This document shows positions 1-64,000 of a stretch of 64,000 bases of DNA, piece by piece. Made by a program: the position numbers and the translations under genes. Origin of the DNA: Isoetes taiwanensis (taxonomy: Eukaryota > Streptophyta > Lycopodiopsida > Isoetales > Isoetaceae); the NCBI GenBank assembly GCA_021234155.1, contig JAJEKV010000072.1:6367676-6431675 (forward strand), given 5' to 3'. The notes beneath the pieces are model-generated. The model was not told the DNA's origin, made no database searches, and saw nothing but the letters and a program-made list of their open reading frames with translations. How positions within the stretch are numbered: position 1 is the first letter of the stretch; the number at the start of each line of letters is the position of its first letter.

Positions 1-133
1 GGCGTAGGAGGAGGTGGGCGGCTTCCAAACACTGAGAAAAGGCACGGGAATATTTGGCCCGAGCATTTTTAATCATCTCTGCATTCAGCACCGCTGCCAT
101 CACCACCATGGTTAGTAACGCATAGCTCTTCAT
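1..133 (-). CDS. N-terminus of a putative small secreted protein (cut by window edge)
   Basis: Read on the minus strand from an ATG at 133, the frame stays open to the window edge (44 codons). It begins MKSYALLTMVVMAAVLNAEM, a short basic start followed by a hydrophobic stretch, which looks like a signal peptide or membrane anchor. The following residues are not recognised. The ATG is the first in the frame, but no TATA box or splice signal was identified with confidence, so it may be a chance open frame. The rest of the gene would lie left of the window. Confidence 0.28.
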   Translation of the reverse strand, partial: MKSYALLTMVVMAAVLNAEMIKNARAKYSRAFSQCLEAAHLLLR

Positions 134-480
134 TTTATGCCCTTTGATTTGGAATGAAGAATAGAATGACGGAAGCAAAGATTTAAGCAGGCTTCAATAA
201 GGCATGCATTGGCACTAGCATGTGTCCCGTGGAGTATTTTTCGAACATGGCGTGCCGCCTTTGGAAAGATATCTCCTGAACATGACAAGTAAGTCTCTTT
301 TACATATGGTCTCCATGATAGCCTAGTTCAATATGCTTATGTATTGTTGATAATATACAATATGCCATATCCCATTCCATTTAAAATTAAGACAAAGATT
401 ATGGCCTAATTCCCACTAAGTGCCGGCTTTAAAATTAACATAGACATTATGCCCTCTTGAGCAGTAGATAGGCACTTTAG
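134..480. other. Non-coding stretch, nothing recognised
   Basis: AT-rich sequence without a convincing open frame, RNA gene or repeat boundary. Confidence 0.5.
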
Positions 481-856
481 CAAACCAAAGACAAAACGCT
501 GAGCAAGAAATTGCTTCATGCTTTTGTACACTTCCTTCTTCTCGATTCAAGGTTTTGTACTTTTGAATCAAATGCTTTGATAGCGAAAGTAAAACTTCCC
601 GCTAGGAAATGAAGAACCATTATAGGCACCAAAGAAACCCTTTTATCGTAAACAACTCAGATTTCGATAAACAACACAAACCAAGACAAAACGCTGAGCG
701 CAGCCCGTTTCATGCTTTTTGTACACTTCCTCTTTCTGATTCAAGGTTTTGTACTTTGGAATCAATGCTTTGGATAGCGAAAAGTAAAACTTCCTCGCTA
801 GGGAAATGAAGAACCATTATAGGCACCAAAGCCGAAACCCCGCTTATCGTAAACCT
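481..856. repeat. Tandem duplication of a ~170 bp unit
   Basis: Two diverged copies, about 481-651 and 677-856, share long identical blocks such as GACAAAACGCTGAGC, GATTCAAGGTTTTGTACTTT and GAACCATTATAGGCACCAAA. A short linker separates them. Small indels distinguish the copies. No coding function is evident. Confidence 0.85.
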
Positions 857-1502
857 TGATTTTTGTTTTTTGTTTCGGGTCTGAACTTTTCTCATCGGCT
901 ACTTTGCTTGAGGGATTGATGCTTTGAAGAGCTTTTGCCACCATTTGGCCATGTTTGGTGATTGTTGAATGAAGTTAGGGTAATAAGGATGATGCGGCTT
1001 TTAAATTGAAGATGGCTTAAAGGCCAAGTAAATATGAAAGCGTAACTTGGTTTGACCATGCAATAGTGTGTAGGAAGACCCGCAATAGCATTGCAAATCA
1101 TGTTAGATCTACAAATCATGTTAGATCAGATCGTGAGACTACAAATCATGTTAGATTCAATCGTATTTCAAAATATATGCTAATATTTTAATCAATTACA
1201 AATCAGATTCTCGGTCCGTCCATTCATTCAACAGATAAAGATGATTATATTTTCACTTCCAAGATGAATACTATGCCAAGTTATCGTCATCAGCCCGCAA
1301 CCTTGAGTATTTCACTTTTAATGCCATATTTTCCAAATATCTATCCTCAAATGTCTAGGTTTCCAAACTAAAATGGAAAGAAAATGAATTTCTCGCTTTA
1401 TCATTTGAGAAGTCATGTCATGCTGATATATAGGGCGTTGATGAAGACTTTATGTATGTTAACAAATTGATCACCAAAGATTTATAGAAATCTGGTATTG
1501 TA
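857..1502. other. Non-coding stretch, nothing recognised
   Basis: AT-rich sequence; the short phrase ACAAATCATGTTAGAT recurs three times near 1095-1155, otherwise nothing identifiable. Confidence 0.5.
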
Positions 1503-2831
1503 AACATGACAATAGCACTTTCAAACCAAGCGCCCCAAGAGGGCATTTCTCCATTGTGCCCGGCCAACGCAGATTCGCATGGGCCTCAGAAAAAGATATT
1601 ACATAAAAGTTTTTCTCGAAATCAAAACATGTACCAGCTTCCAACTAGGCATAAATAAAGCATAGTAAGGGCAATGTAAGACAAATAACGATAACATAGA
1701 ACTTAATTTGCCATTTCAAGTGCAAGCTCACCAACCTCTCTCCAAGCAATGAATATTTCACTTGTCACAACCACACTATGTGGTTCAACGACTGAAACAC
1801 GAGATTGTATTATCACAATGAGTAAAAATGACAAATGATAGCTGAATGCCTAGAATTTTACTCATCAAGAACAACTTGTAATCGACCTTTGTTCCGCTTC
1901 AAAGAACCTCATCTTGATGATCCAAACTACCTACATTTTGAGCATGCTTTTTAGAAAGTCACTTTTTGGTCTGATTGGGCTAGCCTAAACATCATGAAAT
2001 GCCAAGATTTTCTATCTTTCGCCATGATGATATGCCACATTAAGTCGCCAACAACAACAATGTAAAGCTTCTCCCGATTCATCACAAACTTCAAGTATTA
2101 TGCAAGGATGTTCACCCATTTTTATGTAACCTATCTTGTATGCATTGTGGAGGGGTTTTTCTTGACCCATTTACCATTTATGTACATGTATGTTCAATAG
2201 GGGGTCTTTTCTTAGAGTTTTTGGCACTAGGCTATCCTAGGTAGATTTTTTTCGAAAGGGGTCAAATTTAGCTTCTTAAAAATTCGTATACGGGTTACAT
2301 ATGAGTGCATCCCCTTGCAACTTCTTTCCTTTCTTCAGGTTACATATGAGTGCATCCCATTGCAACTTCTTCCTTTTCTTCAACCTTGTTGTTTTCAATA
2401 ATGCATTCTAATTCTAAGTATATATCAACTGAATGAGATACAAAGAGTCACATGCAGAACACACAACACAAGGAATGGGCAATTTAAACTTGACAATAGC
2501 ACTTTCAAACCAATATCTCCCAGTATGGCATTTCTCCATTGTGCCCATCAAAGTGCAGACTCGCATGGACCCGCGGTAATAAAGATATTAGTTAAAACGC
2601 TTTTTCGAAATCAAAAATATATACCAGCCTTTCAACCAGGCGTAAAGGGAGCATAGTAAGGGTACGAAGACAATTGACATAGAAAGTAATTTGCCCATTC
2701 AAGTGCAAGCTTTGCCTCAACTTCTCTCTCCAAACAATGAATGTTTCATTTGTCACAACCTCACCATGTGGTTCAACTTCTGAAGGCAATAGATCATATT
2801 ATCACTATGAGTCAAAATGACAAATGACATA
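1503..2831. repeat. Pair of diverged direct repeats (~340 bp each)
   Basis: The segment at about 1503-1844 recurs at about 2489-2831 in the same orientation, with shared blocks such as GACAATAGCACTTTCAAACC, GCATTTCTCCATTGTGCCC and TTCAAGTGCAAGCT. The DNA between them is unique apart from the 45 bp tandem described separately. It may be an old transposon-derived repeat; no coding frame or terminal repeat supports a class. Confidence 0.8.
2293..2382. repeat. Tandem 45 bp repeat, two units
   Basis: Adjacent units starting GGTTACATATGAGTGCATCC at 2293 and 2338 are nearly identical over 45 bases. Confidence 0.9.
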
Positions 2832-5021
2832 ATCGACCCCCAAGTTTTGGTCCATCGTTGAAAACTCTAGTTTTTTTCTAGGTCCACATGTACTTTATTC
2901 AGAGGTCACAAAAAAGTCTACATGCGGATCCGTGGTGGTGTGGTTTTATTGATTTGGTGGTGTTTTTAAGTGGATTGTGGAACGCTCATCGCTGTTTTTT
3001 AAGGAACCGGGTTTTGTGTTTTAGGAGGTGTGATTCTTTAAGGATATATGCTTTTTTCTTAAAATAACTATGGTTTTTGTTTTTTGAGGTGGAGTTGTTT
3101 TTAAGAAGGTGTAGTTTTGTAGGGTGTGGTTTATAAGTGTAGTTTTTAAGGAGGTGTCGTTTCGTGAAGTATGCTTTAAAGTGATATGATTTCTTAAGGT
3201 TTTATAGATAATTTTGTAAGCACCACCATACAATCATTGCCCTACTCTCATCCATATGACTCACCATGAAATATCCATGTTGTCATTACATCCCTTGTGT
3301 CAAAATGTTCTCATCCATATGAAGATCCCAAATTGAATTGAGTTGAATTGAACATTAACATCCATGCGGACTAACAAGTCTACCAGACCCAATTACCTCC
3401 ATGGTGGGGAAGTCGGCCATCCATCGCCAGATGTTGACCTGAAACCTGGCACTTGGATCAACCTTAGTGGATTTTACTTGGTTAAAACCTTCAGGTTGCT
3501 TAAGGCAACCAATCTTTTGTGCAAAATTTGCAAATGGCATCAATTACATTAGATCCCTAAAGCAAAATGAGGTAGTTACACTTAGATCTGAATATCCCGA
3601 AATAAGGTAAATCTTTTTAATTTGGAGGACCAATCGAGAAAAGTTGTATTTAGATGTGGGAAAAAAATTCGCTCAACTTGGATATGGGATGATTCAGAAA
3701 ATCGGGTTCAAAGTTGGAAGAAAATTTGGCCAGTGCATTTCCCTGAGACAAAACAAGGTCTGCACACTCAAATCATGATATCTCATGTTTTACTAGCATT
3801 TTTGGATTATCTTTGAAATATCTATCGAGAAAAAGTTGTAGGAACATGTGGGAAAAAATTTTGGCTTGATTTAGACTTGATGATGGAGAAAATGAGTTCA
3901 AAGTGGATCAAAGATTCTCGCTGAACTATCATAGAAAACCATATTATCATATTTTATTCTATGCTTGAAATGTTGATGCATCATCGGATAATAATGCATT
4001 AACCCCCTCAATCTCTTCCTCGTCCTCCTCTTTTACATCCATTGCTTTCAAGCATCTTTCTCTATGGTCCAAAACAAAGAAGCATATATGCCCCAATCAC
4101 ACCCCTGTGGTAGTCAAAAATTCAAAGAAGTGTATAAGCTTTCATACCATGTTTAGCACGCTAATGTGGCATATGATGAATAAAGGAAGTAGCACATGTG
4201 CCTCATCCTCTACAAAACCAAGCCTCACATGTTTGAAGCCCTCCGTGACAAAAAAACCGACGAGGTCTTCAAGGTGTTTTCTCATTTGTATGCTCATAAA
4301 ACATGTATTTCTATTCTCTTCTATTAGACTTGTCCTTATCCTTCGCCATCCTTGTTCCATGCCGAAGCACCAAAAATCTCTTCAGCCAATCCTCATAAAG
4401 TCATGGTATCAAGTGCTCTATTGCCGAAAGCAATTTTGAGTGATTGTAAAAAAAAATCAAGTATCATTTCAGCCACTTCACCTCCTCCGCCATAGAAACC
4501 CTCCATGCAAGCAAAGACCTTGTTTTGTCAAACTAAGGACAAATTGCTCATAACTATTCCTTTTTGCAACTATTGACTATACAATTTTGAGTTGATTGTG
4601 AAAACATGATTCAATTATGTAGCCACTTTACATACCGCCAATTTCTACGAAATGCTCATCTTCCTTCTCCACTTCACTCCCTCAAATACATCGATGTATT
4701 ATAAGTGTGTCCATTTCATGGTTGTCACATGGAATCGGTTTATACGCAAGAACGCCGGGCACCCATTACTAGTGACCATTAAAACATAATATTCTATGGT
4801 ATTACTTGGACCTTTGGTTGTTTGAGCTATGAGCTTCATAAACATAAGTGTGCTTCAACACTTTTAATTGTTAAAGATCTAGTGAAGTTGTTTTGACATT
4901 TGAATGGTGAAAGAAGATTGATTCAATAATTCTTCTTGAAGTGGTTGAATTGTATTAACAAGTGTTTAAATTTCTCACGGCCATGGAGGGCAACCCTTCG
5001 TGCGCAGCACCTTGTTTCCCT
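2832..5021. other. Non-coding stretch with one dispersed fragment
   Basis: No gene was recognised. The block ATGGAGGGCAACCCT plus its continuation (about 4982-5016) recurs with few changes at about 50056-50092, so it belongs to a dispersed repeat. A GT-rich low-complexity zone lies near 2935-3200. Confidence 0.5.
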
Positions 5022-6873
5022 TAGTGTCTTTTTGAGGAAAAAAAAACATTGGTCTCTCTCTCTATGCCGTCATAGGCACAACACTTTTTAAAAATTGTCT
5101 TTGCTTATGCCACCATGGGCACATCTCTTTTTTTCATTTTCCCTTTTTTTCTTTGGAACGAAAATTGTTTTTGCCTATGTAAGTATAGGCACAAATATAA
5201 TGTCTGTTTCTAGAAGCATCTACACTCTCCTACATTTTATTTTATCATGTCTTTTGGTTGTATCATTAAATACGGAAGGTTTTAGCTAGACTCGTCATTG
5301 TTGCCTTGGCTTTATTTGCACCTGAGCCACCACTGCATAACTTGCAGACCATATACCCCCTCAAAAAGAAAGAAAAAGCGGAACGACGATTTCTAGATAA
5401 CTTGTTTGTCGCTTTGTACATCATGTTATGCTTTTGTAGTTTAGATCTTTTTGTCTAATCAAGGTGCTATGCGCCAAGATAGGTTTATGTTATTTTTATC
5501 GCACGAATGACATGTTTGACAACCTTGTTTGCGCTTTTTATAATGATGTGTATAAATTAATGTCATCATGTCTTACAAAAACCTTCATATGAACTTTTTC
5601 AAAGTGTGGTTCTTATATCATTTATGTACTCTATTTCTTTTTATCTAGTTTTCTAAAAGAAGCTAAATTTGTTAAAATTATTTTAGTAAAATGACCCTTC
5701 AAATGGAAATTTTATTTTAAAATATGTTAATTTTCTTCTTTTGACCCCTCCAAAATAGCACCACACTCCTACGAAATAGGGCCTTTTTTAAAGTTTGAGG
5801 CCAAAACTAGCATATTTTAGGGAATCTTAGGGAATATTCTTTTATTAGTGCAACTACAGGTCATTAGTGCATTTGCTAGGTCACCTTGTTTATAGCCTAG
5901 ATCAAAGCCTACCGCCATATCACACGAACATCCAGGAAGAAACTGGATCAAACCCTAGTGACTTTTTGAGGGAAAAAAACATTGGTCTCTCTCTCTATGC
6001 CGTCATAGGCACAACACTTTTTAAAAATTGTCTTTGCTTATGCCACCATGGGCACGTCTCTTTTTTTCATTTTCCTGTTTTTCTTTTGGAACGAAAATTG
6101 GTTTTTGCCTATGTAAGTATAGGCACAAATATAATGTCTGTTTCCAGAAGCATCTACACTCTCCTACATTTTATTTTATCATGTCTTTTGGTTGTATCAT
6201 TAAAAATTTTATTTAATGTTATAGCAAGTACGGAAGGTTTTAGCTAGACTCGTCATTGTTGCCTTGGCTTTATTTCCACCTGAGCCGCCACTGCATAACT
6301 TGCAGACCATATACCCCCTCAAAAATAAAGAAAAAGCGGAACGGCGATTTCTAGATGACTTGTTTGCTGCACTTGTACATCATGTTGAGTTTTGTAGTTT
6401 AGATCTTTTTTGTCTAATCAAGATGCTATGCGCGCATAGGCTTATGTTACTTTTATCGTACGAATGACATGTTTGACAATGTATAAATTAATGTCATCAT
6501 GTCTTACAAAAAACCTTCATAATGGTTCTTATATCATTTATGTACTCTATTTCTTTTTATCTAGTTTTCTAAAAGAAGCTAAATTTGTTAAAATTATTTT
6601 AGTAAAATGACCCTTCAAATGGAAATTTTATTTTAAAATATGTTAATTTTCTTCTTTTGACCCCTCCAAAATAGCACCACACTCCTACGAAATAGGGCCT
6701 TTTTTAAAGTTTGAGGCCAAAACTAGCATATTTTTAGGGAATCTTAGGGAATATTCTTTTATTAGTGCAACTACAGGTCATTAGTGCATTTGCTAGGTCA
6801 CCTTGTTTATAGCCTAGATCAAAGCCTACCGCCATATCACACGAACATCCAGGAAGAAACTGGATCAAACCCT
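5022..6873. repeat. Large tandem duplication, ~934 bp unit, two copies
   Basis: Unit 1 (5022-5955) is followed directly by unit 2 (5956-6873). Both begin TAGTG then a run CTTTTTGAGG and end with AACTGGATCAAACCCTA. The copies are nearly identical; differences include a short insertion around 6200 and a deletion around 6475 in unit 2. Open frames in the units, such as the repeated MSVSRSIYTLLHFIL peptide, are not conserved between copies and look like chance frames. Confidence 0.92.
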
Positions 6874-6911
6874 ACTGCCATCGCTCGCAGGTAATTTCAA
6901 TAAAATTTTTT

Positions 6912-7056
6912 TACGTTTTATAAAAATCGTTTATAAGTTTTACGGGGGTAAATACCTCGGCGCTACCAGGCTCTCTGCCGCTCGCCCTCGCCTCGCCTAG
7001 CTGCTGAAGTATTTATCCCCGTAAAAACCTATAAACAATTTTTATATAATACGTAG
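6912..7056. repeat. Hairpin element with ~45 bp inverted arms
   Basis: Left arm 6912-6955 and right arm 7009-7056 are imperfect reverse complements; both contain the outer ATAAAAAT and the inner TACGGGG(G/A)TAAATAC block. The 53-base spacer is strikingly GC-rich in AT-rich surroundings. It resembles a small foldback/MITE insertion. No target duplication was resolved. Confidence 0.75.
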
Positions 7057-7219
7057 AAAACAATTTAATTGACCATTCACGGAGGAGGTTATCCACATGG
7101 ATTAAAACCCTAATAGGGCAAATTTGCTTCTGCATGTATACCGCCCAAGTTCAGGAATGCTTTCTTGAAATCTTGTTTTCACGTTCTTTATCCCATTTAT
7201 TTTAGACGCAATATGAGAG

Positions 7220-7367
7220 AAAGCGGGATTGAAGCTTGCTCATGATGCTACAGGGTTTACAAAGATTTTTTCCAGTGCTTGGCAGTCAGGCGATGGAGTA
7301 ACAGCCTCCAGTATTTCGCATCATGGGTCTGCTTCTGCTATGTTAACCGTTGCTAAGCAGCCTTCAG
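7220..7367 (+). CDS. Possible isolated coding exon, unrecognised
   Basis: From 7220 the frame reads a protein-like stretch including GLKLAHDATGFTKIF and SSISHHGSASAMLTVAK, and ends at a good donor (TTCAG|GTATGC at 7367). An in-frame stop lies just upstream, consistent with an acceptor AG near 7217-7219. No neighbouring exon was found and the family is not recognised. It could be a gene fragment captured or left by rearrangement. The call rests on composition and one splice site only. Confidence 0.28.
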
Positions 7368-9643
7368 GTATGCCAATTTTGACATGATTTTGCCATCATA
7401 GCTTTTGATGATAAGAAACTTCATCTTGTTTGCTACGTTATATTCCTTACCTTTGTGCACAGCGCCGGTTTATCGCTCGAGCCTTGTAAGGTTGCTGGTT
7501 TTGAAACTTTTATTGTAAAGTTGTTTATAGTTCGTCACGGGAAGAAAGCTAGGTAATCGTTTGAGTCCATAGAGTATCTTAATGATCACATTTTGCTTGT
7601 GTGAATGATATGCATGTAATCTTATGTCTTGTTTAATTTCTTGCTGCACTCATTTCTAATTTATGCTTCATGCTAGAGTGGCTTAGCCTGATGCATGTAT
7701 TTTACATTCCACTTCATTGATTTTATCGTTGTATACTGTTGATAGGTTGCTGAGACTTCTAGCATGCAATTTTAGAATTAAGTGTTGTTGGATTACATAT
7801 TGTATTAGGTTGCTGAGGGGAGCAGCACTCTTATAGCGTGGAATTTTCAGAATTGGATAAGAAGATCCTTGGCATTGTCTACATACATCATTGCAAATGC
7901 AGAGGTAAAATGAATTATTTACTATTTCACTAGCCAGCAAGGCTAGAATTTGCATAAAATTTGCATAGAGTTGATAGTTGCACTCGAAATAAATAAAAGG
8001 ACAGGTTTTCTATTATACTAGTCTGCCTTTCTCTGTATTTTCTTGTATGCAATGTAATAATTTCTGAACCTGGGCAAAAGTTAAGCTCATCATTTTTTGT
8101 AGCTATTTGCTTTGCTTATATACCTTCTATGTCTCTGCCATTGCCAATGCGTAGAGTCACGTTCTTGAATCGTAGTAAACTTAAACCAAAGCTAGCAATA
8201 ATCATTTCCTCGCATTTGCTGCTTGCCCTAAAGCCTTGTTATCGTCCTTTTTCCCTGAGCATTCACAAGAATTCTGAGTTTATGCCGGTGTGGCTACTGC
8301 CATGATGTCTGCAGACCTGCCATTCTATTACTATATCTTTATAGATAAAGAAATAAAAACAGTTGTAGTTGGAATAAAAAGAAATGAAAGGAAACTAGAA
8401 TTTATGTCTTTATTTGAAAAATATTTAAGTGTTGACAAGGAATTGAGCACTGAATTTGCATTGTCAGCATGTATGTGTGCTCGCATGCTTTCATGGAAGC
8501 AAGCGGAATCTTTTTTTTTTTACTATGTTTTGGAGCTTCTGTCATCTTTTTACAGTAAACCATAGAGGATCTTGTTCATATTGGGTAGATTGTTATCATT
8601 TTGATTCTACTGTATTTGCTTTTAATTGAAGATCTTTTATGCCGGTATATCTAAATGATGTCTTGACAATCAATAGTTTGTGATATTTTGTATAGGGACG
8701 AGATTCTAGAGTTTAATTTTGTATAAGGACGAGATTGCAGAGTTCAATGATGATATATAGTTTGTATAGGGATGGGTCAATTGGAATTATCAGGGTTCAA
8801 ATCCCTGAGCACTCTTTATATGCACTAATATGCATCTATATAGTTTATTAGATATTCGATATCAATTCTCATTGCTTTACAACCAGATGTTTTAGTGAAA
8901 TAAACTCCTTTTGAGATTAACAATAAAATGTCAATATGATATGGAATCAACAATTATTAATTTGTTGTATAAACTTATACCAATTTATGCTTTAAAATAA
9001 CAATGGAAAATTAACGATTTTTTGCAAAAACTAACCCCACTCACGTAATAGAAAACATTAAGAATTGGATGGAGAAACTTATAACAATTATTATCTTAAA
9101 AGAAGACAACAGTTTTCAAGTTGACCATACCTTATTACATTTATTCAGTTATGCCCTCGGACACACACTTGACATGTATATATACATTGATGTATATTTG
9201 TATAATTTGACAAAGATTCTTATTATCGCCACCGGTTTTCCCTCGAAAATCCTTGGTCGGGTTTTTTAACCCTGACAATAAGTTTCTTTAGGCCTCTTAT
9301 GGGTCCCATAGGCGATTGGCCTCAATTGGGCGATAAAAAAAAAATCATTCTCATTCTCATTCTCATTTATGAAACTAATATTAATTGCATTGTCAAAAAC
9401 AACCATCTTGCCTTGTTAGGCAAACCATTAAGCCTTATTCTGAGGCTATCTAGGTAATGTTACTTGTGATTGTCCCAAGAACAAATGTGTGTGTCCTCAT
9501 TACTGCATCCCACGAGCTCATCCTCATCATCATAATCACTAACTTGGCTGTCTATATATATGACAGCATCAACACCAACACCTGGACAAAAGCTTGTCTG
9601 CTCATGTTCAAGCACATCCTCCACAACTGCATCATGCTCATGT
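7368..9643. other. Non-coding stretch with simple repeats
   Basis: No gene was recognised. An open frame at 8290-8565 has no family resemblance. A CATTCT microsatellite lies at 9345-9366. A tRNA T-arm-like TCAGGGTTCAAATCCCTGA at about 8784-8802 lacks a matching acceptor stem. Confidence 0.5.
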
Positions 9644-11285
9644 TTATAAGGCACATCTCCACAATTGCTTCATAAACATGAGCAGGCTCAACTGCTTAGC
9701 AACAACTAAAAATGGTGTGTGCACAACTGGAATTATTTCAGATCTAGCTAATTTGTCCCTTAGCTTTCTAAGCCTCTCTTTAACCTTTTCTCGTGCATCC
9801 TTAATATTGGCATCCATCTGTCTTGTTTTCCCAAACAATTGAACATCAGTAAACTTGCATTTCCCATTCTGATCAAAGTACTTTGATCTGAACCTAGCAC
9901 TATGCTGCTCATATCTAATGTCACTCCTCTTTTGCAATTCCCTTTCCAATCTTGCATCTGCCCTTCTCTTCATGTCTTGCTGCCTTTTTCTCCAATTGTA
10001 TTTTCTTCCTATTCTCTACATGATTCTTTCTTGCCTTAGCTGCTTCCTTTTGTTTCTCATTAGCATCAATTCGAGCTGCAATCATTTCATCACTAGTCAC
10101 CATTAACCTGCATGCTAGCACCTCGGGAAGCTTGGATCTCCTAGCAACAATTGGTTGATGGCTGGCTTGCTTTGGGGCTGCTGCTGCTGCTGTAGAGACT
10201 GAAGTGGATGGTTGCATGTTCCCAACAGTGGCAAGTGGTTGGAGAATAGGTGTAATATGGGGTGGCATACATATGATTAGCATTGGTGCAGGAAGGGGGT
10301 GGCAGGCCAGCAGCTAGAATTTCTATTGCTACACCTTCATTTAAGAAGCCCGCAACAATATTAGATGTGGTCAATGCTTCACACAAGGATGTGGACACAA
10401 TAGTAGCCATGTCTTCTTTGCTAGGCTCCCCAAACTGTTGACCCCTCATGTAATGGCTCCTATTTCTTTTGAATCTAGTTTTGAAGGGAGAGAAACATGA
10501 CATGTCTAGAGGCTGTAATCTGTGAGAAGTGTGTGTAAGTAGCCTTAGAATATGTAAGCCTATGGTTTTGGCATGTTGAATGGCAGACAAGCTCACATGG
10601 GATCCATGGCATGGGATCCATGGCCATCACAAATTAGATGTGGATTATCAGAAGATATGCCACCATGGACATTGTTTTGAAAGTGTGCAAGCCAGCCATC
10701 AAACAATTCATTTGTAATCCATGCCTTTTTCTGGAAGGCCATGGCAGCTCTAGGTTCACATCCCAACATTAGATTTCTATCCCTCATCCTTTCACCTTTA
10801 AACACGTACAAATTAGGTAGCACATAACCTGCAGCAGATACACATGTGAGAACAATCAGCCACTCTCTATTCTTTGGTATAGTTTGAGTAGCATTTCTTG
10901 CTCCCCTCCTTGCCAAAATTCTCATACATGATCTGCTGCCAGCTTGTATTCTTGTCTCATCACAGTTCCAAATCTTTGGAGCAGTGAACTTAAATTCTGC
11001 TAGCAGCTTCTCTAAGGCACAGTAAAATGCCTCTAGATTATCTGAGTTCATGGCTTTAACCCGCTGAATTTCTACACATTAGGCAGACCTAAGGCTTAGC
11101 TCTGGATGCCTATTTTTGAAGCCTTTCCACCATCCCTTACCGGGCAAGCCATCTTTAAAACCAGTGTTCCTTTTGATGGCCATCTCACTTACCCTCTCCC
11201 TCAGCAGCTCCAATGTGACACCTCTCCCTTCATCAGACAGGAGCTTGCTATTCATGTCAAAGTGTGTTGAGCAACATGGCAACAT
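9644..11285 (-). pseudogene. pogo/Tigger-like (Tc1-mariner superfamily) transposase remnant
   Basis: Minus-strand remnant of a DDE transposase that would cut and paste its own element. In order: a CENP-B/Tc5-type DNA-binding helix-turn-helix portion (11285-11079, with GWWKGFKNRHPELSLRSA), then the catalytic core (11051-10593) with the first aspartate in IWNCDETRIQ and the second in HLICDGHGSHA, then the third in SHRLQPLD (10596-10141). A charged coiled-coil-like tail follows to about 9644. The segments lie in different frames and are separated by stops, so the gene is broken. Neither the N-terminal psq-type helix nor terminal inverted repeats were found. Family assignment is from the motif set and spacing. 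Confidence 0.85.
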
Positions 11286-11369
11286 GACTAAATGCCAGAT
11301 TTTTCATATGTTTGAACATAAAGTATAATGGTTGGATAAGACTTAACAGCTGACACAATAGCGGCACTA

Positions 11370-12105
11370 GACATATCAGCAAAAACACTTTGGCATCGTG
11401 CAATTTAGGAAACACCCCTATTCAGGTGTTATTTTCTGCCTCTGTGTATTACTTATCTCTAACCATGGTAATGTAGAGCACTTTGACTAACTATTCATTT
11501 CATCATGCAGTCAAGATAAAAACCAAGTAAATGAATGGCTAGTACAGAAAAAGATTCTTAAAAATGGATAAATAATCAAGGGTCGAAATTAGGGGGTTTC
11601 CTCCCCAGAACCTTCGAGTAAAATTGGAAAAATGACTTGATAAAGTAGATGCAGGCAAATTTTCGCTCGAAATTTTGGAAAAATAATGTAAAATTTGGCA
11701 AATTAGAGATATTTTTCTCAAAAATTGGTAAATATGAATAAAGGGTGGCATTTTTGTTGGTTAGCGCAAAATCTAAATTCGAGGCCTGTAGATGATAGGA
11801 TCAAGTGAGCACCAAGTTGTTGGCAATTGACAAAGATATTTGCATTACATCCTTATGGGCACTGGTATAATAGATTTGCAAATATAATACAAAACATATT
11901 ATTCTTATACTTAAGTTTGAGAATCACATGTATAAAGCTCGTAGTCTAGTAACCATTAGACTACTTGCACCACCTATACAGAAACAATAATATGTGGTTC
12001 AATAGTCTCTATGCGATAGCTCTATTTAGGTAGTGAAAATGGAGGTTTCCCAACCGCAAAGAAGGGCCTCGTCACGTCATATATCTTCAAGCTCCAAGAG
12101 AGATT
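11370..12105 (-). pseudogene. Fragment C: duplicated 3' end and downstream flank of the multicopper oxidase gene
   Basis: The interval 11886-12105 matches the last codons and 3' flank of the oxidase gene (about 51731-51945), with the same order of blocks (AAGTTTGAGAATCACATGTA, ATGTGGTTCA, ATAGCTCTATTTAG, GAAGGGCCTC). The similarity stops abruptly at CTCCAAGA. The flank before it (11370-11580 and 11800-11880) also matches DNA next to fragment A (about 13170-13400), so C and A share an extended duplication. A ~210 bp insertion at about 11580-11795 separates the two flank pieces. The short coding part is frameshifted and non-functional. Confidence 0.8.
11578..11795. repeat. Dispersed repeat inserted in fragment C
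   Basis: This stretch interrupts the flank shared by fragments A and C and resembles 54148-54360: both have a GGTTTC-type start, a GGCATTTTT block, and end with AAATTCGAG followed by TGTAG. It is probably a non-autonomous mobile element; the boundaries are approximate. Confidence 0.55.
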
Positions 12106-13170
12106 GGAGAAAGTAGCATAGGAGTTAGATAGCATGCATAAAAAATCCTTACTGCTCGCAAAGATATATTGGATGTTATAGTAAATCAGATAAAGCATTT
12201 TTTGTTCAGAACCAAAATTCTAGAATTTCTTTGAGAATGAGTAGAATTGAGTTAACTTATTAGTTTCCATAGTTGAATGTCAAATTTACTATATGTTTGA
12301 GGGTAAGATATAATAGTTGGGTAACTAAGTAACTGAGTTCAAAATTGCACTAGAGTATTGCACTAGAGTACAAAATTGGTAGTGGGGTACACCTTTTCGC
12401 ATATAAGTAAATAAGCACTATGAGAAGACCCGAACCATCATGACTGTCAAAACAAATCAATGGCTAAAATTCCTTGATATCAGCCCGATGTTTCATAACA
12501 CTAGCGGAGGTCCATTTATGGCATATTTTGATCACAATCATGAAAAATTAGATCAGGGTTGCCATAGAATAGAATAGAATAGAATAGAGTTTTTATCGTC
12601 CACGGAGACCAATTGGCCTATAGAGTAGAAGCCAATATCTTATAAAATGCTTCACGGAATTGATTGTCGTCAGGTCCATTGGATTCTTAGTAGGAAAACC
12701 TTCTAGAACATTAGGTCTCAAGTAAATCCATTCAATATTTTCACTGGAAGAAGAAAAACAATTTTTGATTATTTGAACGAAAAAGCTAATATCTTACAAG
12801 TTATACTATGATGTCGTTTGTTCCATTAGTCGTGATGCAAAAATGTCTTTGGAGGTCAAGTTTCAGATCATTTTGTAGAGGACTGGTAGTGAAAAAGCTA
12901 AAGAAAGTTTCTGGTATCTATAAGGGAAAAGCATATATCTCACAAACGGCTTCATAAAATATAATGTTGTCTATTCCATTAGATTGCGATGCAAAAATGA
13001 ATTAGAAGAGCAAATTTGAGACTGTTTTGTGAATAACTATGTGAATCATCCAAAAAATTCCTTCATCATGTGCTTGTCTAAATAAGCACCGAATACTATT
13101 CGTCATTTTTCAGCACCTTTAAGCAATGTCTGGAGGTGATTTCTGCTACCCACCAGTAGCAATTTTATAC
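12106..13170. other. Non-coding stretch
   Basis: No gene was recognised. An AGAAT microsatellite lies at 12565-12588; similar AGAAT/ATTCT runs occur near 49152 and 56115. Confidence 0.5.
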
Positions 13171-13546
13171 CCAACTAGATAGATCAGCGAAACACTTGGA
13201 CATAATGCAATTCCGTGTCCCTAAGCATGGTATTGTAGAGCACTTTGAATAGCAATTCATTTCTTCATGTGGTCAAGAAGTAAAAGAATGGCCCGTACAT
13301 AAAAAGATTCTTAAAAAGGGATAAATAATAGGATCATTCATGCAACTTATTAAGGCAAATGAGCTGGCAATTGACAGAGATATTACATTATATCCTTATG
13401 GGTGGTATGCAAAACGTATTACTCTTAAGTTTGAGAATGTATAAAGTCCGTATTTTAGTAACCATTAGACTACTTGCAGCAGCTAAATGGAAATAACAAT
13501 AATAATAATAATATGCGGTTCAGTAATCGCTATGGGATAGCTCTAT

Positions 13547-14233
13547 TTAGCTAGTAAAAATGCAGGTTTCCCCAACCATGAAGAAGGGCCTCATCATGTC
13601 ATTATCTTCATGCTCCAAGATGTGGCAATGCCAAACATAACCTGGACCAACAGTTGGGTCAAAAGGGTATTGGGAGCCATTCTAGGTAATAAAACTGATG
13701 AAAACTCTGGTAACATTTCGAGGCATTGCCCTCACTGTATCTTTCCAGCCAATCTCATCTACTCCGGGCGCAACCGGCGGCCCTGTGAAGCAGCTGCTTG
13801 GCTCGCCATAAGGAGCTTGGATTAAACAGGAGTTATTCTGGTAGGTTGTCACATTGAATGGCTGAAAATTGAGCACCTGGAATTGCACCAAATGAATATG
13901 CATAGGATGAGCGTCTGCTGTCAGATTGATCATGCTCCATATTTCTGTAGTATTTTTTGAGTGGAAAATGTATCAGCATGATCATGGAAACCTTTATTGT
14001 CAATTGAAAGTCCTAATGATTGTCCCTGAGCTGTGCTGTTTTCATTTAATGTAAAATAACGTGTTAGAATGGGCTGGCCTGAGATATTTCCACATGATGG
14101 AATGGATTTGAGATCAATATCTCTCCTAGATATATTAGATGCAACAACATGGAATTTCATCACCATTTCTGTTCCTCCAGATGGAACGTCACCGCTAGGA
14201 AATGGAGCAGGGGCAAAATTCATCAACAAGATG
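13547..14233 (-). pseudogene. Truncated multicopper oxidase pseudogene (fragment A)
   Basis: This minus-strand copy corresponds to the C-terminal half of the intact oxidase at 51867-53677. It retains the copper motif HPMHIHL, but similarity ends abruptly near 14233, so the N-terminal half, with two of the four copper motifs, is missing. It is disabled further: a CAG to TAG change gives an in-frame stop at 13684-13682, ahead of the final HCHxxxH motif, and a 2-base insertion near 13953 shifts the frame. The 3' flank is also shared with the intact gene. It is a decayed duplicate, not an independent gene. Confidence 0.93.
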
Positions 14234-15771
14234 TCGGTGTATCAACAATATGTCGGTTCATCAACAATATGCATCAGCTCAAAACCAGGAATACCTTAAA
14301 AAAGGAGGAATTACTATATTCTCAACAATGTCCAACAACTTGTTCCAGCCTTGTGTCCTAACGTCATTTAAGGATCCACCATGTAAAAAACACTTTCTTC
14401 ATGGTTTGTTGTCTAAAAATGGTGGTCATAGTGTAAGTGTGTCCTAACATTGTAATTGTTCCCAGACAATAAAAAAAATGGCACTTAAATTGTGCCATGG
14501 ATAGATGAATGTCATTGGCATTGTAATAGAAATTCTAGCCCACATATGCTTCGAAAAATGTACAATTATGGGCGACAACATTGTTGGGGAAGGCCACAAT
14601 AACATGGAATATGATTTAGACCTTGAGAGGCACCATAAAACCACGTTATTCCATGTTCTTATCTATCGCTTTCTTAACAATGTTGTCATGATCTGCAACA
14701 TAGTTCTCATGACAAATAAGAACTACTACTAAAGTCAGAAAAATGATTCCTGAGTGTTTTGATATGTACCAACTCATATTATCACTGTGACTTGATTTTC
14801 CAAAAGCTTTAGAATAAATGGGATGTCCAAGAAAAAAAGAACATAAACAGATTTGCATAAATGTGATGGATATGAACCATGAAGTCACCTCTAGTTCTAT
14901 TCAAATGAAGTAAAAAAGCTACTTAGTTGCCTGACATCAATAGTTATAGCATCTTGCATAGTTGTATCATGTATAGAAGCAGCAGAAAAGAGCAAATAGA
15001 AATTAGTATTGAAAGCTTATCGAGACATGCTTTTAGGAATCAATTTGAGACTAAGTAACCACAATGAAATGAGGACTTACAAACATAAAAGGAAAACCCA
15101 TTACCTGCAGAATGGCTAAGCAACAGTTTCTGGATCACAAATGCACCATTTAAAGCAAAGATCACAGTTTCTGAGAGAGACTCACCTCATTACTAATCTT
15201 GAATTCTAACAAAATAATGTCAATTGGATGTCAACATTGCAACAGATCAAAGGCAGCTATAACGTTGACAATTGTGGCCAAAGACCTTTAAGCTATATAC
15301 CACTTCAATAAAATGCCAGAAGCTGCCAGTATGTCTTTCTAAGTTGAATATATGAATATCTGGTGCTATTGAATACAAATGTAATTTGATATTCTTACCT
15401 CATCGCACATTTGGTTATCATGGTATCTGCTGAAAGAATATGTAGGAAAATATGTAGATCACATGCCTTGGATCTTTTTCTCTTAAAGGAACTCATGAAA
15501 ATTTGAGCTTTGAATACTCTCCACCATTCTAGATTTCATAAAATAACCTGCAAAGCCATCTTCAGTGATGGAACACCACCAGCCAGCCTGTTAAGGAAAA
15601 GAGAATTTGTATAGAAAACAATACAAAAAACATATAATACATGACTTATTGAGGTGCATAAGGAATATAAAGTAAGATTGAGAAGGATCCTAAAGTGAGC
15701 AAAATTAAACACATTGCAAAAAATGAAAACCCAAGAAATAAAACTTTGGCACATACTGCACAATGATGTAA
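14234..15771. other. Non-coding stretch
   Basis: AT-rich sequence between the oxidase pseudogene and the transposon; no gene or repeat was identified. A short repeated phrase (TCAACAATATG, 14239-14272) lies at the break of fragment A. Confidence 0.5.
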
Positions 15772-15775
15772 TTAA

Positions 15776-15821
15776 CAAGGTTGCATTTGAAACGGGAGTG
15801 TTGCACAACTCCCGTTTCAAA
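15776..15821. repeat. Left terminal inverted repeat with adjoining hairpin
   Basis: The TIR occupies 15776-15798. Its inner part also forms a local hairpin: TTTGAAACGGGAGT (15786-15799) is followed after eight bases by its exact reverse complement (15808-15821). The right end has no such second copy, so the left end carries an extra inverted TIR segment. Both ends then continue with AGATTCCC. Confidence 0.85.
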
Positions 15822-17092
15822 GATTCCCTCAAAAAAACATGGCATCCTCTCAGAAATGAACTTTTTGGCCGAGTCAAAGGATTTTACGAGGTTAATTTTT
15901 TTTTCTTGCTTTTTAACCTCTCAGCAAGTGTACATTTCATTTGATGAAATATCATGGCCAAAAACTGCAAAATTTACAGCTGACTATGCAATACATGAAA
16001 TGAAGACAACAAAAACATCTTAGTTTAAATGAATTAATAATAGTACATTAATTAGAAATTTTAAATACATCAGTTTTGAAGGCAAAATTATTTGAACACT
16101 AGAATAGTCTGTCAGCTGTTAGTGGAAAAGGGCCAAATTTACAGTTGATTGTGTAGTGTAGACAAGCAAGACTAAGAAAATAAGAAAATTGATGGGAATC
16201 AATAATATTAATAATGAATAAATATTTCAGTATCAGTTTTAGAAGATGCCAATCTGAAAAATATTTCTCACAAGGAGTCAAAGATCAACTTCGTAGTCCT
16301 CCTCATGGTGTGTGCTTGTAGTTGCAACGTCTTCCTTAACAGGCTTCTCTTGCTGAGGTGATTTAACTTTTTCCTTGGTAGTGTTGTCTTCTGTTTCCAC
16401 TACTAGAGCCACTTCCTTCAGCTCTGCAAAAGTGACCTCATCCTCTGTGGAGCTAGTAAATGGAGGCTGTATTTCGGACGATGTCATTTTGGCAAAATCA
16501 GATGAGGATTTGGCACCTAGCTCTTGATTCTCGTCTGGTAAGCTAGGTAGTGCAGCCAATCTCATCTTAATAAAATTCACGGCCTCCTTGTCTATATCCG
16601 TTTTTTTGCTACGGTTTCGCCTTTTTAAGTGCTTTGCGGGCAATGGTTGATTACGGGCCGAAAGCATCAAGTATTCAAGTCTCCTTGGCGTGAAAACATG
16701 TCAATAAGCATGGTTGATTTCTTTTCAGTCGGCTCCAGTAGGCATTAGAGGGGCTTCCCCATAAGATAGTGATTGACAATTCTACCTGCGCTTGTTGCTT
16801 GGGTCTTGTGATATATGGTTATGATGTATTTCAATACAAGCCATATGTGTTGGAAACTCTAACACATTAGAAAAATCCCAAAAGCATCAATGGACATGTT
16901 GAAGTGCTCCATTGTTCTGAAGTTATTAGAAAAATGCCGTCGAAGCTCAGTTTAAAAAGCTGATGGTGAGGCCACATGAAGATATTCCACTTTGCTTAAC
17001 AATCTAGGGCCTCCAGCATGGTAATTTATATTGGTTTTGTACCTTTGGGAGAGAAGTGTAGTTAGCAATCTAGCAATTGATAAATACGTTTA

Positions 17093-17134
17093 CTATTCCA
17101 GAATAGCAAAGGAAAGCAGAAGTATTCCAGAATA
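17093..17134. repeat. Two palindromic sites in intron 5
   Basis: CTATTCCAGAATAG (17093-17106) and TATTCCAGAATA (17123-17134) lie inside the 101-base intron 17143-17043. They are one-base variants of the element's TATTCCGGAATA core. Confidence 0.8.
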
Positions 17135-17143
17135 AGTTCTCAC

Positions 17144-17586
17144 CAGACCAAATTCTCGCCCCCGCTTGGAGGGGATCCAAAATGATTCTTGAAGCTTCGC
17201 TTCCACCATTCCGCCTTGCATGCTAGAATGGAACACCACCGACCTCCGCTTAGCGCCGTTGTAATTTGTTTTAGACCATCAATAAAAGCATTGAACTCGG
17301 AGTTCCTAAATGGTAGGTCGTCATAACGGATGTCCTTGATCTTAAACCCGTACGGTATATCAGCAATGATCAGGGTAAAATTCTGGGGCTTAATGCTTCC
17401 CACCAACTTAGTGCAGTCACCTTGAACAACAGAAAACAAATTGTCCTGATCGAACAATGTAAACTTTTCAAACTCGGACGGTTCAACCGACAACCGCCTT
17501 CTGTCAGCCAAGGTGCTTTCCTCACGAGCAAGCTTTAGAAGGTGCATGAAACCTTCAGGAAGGTCTTTGTTTTTCTTTTTGTTCTG
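17144..17586 (-). other. Exon 5: catalytic half of the DNA methyltransferase
   Basis: The exon is fully open (147 codons). It begins with a lysine-rich patch, then has GDCTKL and, about twenty residues later, DIPYGF. This matches the pattern of beta-class DNA methyltransferases: a GD turn, a strand ending in D-P-P-Y (here D-I-P-Y), then a helix and the strand GGRWCSILACKAEWW. The second motif residue being I instead of P is tolerated in the family pattern (D/N/S-x-x-Y/F/W). It ends at TCTG|GTGAGA; joining to 17042 restores a tryptophan (NLVW-YKTNIN). Confidence 0.8.
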
Positions 17587-17828
17587 CTTTTGCAAATGAA
17601 GTTAAGTTGTGTACAAATAGTTGAAACAAACGAAGGTCCAAATGGTGAAGTATTATACCCATCCTTCAAAATTAGGAGCGTATTGTACAATGCGCTCGTC
17701 TGAAGTTGCCATAGGGTACAGCTCCTTACACCTTTCCCAGATTTCCACATTTAACTGCTCCATCAAGCATGTTTGGCATGCAATGACGTTCTTTTGGCTA
17801 ACAAACAGAAAATATTAAGTACATTACT

Positions 17829-17840
17829 TATTCCGGAATA
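17829..17840. repeat. Palindromic site in intron 3
   Basis: A perfect TATTCCGGAATA within the 94-base intron 17891-17798. Confidence 0.85.
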
Positions 17841-18197
17841 CAAAACAGATAAGGAATCCGAAAGTATGAAGCACGAGACATGAAGGCTTACTTGTGCAGT
17901 TCCTTTGACATCTCTTCTAAGGTAAACTCCTTGTCCACTACTTTCTGGAGTAACCTTTCTAGGATGGTTGTGTCCGTGAATCCCTGCAGCTCCCTCCGTT
18001 TGCGGATGGTCATTTCTTTTTTTGGCACATCTGTGCCCTTTTTCTTCTCTGTTACTTTACCTTTGCTCTTTAATTCCCCTCTTTCAAAAGCTGTAAATAT
18101 TTCGTTTTGCAGGTCCCATATCTACAGCACAACAACATATTGTAAGTTACACTGGAGAAAATCTTTTAATAATGAGCTACTATAAACATGAAGCAAA

Positions 18198-18347
18198 GGC
18201 CAAAGTGTATTCCGGAATACACTTCGGCCAGACACCAAAGGCCAAAGTGTATTCCGGAATACACTTCGGCCAGACACTGAATGCCAAAGTGTATTCCGGA
18301 ATACACTTTTGGCCTGACATTAAAGTGCGAGGACTATTCCAGAATAC
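18198..18347. repeat. Array of three long palindromes (42-base period) plus one short site in intron 2
   Basis: Sites at 18198-18229, 18240-18271 and 18282-18314 each read GGCCAAAGTGTATTCC (first base T in the third) followed by its near reverse complement, at an exact 42-base period with a conserved AGACA(C) spacer. A fourth, CTATTCCAGAATAC, lies at 18334-18347. All are within the intron 18359-18122. Read through, they would encode a repeated peptide (CIPEYTLAF), but splicing would remove them. Confidence 0.92.
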
Positions 18348-18359
18348 AGAAGCGCTTAC

Positions 18360-19701
18360 TCTGCCATCCCTGAAAGCAAGTTGGAACCAATTATCGTGGC
18401 TGATGAGAGAGTGGCTCTTGCTGGCTTCATCGTACTTTAGACAGCACTCTATTGCGCACGCCTCCTTAAGCTTCAAAGATGGCCCTGGCTTCTTAAGATC
18501 TTCTCCATATTTTTCTTTGAATATCAAGTACTCTCTGTGCATGAATCTGATTGTATCGACAAAACTCATTTTGAGTTTGTACTCGTTATCTGCATTGTGT
18601 GTGTTGGCCACTATTTTTGCCTCTTCGTCAGTCGGGCCACAATACACCGCACAGAGGACGGAGAAGTATCTTGGATTTTGCTTTTCTTTAAAGAGTTGCC
18701 TGCGAGCTTTGAAGCTATGGTTTCCACCCAGCACATAATGTGTGTAGTGATCTGCACACTCTCTGTCATAATTTGCCAGGTCCATGCACTGGCTTCTGTC
18801 GACAAGCACAACTATTGGAGCAGCAAGTGCATTTGGGTTACTCCTTATCCTGTCTTTCAAGTTTCTGACGTGATCTGCATAAATTTTTCTCACCTGGAGT
18901 GGTCTCTCTCCTGTGACAGGAAAATAAATCACTCCTTGAACATATTTATTTTTATTTATTTCTTCCATCCGTTCTGCCGTCTTGTCTATCTTTTTTTCTT
19001 TAATTGCAACCCCTGGGGCCTTGCCCTTCCCCTTTGTTTTTTTTCCTATTTCCTGGGGTGCATCTTCAATAGCAAGTACCGCTGTCTTTCTTTTCTTGGG
19101 CTCCTTGGCAGCCACAGTTTGTCTTTGCTTCTTTGGTGGTGGTGGTGGGGTTGCTTCAAGTTCGGACTCAGCAGAATTTGCATCGTCCTCCTTACTCCCA
19201 GTTTGGCTGCTGCTTTCACCCCCACCTTCTTCTTCTGCTTCAGAAGCACTGTAGTCCAGTGCTTCACTTCTGCTGCTTGATACCGTCTTAAGGATTGTTG
19301 ACAATGCCAGCTTATTTATATAGTGGGCAATGTAACTGTAAAGCCGTGTAGGCTGCACGTTGGCTAGCTTAAAGTAGGCTACATCAAGAACAATGTAGCC
19401 TTGTGACGTCTTAAATGAAAGCCTTGGCTGTTGCTTGGCCTGCTCAGCAACTGACTCCACGTGCTGTATGGATCCCATGCACACACACTCAGACTCGTCG
19501 TGCCGTTTCTGCCCTGGGCTGTGACAGACATACAGGAAAGTGACATTGCTGTACTTTCCTGCGAAACCTCTCGTGACGTACCACTGGGTCTAAAAGTTCT
19601 CGTATATTTGTGGCTCAGTGGTCTCTTGTTCCGTTTCAGGCGCGGGTTTCGTGCTCTTGAGCTTGATGGTCCTTCTGGGTTTTGGAACACCATGTTCCTG
19701 C
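18360..19701 (-). other. Exon 2: ParB-like domain and charged linker
   Basis: This exon carries a conserved-looking N-terminal part (GKYSNVTFLYVCHSPGQ, then DVAYFKLANVQPTRLYSYI), a low-complexity acidic/lysine-rich linker, and the ParB-like fold candidate. The GGNHS motif occupies the position of the ParB GERR/GENR-type phosphate-binding motif. After it come KIVANTHNADNEYKLKMSF and a helical tail ending FRDGR at the donor AGA|GTAAGC. One nonsense codon (TAG, 19592-19590) lies in the N-terminal part; the remaining ~410 codons are open. The ParB call is by motif pattern, not by a profile search. Confidence 0.75.
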
Positions 19702-19756
19702 CTGCAACATCACAGTAACTAACTGTTTTAGTTAAAGCAAAGTGAACTAGAAAATG

Positions 19757-19881
19757 TATTCCGGAATAACATTGTCTAAATTCTACTGCTAAAGCGCTTA
19801 AAAATGCACTAAATTTAATGTTTTTGTAGCAAAACTTTTTTGAACTGAAGGCCAAAGTGTATTCCGGAATACACTTTGGCC
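19757..19881. repeat. Two palindromic sites in intron 1, one a perfect 32-mer
   Basis: TATTCCGGAATA at 19757-19768, and a perfect 32-base palindrome at 19850-19881 whose left half is GGCCAAAGTGTATTCC. Both are inside the intron 19936-19702. Confidence 0.93.
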
Positions 19882-20073
19882 TCTACCTAAACAACAATTC
19901 TAAAATATGCCCGTACATTGTACTTTTACCGCTCACCTCTCCATGCTGCGTGCTAAAGTATTGTAGAAGGTTTCGAAGGCGCTAGATTGGAGCGGCTGGA
20001 GCTTCGAAACTGGAATACACGACTAAGTGCCAAAAAATCTCTTTTTAAAGGTCTGCTTCAGACACATGTCCAT

Positions 20074-20223
20074 TTCTATGTATACCGGAATATGTTTGAT
20101 TCAAAATGTGTGCTAACATGTATTCCAGAATAGCAGACTTCTCCTTGGCTTGACACTTCGTATTCTCGAATAGCAAACTTGCACAAGTTGCTTCCGTATC
20201 TCTCCTAGTTGAAGTTATTGAAG
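20074..20223. promoter_or_regulatory. Divergent intergenic region with palindromic sites
   Basis: The 150 bases between the two opposing start codons (20073 on minus, 20224 on plus) must hold both promoters. They contain three variants of the palindromic core: TATACCGGAATA (20081-20092), TATTCCAGAATA (20121-20132) and TATTCTCGAATA (20161-20172), spaced about 40 bases apart, close to the 42-base period in intron 2. The arrangement would allow a site-binding protein to repress or mark both genes. No clear TATA box was singled out. Confidence 0.6.
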
Positions 20224-20589
20224 ATGGTTAATCGCATCCAGAACAGACTTCCACCACCTTTTGTTGCACCGAGTTCCTCTACTTCAGAGGAAATGCCCGA
20301 TGAGCATGTGTTTTTGCCTGGTGCCCACGCTTCCTCATCTCCTGCCTCTACAGCATCCTTGTTACTCCTTGATGATTCTCCAAGTCCATCACATAGTAGA
20401 TTGCCACCACCTTTCCAACCCTCCCCGAGCCCTTTCAAGAGTAGGTTGCCTCCTCCCTTCGTTCCATCTCCACATGTACACAGTAGGCTATCACCTCCTT
20501 TTGTACCATCACCAGAAGCTGCATATGCTGCAGCACAACAGATGTTTCTAAAAAGACTGCCCCCAGTATTTGTAGCTTCTCCTCTAACA
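20224..20589 (+). CDS. Proline-rich 5' segment of the transposase-like gene
   Basis: From the ATG at 20224 the frame encodes repeated units of the type (N/S/K)RLPPPFVPSP, five or six times (NRLPPPFVAP, SRLPPPFQPSP, SRLPPPFVPSP, SRLSPPFVPSP, KRLPPVFVASP). It ends at TGA 20590-20592, but the same frame stays protein-like beyond it (THPQECEILHHFSHHDLC, GSPPPPINVVTHGFAEF), with further stops at 20750 and 20872. It is probably the N-terminal region of the DUF7869-type protein, now split by nonsense mutations; an intron or frameshift must connect it to the main frame. The motif may be a docking or disordered segment. Confidence 0.55.
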
Positions 20590-20891
20590 TGAACAAGTAC
20601 AAGGTCTGCAACACACCCACAAGAATGTGAAATTCTCCATCACTTTTCTCACCATGACTTGTGCACAAATGAAGACGATGTTGTAGGGTCCCCACCTCCT
20701 CCCATAAATGTTGTGACACATGGGTTTGCAGAATTTCAAACAGCAATAAGATAAATGTTTGACAAGACACCTAGTCAACACAATCAAGCAACAACATCCT
20801 ACGGCCCATCACCTACATTTAACACTGTCCCTCCGAATTTTTCGGGTACTGTGTCACGTGGTTTATTTTCCTAGAGGAGGTCATTCCTAGA

Positions 20892-23396
20892 GTGGAACTC
20901 TCATCAGAGGATAAAGACCCTGACAAGGAACAACGAGATTACATGTTCTCTAACCAATCTTCAAAGAAATTCAAAGTAGATTTCAGCTTGAGAGCATGTT
21001 CTTCCGTAAGAAGAAGAAATCTGATGGACGAGCAGAAAATAAGAAAAATTCTCAGAACTACATGCTGTTCATTGGGATGCATTAGCAAATTCAACGTGGC
21101 TAAACTTCGTGCAATTAGAGACCATTACAGTTCTATGACAATTTCAGAACAGAATGCCTACTTGGCTTATCATGTAAGACCAGACAGGCACAACTTCTTG
21201 CACTATATCAATCGGCAAGAAGTGTGTCAAAAATGCTTCATGGTCGTGCACCGCCTGGGTTCCTCCAGAATGTCTCGAATACATAAACGATTAGACAAAA
21301 GCCCTAGCATTGATGACCACTATGGGCCTGGAAAAATTGTAACAATGCATGCCCTAGCTGTTGTGGCATGGATGGAGAAATACTTCAGAGAAACGTGTGA
21401 AAAATTGCCAAACAGCAATATGTATCACTTGACAGATAACATCACAAAAAAAGATGTTTTCAAAGAATACAAAGAGACATGCAGTCAGTCTCAGCATATC
21501 TCTTATTCACATTTCACTAGATTGTGGAAAACTGAATTTGGTCTTGTAAAAATTCCTCGAAGACACAGAATGTCTGTGTGCTCAACGTGTGCAGAACTAA
21601 AGAGTCAGAAAGAAACTGCAAGGACAGAGCTCGAAAAAAGTAAGTTCAAGTTCTTCATTCTCGTACTTGCATCATGTAATTGTTTTGACCTGCTTCCTTC
21701 AACAGACATTGTGCAACAAAAGCTTGCTAAACACCGTGACCAACAAGCAGCTGAGAGAAGGAAGCTTGCTAAGCATAGGAAAAAAGCTCTTGAGCGTCCA
21801 TTTGAGTACATGTCCGTTGTGATTGATGGAATGGATCAGAAAAAGACGACTCTACCTCATTTCTTGAACATTCCAAAAGATGTGCCAGAAGAATGCTTTG
21901 TCAAGGTCCACCTCGTAGGGGCCATGGACTTCAATGGGAGTCTAAAGTGCAAAGTCTTTTTAACATATCCTAATTTGCATGGTGATCCAAATCTCACAAT
22001 TACAATTCTTAACAAGGTTCTTTGTGAGCAACAACAGTTACCACCAGTGCTCTACCTGCAACTTGACAACACTACCAGGGAGAACAAGAATCAAACACTC
22101 TTTGCTTACTGTGCCATGCTAGTGGAGCTGGAGATTTTCAGAAAAATAAAGCTTGGATTCTTACTAGTAGGGCATACACACGATCAAATAGATCAGATGT
22201 TCAGCAGGTTTTCAGTGCGTCTCAGAAGAAAAAAAGCTTTTTGTCTTCCCACTTTGGTTCGTATCATTGAAGACTCTTACACTCCCATGCCAGTAGTTGA
22301 GCTTCTAAAGGAGACTGCCGACTTCAGGGAATTTGTTTTCTCTCAATGTGCAAACAGAGAACAAGCTGTGAACAAGCTAAATGACATTACGTTTCAACAT
22401 CACATCAAATTCTACTTGAAGAATGGAGAGAGCCTTTTGCAGGGAAAGAAGTACACTACAACTAAAGGGTGGAGTCCGGTAGAGGGATTACGCTTCCTTA
22501 AATCTGTTCCAGACACTAGTTCCATGGAACGTGCTGAGCAGCTTCCTCTAAAAAATCCAAAAGTGTCAAAGCAGCAAAAAAGTACCCCAGTCACTTCCTT
22601 GAAATCCATTGAAAATAGAATTTCCACGGGTTTTAAGTACTTCACTGAAGAAGATCAAATGTGGTGGAGAGGCTTCTTTCTAGAACAAAAGACTATGATT
22701 CAGAACCTAGCTCTGAGGCAGTTGCAAGAACCTTTTAAGTGGTCTAATGCTTTCCACCAACCGCAGGACCAGGCAGGTCAAAGCATTGCTGCAGTAGCAG
22801 TTGCAGTACATGAAGATGAGGACCGGGTCATGTACCTCGGACCAAGATGCAGGAATGAACCTACAGGTAATGTCACAGAAATTACCAAAGGTATGTTGAT
22901 TGCTCTTCCGACTGAGGAGGATGACAAGAGGAGACATTTTTGGATAGCCAAAGTACTTGACACAATCAAAGAGGAAGGCCTGGTAACAAAACTCAAGATT
23001 TATTGGCTTGCTACACGTTCAGAAAATGCTTTTGAAGGTAGGTATGAGCTAGAAATGAGAAGTCAAGGAAAGGGCAAAAAGGCCAAGAAAGTTGGATGCA
23101 GGGATGAGCTAGACTTACGACAAGTGAGTATTTTGTGCTATGATTTCAAATTGAAATCAGACAATCGTTTACGCCAGAAAACAATCAACTTGCTTAAGAA
23201 GGCTTGTAACTATGAAGAAGAAGATGAAGAAGAGGTTGGGAATGCTTCACCGTCTGTTGATAGTGATGAGGAAGATAACTCAAGCACTTCCTCAAGTGAC
23301 AGTGAAAGAAGTGAAACTGACGAAGATGGCATAAACGAGCATGAAGATGTCTTAGATCCCTCTCTTATCACTCCTCACACTTTTGCACATAACTGA
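20892..23396 (+). CDS. DUF7869-type protein, probable DDE/RNase H-like transposase
   Basis: An open frame of about 834 codons starting after GTG 20892 (the frame opens slightly earlier; the true start probably lies in the upstream segment). N-terminal cysteines (CCSLGC ~58-63, VCQKC 111-115) and a CSTC pair (230-233) suggest zinc binding. The core has VVIDGMDQKK (D312), LQLDNTTRENKN (D392) and LLVGHTHDQIDQMFSR (428-438), the family's hallmark and consistent with an RNase H-like acidic triad. A basic coiled-coil-like stretch (QQKLAKHRDQQAAERRKLA) precedes the core; the C-terminus is very acidic and serine-rich. A 66-base in-frame intron (21640-21705) is probably present, which would shorten it by 22 residues. 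Such proteins are widespread and uncharacterised in animals and plants. It is divergent from the methyltransferase gene and within the same TIRs. Confidence 0.85.
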   Translation: MELSSEDKDPDKEQRDYMFSNQSSKKFKVDFSLRACSSVRRRNLMDEQKIRKILRTTCCSLGCISKFNVAKLRAIRDHYSSMTISEQNAYLAYHVRPDRHNFLHYINRQEVCQKCFMVVHRLGSSRMSRIHKRLDKSPSIDDHYGPGKIVTMHALAVVAWMEKYFRETCEKLPNSNMYHLTDNITKKDVFKEYKETCSQSQHISYSHFTRLWKTEFGLVKIPRRHRMSVCSTCAELKSQKETARTELEKSKFKFFILVLASCNCFDLLPSTDIVQQKLAKHRDQQAAERRKLAKHRKKALERPFEYMSVVIDGMDQKKTTLPHFLNIPKDVPEECFVKVHLVGAMDFNGSLKCKVFLTYPNLHGDPNLTITILNKVLCEQQQLPPVLYLQLDNTTRENKNQTLFAYCAMLVELEIFRKIKLGFLLVGHTHDQIDQMFSRFSVRLRRKKAFCLPTLVRIIEDSYTPMPVVELLKETADFREFVFSQCANREQAVNKLNDITFQHHIKFYLKNGESLLQGKKYTTTKGWSPVEGLRFLKSVPDTSSMERAEQLPLKNPKVSKQQKSTPVTSLKSIENRISTGFKYFTEEDQMWWRGFFLEQKTMIQNLALRQLQEPFKWSNAFHQPQDQAGQSIAAVAVAVHEDEDRVMYLGPRCRNEPTGNVTEITKGMLIALPTEEDDKRRHFWIAKVLDTIKEEGLVTKLKIYWLATRSENAFEGRYELEMRSQGKGKKAKKVGCRDELDLRQVSILCYDFKLKSDNRLRQKTINLLKKACNYEEEDEEEVGNASPSVDSDEEDNSSTSSSDSERSETDEDGINEHEDVLDPSLITPHTFAHN
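21640..21705 (+). other. Probable 66-base intron, in frame and stop-free
   Basis: The donor AAAAA|GTAAGT at 21640 and acceptor TTCAACAG|AC at 21705 bound 66 bases. Read through, they encode a hydrophobic, cysteine-containing stretch (KFKFFILVLASCNCFDLLPS) that interrupts an otherwise charged region. Removal joins ELEK to NIVQQKLAKH. Size and T-rich 3' end fit the short introns of the neighbouring gene. Confidence 0.75.
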
Positions 23397-23707
23397 GTCT
23401 TAGGAAAAAAGAAGTAAATTTTGAATGTGAATATGAAGATTTTATCTTCAATTTTGAAAATACTACTATTTCAGCTGTAAACTTCACTTCAATTTTTGGT
23501 TAAAATTTGTGTTCTCTTAAATTAGAGGTTTGCTCCAAAAAGACAATTTAGGTAAATTATAATTGCTAAAAAAAGTGTCACTTTGACATAGTCAATTCTC
23601 TGTTTGGAGAAAAAACTTGGTGATTTTAGGGGGGTCAAAATACATTTTTATGCCCTTTTTTTTTAACACCTCATTTTAGCCATTTTTTGCAGAAAAATAG
23701 GGAATCT

Positions 23708-23749
23708 TCAAGGAATATTCCTTTTGCTCCCGTTTCAAATGCAATCTTG
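23708..23749. repeat. Right terminal inverted repeat and subterminal palindrome
   Basis: The segment 23727-23749 is the reverse complement of the left TIR with one mismatch. Just inside it lies the perfect palindrome AAGGAATATTCCTT (23710-23723), whose TATTCC half-site resembles the internal TATTCCGGAATA sites. Confidence 0.85.
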
Positions 23750-23753
23750 TTAA

Positions 23754-26260
23754 TTGAACAAATTGATGCCTATTATGCCTATTAATAACGTAGACAATAT
23801 TATCATAGTTCGCACCATGGAAAATGGCATTTCGACTGCAGTAGAGAATCTAGCAAGCAAGAGTTTTTTGATACTCATCTTCTTATTGAAGCCCATAAAT
23901 CCTGGACTGCATTGAATGGGGAAAAAAATGACATGTTGCAGATAGCAGATTAAAAACATGCATGAGTAGCAGAATTGAATGTCAAAAGAGGACCTGAAAA
24001 GCAGAAATACTCATAAATTTTAAAGATAAAATCTGTGGAACAGAACTAGAAATGTGACACTTTCTAGATATAAGCTCAGATCCAAAACTGAGTTTGATCC
24101 TAAAATAGGCGAAACATCACCAAGAAGCAGAATGTAAGCTCCGTAAAAAATACCAAAACATACTGGTCAAATAAGGCCCTAATCACAAATAAGTCATGAC
24201 TTGACAACAAATTACCTTTCTAGAGAAGATTCCAAGTTGTCACACCACATGTCTATGGATAAGCCTCTGCCTTGAATGCCTAAAGAAAATGACAATGATA
24301 CTATGAATTCATGGTGTCACAAACTGGCATCATAGATTAGCACTATTAGAATGATTTACCATGCGACCAAGAACCCAACCTTCAGTTTGAAGAATTGTTT
24401 GGGTGCTTGCCCTATGTAACCATCCACAAATCAAGAATGATAATGCTGATTTGAAGCTAAAATTGCTGATGGATGGCTTCTGTATACAAATAACCTCTCT
24501 GTCTTTTCATTTGCCTGGTTGCAGTGAAAATTGCTAAGCCCTGCACATAATGCACACATAAACCTGTGAAGAAACTCGGATAAACACCTGCAAAAGACTG
24601 AAACTATAAATCACCTACAAATCTAGAAAACTCCCAACTTTATTCTTTCTTTCTTGTCTGTGTCGATTACGAACAAAGCTCATGCATTTTGCTGATTTGC
24701 ATGTTGCAGGCCCTTGCATGCCATTTGAAGGTAACATTCAACATTCTCAACATTATCAACATTCAACATTCTATTCCTTCCAAGTGATTTAGCGCTAACG
24801 CAACTATTGCAGCTGTATACTCTGATCTTTCACAGCCAGCCAACATCTAAAGATGATTCAATCTCGATTTTATGGTCAATACCTTGTCATAGCATTTTAC
24901 AAATGATAGTCCAAGTGATTTACCCCTTTTTCTCTTATTCTTCAGCCTATAATCTTAGTCCTCTAGGCGACTTGAGCATAGGTTTAAGGAAAACTGGCAT
25001 CAACATGAATGTTAGTAGAATGGCCATCCTAGATTTGGCCATGGCCGTTCCAAAACTCCACTGCAAAATCTAAACGTCACATTTAGAGGAGGGAATCGAT
25101 CCTGATGAGTAGCTGAACTCAAATGGAATAATAATTAAAGGAAAATAATGTCCCCAAAATTACCCGTGCCAGAATTACAAATTTTCTGATCCCAAAATTT
25201 TGCATTTTTGCTGGATTTTAATGTCTTCAAGCAGCCGAAAAAAAGAGGACACCCACCCCTAAAAACATTAAGTAGATAAACAATAATAGGATCATTCATG
25301 CAACTTATTAAGAAGGGGTTAAACCCCCTTGCAAGTCAGGGCTCAAATTTGACGGCTTTCACGCCTGTTTTTGGCATTTTTGCCTGTCAAAACAAGCAAA
25401 AATAAAATTTGTATTGCAAATGAAAGGTAGCCAATGACCAAATGCCTGTCATGCAGAAGGTCCACCAAAATACATATTTGTCATTTGAAAAGCTAGAAAT
25501 TTAAATTCTCCTGTCATTTTTTTTTATTTTCTTATCTTTTTATAAATAAAATGATATAATATATAGGCCCATATACAAAAATGTATGATCCATCCAAACA
25601 ACCTTTAATAAATTAGACACCATCCAACCATTGAAAAAGGGGAATACTAGCTTGCATCAGCCAGGGAATTGCCAAGGAATCGGCCAGGGGCCATTCTTGG
25701 GCTTATACTTGGGCTTATGCTTGGCAAACAACACTGCTATTCTTGTGCTTACACTTGGGCTCTTTGATTGTTCTGCATCAAGACTTTTGAAACCACCACT
25801 TCTACAAATCTATCTCATCTATTCATTCATGGAGCAAGATAAAGACAACGTAAGTAAGTTCAAATTAGATCATTTGCTCTACATTATTGTGATTTCTTGC
25901 TTTTTCGTGCTCCTTGCATTTTCGTAGTTTTCTATTTTTTATTATTGCGGTGGCTTCTTTAAGCTAAAAAAAGAAGGAAAGCCAATCAATGTAGATCTGT
26001 GCTTTCTTTTTGCAAATTCTCTAATAGCATAGTTGCAAGCTCAGACTCTCAAACGCAGCAGCAGCCCGACATAGTTCTTGAGGAGACCATAGAAATTATA
26101 GAAGGTTCTTGTAACGTACAGAAGAACATACATATTGTTGATGTACATTTAAAACGGTTATATTATTACGAGTTTATAATAGACTTTATAATTGTTTTTT
26201 TTTTTTTTTACATAAAAAATAGTTTCTGTCATTTGGGATTTTTGGCTTGCATTTGAAAGG
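23754..26260. other. Non-coding stretch
   Basis: No gene was recognised. Bases ~25270-25310 repeat the phrase AATAGGATCATTCATGCAAC also found near 13330, linking this site to the oxidase-fragment flank. Open frames at 24807, 25631 and 25999 have no family resemblance. Confidence 0.5.
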
Positions 26261-26696
26261 TTAAGGGCCAGATTCCACTATCGGCAACGGCATTTGGAAG
26301 CAAAATCTTAACTGCAGCTTCCTTCTGTGACCTAAGATAGGCGATGATTCCACTCACGGCAACGGCAATTCGTTCAAAAATTTAAAAAAAAATCAAACTT
26401 GGCAAAAATCTACGGCATCTGCTCTCTACTTGGCAGAAATCCAGCCCACGGCAATTATCATAATCTCAAAGTGACGGCGGTGCTCCCCTGATAGTTAACC
26501 GAGTGTTTTGCAATTAGATGTGAGAGTTTTCAGTTTTGAGGGCAGCCTTTTGCTAACTGCTAATTGCCGTAGTGGAATCATCATCCAAGCTTCAAATTTG
26601 AGATGCCATCAAAGGATTGGTGTTCAGTTAATCAAAGGATTGGTGTTCAGTTAATTGACACGCCCATAACTGTGCCAGTGGAATCTCAGCCTAAAA
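26261..26696. mobile_element. Non-autonomous hAT-like MITE (~435 bp)
   Basis: The ends share the inverted sequence AGATTCCACT (26269-26278 and reverse complement at 26677-26686) with similar outer bases (TTAAGGGCC- and TTTTAGGCTG-). TTGAAAG flanks both sides (26253-26259 and 26697-26703), giving a 7-8 base target duplication typical of hAT elements. A second, inner inverted pair (GATTCCACT plus ACGGCAA blocks at ~26348-26371 and ~26561-26582) nests inside. A 24-base tandem (ATCAAAGGATTGGTGTTCAG plus TTA) lies at 26613-26660. There is no coding capacity. Confidence 0.7.
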
Positions 26697-27772
26697 TTGA
26701 AAGACTTCCTGTCATGCAGAAGGCGTAAATTTTTTGTGCTTGTCACAAGAAAATTAGGAATAGCCTTCAAATTTGTGCACTGGATGATGACCCACCTGCC
26801 CCAACGGTCAGCCATGGTAATAGTCACCTGCACATGCATCTTCCACGCAATGGCAGTCCCACCCTTAGAAGCCCCAGAGATGGCAACCGCAGCAGCGTAT
26901 TGCAGCCCAAAAATATCCAACAGTTTTTTTTTTTTTTTTTTTTTTTTTTTTGAAAGTAAGAGTTGGTTTTATCATTAATTATGAAATCTCAAAATACATA
27001 GCAAAGGTATGCTTTTAGAAAAAGCATATCAAAAATATATAGTCAAATCCAGCAAGTGATAATAGAAAGTAAAATAGATTCTGCACACTGAGTAAGAAGG
27101 TCGATCAGCAATCAGCAGCCACCCTTAAAAGGATGAATTGGTAGAAGATAAGAAGTAAGAAGCTTTTCTGGAACTGAACCGATTTCCCGAAGCAGAACAA
27201 GCTTGCTAAGGGTTCCGGAAAAATGATGAACCTGCCAAAAAGTAATCCACCAAAAGAGTAAACCAGATCTAAATTAGATAAAAGCCAGAATATGCTTCTT
27301 AGAGAGATGGCCAAATGGAAAGGGAATTCAACAATGATCAGAGAAGTATGAGTTGAAATAGGCATTAAAGGCATCGGTGGAGCCAAAGAAGTATTGATCA
27401 AGGGGCCAATTATTGTAATAACAGAGTCTGAACATGTCCTTGTCCTCCAGGAGAATCAGCAATGATCCATATAGATCAGCCAGTAGCTTATGACTGTAGT
27501 ATAGTGTTCTGTATCTTGATAGTTGAGCCTCTGTGAGAATGAGATTATTGGCTGAAAGAAATTTCCACAAGCAATGGATCTGGACAACCTCCCTGCAAAA
27601 TATACTTGCCCACAGATCTTCACTCTCCTTCTTGTACCTCATATGTCCTCTTTTCATCAGAAATGACTCCATTGAGGTGGCTATGTCATTTTTCATGACT
27701 TGATCCTGAGATGTCTGGCTAAATGGTGAGTTGCTGGTATCAAATTTCTTACTTCCTTCTCCTCGTAGAAAA

Positions 27773-30625
27773 TTAAGATACTCTAGGATCATCAGAGAGA
27801 AATAAGTTAGAATCTACAACATTTAAATTTGAAGCAAACAAATCATAATGACCCCTATACAAACCATAGTCCTCCCATTTCCTGTCAAAATTAGCTCCAA
27901 ATTTCTTTTTATGTGCTGTAGCAATGGTCTCAAAATCAAACTGAAAGTGCAATTTAATCCAGAATATGGACACATTTTTTTTACCATATAACATCCGATT
28001 CCTTGCTTTCCAAATGTTCCAAAGGGCAATATTAATAATTGAATTGACAAATTTATCATCATTATTCATAAGGGACATAAGATCCCCATTAATTAGAATC
28101 CCAAATTTGTCAGAGAACCAAGACCAGAAACCATTCAGGGTGCTACAAAAGAAAATATGGCACATGTCCTCAGGCCTGTTACAAGCTAATGGGCAATTAG
28201 TAGAAATATTGGGGTTTCTTCTAGACATGGAGACCAGATTATTCAAACTACCATTAGCAATGAGCCAGATGAAGTATGAGATTTTTGGAGGACAATAAGA
28301 ATGCCAGACATTATGAAATATTCTCTTGAGTTGATCATAGCTAATGGACCATTTCACCATAGCTTTACATCCATCAATATTGGAGGTCATAGCATTGTAA
28401 ACATTTTTCACTTTATAATCTCCTTTTTCATTTATCCTCCAGTCACTTTTTCCGGAGTTGACAGATAAGTTTGAGAGAAAGGGTTTAATGATAGCATAAA
28501 TTTTCTTATCAGATGAAGTGCCCCTGATAATACCTTTCAGTCTAGTCCAAGACATGATTCTTCCATTTACAAACATATCTCTGATATAAACTACACCAGC
28601 CTCATGCCATTTCTTATGAATCCTTGGGTGCTTGATAGCAAGTACAGGAGAATTAGGCTCAGCCATAATGGGATTCCAAAAGATTGGCACATCAGCATGA
28701 AGCTCATCTCTTTTAATAAAATGGAAATTAGGAGAGATAGCATTCCAAGCTTTGATGAGATTTTGCATAAGAGGGGAGATGCTGGGGCCTGGTTTCAGTT
28801 GACTGAATGCAGAATGGGGAAGCAGATGCTGAACTGAGGGGTGACCACAGGGGTGACTTTGAGAAATCCAATATCTGATAAAGATATAAGCAGGAGATTG
28901 ATTCCCATGAATTGCTTTCCAAATAAGCTTGCCAGCAAGAGATTGAGCTTGAATAAAAAGATTCTTGCAACCTAAACCTCCAGATACTTTAGACTTGCAT
29001 ATGGAATTCCAATTAACCAAGTGACTTCCCTTCCAGATGAAATTTCTAATTATCTTCTCGAGCTCCAAATAAACATACTTTGGAGCTACAAGAACTGTGG
29101 AAAAGTAGACATGAGAACTGGCAAGAACAGCATTGGCAATGATAGTTCTACCTGCAAGAGAGAGATAATTCCCATAGTTGTTCAACTTCTTTTTGATTCT
29201 CAAAATAATAGGGTCCCAAAGACCTTTGATGCTGTGGTTCATAGCTATAGGTAATCCCAATAATTTAGTTGCCTGATTAATAGGAAGGACGTTAATACCA
29301 GCTAGAACTGGAATACTGAGATCACCAATGATCATACTCTTATTCAAGTTCAAATGGATACCAGAGGCAGCAGAAAATTGTCCCACAATCTTAAGAAAGA
29401 GATTGATATTTTGAAGATCAGCATCAAGGAAGGAGAAAGTATCATCAGCATATTGAAGAATGGATATACTATCATCAGAATTTGGAAGATTTAAACCTTT
29501 CAACTGAGCAGTATTCTGATAATGCAGAATGACCCTGGTTAAGAGTTCAGCAACCACAAGGAAAAGGTTAGGGGCCAGGGGACATCCTTGTCTAACTCCA
29601 CATGAAAGAGGAAAGAAGCCAGAAAGAACACCATTAATGAGAACAGCAGAATTGGACCTAGAGTTTAAGCCATGAATTAGATTCATGAGTTTGGGATGGA
29701 ACCCAAGTTTAGACATGGCAAAATCTAAGAAATCCCACCTTACTGAATCAAAAGCCCTTTTAAAATCCAGCTTGAGAAGAATGCAGTTTTGATTTGAGAT
29801 CTTGTTCCAATGCAAACCTTCCATAGCAGCCACATAATTATCTAAGATATACCTATTTGGAAGAAAAGCTGATTGATTATGGCTAATGTTCCTTTGAAGG
29901 AAGCTTTTGATTCTCAGGGCAATGATCTTAGCACAAATCTTGTATGTGGTATTTGTGAGAGAGATGGGCCTCCAGTCCTGAAACTTAGAAGGATGATCTA
30001 CCTTAGGAATCAGAGAGATAAATCCACTAGAGATAGAAGGATGTAGATGATTATCATTCCAGAAGGCATGGACAAGGGAAGTAACATCAGTTTTGAGTAT
30101 ATCCCAGAACTTGATGTAGAATTCTGCTGGTAGGCCATCTGGTCCAGGAGATTTGCCTTTGCTGAAGGAATTGAGAATTTCATAAATCTCATTTTGAGAT
30201 GGAATAGCAGTAATAGCTTCATCCATTATTTCACTAGGATTTGGAAGAATGGAATCCACAGTGGAGATAAACTCATTGGCTTCAGTAGCCATGTTGGGGG
30301 GAATTGGCTTGTCACTAAAGATATTCATATAACTGCTCTTGAAGAAATTTGCAATCTCAGAATGTGAACTATAAATATTACCATGATCATCAACAGTCTC
30401 AGCAATGGAGTTTCTAAGAACCCTACTTTTTGCAACTCTGAAGAAGAATTTTGAAGAGCCAGAGTCCATATCATTAGTATACTTAATTTTACATCTAATA
30501 GCTGAACCCTTAGCTTCCATTTCCTCAATATTCTTAATTCTTCTCTCTAAGATATCCTCCCCTACATGAAGATTATAGTTAGAGGGATCATTCTGTAGAA
30601 GAGACCTTATATTCTTCATATACAC
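27773..30625 (-). CDS. LINE A ORF2: reverse transcriptase and C-terminal domain
   Basis: An open frame of 950 codons on minus, copying LINE RNA into DNA at a nicked target. Visible motifs: SPGPDGLPAEFY (159-170), LIPKVDHPSKFQDWRPISL (~205-223), LKLDFKRAFDSVRW (D287), CGVRQGCPLAPNLF (~342-355) and the catalytic QYADDTFSF (YADD 392-395). The L1-type C-terminal zinc-like motif, CPLACNRPEDMCHIFFC, lies in the last quarter. Upstream, the same frame continues into the endonuclease, separated only by TAG 30676-30674. It is a retroelement gene, not a host gene; the reading frame is too broken for autonomous activity. Confidence 0.93.
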   Translation of the reverse strand: MYMKNIRSLLQNDPSNYNLHVGEDILERRIKNIEEMEAKGSAIRCKIKYTNDMDSGSSKFFFRVAKSRVLRNSIAETVDDHGNIYSSHSEIANFFKSSYMNIFSDKPIPPNMATEANEFISTVDSILPNPSEIMDEAITAIPSQNEIYEILNSFSKGKSPGPDGLPAEFYIKFWDILKTDVTSLVHAFWNDNHLHPSISSGFISLIPKVDHPSKFQDWRPISLTNTTYKICAKIIALRIKSFLQRNISHNQSAFLPNRYILDNYVAAMEGLHWNKISNQNCILLKLDFKRAFDSVRWDFLDFAMSKLGFHPKLMNLIHGLNSRSNSAVLINGVLSGFFPLSCGVRQGCPLAPNLFLVVAELLTRVILHYQNTAQLKGLNLPNSDDSISILQYADDTFSFLDADLQNINLFLKIVGQFSAASGIHLNLNKSMIIGDLSIPVLAGINVLPINQATKLLGLPIAMNHSIKGLWDPIILRIKKKLNNYGNYLSLAGRTIIANAVLASSHVYFSTVLVAPKYVYLELEKIIRNFIWKGSHLVNWNSICKSKVSGGLGCKNLFIQAQSLAGKLIWKAIHGNQSPAYIFIRYWISQSHPCGHPSVQHLLPHSAFSQLKPGPSISPLMQNLIKAWNAISPNFHFIKRDELHADVPIFWNPIMAEPNSPVLAIKHPRIHKKWHEAGVVYIRDMFVNGRIMSWTRLKGIIRGTSSDKKIYAIIKPFLSNLSVNSGKSDWRINEKGDYKVKNVYNAMTSNIDGCKAMVKWSISYDQLKRIFHNVWHSYCPPKISYFIWLIANGSLNNLVSMSRRNPNISTNCPLACNRPEDMCHIFFCSTLNGFWSWFSDKFGILINGDLMSLMNNDDKFVNSIINIALWNIWKARNRMLYGKKNVSIFWIKLHFQFDFETIATAHKKKFGANFDRKWEDYGLYRGHYDLFASNLNVVDSNLFLSDDPRVS

Positions 30626-30673
30626 TAGGAGCTGATTTTTTTCTCTACTTCTCTCCTCTTTGATGATTTTAGA

Positions 30674-31842
30674 CTAATTTTTAATCCACCCTTTGATTTG
30701 TTTAATCTTGGAGTAGAAACATTTCATAGAAGGCATTTGACCAGCAACCACATTTGAATTACTGGAGATAGTCTCATAAAAGGATCTGAATTGATAGCAG
30801 AAATTCTCATTCTCCAGCAGGGAAGAATTGAATTTGTAAGGTGTGCTCCCTTCTCTTTTAATGCTGATGACATGAGAGGTATGAAGGAACTGAGGCTGAT
30901 GATCAGAAATGGAAGTTCCTTCATCACTTGTAACATAGCTATTGTCCCAGAATGCTGCAGATGGATTGGAGACATAAAATCTGTCCAGAGTACAGAAAAC
31001 TCTTGCTTTATCTTTTTGTTTGTTCGACCAAGTATAGGTAGCAGTAGAGGAGGGGATATAGATCAGATTATTATCAGCAATAAGAGTATCCCAATTTTCC
31101 CTTTCAGTTCTGGACATATTGATTTTATTACCCAGTTTAAGATCTCAAGATGGAGTATTATTAAAATCACCAGCAATGATCCAGTTTTCAAGAGATTGAG
31201 AATCCAACCAGGAGTTCAGTTCAGCCCAAATTGGTTCTCTATCTTTGGGTGAAGTAGGAGCATAGACATTGATAATACCAAATCTGGAATTGGAGACCGA
31301 GCAGATCATGGCTTGCCAGGCTCTTGAGGGATTGTTATAAAAGGAAGAGTGATTGATATCTTTTTTCCAGATAATGGCCATTCCACCACTTGCTCCAGAA
31401 GAGCTGATCCAAATAGAGGTAGAATTAGGATCAATCCACTCCCCTAAGTTAGTACATTCAAAGGAGGGAAGCTTAAGTTCCTGAAGGATAATGATGTCTG
31501 CATTATATTGCCTGATTTGAGCAATGGCTCTTCTCCTTTTTAGAGGCCCTTTAATTCCTCTGAGATTCCAAGAAAGAATCTTCCTATCAATGAGAGAAGA
31601 GGGAGACAGAAGGAAAGAAGGATCTATAGCCTGATCTTTCTGGATTTTCTTTTACTTCTAGTGTTTTGAGCTAGAGTTTTATTAAAACCAGATAAAACCC
31701 GAGAGTCCCCCCTGTGACACTTATGTTCCTGAAGGCACAAGATATCTGGATCCAACTTGCGAACAACCAACGCCACTCTCGTTCTCTTCACGGATGACGA
31801 GCGCACCCCACAAACATTCCAGCTCACAATCTTCTTGTCCAT
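30674..31842 (-). pseudogene. LINE A ORF2: endonuclease domain
   Basis: Exonuclease-endonuclease-phosphatase fold that would nick target DNA. MDKKIVSWNVCGVR starts the domain at 31842. DPDILCLQEHKC holds the conserved glutamate. GIINVYAPTSPKDR and WIIAGDFNNTPS (31200-31150) hold the D-x-N pair. SDHQPQFLH ends the fold (the SDH motif). Breaks: one frameshift between 31624 and 31381 and a TGA at 31147-31145 just after DFNNTPS, in place of an arginine CGA codon. Confidence 0.88.
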
Positions 31843-31853
31843 AACTACTACTG

Positions 31854-32074
31854 AGAAGAAGGATTTTTACGATGCTTCTTCTTCCCGCCTTGCTTGCGGG
31901 AAGGTGTCCCCGACCGAGTCGATGGAACAAGAGTGAGCGGGTTATCTGTGAGTGCAACCTCAGCATCCAAATCCACTTTTGTCCCCACGCAGCATTCGGT
32001 GCCACTTTATCAAGTTCCATCCCCTCTGAGGAGGCTTGGGTGGATACCGCATCGGGAAGTCCGGACGGCCGCAT
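31854..32074 (-). pseudogene. LINE A ORF1 C-terminal remnant
   Basis: Read on minus, one frame gives GMELDKVAPNAAWG and, after a one-base shift near 31988, TKVDLDAEVALTDN followed by SRKQGGKKKHRKNPSSQ and tandem stops just upstream of the endonuclease start. A basic C-terminal tail directly before ORF2 is typical of plant LINE ORF1. The nucleic-acid-binding core is absent, so the element is truncated or rearranged here. Confidence 0.6.
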
Positions 32075-32207
32075 TCAACCGCCTCCACCGCCCCAGCCCG
32101 CTCAGGGGATTGCCGCTGCTTCCGCTCGCTCCTCAAGCCGCCAGATGTGAAGCAACTCGGGCCACCGCTCGGCGGAGATACCGATCCCCGCCCATCGGCG
32201 CGCTGCC

Positions 32208-32266
32208 GGGCCGCCTCATTATCCGAGATAATGAGGCGGCACTCGTGAGGGTCCGCACGAGTGGGG
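32208..32266. repeat. Two adjacent hairpins at the LINE A/LINE B junction
   Basis: GCCGCCTCATTATC and its exact reverse complement are separated by three bases (about 32210-32240). Immediately after, CACTCGTG and CACGAGTG form an 8-base stem with an 8-base loop (about 32239-32262). They sit exactly where minus-strand LINE A sequence gives way to plus-strand LINE B coding sequence. Confidence 0.85.
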
Positions 32267-35200
32267 GATTGTGAATGTCTACGCCCACAACAGCGCGCGG
32301 CAGATAGGGGCATTGTGGGCGTCGTTAAGACATAAGGTCGCATCCTTGGGGGCGGATGTGGCTTGGCTGTTGTTGAGCGACTTCAACATGGTCGAGTCCA
32401 TTCATGATAGGTGTGGCAAAGGAGCGGAAGTTGTGCAGGATTTTGAGCGGCAGTAGTGGGTGATGTTGCTGGACTCCTTGCATCTGACAGAGGCGGCGTG
32501 CGACTCTTCATTTACGTGGTGTAATCAGTGGACGGGGGCCGGTCGGGCGTACGCTCGACACGACAGATGCTATGCTAATACCCTAGCAGCGGACCAGGTG
32601 CCCTAGCTCAGGCAGACGAACATTTTGTCTACCACGGTCTCAGACCATTTTCCTCAGTTAATCTCCCAGGGAGCGACTGTAGCCAGACCGAGCCATACTG
32701 TGTTCAAGTTAAATACCGCCTACCTGAAGGATGCTGATTTCTCTTGGGGATGCCAACAGATTTGGTTTCGCACCTTTCAGGATAATTTCGGGATGGCAGG
32801 AATGGTGCAGGCCTTAGCTAAGGTCAAGGCATTCGCCAAGTCATGGGGAAGTCAGAGAGCACGGCAAGAGAGGGAGGTGTTAGAGGCGGCGTATCGCGAA
32901 TTGGAAGCCCTTAGATCTCGGTCGTCTGATGGGGTGCGGGAGAATGAGATTTTGCGCTACATTGCAGTAGATGAATCCAGGAGGACTGCTCAGGCAAGGG
33001 TGAAAGCAGGGATCACCTGGTTGCGGGAAGGAGACACTAATTCTCGAATGTTCTTCAGGGCTCCGCGACAGAAGAAGTATGTGGCCTCTATGTCGTCACT
33101 GGCATTGGTCGTATTCTGAATTCGCCGGTGGACATCAAGCTGGCAACTTTTCATCACTTCTCTCAGTTTTTTCAGGAAAAGAGATACCCCTACACAGACG
33201 TGATGGAGGAGATCGTTCTCAGTAAAGTGTCATGCAAGGTGTCGGCAGAGAGGAGGCAGATGTTGCAGTGCCCGCTCACAAAGCAGGAGCTTGAGGAGGC
33301 TTGTCGTGCCTTGGCCCCCCACAAGTGCCCTGATCTGGATGGCATTCTGGTCGAGTTCTTCCAAGTATATTGGGATTGGATGGGGACTCGGTGTTGCAGA
33401 CCTATCAAGATCTGCTTCAGGCAGAAGCGTTGGACTATAGGCTCAACACGGGCTGCATCTCGTTGATACCGAAGGTGAAGGAGCCAGCTATCATTTCTGA
33501 TTGGCACCCCATCACCCTTCTGTCGGCAGTATACAAAATTATCGCGAAGGCACTTTCGCTTAGACTGCAAGTAGTCTTAAAAGAGACTATTAGTCCCATG
33601 CAGTCTGGCTTCATTCTAGGCAGGCAGATTCTGAGCAATGTAGCGGCGGCATTCGAGGGCATTCACTGGGCACGCAGAACAGGTCAGCAGATTGTGTACT
33701 TGAAGCTGGATTTCGCAAAGGCCTATGATAGTGTTCGGTGGACGTTCTTGAAAAGGATGTTGTTGGCCTTTAGATGTGGGGAGGCCTTTACGGCAGTGGC
33801 TATGAAGCTCTTAATGTCCGCCAGAGCCACCCACCTGTGTCACGGCGAGTCATCTCTGATATTTAGGGTGGGGCGTGGAGTTCGCCAGGGATGCCCTTTG
33901 GCGCCCTTCCTCTTCACCATTGTAGCGGAGGCTCTCTCGCAGTTGTTGACTTCCGCAGTGGAGGCGGGTGTGGTGGAGGGGTTGAGGATGGCAGACGGGT
34001 CGCAGCAGATTGGGAGTCAGTACGCTGATGATTCATTCCTCTTCCTGCAGGCTGATGAGGGGAATCTGTTAAACACGAAGGAGCTGCTGGATACATTCTC
34101 CCTTGCTTCTGGCTGCCTCATGAATTGGACGAAGTGCTCGGCATTGTGGCTGGCAGCTGATCCCATGCCTGTGGTCGTGTCCCAATTCTCTTGGCGAATG
34201 CAGCCGCAGGGCACGTGCTCTAGGCTTTTGGGTATCCCATTCGGCATCGACATCTCAGCGTCAGCTGTGTGGGAGGATATTCTGGTGGTACTCCGTCGGC
34301 ATCTTAATTGGTGGAAGGGGGGGAAGCTGTCCATGGCTGGCAGGGTCACAGTGGCGAAGTCCGTCCTATGTTCGACTCATATTTATATGGCCTCTATCAT
34401 CCTGGCGCCAGAAACTAAGGTGCAGGAAATCTCCTCTATGGTTCGTAACTTCGTATGGGGAGGCAATGAGGAAGCGGTCGTGAAGGTGGCCTGGTGGAAG
34501 TGCGTGCGCCCCAAGGCTGGGGGTGGACTCGGCTTCTTCGACCTCTCGCTGCATGGCAAGGTCCTCTTGTCTAAGTTTGTCTTTGCCATTCTTGAGAATG
34601 CGCTCGACTCCCCGGGCATGGTCTTGCTTCAACAGTCGCTGTCTCACTCAATAGTTTTCCACAAGCCGTCCGTGTCCGCGCGGCTCTCTTGGGCGTTGTT
34701 CGTGGATATCAGGCCGTATGCTCATGCCTCTCCGTTTCTGAAGGGGCTTCTGCGAGCCTGGGAGCAGGTACGGCCGCTGTTTGTAATTGACGCCACCAGG
34801 TGCATTCAGTTGGAGGCATCGCCTTGGTGGATCCCGCTCGAACCACGCGCACCTTTGGTTCTAGCAGCCTCCATCGATCCCTGAGTTCAGCGCAGATGCG
34901 CGCAATCTGGGGTATTGACGGTGGCGGACTGGTATATGGATGGGCAGCTGGCACCCTGGTAGCTTTTTCGCCACAGATTTTGGCTTCAAGAACGGGATTG
35001 TGTTATCTGGGCGCGGGTGGCTAATGCTCTGCCGCTGCACCCTCCGCAGGCATCAGGACGTGTGTGGAAGTGTCACCCGAAAGTAGATCCCTCAAATTTC
35101 GTGAAATCCTGTTATGGGCTTTTGGCAATTCAAGATGAGCTGCCTCCTTCGGACGGGTGGAGTCTTTAGGTGGCCGGGGATGATTGGGCCTACATCTGGA

Positions 35201-35819
35201 GATGGGTGTGGAACCCAATCTCGCCCCCCAAGATTCGGGTATTGCTGTGGCAGATTGTGCACCGTTCTTTGAGGGTGAACACGTGGGTTCACAGGATCAA
35301 CCCGCGGATCAGCGACTTGTGTTCTATGTGTGGTGCCTGTGTGGAGACCCTGGAACACTGCATGTTTCTTTGCTCAGATATCCGGCCGGCATGGCAGTGG
35401 GTCCAGCGCCTCTTTCATACCTCGCTCCGTAGTCAAGAGGTTCTTTTGGGGTTGTACCCTAACAGGTGGTCCCAGCTTCAGAGTCTGGCCTTTCATCTGT
35501 GTAAAGCCTGGTTGTTGTGGCTCATTTGGAAGCGACGACGCATGAAGGTGTTCAGGCTTTGGTCCCGCAGTTGAGGTACAAACTATATCTTTCTTATCTG
35601 GCGTCCCCTCGGAAAGAGCAGTTCAAAGCAGCGGTCTGGGAAGGAACCCTCCACATTGTAGACACTTGGGTAGATTTGTGGCATGAGTCGTAGATAGGTA
35701 CATATGTTAGGCGGGTGCTCGCTCTGGTGTGGGCAGGAGTACCCTAATATTGCTCATCTTGTATTTATTCTGGATTAATATTAGTTAATTTGATCTTTCC
35801 AAAAAAAAAAAAAAAAAAA
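32243..35819 (+). mobile_element. LINE B: 5'-truncated L1-like retrotransposon, GC-richer
   Basis: A plus-strand element ending in a 19-base A run (35801-35819). Coding starts inside the endonuclease (GIVNVYAHNSARQIGALW, 32268 onward; LLSDFNMVE), continues through a linker (TVSDHFPQLIS at 32627 is the endonuclease SDH motif), reverse transcriptase (33370-34884) and a zf-RVT motif (SPPKIRVLLWQIVHRSLR, CSMCGAC, CMFLC; 35170-35574). The frames change at about 32456, 33119, 33466 and 34884 and stops interrupt. GC content is far above its surroundings and above LINE A, so it is a different family. The 5' end is missing, as in most LINE insertions. Confidence 0.9.
33370..34884 (+). pseudogene. LINE B reverse transcriptase
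   Basis: About 500 open codons. Motifs: CISLIPKVKEPAIISDWHPI (29-48), LKLDFAKAYDSVRW (D114), GVRQGCPLAPFLF (~170-182), and the catalytic QYADDSFLF (YADD 218-221), followed by LLGIPFG, a thumb region and LSMAGRVTVAKSVL. The endonuclease lies upstream in other frames and the C-terminal zinc motif downstream in another frame, so this is an internal piece of a broken ORF2. Confidence 0.9.
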
Positions 35820-38800
35820 CTAGCAAAAGGGCAGGGTTGGGGCAAAGGTTAGGAAAAAATTGAAGGGAGAAATGACGCCATAATCAATTAAGAAATGTTT
35901 TTTTTTTTTTTTTTTTTTTTTGTTTTTGAGACGACAATGCTAAGATTGATAAAGCTTGATGTTGTTCCTCTAGCTTCATGATGAATAAATGTTGGTTAAA
36001 CCTTACCCAATTAATGGTGAAGTATAAAATCTGTATAAAATCTGTATGATAAGATAATAATTGCCAACAATAAATGAAGCCTCACAACTATTGTCTTGAC
36101 TATATGCAATCTAAGATGGATTTGTTGGTTAACCCTTTTCCATAGAACCAGAACAAAGAAATGGCACCTTGGTTGCTTCACCTTCTTGAACTACTTCCTT
36201 GAACTTTTTTTCATGTGTGTTTTGAAGAGAATTCTTGCTTTGCCTACTTCAGATGTCCCACCCCTTTGACATATCCATACAGATCCATTTGCCCAAATGC
36301 CTTGGACCTACTGCCTAACTCTTTCACATGTTACTGTAAAACGCTAAAGGCAGAAACTGGTACATTATGTGGCTATATTCTTGTCTAAGAAAAATCTTTG
36401 TGCATGTTCTTAGTCCTAGCGTTTTTTCTCTTACACTTGAAGCCTCTCATTGGTCAAACTTTTGTTGTAATGGGCCTTATGGAGATGAGTATGGCATCAA
36501 TAGCATAAGGACTGCTCAAGTTACAGATTCCACACTATGCAGATAAGACCATCATAGAATAAGCTGGAACAAGTTCCAGATGGCAATTTTGGCCAGCTGA
36601 TTAGGCATCAATGGTTAAGGTACATTTATATATGGGATATCGACGTTCTTGAACTGAAGAGAATCAGGTCCAGCCAAGTATAACAGCTACATGGAGTACC
36701 AAATAATCCAAGATAAGGTGTTGTTAAAGAGATTTCTGGTTTCCTCCAAAATAAACGAATAGACAGATTAGCTTGAGTCCAGTAAACATACACCTAAATC
36801 ATCAAATTACCGAAACAGAATATGACTATTTAACTGTCTAAAACAATAACAACATATTCTTGTCTGATACCTTATTACCTTTATTGAATGAGATGGCCCT
36901 ATGGCAGTGACAGAAAAATACCCCAACCGATGGATTGATATTGATGTCTTTAAAAAAAGTGCCAATGTCATTAGTGCGCATATCAATGTGTTCCTTTTAT
37001 GACCTATAGCCCATTGCAAATATGAAGGGGGGTCTCTAAGAGCTTTGAGATCTTGAAGTATGCTTCAGAACACACAACCTGAGACAATTGAGTGAAATGT
37101 TCAAGTGAATCAACAAATATACAAAAACATACATATCTGAATTGCAGATTGTCAGAAATTATTAATTAAATAAAACCTAATATCCAAATGCACATACTGC
37201 CCACAAAGCTGCAAATAATACTTCTACAAATTTACTTGTTCATGCTTATGGCTAGCTCTTTCAGCCTGTCTTAAGCAGAGCCTGCCTTAGCAGACAAGTA
37301 ATTCTAACGAGTGAAAAACAAAAAGTAGCAAAATTAGAGTCAGCAGTAGAAGTCTTGCAACAATGGTGCATAAGCTTCATGAACAAGTATTCTGCAGCTT
37401 AGAAGAGGAAATTGAAGCAATTAACAATGAAAAACAGAATTATAGAATGGTAATCTCGGACTGCCTGGAGCAGCAGTCGCCACTTCAAGGCCATTTTTAT
37501 CAACTATACATACTTCTCATTTCATTGATTGCTTTTTCTGCCTCCTGCAAATATTAAAGATGAAAGTAAAGTTAAAGCAAATCTACCACACGATGATATG
37601 GATTAAAAGTCAAAGAAGTCATGCTTCTCATCATAAGGCCAGCAACCATAACAAGTGTGAAGAAGACACTTGCATTTCACTGACAAACTCTAGTAATATT
37701 CGCATATATTAGAAACAAACACATATTCCTGCATTACTATTTTGGTAAAGAGTTCATACTTTTGACTGTTGTTAGACATTTTATCCTCCTATTCTAGATA
37801 ATTTAATCTGCATTGGCATACAAGGCATGCGACAAAGAAGGATAAAGTCCATGACACAAGCTTGAATTGCTATTTTATTTTGGGCGCATTTTCATCAGCC
37901 AGATATGCTATTATCTAAACCTTCAATGCCAGAAACAAGGATCTTATGAACTACAACAACTAAAGGATCTATTAAAACTTGGAAAACCATAGAGAAACAA
38001 CTCTAAAGCATGTTACCTATTTATTCCTAAAAAGAAACAAATTTAAATCCTCTAAAACGTCCAGAACGTTGATCCCACATCACTCTAGCATCTCTATGTC
38101 ACATCACAGTAAGAGAAGGTTAACACCAGGCTCCAGTAATCCATGAACAAATACTAAAGAACGCAAAACTGGGTCACTTAGGAACAGCTCAGATACAAGG
38201 AAAAAGCAGCAAAAAGTGTGGCATCTCTGACCACTGGGCTCAGATCGCCAACGAAAATGTTGAAATGTCCTGAATAAATGACAGAAAGAAAGTAAGACAA
38301 TTGGATGGAAGGAAAATTTTCTCTGCAAAGTTTATATGACGGTTGACCAAATCTGCGATGCAATAGAAACCTCATTTAGTCTCCGCATTTGGAGTTGAGA
38401 AAATAAAGTATCTATGGATAACTTACATTTGCCTTCCATTCAAAGATATAAGTGTAGCGGCAGCAAATCGTTAATCAAAATAATCTACGAACCCATACGA
38501 TGACTGCAAAACCAAAGTCCATAACATTTGATTTGAATATGAAAAATGCAACTACATGAAACCAGGTGCTCATTGGGTGAGCAAATACCTTCTCCTTTTT
38601 AATGAGTTTACAGCTCTCTAAGGGTCCAATGCTGGCGTAATTTGTAACTAAAATCAGCCCCAAACTCAAGCTGTTATTTGTATCAGTGATTCTGGTATAC
38701 CAGCCTTCAAACGATTGGAACTCTCGCTGAAGCAAGCATTGGACTCAGTTTGCATCCCTAAATCGGCATAAAAATGCTGCATCCTATTATTGGCTAAAAG

Positions 38801-39079
38801 AACAGAACTATCCGGCCATAGCAACAAGGAAACCATAGTTAGGCAAGAACTGGTACATTTTTGAACTGTAACATGAAGAAATCGGTGCAATCAAGCAAGG
38901 GCGACCAAGAAACACTGCAACCGTACTTGTTCCTTTGCTGTTCTTTTTGCCACTCGCCCTCCCCACATCTAGCAGCTAGGTGACGAAATACCAACATCCA
39001 GAGGTGCGCGGACTGGCATAGGAGACCGCTGGAGGGGCGCAATTATATCAGGGTTGTAATGGCAGACCCTGAAACATAC
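35820..39079. other. Non-coding stretch
   Basis: No gene was recognised. A 24-base T run at 35898-35921 may be the reversed tail of a small retro-insertion. Scattered short open frames have no family resemblance. Confidence 0.45.
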
Positions 39080-39165
39080 CTTGGCTGTCGGTGCTCAGCC
39101 CCAGCATTTGACGCTCGTTGCTCGGCTATGGCGTCTTCCCTCTCATATTGAATCAAGTAAATCAT
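39080..39165 (-). CDS. Possible first exon of an unrecognised minus-strand gene
   Basis: Read on minus from ATG 39165, the frame gives MIYLIQYEREDAIAEQRA and ends at a good donor (CCAAG|GTATGT, 39080). The same frame is open further upstream with a hydrophobic stretch (LLCFCLLDFLLGLVMIYLI) after a stop, so the true start is uncertain. Candidate downstream exons (for example near 38700) could not be joined with confidence. Confidence 0.25.
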
Positions 39166-39526
39166 GACAAGGCCTAGAAGAAAGTCGAGCAAGCAGAAGC
39201 AGAGGAGGGAATCGGGATGGTCGGAGAAGAGGAGAAGTGATTTTCAAGGACTTTCTAATTTTCATGGCCGTTCGATGCGAAATTAAGAAATCTAATGGTT
39301 GAAATTAAAAATAGCTGACGTGGCACGACACGTGGCATAGCTAGGAATGCAGGAAATCGGGCGGGGGGGTTAGGCAACCCTGCTAAAAATTTGTGCACTG
39401 GAGGCCATTATGGCAAAAAATAATGGGGCGAGCCTAGGGGCGAGGAGATTTATTTGCAGATTTATTTGCAACCCCTTTAACCCGCTCACACTATCTCCCC
39501 CCGATTGGGGTTATTAAATAAATTAA

Positions 39527-39618
39527 TGGAAACCCTTCCGGGGTTTTATGTGGAAACCCTTCTGGATTTCCATTGAACCCCGGAAGGGTTTCCATATTAG
39601 AACCCCGGAAGGGTTTCC
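39527..39618. repeat. Cluster of GGAAACCCTTCC repeats in opposing orientation
   Basis: Two forward copies (about 39528 and 39551) are followed by two reverse-complement copies (about 39584 and 39606), so the segment can fold on itself. The same motif forms a larger cluster at 50221-50640. Confidence 0.85.
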
Positions 39619-42161
39619 ACTAAAAATAGAATTTTTTGGGGGAAGATATCCGCCATTCATTAATGATAGAATTAAATTCTCAACACCGCTATTTTTGAGG
39701 AAGCTTTTTCAGAAAAGATTTTTTTTTTTCTTCCTACGGCTACCTCTCCGGTGATGTTTTTCTGAAAGTGGCGATTCAGGATGAAGCGTTTCATTGGCGA
39801 TTTAGGATTCCAGGAAGTGTTTCAATTTCAGTTGGGATTTAGGATTCACGGAAGTGTTTCTGTGGCGATTAAGAAGTCCAAAAGTTTAGAAGACGGTTTC
39901 TGGTTTCTGGAGTTCGGCTTCAAAAGGTAAATAATTTTCTTGTCGGATTTGCCACCATAATCAAGCTGAAAGAACATAGCTTTAAATAAGATCTGGAGAT
40001 GCACTCAAGAAGCGAGGAACATACTGCGACTAATATGCTCTAAAGCAATAAGCCTGGAACTGCATGATAGTATTTTTGACTGACGCAAAAGTAGACAAGA
40101 TAGAGAAAATTTAGAGTTTATAATCTTTGGCCCTTCGATCTTGGAAAGAGTTGAAGGCTTTGGTGCAACGCTTGGAACTGCATGACAGAATTGGTGCTGC
40201 TGTGCAAAATCGGCAGAGGCGAGATTGGAGGCAAAGGCAAATTCGACAGAGACAAATCCTCCAGAGGGACGAATATTCAGAAATAAGAAAGGGATTTCGG
40301 ATTAGCAAGGGAGTCCAGGAGCTGGTCCGGTCCTAAGGACTATTCGAGAAATCTTGCAAATTCTTTTTAGACTATCTGTGAAGAGGCTTTTTCTGATAAA
40401 ATTTCTCAAGTTCTTGATGTGGAATTATCATGTGATAATTTTCAGTTACCTAGCCCATTTTCATCTGGAAAACTATAGATCTTTTGCTCTCATGAGAGAA
40501 TTGTCATATCTTGTCTAGTTTGATTTGGTGTTTGGGCAAAGATCTGGTGTCGTTTGGCATCTTTTTGTTGTCTGAAGTTGTGACGTGGTTCTTTTGCCGG
40601 TCCGATCTGTTGGCAAGATCTGGCCGTGACATTGGCATAAATTTGCGTTACGGGTTTTATTTGGTCCAGAAATGCTTATTTATGTTGGAGGGTTTTAAAT
40701 GATCCGGCAAACAAAAGTTTCTGAGATTCATGGCCCATGATTGCTAATGGGTGCAATTGAAAGGAGATCCTATTGCAGAAATTGGTCGGGATTGGCCAAG
40801 ATTGAGGAAGATCTGGTCATTGGATCTATTGATCGGCAAATTTATTAGCTCTGCTGCACGATCTTGCATTATGGCTGGACCAGAAAGTGGTGAAAATTTG
40901 GGGAATGGAAAAGATTAATGCATGACGAAGCTTGGAAACGGCAAGAAAGTGCAAGAATTAAAAGGGAATATGATCACAGAGCCAAGGGCTCTAAACCGTG
41001 ATGCAGCCTTGGTGGCTTTTTTACAGATGGTTACAGGCCAGACTTTGCAGCATCACGGTTCTTAAAGTTTGAAATTGGCAGAGGCATAGGCGGGTTTTAA
41101 ATCTTACGAGGGCCTGTTTTCGAGCTGCAGCTTGGAACACAAAACTTCCAGGTTAGACAAATTTCTCCATCTCGTCCATCATAGCTATTTTTGGATGCAA
41201 TTAGGAGATAAGTAAGTGCATCTAATTCCTTCAAGATTAGCTTAATTCCAACGAATAAATTTTGAATCCTTTTCATCTTGAATGCTTGAAGGTGGAGCGC
41301 ATTTATCAATTGGGCAGATCATCAATCCTCGACGAAGTTTTTATTTCCATTAAAAAAATATTAGAAACACTTGGGTTTTGGAGCGATCAAACCCAAAACT
41401 TTACATGTAACAAGTTTATATATTAATGCAAAAGCACTCCAAGTGCAATTTTATTGCATCTCTATTTCTTCGCTCATGTAAATAGCCATGGCAATAAGAA
41501 AAGCTTCATGGTGTTCTCTAGCGAAATAAAAAAGGGCTGAATATATTAAGCTTAGAAGCAACCAAAAAGGGCATGGAAACGAGCCTTCTATATCCACTTA
41601 AATAGATGCTACCTTGAACGATCTTAGCGCACAGTCACAAACTAAATGTGAACTAGCCAATTCATTTACAATTATGATTTGTCTGATTGGAAGTTCTTGT
41701 ATGTTGTCATTGTGCTTAAAATTTGCTAGGGTTTGAGGGTTTTCTTTGTAATAACAGTCTTTCTCATATATTTCAAATAAATTACCTACTTATGGTTTTT
41801 TTGTAATCTATTCATACAGATATGGCAGGATTAGAGGCGGGCGGGGATGCGTTGGGCGCCACCGCGGTTCCTGACCGATTAGGACATTCGCTACTTTGTG
41901 GGTTAGTCCCTAGTATAAGCCTAGGTTTTTAGTATAAGCTTAGGTTAGTTTTGGATTCGTAGTATAAGTTTAGGTTAGTCCCTTAGTATGAGCTTATCCG
42001 TTGTTCTCTTACTTCCATTAGTACATAGAGGAAACGTAATATGCATTTTGTACGTAGAAAAAACTTAATTTGTTTTTGTCTATTGCTTTAGAGTTGTGTG
42101 AACTTAGAATTTAGAATTCTTTAGGGACGAGCTCCATGGGTATTGGAGAATACGTCGAGTA
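39619..42161. other. Non-coding stretch
   Basis: No gene was recognised. A glutamine/arginine-rich frame (40127-40336) and others lack family resemblance. The sequence becomes richer in T after ~41340. Confidence 0.45.
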
Positions 42162-44561
42162 TTGATCACCATCCCTGGGACTCCTACAAGGTCCCAGGAT
42201 AGATGGTTTTGTGAGCACGAGGGTTGCACACATATGCTTCCGGGAGACCAGGGTGGCTGGGGTCTAGGTATGGATGCGGCGAAGAAGCACCACGAGAGGC
42301 AGCATGGGGAGGTACCATGGGTGGCTCGGCCACGTGGTGCGCGGAAGTGCGTCCAGGGACGAGGGGGGGACCAGGCGGCACCGAGAGAGAGAGGGAGAGG
42401 AGCCGTCTTAGGTGGTGGGGACAGATGTGCGAGGCGGAGTATCTAGTATCAGCGGGAGACACGCTTTCAGCCTAGAGTCCCTGAGGCGGGTAGTGGCAGA
42501 GTGGGAGGGCATTGAGAGGACATTCTGGCAGGGACGAGTTCCTCCTCTTCCCCCCCACGTACTTCCACTTCCTCCCACTTCTTTTCAAAGACCCCGTCAC
42601 TGCCCGATACACTACCTATGTACCTCGGACATCACTTTCCTTGGGCGACATTGGTGGGTGATTGTTGTGAGTGCATACGGACATGGCGGCGTGGGCTTCT
42701 TTCCATGAGCCATCACCTTCGACGAGCTCCACTTCAGTGGACCATGCACCAGGTTCTTCAACTTCGTACTAGTGCCCACCAGGCTCGACACCATTGAGCC
42801 ATTTATAGGTCTGGGACGAAGCTTTCATGAGGCCATGAGCGGGATAGTTGCGAGACCCGATTGAGCTCCCGCCGCCCCTTCATGAGAGATGTACGGGATG
42901 GACATGAGGCGGCGGCGGCAGAGGTAGAAGGCGGCGAGAGGGAGAGGTAGAGGCAGGCCACCAGGTAGAGGCAGAGGTAGAGGTAGAGGTAGGCCACCGG
43001 GCAGAGGCAGAGGCAGGGGAAGAGGTAGGCCTGGTCAGGATATAGAGGCAGAGGTCAGAGGTGTCCAGGAGACAGTGGCAGTGGACCCCATTAGTGTGGA
43101 GGGTCACATGGAGAGACATGGGCTTGTCACGCCTTATGCCCCATCGGCACGGGATTGGGCAGAGATCAGTCATGAGGCATGGACATTTGATAGGACCGCA
43201 GGCGGTCATGGCATTATGTACCAGAACGTGCGCGGGACTTTCTATCTAGCACAGGTCTTTGTCCCTTTGAGAGGATGGGCTTCGGAGCGGGGGCGAGAAG
43301 CTCGGGCCCCATCTGGTTGAGGCTAGACACTGGCTTTAGGCCTCGACCTTGGTTCTGGAGGATTGCGAGGGAGATTGCCACAGCATACGAGTGGCAGGCA
43401 CATGGTTTTTTGTACCATGTTGTGCAGAGAGGCCAGCAGGAGGGGACATGTGTTCAGATCTTTCGAGCCTTTGTCCACAGGGTTCTATTGAGCTGACGAG
43501 TGAGTTCCTAGATGCAGCATACGGTGGTTGGTTGGGAGACCCGCACATGAGGTTCTACATCATGTAAGTGCAGCGTCATGTCTTTGTGTGGTATGCAATG
43601 CTTGATTTTTCTCTGACACATGCTTTGCATACATGCAGGATTATTAGACACTTGTTGTCTGACGAGGATCATGGGCGTGTGTTGTTTGTGGACCCCACGT
43701 TCTACACGCGGGCATACCCCTTTCGTGGTGGATCCGGCACCCACGACGGGGGTGTGCCATCCTTGGATCCTTTATTCCGTGATACATATGGTCCAGCAGT
43801 GCATTGGAGCAGACTACGAGCAGTGTTTTGGCCCGTCGTGCATGGGTGAGTGTTAGTGGAATGTTATGCCTTATTCTATGCATGTTTATATGTTTAGGGT
43901 AACATCTCTTTGTATCATGATAGTTCCCATTGGTGGTTTATGCGTCCCGCTCAAGACCTTGGCGATTACTCCACCCTTGGGGACATCGAGGATGTGCAAA
44001 CATCCTGGTTGTGTTTTGATTCTCAGGGCGTGGAGAAATGTGGTGAGCGTTGTACCATTGTCCAGCTGAACAGGATTGCTTGTAGAATGAGTGGAATGGA
44101 TGTTTGCTAATGCTAGATCCATATCTGAAGGATGTTTAGGATTTACCTCTGATTAGAGGTGCATCGAGGAGGTGCGGGATGGGCTTACACCTCTCGTTAT
44201 CGGGACATGGGCGTGCCTAGCCGGTTGATGCAAATTCTGGCGTCCACATGGCTTTGACCATGCGCTTGTTGGCAAATAGTTTCTTCGTTAAGGATTACAT
44301 TGATGGAGCCTCGTCTAGTGCTGCTCAGGTACATCACAATAAACCCTTTAATTTTTCTTCTTTTTGCACATGACTTGGAAAGTATCCATACTAACCACTT
44401 CACATGATTTTCTTTTATAGGTTGGATGGAATTGGTTTAACCCTTCCTCGCAGATCCGAGGAGAGCGACAAGTCCTCTCCTCTGCTATTGCGTTATTGTA
44501 TGCATTGTGGCTTTCTCATAACAAGGCCAAGGGTCCAGTTGGATGCTGCCTAGTGGCGTGA
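42162..44561 (+). pseudogene. GC-rich, apparently multi-exon unrecognised gene, damaged
   Basis: A plus-strand protein-like region in several frames. It opens with a C2H2-like motif (WFCEHEGCTHML, then KKHHERQHGE). Next is ITFLGRHWWVIVVSAYGHGG near 42630, then a GR/GRPPGR tract like AT-hooks (42935-43032). Further on lies VTPYAPSARDWAEISHEAW. An exon ends FLDAAYGGWLGDPHMRFYI at donor 43563 (AT|GTAAGT) and joins an acceptor at 43638 (IIRHLLSDEDHGRVLFVDPT). Another exon has SSHWWFMRPAQDLGDYSTL and TSWLCFDSQG, a His...Asp spacing reminiscent of Ulp1/C48 cysteine proteases. The last exon (VGWNWFNPSSQIRGERQ) ends at TGA 44561. Stops and frame changes occur throughout. The family is not recognised; the protease idea is weak. 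Confidence 0.45.
42935..43032 (+). repeat. GR/GRPPGR-coding minisatellite
   Basis: Imperfect 6-base units (AGAGGT/AGAGGC and similar) encode alternating glycine-arginine with interspersed GRPPGR, like AT-hook DNA-binding tracts. It lies within the unrecognised gene. Confidence 0.85.
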
Positions 44562-44571
44562 CATTAAAATA

Positions 44572-44602
<31 letters not shown>
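44572..44602. repeat. CTAT microsatellite
   Basis: About eight tandem tetranucleotide units. Confidence 0.95.
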
Positions 44603-44604
<2 letters not shown>

Positions 44605-44639
44605 ATGTTACATTTATCATTTACTTAAGTTTGTTTCTT

Positions 44640-44785
44640 TTTGGGTTGCCCCTAAGAGGGCAAACCCTTGTTTATGTGGGTTTGTGGCATATTATAGGTA
44701 TATGCCAGTATATGCTTGGAATATGCCTATGACTGCTTTTATGTTGGCAACTTGCCATTTGACACCAATGGAATGTTATGCATGA
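44640..44785 (+). repeat. Dispersed repeat, copy 1
   Basis: The block TTGCCCCTAAG, then GCAAACCCTTG and ATGTGGGTTT, followed by CATAT-rich sequence, recurs in diverged form at 49205-49340 in the same orientation. The two copies share codon-like text (FWxAPKxxNPCxCGF), which may reflect a transcribed repeat; no gene is assigned. Confidence 0.7.
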
Positions 44786-46040
44786 TCTTGCTTACTATCT
44801 ACCAAATACACACTGATCTAGAAAGAGGCAGGAGTAATCCTTTATACAGCTGACCTTTTCTTTTAGCATTTGAACAGTTTCAGGATTTTGGAAGAAGTTT
44901 TTTGCTAATTGTTGTGTATACATAGTGTAGGAAATATTTATGTAATTAGAATTAGCATACTTATAATATCATGATGGAATGTAAATCTGTTCATTTGCAT
45001 CTAGTCTGCCAAAGTGGGCAATGTTTATTAAGCAACCAATGCAACTTTTTGCCACCAGCCTAGCTTTGCGTATACTCTGATTGGTATGATACATCCATCC
45101 TGTGTATAGAATAGTCATTGCTCATGGCTTTGAGCCAATTTGGGTCTGCAGCCACCTCCTGCATGAAGTAAAACCAATGCGACGGTTTACCTCAGCCATG
45201 TCATATGACACAAAAAATGAGAATGGTATAGTAATTCTGATAATTGCTTTGAGAGGACAGTGCACTCTTTGACGTAAATCTTTAGCTGCATCTGAGTGCG
45301 ATACTCTCCATCTTCTACAAATTGTGTGCTCTTGGATTTGAAAGGCAGAATTAGACAGCTTCCAAACTTTTTTATTATAACCTCAATTAAGATGCGCTTA
45401 ATGGCCCTGTGATGACTTATTTCGTAGTAAAGTCGAGCTCTTACACACTATTACTCCCAAATGGGCAAGAAGATATTGTGCAACCATATCCAAACCCCTA
45501 GTAAGGTAATTACTCCGTCTTTAGATAGACTACGTTGCAATTACTGATTTTTCCTTTTCCATTTCATGTTTTCTAAAACATGCGAAGTATGTGGTGAAGT
45601 ATGTGGTTGATGTTTCTGTGACATTTGTAGGGAACTCTTAAGCCTTGGGTTGCCCGTGTTCTACAAACTGTATGCTCTTGGATGGAGTTTTTAATTTCTG
45701 ACAGCGATACATGTTCTTGCAGGACAATGACATGCATTAGATGCAATTCCAACTGACTAGCATCCTGAAAGCCATAATACACGTTTTGATTATGGTATTT
45801 GCTCGAAACTGACAAATAAGATTAGTGGAGGTAAGAGATTTTAGAAGGGTTGTCTTCACTATAGAGCACATGATGTTGTTTTAGTCTTAAATTCATTTCC
45901 ATTATACATTCAGATGGAAATTAGTCTTGAAACGCACATGTTGAATAAATCTGAATGTTTATATGTTAAAAGCTTTTGCTGTAAGTTTTGCAGCTATTGT
46001 CTTTTGTGTGCAATGGTAAAGCATAAACTTGGTAGGGGTT
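44786..46040. other. Non-coding stretch
   Basis: No gene was recognised. The phrase CTACAAA(T/C)TGT(G/A)TGCTCTTG occurs twice (~45316 and ~45661). Confidence 0.45.
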
Positions 46041-46231
46041 GCCAACATATTTGCGCTAAAAGTAATGGGCCAATATGCTAGCTTCAAAGCGCATAATTTC
46101 TTTGTGTGTTTTATTCATGGAATCTGATGGCCAACATATTTGCGCTAAAAATAATGGGCCAATATGCTAGCTTCAATCTTTTACTATTTTTGCGCATGAT
46201 TTCTTTGTGTATTTTATCCATGGAATCTGAT
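46041..46231. repeat. Tandem duplication, ~89-102 bp unit
   Basis: Units 46041-46129 and 46130-46231 both start GCCAACATATTTGCGCTAAA and end TGGAATCTGATGG; the second has a ~13-base insertion. Confidence 0.92.
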
Positions 46232-49200
46232 GGTCTTTTGCACAGTTTGCAGGAGCACACTGTTTTTCGGATGATGAAACAATGGTCCTTTCTTGGCCAT
46301 TCAGAAACTTCTGAGTATGATGGATCTTTGGTGCTGCATTTTCAAGCTTTTTGAAGCTATTCTAGTTATAAGGTAGGAAACAGTGTAAAAGAGATGTGTG
46401 ATCTTTTATGAATTGACAGTTGAAGACATTGTTTGATGGAATACTAGTGCAAGGGTATGAGCAGGATAATCAAGTCTTACGTTCTGTTTGATGATACCCA
46501 AGACTTAGGCATAGTAAGTTACGTTCCTGAGTATCTTGAAGCATCTGGTTGTACAGTTGATTTGACATGCCAAGACCAAGTCAAAATGAATGCAGCATAT
46601 TTCACGAACATCGATTACACAACTGATTTATTTATTGCTTGGTTACATCCATTGTTATAATTTGTTATCTCGATATTTATTCCTATGTCACTCTAGTCGA
46701 TATATATGTACTGCTTGGGATATTATAGGTGGTCGTGTTTATTATTTGAATGACAGTTGAACGTCTTGTGACATTTTCCTTGTTGAACATGCCATATTCT
46801 TATATGGGTGGGAGCAGATTGTGAAGTCATGATATGGATTCAATGGCCATATTCTAAGATCACTTTATAATAGATGAAAAGTAACCTGTCCTTTGCTCAA
46901 AGCTAGTGTTGGATGAATGCATGCTGCACAACCCACGAATGGAGTTTAATATAGCAAAGAGATCGTAGCATTAGGGCAATGTCCATTTTTCAGTCATTCA
47001 TTTTGCACATTGCAGACCCAATGCAAAGCCGGTGCAGACCCAATGCAATGGCATGGTTTCACTTTAAAAGGTGAGTAACAAATTACCTCAGGAACATGGT
47101 TGACAATGGATAAATGTTTAAGCATTTTCAAATTTACTCTTTGACATGATAACTTTTATGTGTTTAGAGTCAATGATACAATCTCTATCAGTTAAATTCA
47201 AAATTCTATCAGAGTCAACCCTTCTAAATTCAGACAATCAATCGGACTTACAATTCTATGTTTGGACTTATGATTTGACAAACAAACTTGACGTTCTATA
47301 TCTTGGATATATCACAATTTCCTTATATCTTAAATACATTACAATTGAGGTTTAAAATTTGCCACAATATAGTAAGCATCCAAAACGCATTGTTACTTGC
47401 AAAAACATATTCTTGCCTCCCACCAAATGCTAATATAAATAGACAAGTTTATATAGATCTGAAGTGTGGATACATATGGTATTTTATCAGCTATCTCTTG
47501 TTTTTTTTGTTTCTAGCAATGCAACTAAATCTAAATAGAACTCTATGGGAATAGCCACTAAATGCACTTATGGTGTCTATTGTGGGAATCACTGAATTTG
47601 ATTGATCTAAAAAACTCCATGGGAAGATGGTTGCTAAAGGAAGCACAAAATTTGGCTTGTTTATGGCTTATATGTTTTGCTAGAGAAGTTTTTTTTGTAG
47701 GTCGACCACACAGATTTCTGCAAAACATAAGTGAGGTTGCATAAAGTGGGTTTTACCAAATATTTCATAATTAAAGACTGAAATTCTAGACATGGCTATA
47801 CATACCATGCATAGGAAGGCCCACAATTTGAGTTACGAAGGGTTCAAAGGCCCACCCGGCTTTATATTTAGCTGGACCTGCAGATTTAAGCTAAATAATT
47901 GAAGGAATTATACACGAACGACGAAGCTGCAAAATAGAATCTTCAATCGAAGAACTCAAATACATCTGTCACAGCTAGTACATTCTTGCTATGCATATGC
48001 ACATAAGATATGCTCATTATACTCTTTTATTTTACAGGTCAGCTCTTATATCCGAACATAACATCGTGTTCAATCCTATTGCTATTGAGGTCATCTATTA
48101 GGAGAAGCTAAAGACAATGGAGTCATGGTAGCAAACAGATTTGTAGGGTTGCATGTGTGACCGCATTCAGGTACATCACCCTCTGATTATCCAACGGAAA
48201 ATTGTAAACCAGATATATTGTAGGCCTTTCTATGGCCCTTCCTGACCAACCAATATTTGTTGTGCCCTTCTATAGGTGGCATGCATTTGCCAACTTTATC
48301 TTCAAGTTGATCAATTTCATCTTTCACAGCCAAGTTTACTGCACGTGATGTTGGGGCACTTTACTCCAAACAAAATCACCATCTAGGGTTTAAAACGCAA
48401 ACCTTCTCATTTGACTGGGGGGACTTCATCTGCTAGACCAAGGACATTATCAGCACTTAAAAGAGTGAAATCTTAAAAAACTGAAAGGCCAAGTTCAAAA
48501 TTGCTATGAGCTTAACGCCAAAGTCTCGTCAATGTAATGTCAAATCAAACTCACCCTATAACATAGATGTCAATTGCTTCCCTCACATTTAGCCATTCAT
48601 TCAAATCAAGGTCTATACTGGGGACTTTAGCTCCAATGTTCTTTCAACTTAGATTTACAACAGCTTAGGAATTATCTCAACATAAATTCTAAGAAAGTAA
48701 CTGCCAAGAGTTATAAGTCCATATATTGTAAACAGAAAGTCTCTGATTGACCTTGCTCTAGTGTGCGCTTAAGTGGTTTAGACTGCGATTTATGATGGCC
48801 AATTCAAAATTAGAGCATGTTGCCTTAATTACAAAAACAATGAATGCCATAAACTGAAGCCTTCGAAGCATTGTAATACTGCCCCGCATCTTCTAAGCCA
48901 TCATAGATACATGCCGCCAGAAGAAAGACTCTTGCATTTCTTTGACTTTATTTATGTCAAGATCCTTCACCTTCTTTCTTTATTTACATATATATCTAGA
49001 TCAGACAAATTATTTTGAACGACATTGAATCCCTTTCTATGCCCCATTGGTAATCCATACATAGCTCTGTATGAAAGTCCATCCAAATTTTGTTATTAAT
49101 ATCTTTATTCGGATAATTGAAAATATACCATCATATGCTAAAAGCACCATTCTATTCTATTCTATTCTAAACCTATTCATGTGCTCAATGATTTCTTACG

Positions 49201-50220
49201 AAAATTTTTGGCTTGCCCCTAAGGGGCCAAACCCTTGCTCATGTGGGTTTTCAGCATATCCTAAGCATATGCTGGATATTCTGATATGCTGTGGTCCTTG
49301 GTACTGTGGTTGTCAAACTGTTCCCTATTCCACATGTTACAGTGGTGAGAATTCTCTGTCGTATTTTAGACCTATAGTAGCAGTTTATTTTTGTATGTCC
49401 TTTTCTCTTCTAGAGTGATCACAACCGATTTAGATTTTGGAAGTGTACATTCTAGTATAGTACTTGAAGAATATTCTATTATTCACAACATGAATGCCTA
49501 AGCTAAGCAAAATGCATTGGACCTCTATCATTACCAGCATAAAGTACTGACAGCTGCTTAAATGTGTGCCAATATTGGCTACTGTTCTTATTCTTAGCTT
49601 AAACGTTTTGGAACGTCCAATCTTATCATTCCTCACCATATCTCATTTTAAAAAGTTTGGCATTCTCTAGTCTCATTATGTACATGGTTCTTGAAATAAA
49701 CAAGATTCTTTGGAAGTATAATGTGTTTAACAAGTGTTGCCTTATGCAGGTTGCACCGATTTCTCAGGGGCTCCCTTCCTTGACTTAATTCCCAAAAAGA
49801 CCTTCGTATTTTTAAAATTCCCAAAATGCCCTTAAAATTTAAATATTTTCCCAAATAGCCCCGTATATTTTATAGTTCTGAAATTCGTGTGTTCTTTATT
49901 TCACAGGTTGCTAAACTCTTTAGCTGCATTTTGGAAGATAAAGGTAGTTCGTTGGCTACAGAGGATTTCGTTTCTAAATGTTCGGGGTTATGGTTTTGAA
50001 TTGATTGACAAAATATGACTTTGAACTATGATTTAAGCCACTTCACCCTCCGATCATGGAGGGCAACCCTCCGTGCGCAGCACCTTGTTTTCTTTTGGTC
50101 TCTTGCATGTACGACGGAAGAATATTTAACAAAGACAAAGGTTATGCAATAGAGATTATGTAGAGCATAGTGCCAATAGAGTGCAACTTCACACGTACGC
50201 ACTATCGAGTTTCTAACTGC
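46232..50220. other. Non-coding stretch with dispersed repeat copies
   Basis: No gene was recognised. Copy 2 of the CCCCTAAG repeat lies at ~49205-49340, an ATTCT run at ~49150-49170, and the second copy of the 4982-5016 fragment at ~50056-50092. Confidence 0.45.
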
Positions 50221-50640
50221 ATGTGGAAACCTAACCTATTTTCCTCCTCATGTGGAAACCTAACTTGTTTTCCTCATCCTGTGGAAACCCTTCCTCCTGT
50301 GGAAACCCTTCCCAATTTCCATCATGCAAGGAAATCGGGAAGGGTTTCCATTTAAAATTTGAATTTTGATCAAATTTTGAGTGACGTGCGCTCGATGGAC
50401 GTGTGCCTTAATGTCGGGCGTCCGTGTGGAAAGGCGTGAGCCATTTTGTGGAAACCCTTCCGGGTTTTAGGGAAACCCTTCCGGGTTTTCAATTTCTGGA
50501 AAACCGGAAGTGAGTTTTATTGAAAACCGGAAGGGTTTCCACTAAAACCCGGAAGGGTTTCCATGGAAAGCCTGAAAACCCGGAAGGGTTTCCATGGAAA
50601 GCCGGAAGGCATTAAAACCCGAAAGGGTTTCCGTGGGTTT
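50221..50640. repeat. Large cluster of GGAAACCCTTCC / GGAAGGGTTTCC repeats
   Basis: Forward copies dominate the left part (about 50282, 50299, 50453, 50470) and reverse copies the right (about 50337, 50528, 50550, 50582, 50618), often extended to a GGAAACCCTTCCGGGTTTT unit. The result is two nested inverted structures able to form long hairpins. Related to 39527-39618. Confidence 0.88.
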
Positions 50641-51866
50641 TTCCATCGCCTTTAACCGGCAGTTTAAGGAGATTTTGCACTACTTTGGACTAAAAGAATT
50701 TGTGTGCTGCGCAAAGGGGTACGGATTAGATTCGCTGCGGAGATTAACTTACTCTGTGGAGAGGGCACGACTGGAAAAATTGGCGCCTGAGAAGATCTGA
50801 TGTCGGTGGATGGAGATTCATGGAGGAACATGCGTTTGGTAGTGTTTTCTTATGTGTTTGCATGCTTGACTGCATGATTCTTGACTGCATTCATGATGCG
50901 TGCTGCATTTTGCATGATTTTACATTTAGTGATCTTTGCTTGCTTCTGGCTCTGCTTTTCTGATGCATTATGCCTTTCTCTGAGTCTTTCTAAGCATGAT
51001 TCTCATTGTTAAATCGCTGCTTTTTTACAGGAAAAGAATGCTACTAAACAGGGGATCTTCCCACGAAGGAGCTGGAGTAAAAAATAGGGGCCAGCATGCC
51101 ATTCCGATAAAGAGGGGAAAAGGAGGCATGCTCCATTCTGACTAAAGAAAAGCTTTTGCTCTATTGCACCATAGCCAGCTCTTTTATTTGCAATAAAAAT
51201 TTTGTGAAAAGCTTTCTTGAATAGGCCTTTAGCCCGTTTGATCTCCTTATTTGAATTCTCCTACCGAAATGTGCAATAGCAATCGTGCCATATCAGCTTT
51301 TTCTCTAAGCTGATATATTTGGGCAAAATCGTGATTGATTGGAGCTGAACTTGGTTTTTCCGTTGTTGAGATGAATCGATTTATGTGGATGTTGGGCAGC
51401 ATTTGCTGTTGCGTTCTAGAAGCAGAGTTTCTGCAATAAAGTTTTTTTCCTATGTTTCTGCTGCATTTTGGATCATCAATGATCTTTTTGGTGTTGTTGT
51501 ACAGGAAGTAGCAACTCTACGCAGGAACTGCAGTCTCATCCGGGTAACAGCAGCACAGGGAATTGAAATTGTAATTTGTTTGTATATCTGAATACCCTGT
51601 AGCCTAATGACCAGCCTGTTTATATAAACAGGCTGCAGAACAGGATTTTTATATGAAGGAAGGGCAAAGAGTTTTATATATGAAGGCTGCAGAACAGGCT
51701 TTTTATATGATGGTCAAAGAGTTTTATATGGTATGCAAAACCTATCACTCTTAAGTTTGAGAATCACATGTACTCTAGTAACCATTATTAGACTACTTGC
51801 AGCACCTATATGGAAACAACAATAATAATAATATGTGGTTCAGTAGTCGCTATGGGATAGCTCTAT
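50641..51866. other. Non-coding stretch downstream of the oxidase gene
   Basis: No gene was recognised. Bases 51731-51866 are the 3' flank of the oxidase gene shared with fragments A and C. Two short repeats (GGCTGCAGAACAGG and TTTTATATGA) recur around 51620-51740. Confidence 0.45.
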
Positions 51867-53677
51867 TTAGCTAGTAAAAATGGAGGTTTCCCCAACCACA
51901 AAGAAGGGCCTCATCATGTCATTATCTTCATGCTCCAAGATGTGGCAATGCCAAACATAACCTGGACCAACAGTTGGGTCAAAAGGGTATTGGGAGCCAT
52001 TCTGGGTAGTAAAACTGATGAAAATTCTGGTAACATTTCCAGGCATTGCCCTCACTGTATCTTTCCAGCCAATCTCATCTACTCCGGGCGCAACCGGCGG
52101 CCCTGTGAAGCAGCTGCTTGGCTCGCCATAAGGAGCTTGGATTGAACAGGAGTTATTCTGGTAGCTTGTCACATTGAACGGCTGAAAATTGAGCACCTGG
52201 AATTGCACCAAATGAATATGCATAGGATGAGCGTCTGCTGTCGGATTGATCATGCTCCATATTTCTGTAGTATTTTGGGTGGGAAATGTGTCAGCAGGAT
52301 CATGGAAACCTTTATTGTCAATTGAAAGTCCTATTGATTGTCCCTGAGCTGTGGTGTTTTCATTTAATGTGAAATAACGTGTTAGAATGGGCTGGCCTGA
52401 GACATTTCCACATGATGGAATGGATTTGAGATCAATATCTCTTCTAGATATATTAGATGCAACAACATGGAATTTCATCACCATTTCTGTTCCTCCAGAT
52501 GGAACATCACCGCCAGGAAATGGAGCAGGGGCAGAATTCATTAACAATATGTCTGTGCCAGGAGGAACCAAAGAAAAATCTACCAAAACATCAACTCTGT
52601 AGGCAGGAGCAAGCTCGAGGGAGGAAGCATTTACAGGAGAAGAAAGGTACCCACCATCTGAACCAATTTTGGTGAAAAAAAGATCTGAAGAGTTGAAGAA
52701 AAGGGTGTAGAAGCGAGAATTGGAAGCATCGAGAATTCTAAAACGATAAGTTGTATTCTGAACGTTAAGATAAGGCCAGGCCATGCCATTGACGAGAATT
52801 GTATCGCCAAAAAACTCAGGGCACCAGTTGGGATGGACGTCAGGAACGAGGCCAACGTTGGGGTAGTTAAAGGAACCATTGGGGTAGAACTGGCGATCAG
52901 AGATGATTAAAGGAATTTGAAACTGGGCAGAGGGGAGGCCAAGTTGGGTTTCAAGGTGGGGTGACGTTAGGATATAAGCGCCTGCAAGGCCAGCATGAAC
53001 GTTTAGTCTGGTGATGCCAACAGCATGGTCATGGTACCACAACATGGTTGGACATTGAGAGTTGGGATAGTAATATAGTGGAGTGGACCAGGCCGGGCCG
53101 CGGTCGCCGAATTGCGTGAACCATGCATCAGGATTGCCATCTGATGTGCTTGGAACCTCTCCTCCATGCAGGTGCGTCACAGTAGGAATTCCACCATTTG
53201 GGGGATCTGCCCAATCAAGTGTTCTGTCCACTATGAACATGTGTTCCTCATCACTGATATTATTCTCCCAGCTAACCCATACTGGTTCAAACCTTTTAGC
53301 CACCAGCGTTGGCCCTGGAAATGTCGCAGTCTCCCAACTTGGACCATATGCATATAGTGGCGTTTCTGGCAGATCCCTGTGTAGCTTCTGCATCATCAAC
53401 ACACACAACATATATTAACTTAACATAAGTGTTACGTTTCTTCACAGATTTACCAAAGCAAAACTACACTTTTGGTTTTTCTTGCCTGTGTGATCTTATA
53501 CATGCCCATCCTAAAGGTTTCGTTGTATGAGAGAGTGATTGTCTGCATCACAGGCAGTGGATCCACGAATTTCTCGAGAAATGGAGAGGGTGTCATGTTT
53601 TGGCAGACAGATTGAGCATTTGCCAGCGTAACTGCTAGAATCAGAAAGTAATTTGCAGTCCATATGAAGAGTGCCAT
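51867..53677 (-). CDS. Secreted multicopper oxidase, LPR1/CotA-bilirubin-oxidase type
   Basis: Two exons on minus: 53677-53486 (64 codons) and 53387-51867 (506 codons plus TAA), 570 residues. The N-terminus MALFIWTANYFLILAVTLAN is a signal peptide, so it acts outside the cell or in the wall. All four copper motifs are present: THLHGG (H136, H138), WYHDHA (H183, H185), HPMHIHL (~H451, 454, 456) and [12 protein letters not shown] (H544, C545, H546, H550, M555). KLHRDLPETPLYAYG and the length match the plant LPR1/LPR2 group, ferroxidases in phosphate-dependent root responses that resemble bacterial CotA; the ferroxidase role here is inferred from family. NxS/T sites are frequent. ATG 53677 has A at -3 and G at +4. 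Two decayed partial duplicates lie at 13547 and 11886. Confidence 0.93.
53388..53485 (-). other. GC-AG intron of the multicopper oxidase gene
   Basis: 98 bases. The donor is CACAG|GCAAGA and the acceptor GATGATGCAG|AAG. Joining gives KITQ-KLHRDLP in phase 0, exactly the expected protein. The nearby GT donor (CAT|GTATAAG) would break the frame. Confidence 0.85.
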
Positions 53678-53709
53678 ATTTTTTTTGGATCAGTGCTGAA
53701 TGCAGAAAC

Positions 53710-53716
53710 TTATATA
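53710..53716 (-). promoter_or_regulatory. TATA box of the multicopper oxidase gene
   Basis: TATATAA on minus, 33 bases before the ATG at 53677. Transcription about 30 bases downstream would leave a leader of only about ten bases. A CACGTC element (G-box/ACGT core) lies ~35 bases further upstream. Confidence 0.5.
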
Positions 53717-56286
53717 CGAATAGACTGTTACTTTGTTGGACGACACAGACGTGAGGCTTACGTAATTAAGAGACTAGGGATCGAAGGTTTTTTCTAACTC
53801 CATTCGTATTCATCTGCGTATCAGGTTCGATGTTCCAGGTGTAGGCTGGTGGACCATTGTGTTGACTAAATGCTTGCCTTGGTTGTGCCGTGTAAGTTGT
53901 TCGATCATCGTGTTGAACCTTGGTTGTTTTGGCTTCTTGCTTATGTCTTTTTCATAACCATCGAATGGATAAAAACTCCTTATCTAGATAACCTCCATCT
54001 AGTATTGAATAACCAGCAATGGCATTATTAAGACACATGAGCAAGTGAAAGGAACACATGAACAAAACTCAATAGCTGGCTACTTAATAAACAAACAGAT
54101 AGAAACAAATAAACAAAACAAACCCACTCAATAGCTGGCCATGGTTCCAAAATAGGGGGGTTTCACACCCAAAAAATTCTGCCATCCTTATACATTTCCA
54201 GTTGGAGTAAACTTAATTTCTACAGTTTTTCGGCTATTTTTGCAAAACAATCCGGAAAATAGGCTTAAAAAATAGGCGAAACGAGTTTTTTATCCATCAA
54301 CATCAAACTCAGGGCGGCATTTTTCCCGTTGGATGGGCCACTAAATTCGAGCCATGTAGTTTGCTGTTTAATAAACAAACAATGCTTTAATAACAAGTTA
54401 TCTCACTCAAAAACGTATCAAAGCTTGTCCATTCTCTTTCGCTTAAAAAAGAGTGAAACATATCAAAACTAGACTAATGGTGTCTTTGCATCCCAAATCA
54501 CACACATCCACTCAATGGAAATATGATTTATTACAACTACATTATTACAAACAAATTAGCATGCATGCCCACGCATACACAACCTTTACATTACGTGGAG
54601 TGCGTTGAATCTTGAATATGAAATTGCATTTTCTTTTTCTGTGTTATGCCATTGGCCTTTTCAAAAAGAGAAACAACGTTCCATTTGTAAGTAAGGCCAT
54701 CTAAGTCCAAGTAAATGTTCTATCGACAACCACAATTCATTGCAAAGCGGAAAACATAGAAGAAACTATGTTTTACACTTTTCATGAGAAAATTTACATT
54801 TACATAAGAGGTTCAATTAATATAGGGGCCGACATTAGATATAGCATTAGGTATGACATAAAGCACAATTTTATTAAACATGGACAAAACCTTTATTTGT
54901 GGACCTTTTCCAAAGCGGCCACGTATGCGTATGCAAGTCGTTTTTATTCATCGGTTACAATAGCCCTTACATGGGCATAAAGCCTCCTCAATACACTTCC
55001 ATATTTGATTTGAAGATTGCCGAAATAAGAAAATGTTACAATGAAGTCATTTAGGTGTTAAGACTAGTCCATAAAGAAGGACGTTATATACAAAAGTTTG
55101 TGTTGCTTAAGGATAGAACGTTCTTTGTTGAATGTCGTAGCTATGTAAAGGGCCGGGGTTTCACACAGCTTAGGCCGTATATAACATGTGAGTAGACAGT
55201 ATTAGGGGTTATTTCGATTCTAAGGTAAGGTTGTGGGAATTTTTGAGGCTGAAATCGTTTTCCGGTTATCCAAAAATTAAAATGTTTTCCGTTAGTATGA
55301 TTTTGAGAGGGGTTTCACTACTTTAATCTGTTTGCATGTTACCGAACAAGCGTGCTACATCCTTTCTGGATAAATGGATGTTGGAGATGCCGGGTTTCAT
55401 TTGAATGGAGATGGCAGAGAAGTCTCCTGCCATGGCCACCGGCTGCATTCGCCGAATGTCCTGAGATGATTCTATGGAACACTGAGCGCACCGTTTTGGT
55501 GTTTGCGCGGCACTGGTGGATTGCATGGACAATATCTATAATTTGAGGATGGATGCTTCGCTGCATCTCAGAGGCTATGCTTGAAATAGATGGATTATAT
55601 CCTTATTGTAAGGTATTGCTCTTGGATTCTCATGTCTTCTACTTCTGTTTCTTCAGGTTAGAACAAGTTTGGGGCATTTGAATGCCTTCGATCTGGTGAG
55701 TATGGATTTGAGTACTTTTGCCTCTTTATGGAAGAAACCGGTTGGTACAGCGATATCATTTTGAGCCCCTTTCTCTCTACAGTCCTTTAGATCGGCTATC
55801 CCTCATTTTTTCCATATATGGTTGAGAAATTATATCGTTGGAGTTCTTCTTTTTCTGGTATCTGCTGGGCTCTGGTGCCTCTACATATATGATGGAAGAG
55901 TCACATCTATTCCCTATTGGTAAGAATTGAATAATTGTTGTTATCAAAACCATGCCTTTAATGCTTTGCTATTCCTTGGACTGAATCTCAAGGTCCTATG
56001 TAGATGTTCGCACTATTTATTGGTTGAGATGGCCTATTTTGGAATATGGTTGCTTATGTCCAGTTGCACTGTTATGGGTGCTTTAGAGTGAAAAACATAG
56101 GTATCGAGCAAGTTGAAGGAATAGAATAGAATAGAAAAACTACTGATTTGATCATTTGGGACCATCGTACCATATATTATGCACATTATTTATGGAGCTT
56201 ATGATGCTGATAGAGGTATTTCAAGTTTTATGTATGGTTTTACTTTGTTCTAATCTTAGTGATATACGCTCTAGGATGTAAATGCA
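53717..56286. other. Non-coding stretch
   Basis: No convincing gene. Bases 54148-54360 match the dispersed repeat at 11578-11795. An open frame on minus (55532-55323, ending MQPVAMAGDFSAISIQMKPG and following) is less AT-rich than its surroundings but unrecognised. Confidence 0.45.
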
Positions 56287-57431
56287 TTACAACTTCCACA
56301 CAAGGTTTGTAAAATATCTATTCTTTTTCCTTCTACTATTATATTTTAGATCATTTTAGGGAATGGAATTGTCAAGTTTTTATCTCCTTTGTAGGTTCAA
56401 TACAACTTCTATACAAGGTTTGTAGAATCTCTATTCTTTTTCCTTCTATTTTTATATTTCAGATCATTTTATCATAGTAGCTTTAGGGAATGGAATTGTC
56501 AAGTTCTTATCTCCTTTGTAGGTTCATTCACTTGCAGACATGCTATTTCCAGAGGGGTCCAGTATAATGTCGAATGGATTTCATCTGCATTTATTGGTTG
56601 CTGACATGCTATTTTCTACTACCTTTTTGTTTAAGACCAGTCCCATGTAATGTCGGAAGGGATGTGATCTGCATTTATTGGAGATGCCTACTAGGATAAC
56701 CTTACAGCAAATCATATCTCGCTTTTTCTTTAATGCTTTAGTGATAGCATAAGTATTGATAGAAAAGTCCAAATGAGCTCTCGTTTAATGCAATAGAGAG
56801 ATCTCGTTGAGATCTTTGCACATATTTTAACCACTTATGATTGTCAAAATTAAAATAAAAAATGGGTTTTTCCATCTTTTACTATCCTACGGGGCTAAAA
56901 GATATGCAAACCACCCAAGGTTGGAGACTTTTCTATCAACACTTATGCTAGAAAATGTGATCCAATGAGTTAGTTATAACTGTTTTGCTGACTGGATTAC
57001 CAGTTCTGTTTTCTGATTGGTAGTTCACATAGCTTAGTCAGCAGTCCTTAGAAGGCCCTTTTATGATCTCAAAAAATCCCTAATGTCAATACAACTTCCA
57101 TACAAGTTTTGTAAAATATCTATTATTTTTCCTTCTATTTTTATATTTCAGATCATTTTATCATAGTAGCTTTAGGGAATGGAATTTTCAAGTTCTTATC
57201 TCCTTTGTAGGTTCATTCACTTGCAGACATGCTATTTCCAGAGGGGTCCAGTATAATGTCGAATGGATTTCATCTGCATTTATTGGTTGCTGACATGCTA
57301 TTTTCTACTACCTTTTTGTTTCAGACAAGTCCCATGTAATGTCGGAAGGGATTTGATCTGCATTTATTGGAGATGCCTACTAGGATAAGCTTACATCAAA
57401 TCATATCTCGCTTTTTCTTTAATGCTTTAAG
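56287..57431. repeat. Three copies of a local direct repeat
   Basis: Copies: partial 56287-56399, full 56401-56757, full 57090-57431. Shared blocks include TACAACTTC, AGGGAATGGAATT, CTCCTTTGTAGGTTCA and GTCCAGTATAATGTCGAATG. Between and within copies, sequences resembling intron borders (TTTCAG, TTTGTAG|GT) recur, so this may be duplicated intron/exon DNA of an unidentified or non-coding transcript. Confidence 0.88.
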
Positions 57432-58466
57432 TGCTTCAAAGCAAGTGAATCAAAGTAATTTTTACTGTTTTATATGCTTAGTTTTCCGCACGAACATGTT
57501 TTGTTTTTGCTGTGTATCTAAGTCTGAGTTGTGTTAGTGCTGCCAATGTCTCGAGATGTTACCCCATCTTTGCAAGTGCATTCATTTTTTATTGGTACAT
57601 CTGGTCTAAAGCTGAGTTGTTTTTTCAGATGCCGCAAATGCTTAACATGTCACACCGAGCTGGTACTGTCTGAAGATTTTATCCTATCTTTGCAACTCCA
57701 TTGTTTTGTATAGGTACGTATTACATTGTTGACATTTAGCTTAGTAGCTTACCAATTGTGAAGTTAAACTTATCAATTTACCAAACATTCTTGATTGCAT
57801 CTGTTTTTCATGTTAGTGAATGCTCATCAGAGAAGCTTAAGTCTCTCAGGCAACATGCATAGATTTTCTAGCTTTATGCTTCTAGCTTTTGCAACACACA
57901 GGGGCCAACCATTCTGCCTGACAAGAAGCATTGTGATATTAGTCTCACCAGATGAGTGTCATCTCTTACATACATTTTTGCATTCTTTCATGCGCTGTAT
58001 TGAGAAAAACCTACTAATTTTCGATGGCCAAAAGTGGCAATTCTGTATTTGCTATGATGAACACAGTTTCATCTAGCTGTTCATCCTGCCGCACTTATTA
58101 AGATGTAGCTGCCTATTCTGGGACATTGCTTACTGTGGCACCAAATTAATTATATTTGAGAAGCTTCTATATGTGTAATTACAAGATGTCCTATTCATTT
58201 GCAGGTCTGTGGTCTATTATGACGCATCGAATAATTATATCATCTGCAAAGAAGCCAATCAAGGTAAGGCCGATCTATTGCCTACTACGTATTATTTGTT
58301 CAAATATGTTTAGCATGTTGACTACAATGAAATTGCAACCTAGAAGCAAACGTCATTGTTGAGAGTTAAGTTAGAGTAGTGGAAAAAAGCACACCCAGGG
58401 CGTAGTTTTTGTTTGCAGAATTAGAGTTGTGACTGGCTCATTTTCCAGGGAGATTTTATTTTGCAG
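57432..58466. other. Non-coding stretch
   Basis: No gene was recognised; short open frames (57531, 57795, 58156) have no family resemblance. Confidence 0.4.
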
Positions 58467-58700
58467 GTCAATATATGCATGAGAACTATACACTTTGTAT
58501 GGATTGTAGGCAAGCAATTTGAAACAAAGGTATTTTGATTGCAAAATCTATTTGAGGTTTTCTGCACTGCTCTCATTGAAGTCCAAGCACCATAGATAAT
58601 GGACTGAGAACAACATTTCTATTGATCTATTTTGCAGGTCAATCTATGCATGAGAATTATACACTTTGTACGGGCTGTAGGCAAGCAATTTGAAACAAAG
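58467..58700 (+). repeat. Duplicated 63-base exon-like unit
   Basis: 58467-58529 and 58638-58700 are near-identical 63-base segments. Each is preceded by ATTTTGCAG and followed by GTATTTTGATTG, so both look like complete exons of 21 codons (V-N-I/L-C-M-R-T/I-I-H-F ... GKQFETK). The period is 171 bases. The parent gene was not identified. Confidence 0.6.
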
Positions 58701-59277
58701 GTATTTTGATTGCGAAATCTATTTGAGGCTCTCAACGTTCTAAGTTGTTGTGGAAAAAAATGCACATCTTACAGCATATTTGTTATTGAATACCATGTTC
58801 ACATCGTCCAAGCACCATCAGTTTCAATCTAGAATTTAGAAGGAAGAAATTCAAGATAATTTATCAATAAAAAACACGCCTGTATAAGAAGCAAGCATTT
58901 TGCATAGTGTTTATCCAGATGGATTCCTTTGAATTGTCATTTGCATCACTATTTGTTTGGAATGTCGTTGAAACAAGAATGCCTTTCACTTTAGATTAAA
59001 CAAAACTAGCAATTAAGCATGAAATGCCCCTTTCGTTATCCAAGGCGCTTATACCATGTACTAAATTCAAAGCTACTTCATTTCTTTAGTGTGGGCGATT
59101 TAAATTTGAGGTGATTTTATATAGCTGAATCATTCTTCTATGAGTTGTGGCTTCCGTTGTGGTCACATCATTCCCCTTTCAGCATTTTTATGTTATCAGT
59201 TCTGTTCTGATCACATTATGTCCATTTCAATATTCCTATGCTAGCATTCAAAAAACTAGACTGCCGCATTAGCAATT
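58701..59277. other. Non-coding stretch
   Basis: Nothing recognised. Confidence 0.4.
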
Positions 59278-59561
59278 TCAAGTAGGATTGTCAATAACAG
59301 ATTCTTATGATGTATAGTAATAATCATTCCAAAGATCCTATTATTTTTCCATACCATAGCACAATCTCAAGTAGGATTGTTAGTTCAATAACAGATTCTT
59401 ATGATGTATAGTAATAATTATTCCAAAGATCCTATTATTTTTCCATACCATAGCACAAGCTCTAGGATCACCAATACACAAGTGCAATCAATCAATATCT
59501 TGCATACCATAGCACAAGCTCTAGGATCACCAATACACAAGTGCAATCAATCAATATCTTG
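59278..59561. repeat. Nested tandem repeats (89 bp x2 overlapping 59 bp x2)
   Basis: A ~89-93 base unit at 59278-59366 and 59367-59459 runs into a perfect 59-base unit at 59444-59502 and 59503-59561; the two share CATACCATAGCACAA. Successive duplications, the second very recent because its copies are identical. Confidence 0.95.
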
Positions 59562-60287
59562 CATATCAATTCACTCGAGTTTTGCAAAATCTTCTAGGTT
59601 GCTTGCATGGTCAACTTTACAATTTTTATAATGATATCGAGATGGGATTTTCTTTTATTATACTAGCATAACCAATTGTGCATACTTTTTTTCCTCCCAA
59701 AACATTGTCAGTACCAACCACTGCAAGAGACAACTAAGAGCACTTGAATCTTAGGAACTAAGAAATAATCTTCACGTTAAAGCCAATGAATCATTCATGC
59801 AACTTCAACAACTATAAAGGATGGATACAATTTTAGATGCCACTAGATACACTTATAACTATACCTTTGCTCTAACATACAATCTAGATGATGTTGATCT
59901 TATTTATATATGACCTTGACAAATCTCATACATTGTCGGGGTAATATCCTAAAGAATGCCTAGCAATTTTTCATGCCTAACGCAGATTATCCCAATGTTG
60001 TAAATTGCATTGCTCTTTAAATTGCCGCTAAAGCCCAGCCCAACTATCATTGTGCTCATCATTTCCCTTCATATATAGCAATTAGCATCGTCCATGAAAC
60101 AATACGAATATTACCCCCATGCTTATAGACACTAGCTTTTAAACTGACAAAGACACTAGCTCCAACAAGGTTGCTATCCAACACAATTTCATTCAAATCA
60201 TTGCCATGTTGTGACTCCTTTCCTTCTATGTAAAAATGCCACTACACAATATCCCAACATAAGATATTATTGCTAAACCCAACACTT
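59562..60287. other. Non-coding stretch
   Basis: Nothing recognised. Confidence 0.4.
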
Positions 60288-60515
60288 ATTGCAAATCATT
60301 TACAAATACGAAAGCGCTTCCTATGCTTCCATACTACCAAGCTCCAAACTCATAATTTGATAGATGTCTTTCTAATCAATGTTCTGGCACACTCTTCAAG
60401 CAAAATAAAAAGAGTTTTGCAGTCTTTTCTAACAACAAAATCCCTTCTCTTATTGCAAATCACTTACAAACATGAAAGTGCTTCCTATGCTTTCATATTA
60501 CCAAGTTTCAAATCG
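60288..60515. repeat. Direct repeat pair, ~58 bp
   Basis: 60288-60343 and 60458-60515 share GCAAATCA(T/C)TTACAAA and GCTTCCTATGCTT(T/C)CATA blocks. Confidence 0.8.
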
Positions 60516-60608
60516 CTAAATTTGTATATGCCTTAAAGCCCAACAATCTCGGACATATGTTATCTACTTTCCATTATAGTTAGTTGTTGGCGCTAGTTTC
60601 CCCGCTAG

Positions 60609-61321
60609 ATGTCCCCGCTAGTTGTCCCCATGACCAGGTCAGGCAAGAAGTCGTCTCCAGAGAAGGCCGAATATGAAGGGGATTCGGCATCGTTGCTATA
60701 CATGCTATCAGAGATGAAATCAGCAATTAAGGAGTTGCGTGAGATGCTCGGAGAAGTAGTTTGTCAAAACAAATTCTTGACACAACAGAATTTGGAATTG
60801 AAGGAGGCATTATCCATGGAATCTGAAACTAGGGTTCCTAATATGGCTCAGATCACAAATGCAGTTGCAGTACAGCTAGTGAAGCATGACGAAATGGTGA
60901 CACAAGAAACCAGGGAACAAGAAATCAGAGCACAAAATCTCAAAATCTCAGGATTGGCAGAGGAGGAGAATGAAGATGTAAATCTAACAGTTGACCACTT
61001 CTTCAAGGAAACTATGAGGCTTCATGAACCTCAAGTAATTCACTACAGAAGACTCGGTAAACCAGGTAACTATACTCGGCCAATTTTGATAAAATTCAAG
61101 AGAGTTGATGCAGCAATAGAGTACTTATGAATAAGCCAGTTCTTAAAGGGCAGAAGATTTGGCTGAATGCTGATCTCACTCCAGCCCAATTAGAAGCCCG
61201 TAAAAAAGAATGGGCAAAAGTGAAAGTAGGAAGGGAGGAAGGTTTCGTAGCATATCTGGACAGAATCGGCAAAGTGCGTGGTCACTTGAAAAGAGAAATG
61301 ACTAGGAAATCCGGACTCTAA
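60609..61321 (+). pseudogene. LINE C ORF1 (coiled coil plus L1-like RNA-binding fold)
   Basis: The first part (60609-61130) starts MSPLVVPMTRSGKK, has a predicted coiled coil (MLSEMKSAIKELREMLGEVV), then QEIRAQNLKISGLAEEENED and VIHYRRLGKPG, the pattern of L1 ORF1 RNA-recognition and C-terminal domains. The stop TGA overlaps ATG 61127 (ATGA). The second frame continues the same protein (VLKGQKIWLNADLTPAQLEA, VGREEGFVAYLDRIGKV) to TAA 61321. So either a single-base deletion split ORF1, or the overlap works as a termination-reinitiation junction; mutation is more likely. It would coat the element RNA. Confidence 0.8.
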
Positions 61322-64000
61322 GGGTATTGGCTTGGAATATACATGGTTTGTCCCAGGCCAAGGTGCATGCGTATGAGCATATCTGGAAGATGGCAGATGT
61401 TTTATTGCTCTCAGAGACATGAGAACATCAAATGCGGGGCTTACCACAAATTGAGAAGTTCATTGTATTAGGATCAGTCTGGAATACCAAGGAATTTGGA
61501 GTGGGGAGTGGACATGGCGGGCTGGCAGTCTATATCCGAAGTGACCTGGTATGCATTGCCAAGGTCATCAAAACGCATATGCATAATCAATATATATGGA
61601 TCGAGCTGATTCTTGGTAGAAAAAAAATCTATTTAGCCAGCAGTTACTTTGCTCCATTGAATATGAAGTTGTATCAGAGCAGGGACATGGATAAGGATAA
61701 CCCTTTTCATAGTTTGATCATGGATGCCATGGAATTCAGCAGATTAGGAGAAGTCTTGTTGATTGGAGATTTCAACGCCAGAACAAACGGCCTCCAGGCA
61801 ATTTCGTATGAGAACCCAGGAGATAGCTTATTGAAGGAATGCACTGAGCATGATTACATTAGATCCTCCCTTGATAAGGTGAAGAACAGCATGGGAGACT
61901 ACTTGGTGGAGTCTATTACCGTGAGTGGTTTAAGAATTTTGAATGGAATTCCTCAATTTGCAAAGACAGATGGATTTACCTGTTTCACTCCCACAGGTAC
62001 CAGCACTGTAGATTACCTATTGGCTAGCAAGCAACACTCTGTGAAAGAATTTATGATCTTAGAGAAGGAGGTGGAATCGGACCATGCAGGCTTATGGTTT
62101 AAGCTAAGTGGACAAGTGCGCAGGCAGCCCATTGTGGGAGCTTTTAAACCTAGAATCAAGCTGGATTTTAGGCATAAAGATCAATATCAGAAGCATTTGA
62201 CTGGAGCACAAACTCTCAGAACTTAACCAACATAATGTTGGAAGCAGCTAAACTGGGATTTGGCGTCACTAGAAAAAGATCAGGCGGACGCATGCACAAC
62301 AGCTGGTGGGACGATGATTGCAAGAAGGCAAGGGCAGAGCTGCCAAAAAAATGCAGGTTAAAGCCAAAATGGTACAAGAGACTTATTAAGGAGAAGAAGA
62401 GCCGCTTTCATGCAAAAAGACAGTCTGATCTTAGCAACATGCTCTACGCAAATCCCAAAATTTTCTGGAAGAACCTGCAAGGCAAATCGGCTGCACCAAA
62501 TTTAGGGGTAGAAGATCTTCTCTCTCTGGTAAAGAAGATATATTTCATTGCAGATGCTGGTGAGATGCCCGTTCTAAGCATTACTGAAGATATTTTTGAT
62601 GTAGATGAAGTGGAGTCCCAGCTGCAACGCATGAAAAATGGGAAAGCCTCTGACCTAATGGGTCTATCGACCGAACTAATGAAATGAGCAGATGGGAAAC
62701 TAACCCATAAGCTAACAGAGCTTATAAACATGGCTGTCCGGCATGGATTACCAAAATCCTGGAGAGAATGCAGGATCGTCCCCATATATAAATCAGGTTG
62801 TAGAAAAGAGGTGCGAAATTATCGCACCATAATGATAGGCAGCATGTATTCTAAGCTCCTGGGAGGTTTGCTGGAACAGAAAATTAGTGATTGGGCAGAA
62901 CGTCATGATAAGAGAGCTTACTGCCAGGCAGGGTTCAGAAAACAACATAACACCCTAGACTATCTCCTTACTCTGAGAGTCTTGTTTGAGCAAGCCAAGA
63001 AGCCAAGACAAGCACTTTATCTGGCTTACATTGATTTCTCCAAAGCATTTGACACCGTGCCTATAGAAAAAATGTGGATACGAATGGAACAGCTTGATGT
63101 CCCACAGGCTTGGAGGGGTGCAGTAGCACGCTTATATGAAGAGGTACTAGCCAAGCTGTCTTCTGATATACCACATGAGATTCGGAGCACGATGGGTGTT
63201 CGGCAAGGATGCCCACTATCGCCGACTCTGTTCGGACTTTATATAGATGAGTTGGAGGAGTGGCTACGGAACAGGGGACGAGCTGGAACCAAGTTAGGAA
63301 GTTTTGTGGTGCAATTGTTACTGTATGCTGACGATGTAGTGCTAATAGCAGATTCCCAAGAAGGTCTACAAGAACATTTGCACAATCTGAGCTCCTTCTG
63401 CAGTTCCCACAGAATGAAAGTAAATCTTTCAAAGACAAAAATTATGGTGATTGGCACAGTAAAGCAACTGATCTTCACATATCAAGGCGAGAGACTAGAA
63501 GAAGTGGACTGTTACAAATACCTAGGTCTGGAGATTTGCTCAAACTACAAATGGAAGGAGTGCGTGCGGAAACGTATTATAGGAGGTAAGACAGCTTTAT
63601 ATTCTATGTTGTCAAAATGTCACAGTGCATCTTTGTCCAGTTGGGGGCTCAAAAAAATGTTGTTTAAAACCTTAGTTCAGACAGTCGTGCCGTGTGGTGC
63701 TCCCATTTGGGGGCCCTCTCTACACGCTAAAACATGGAATCAGGTGGAACAAGTATTGAAGATATTTATTCAGGAGGTATTGGGAGTGCGCAAACAGATT
63801 CCATATGCGATTCTTTTGGCAGAAACGGGCCTTCTTCCTTTAGAAGCTGAGGCTTTATGCTTGACTATGTTTTGTAAACAGATTAAGGCTGATGGATGTA
63901 AGCAGATTACCAAAAATGGCAATGGATCTGCCATCGGGATGGCTCAAAGAAGTACATGACTGGGCTGCCCGGTGGGGGATAATGGCAGAACACTGGCCGG
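61322..64000 (+). pseudogene. LINE C ORF2 (endonuclease and reverse transcriptase), broken
   Basis: The endonuclease begins LRVLAWNIHGLSQAK at about 61316 and reaches VLLLSET, where TGA 61420-61422 replaces the tryptophan expected; then VLLIGDFNARTNG and SDHAGLWF. A frameshift lies at 62226-62235. NSWWDDDCKKAR and GKASDLMGLSTELMK follow, with TGA 62685-62687 again in place of a likely tryptophan. The reverse transcriptase runs from 62688 to 63959: WRECRIVPIYKSG, IDFSKAFDTV (D102 from 62730), GVRQGCPLSP, YADD (199-202). A further frameshift near 63905 moves the C-terminal part (LPSGWLKEVHDWAARWG) to another frame. Confidence 0.88.

Follow-up and report, generated by a model that had tools for sequence, protein, structure and literature searches.

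This locus, contained in a 64-kb stretch of Isoetes taiwanensis DNA (hereafter, the window), raises two questions: whether a transposase-like gene and a gene for a ParB-like/DNA methyltransferase fusion belong to the same mobile element, and what such an enzyme would do for its carrier. The first has a plain answer: one element encodes both proteins, and the two genes travel together in the copies examined. The second can be approached through the selection acting on the accessory gene and through a set of palindromes described below.

Ends of the element and genomic copies

The original prediction had placed the element at 15776..23749, between terminal inverted repeats flanked by TTAA. The element is real and the repeats were readily recovered (29 bp in the window, 97% complementary, flank included), but its borders had to be moved to 15774-23751, because AATT stands immediately outside both ends and the repeats start with AACAAGG across copies. 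The flank is therefore AATT in the window, and the 4-bp duplications vary in their letters from copy to copy. TTAA is the target of piggyBac/Kolobok-type elements, an affiliation that this variability speaks against. The hairpin found directly inside the left end folds with a z of -5.4, and 0/200 shuffles fold equally well. Target site duplications of 4 bp, together with a DDD transposase, are given in PMC10741241 as features of the Sola superfamily, and matching duplications of this length were observed in 15/15 of the two-ended copies examined, the window copy counted (two of the 15, L019 and L020, probably correspond to one event).

All 15 two-ended copies retain remnants of both genes. The same is true for loci picked solely by the 5' 501 bp: 12 out of 20 are two-ended, and both-gene remnants are present in 12/12. 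Among the matches listed for each gene (150 per gene), at least 27 head-to-head pairs were counted, with the genes 3.5-7 kb apart and the window's own pair included, along with two other arrangements within 14 kb. A chance association is excluded, since these ends and genes recur together in many further genomic copies. Neither the two genes in separate elements nor inverted repeats devoid of genes, either of which would have spoken against the original prediction, were seen in the copies examined. The window copy itself is dead, and in none of the copies retrieved were both genes seen to be intact. A locus selected by its DUF7869 gene (L031) has no ParB/methyltransferase exons, but its left end is also missing.

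Features of the Isoetes element and its immediate flanks, in coordinates of the window
Feature	Position	Strand	Basis or remark
Whole element	15774-23751		TIRs and 4-bp AATT duplication on both sides
Left target site duplication, AATT (4 bp)	15770..15773	.	letters read directly
Left terminal inverted repeat, AACAAGGTTGCATTTGAAACGGGAG	15774..15798	+	repeat search and copy comparison
Hairpin directly inside left end, ~14-bp arms repeating TIR motif	15786..15821	.	
Exon 6: methyltransferase end (motifs X and I), acidic C-terminal tail	16278..17042	-	open in L012
Two palindromes, intron 5, of which one departs from the 14-bp core at 3 positions	17093..17136	.	
Exon 5: methyltransferase part including motif IV (D-I-P-Y-G)	17144..17586	-	N6_N4_Mtase match in L012 protein
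Exon 4 of the ParB-methyltransferase gene	17659..17797	-	
Palindrome, intron 3	17828..17841	.	
Exon 3 (linker)	17892..18121	-	
Palindrome array, intron 2, ~42-bp spacing	18194..18347	.	
Exon 2: N-terminal region, then the ParB-like domain with its GGNHSFKA box	18360..19701	-	in-frame TAG at 19592
Palindromes, intron 1	19752..19882	.	
Exon 1: ATGGAGAG, then GT donor	19937..19944	-	
Weaker palindromes between both genes (2-3 mismatches to core)	20080..20173	.	
DUF7869 transposase-like gene	20224..23396	+	Pfam match, ORFs
Right terminal inverted repeat	23727..23751	-	repeat search and copy comparison
Right target site duplication, AATT (4 bp)	23752..23755	.	letters read directly

The transposase-like gene

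The DUF7869 gene foreseen on the plus strand was confirmed by its match to Pfam PF25273 (E 4.8e-51). In the window copy, the core ORF spans 20823-23396 and probably includes a short in-frame intron at 21640-21705, recognised by visual inspection, while the N-terminal part is interrupted by stop codons, one of them a TGA. Three candidate catalytic D motifs (VIDGMD, LDN and HTHDQID) are kept in 5/6 aligned copies, the sixth, L012, being frame-shifted at LDN. This gene probably encodes a DUF7869 transposase of the Sola type, and the element, with such a transposase and a 4-bp duplication, is probably a Sola-like cut-and-paste DNA transposon. The host genome also has other DUF7869 families.

The ParB-like/methyltransferase gene

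The minus-strand gene consists of six GT-AG exons encoding a ParB-like/N6-N4 DNA methyltransferase fusion of ~950 residues, and the two segments in which a spliced gene had been anticipated, 18360-19701 and 17144-17586, coincide with exons 2 and 5. As to the very short exon 1, the sequence ATGGA(G/C)AG followed at once by GT is found upstream of exon 2 in 10/14 other loci searched. The window copy of this gene is decayed: it presents in-frame stops at 19592 (TAG), 16954 (TAA), 16861 (TAG) and 16747 (TAA), and, in exon 6, two frame changes near 16690-16630 with further stops at about 16690-16600. In contrast, all exons are open in the L012 copy, from which a protein was joined by hand from open frames, its first exon being located separately. 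The four in-frame stops are all TAA or TAG, and codon reassignment was considered as the cause of the breaks; it was rejected because of the frame changes, the TGA in the N-terminal part of the DUF7869 gene and the fact that L012 is open there. Neither this decay, nor the N-terminal stops of the DUF7869 gene, nor the palindromes had been noticed in the original prediction.

The L012 protein matches the N6_N4_Mtase family (PF01555) with an E of 1.1e-16 and 61.9 bits (cut-off 26.7), and the methyltransferase also matches CcrM (E 1.2e-8) and phrog_67 (E 1.9e-25). Motif IV (DIPYG) precedes motif I (DAFSGSG) in L012, which is the order that membership in PF01555 asks for, and motif IV reads D-[IL]-P-Y-G, non-canonical with respect to DPPY. 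The product looks bacterial and is probably a DNA-methylating enzyme, which would act at N6 of adenine or N4 of cytosine. Profile searches, with no eukaryotic protein database among them, assigned the gene to no host family, unrelated or otherwise. A tblastn search of phages with a query running from ParB to methyltransferase returned 306 records, the best 20 of which match only the methyltransferase half, at <26% identity, and scans of viral contigs yielded no relatives. A bacterial pattern scan gave one match (L033), an acidic repeat protein whose similarity was put down to chance.

The profile of the ParB-like part aligns over 76 columns with that of ICE-type ParB proteins (E 1.3e-4, with an hhalign probability of 54%), and 0/60 column shuffles gave an equally good match. 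The ICE-type family in turn matches canonical ParB at 1.6e-11, and it is via this family that the profiles point to a remote membership of the Isoetes part in the ParB/sulfiredoxin superfamily. Pfam and PDB searches with this part gave no ParB match, and no significant similarity emerged when it was compared directly with canonical ParB or with the ParB-methyltransferase fusions of bacteria. A ParB profile run over 299 bacterial genomes produced three short matches (E 0.008-0.09), and a phage tblastn with the ParB part alone produced one (E 7).

Selection and divergence

When L012 was compared with L017, L018 and L022, dN/dS was 0.10-0.11 for the ParB exon and 0.17-0.24 for exon 5, indicating that the ParB and motif-IV exons are under purifying selection. 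Within-subfamily values that include decayed copies and frame-shifted pieces are 0.19-0.48 for exon 3, 0.51-0.76 for exon 6 and 0.44-0.76 for the DUF7869 gene. Between subfamilies, where synonymous sites are saturated, dN is 0.12-0.17 in ParB, exon 5 and exon 6, and the N-terminal region preceding ParB changes fast (dN 0.39-0.60).

At 4-fold sites, the methyltransferase gene is about twice as divergent as the DUF7869 gene in the same element pairs; for the recent pair L012-L018, the differences amount to 28/297 and 11/255, respectively. The notion that the methyltransferase evolves faster, so that elements swap specificities, was dropped because this recent pair has a similar ratio and because CpG content differs, and the disparity stays as a mere observation.

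Palindromes in the introns and between the genes

What is new here is the presence of palindrome arrays, both within methyltransferase-gene introns and in the region separating the two genes. Their core is GTGTATTCCGGAATACAC, and neighbours are often spaced by 42 bp. The palindromes occur 4-18 times per locus in all 15 loci counted, and exact 18-mers number 2585 genome-wide, against 0 for a reversed control. At up to two mismatches, the 15 loci contain 159 sites, of which 76 are intronic and 83 lie between the two genes' coding portions, with none in 74 kb of exon or in 43 kb elsewhere. The split is off by a few sites, as the borders of L016 were set too wide by a stray match, which leaves the absence from exons untouched. 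The window outside the element is equally free of them at this threshold; three sites with three mismatches to the core lie there. The consensus is identical in two subfamilies, with 42 bp as the commonest spacing. These palindromes look like possible cis sites of the ParB-like protein, and provide a candidate for the site-recognition half of the module originally envisaged.

Possible roles of the accessory gene

A modification module serving the element, as originally proposed, is the likeliest reading, because the two genes co-travel in the copies examined and the ParB and motif-IV exons were under selection. More specifically, we lean modestly towards a model in which this Sola-like Isoetes transposon uses its accessory protein on itself: the ParB-like part would load the fusion onto palindromes that the element itself carries, whereupon the methyltransferase part would mark the element DNA in cis. 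The mark might let the element resist or sidestep silencing by the host, or it might modulate access at the promoter or by the transposase. A bolder version, offered tentatively, is a ParB/parS-like cis-loading system within a eukaryotic transposon, where the intronic arrays would load a nucleotide-gated clamp-methyltransferase that spreads and deposits 6mA or 4mC only on its own DNA. If true, the element would hold a private epigenetic mark inside a plant genome that silences by 5mC.

Methylation of the ends regulates some bacterial transposons. The methyltransferase could likewise regulate transposition itself, or protect excised DNA, with the palindromes acting as transposase or repressor sites rather than as sites of the ParB-like part. 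The palindrome-bearing region shared by two divergent genes is a usual place for autoregulation, and the left end has its own hairpin; yet transposase sites would be expected at the ends, and no palindromes lie near the inverted repeats in the 15 loci, so we consider this explanation rather unlikely. It is improbable that the palindromes are RNA or DNA hairpins (involved in splicing control or as small-RNA sources) or self-spreading repeats, with no link to the ParB-like part. Many lie in transcribed introns, the one unit tested folds strongly (z -5.7), and 10/50 exact genomic sites, among the matches listed, have no other exact site within 5 kb, so that some palindromes may lie apart from full elements. 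However, this would not lead one to expect their confinement described above, where at up to two mismatches exons, flanks and the remaining parts of the window are free of them, nor a conservation that peaks at the centre, TATTCC..GGAATA, nor the regular spacing (66/94 neighbour distances below 120 bp are of 40-43 bp). Finally, the decay of the window copy and others could suggest that the transposon picked up the gene as a passenger with no function for it. This is very improbable, given that the ParB and motif-IV exons bear the mark of purifying selection, that the genes co-occur across two subfamilies and that the pairing was reported independently from Ectocarpus (PMC12477816).

Comparison with known systems

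The pairing of a ParB-like/methyltransferase with a transposon is already known. According to PMC12477816, Sola1-1_Ec32 from the brown alga Ectocarpus is a Sola-1 transposon with a ParB-like/N4-N6 methyltransferase on the opposite strand, and similar proteins occur in green and red algal transposons (Iyer 2011 and Petroll 2025, as cited there). Because of these algal cases, the earlier statement that no plant transposon with this pairing had been described can hold at most for land plants. The Isoetes accessory gene, in what is probably also a Sola-type element, likewise lies opposite the transposase strand and joins ParB-like and methyltransferase parts. Compared by description, the algal element is larger (21.5 kb versus ~8 kb), as is its protein, a predicted N4-methylcytosine or N6-methyladenine maker (1104 versus ~950 residues), and the account of Sola1-1_Ec32 in that source makes no mention of palindromes.

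Fusions of ParB and N6_N4 methyltransferase from phages and bacteria (PMC12704722; L054-L057) present the same domain order, but the four sequences are of 444-453 residues with a DPPY motif, and their ParB parts are not significantly similar to that of Isoetes. The closest ParB relatives by profile, the ICE/SPI-7-type family (L063-L071), are bacterial plasmid and phage proteins with no methyltransferase in the parts examined, whereas the Isoetes part is fused to one. In the ParB-parS system, an HTH binds a palindromic parS; the Isoetes element has palindromes, and no HTH was detected by profile in the linker.

Other transposable elements described as encoding DNA methyltransferases, namely those with DIRS Dam-like methylases and Symbiodinium LINE/DIRS DNMTs (PMC5890265) and virus-borne Mariner elements (PMC3627910), belong to other classes, and no ParB part is mentioned in these accounts. 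Bacterial-type N4 methyltransferases reported to work on eukaryotic DNA in bdelloid rotifers and Marchantia (PMC8885841) are host genes acting on transposons or genome-wide, unlike the Isoetes enzyme, which is a transposon gene. Since nanopore reads underlie the Isoetes genome assembly (PMC8566536), data already at hand, or readily produced again, may allow a test of whether the element marks itself in a bacterial manner.

In the literature surveyed, the palindromes are the first candidate cis target for proteins of this kind. Given the algal reports, the Isoetes element represents a land-plant member of a young class. With it, the range of transposon-borne ParB-methyltransferases, previously reported from algae, comes to include a vascular plant, in which the element has many copies and shows evidence of selection.

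Anatomy and copies of the element

The element is characterized by a defined anatomy, by the linkage of two genes, by selection and by arrays of palindromes. That both genes lie within one pair of terminal inverted repeats (TIRs) was borne out by copies in the host genome, searched over 1,658,258,908 bases in 1110 contigs: among 20 loci fetched by the DNA of the 5' end alone, 12 were two-ended, and all 12 hold remnants of both genes. For the methyltransferase exon, the ParB exon and DUF7869, the host genome yielded 2292, 3153 and 9019 candidates, respectively, of which 150 each were scored; 121 of the 150 scored methyltransferase-exon matches lacked a stop (counted by hand). Among the matches listed, pairs of methyltransferase exon and DUF7869 gene, the window's included, were head-to-head at 3.5-7 kb in 27 cases and within 14 kb in 33, with two pairs arranged otherwise. 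A scored 3' end lay within 30 kb downstream of 24 of the 40 scored 5' ends (three of the 24 share one 3' end), at 5-9 kb in 16 of the 24 (counted by hand); the other 16 of 40 had no partner among the matches listed, which held 40 full 3' ends. Whole exons are missing from three of the 12 two-ended loci (L011, L021 and L027), and L031, selected by its DUF7869 gene, is devoid of the ParB exon, the methyltransferase exons and the left end.

Features of the window (window coordinates)
Feature	Position	Remark
Left TIR	15774-15798	
Right TIR	23727-23751	
DDE_1 transposase fragment	10593-11078	
Reverse transcriptase domain stretches	27773-31651, 33334-34884, 62688-63959	LINE-like by eye
515-aa open frame	51867-53414	multicopper oxidase domains; likely a host gene

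Comparison of the copies places the start of the terminal repeat at AACAAGG. Matching 4-bp target duplications of varying sequence surround all 15 two-ended copies: AATT in the window, ACAT, GAAT, AGTT, AATC, AATG (L019 and L020), AAGG, GAAA, TATT, ATAA, CAAT and TTTT in 12 copies, and AATG and GTTT in two copies of the diverged subfamily. The TTAA flank of the original prediction is the junction of the AATT duplication with the terminal AA. Two-ended subfamily copies are 86-97% identical in pairwise comparison, L019 and L020 left out. These two, ~27 kb apart on host contig C1034, have in common the AATG duplication and an internal inversion of ~4.4 kb, and thus look like a single insertion, probably duplicated later. 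Just inside the left end, a hairpin (15786-15821) has arms of ~14 bp that repeat the TIR motif in inverted form; no comparable fold was found at the right end.

The two genes and their maintenance

The spliced N6/N4-type methyltransferase gene expected on the minus strand was recovered, with six exons, GT-AG borders and consistent phase. Ten of the 14 other loci, the diverged L030 and L032 among them, likewise carry its 8-nt exon 1, ATGGA(G/C)AG followed by GT, upstream of exon 2. Four stops and two frame changes interrupt the frame of the window copy; the copy L012 has exon 1 and, up to the stop, uninterrupted exons 2-6, giving a protein of ~950 aa that matches the N6_N4_Mtase profile (E 1.1e-16), CcrM (E 1.2e-8) and phage methyltransferases (phrog_67, E 1.9e-25). 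Motif IV (D-[IL]-P-Y-G) comes first, followed by X and I (QKP...DAFSGSG), an order known as the beta arrangement.

The predicted ParB-like domain held up as a remote relationship. Pfam returned only DUF6551, below cut-off (two of four members, best E 0.0058), an ICE ParB model of NCBIfam matched at E 0.035, and hhalign against canonical ParB reached only E 0.15-0.23. However, the profile of an ICE-type ParB family (9 sequences) matched at E 1.3e-4 (probability 54%) over 76 columns that begin at the GGN box, a value somewhat flattered because this family was chosen as the best match; none of 60 column-shuffled controls did as well (best 24.8 versus 36.0), and the same profile reaches 1.6e-11 against canonical ParB. 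The GGNHSFKA segment lines up with the GGNTR box in ICE ParB and with the GERRWRA box in its canonical counterpart. In tblastn against 7.3 Gb of plasmids (E up to 10), three records were obtained (E 4-7), all annotated as ParB family, two being one gene in two plasmids; it was the ICE-type family of these records whose profile was used. The linker showed no detectable HTH. This part of the protein is taken as ParB-like, a remote relationship. ICE-type ParB genes also occur on two unannotated human faecal phage scaffolds (L064 and L065), 44-45% identical to a plasmid ParB.

The plus-strand protein matches DUF7869 at E 4.8e-51. No relative was found in the PDB or in a scan of viral contigs, phages gave only E 6 matches, and none of 14 control genomes gave a match. 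Strong matches outside the window-like list in the host genome (e.g., C1034:30718629 and C1033:11622140) suggest that it contains more DUF7869 families.

Comparing L012 with L017, L018 and L022, dN/dS was 0.10-0.11 for the ParB exon, 0.17-0.24 for exon 5, 0.12-0.30 for the N-terminal region and 0.19-0.48 for exon 3. Between subfamilies (L012 versus L029, L030 and L032), dN was 0.12-0.17 in the ParB exon, exon 5 and exon 6, with synonymous change saturated, 0.39-0.60 in the N-terminal region and 0.11-0.12 in the DUF7869 gene. Contrary figures were obtained for exon 6 of L017, L018 and L022 (0.51-0.76), the DUF7869 gene within the subfamily (0.44-0.76) and exon 5 of the window copy (0.58); these are high because the copies are partly decayed and, while codons with stops were dropped, frame-shifted pieces were kept in. 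Both genes have thus been maintained over long times, decaying copy by copy. At 4-fold sites, L029, L030 and L032 differ by 0.43-0.75 in the methyltransferase-gene exons versus 0.23-0.27 in their DUF7869 gene, which may reflect module exchange or differing mutation rates.

Palindrome arrays

Both subfamilies share the palindrome consensus GGCCAAAGTGTATTCCGGAATACACTTTGGCC, derived from 9 loci (107 sites) of one and 3 loci (32 sites) of the other, with one or two outer-arm letters unsettled; apart from the palindromes, their introns hardly align. Allowing up to 2 mismatches to the 14-bp core, 15 loci contain 159 palindromes (4-18 each). Of these, 76 lie in methyltransferase-gene introns and 83 in the interval separating the coding sequences of the two genes, which takes in intron 1; the split is approximate because of L016. 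None was found at this threshold in ~74 kb of exons or in ~43 kb elsewhere in these loci. Among 94 neighbour distances below 120 bp, 66 fall in the range 40-43 bp, 47 of them at exactly 42 bp, a spacing that would correspond to about four helical turns. The window has 10 palindromes in the element and none outside (12 and 3 at 3 mismatches). The exact 18-mer occurs 2585 times genome-wide, versus 0 for the reversed control and ~0.03 expected by chance, and for 40 of 50 listed sites a second listed one lies no more than 5 kb away.

A possible mechanism is that the palindromes are candidate loading sites, that methylation would act in cis, and that the element may benefit through protection against silencing.

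Relation to known systems

Phages are known to encode ParB-N6N4 methyltransferase fusions, according to excerpts of PMC12704722, and such fusions were found here in bacterial genomes (L054-L057). By eye, the methyltransferase halves of these four are very similar and the ParB halves differ, as if the ParB part had been swapped. Other transposon-borne methyltransferases were already known (excerpts of PMC5890265 and PMC3627910).

The original prediction knew of no described plant transposon with this pairing. Among the matches listed by an open-access literature search there was no land-plant report of such a transposon and no mention of the palindromes, which does not prove absence; however, the pairing itself is known, since excerpts of PMC12477816 describe the same two-gene arrangement in the Ectocarpus transposon Sola1-1_Ec32, refer to examples from green and red algae (Iyer 2011; Petroll 2025) and propose that ParB-like/methyltransferase proteins bind the transposon that encodes them and modify it. 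The element is accordingly regarded as a land-plant representative of a class that was noticed recently, to which the palindromes add a new, testable feature.
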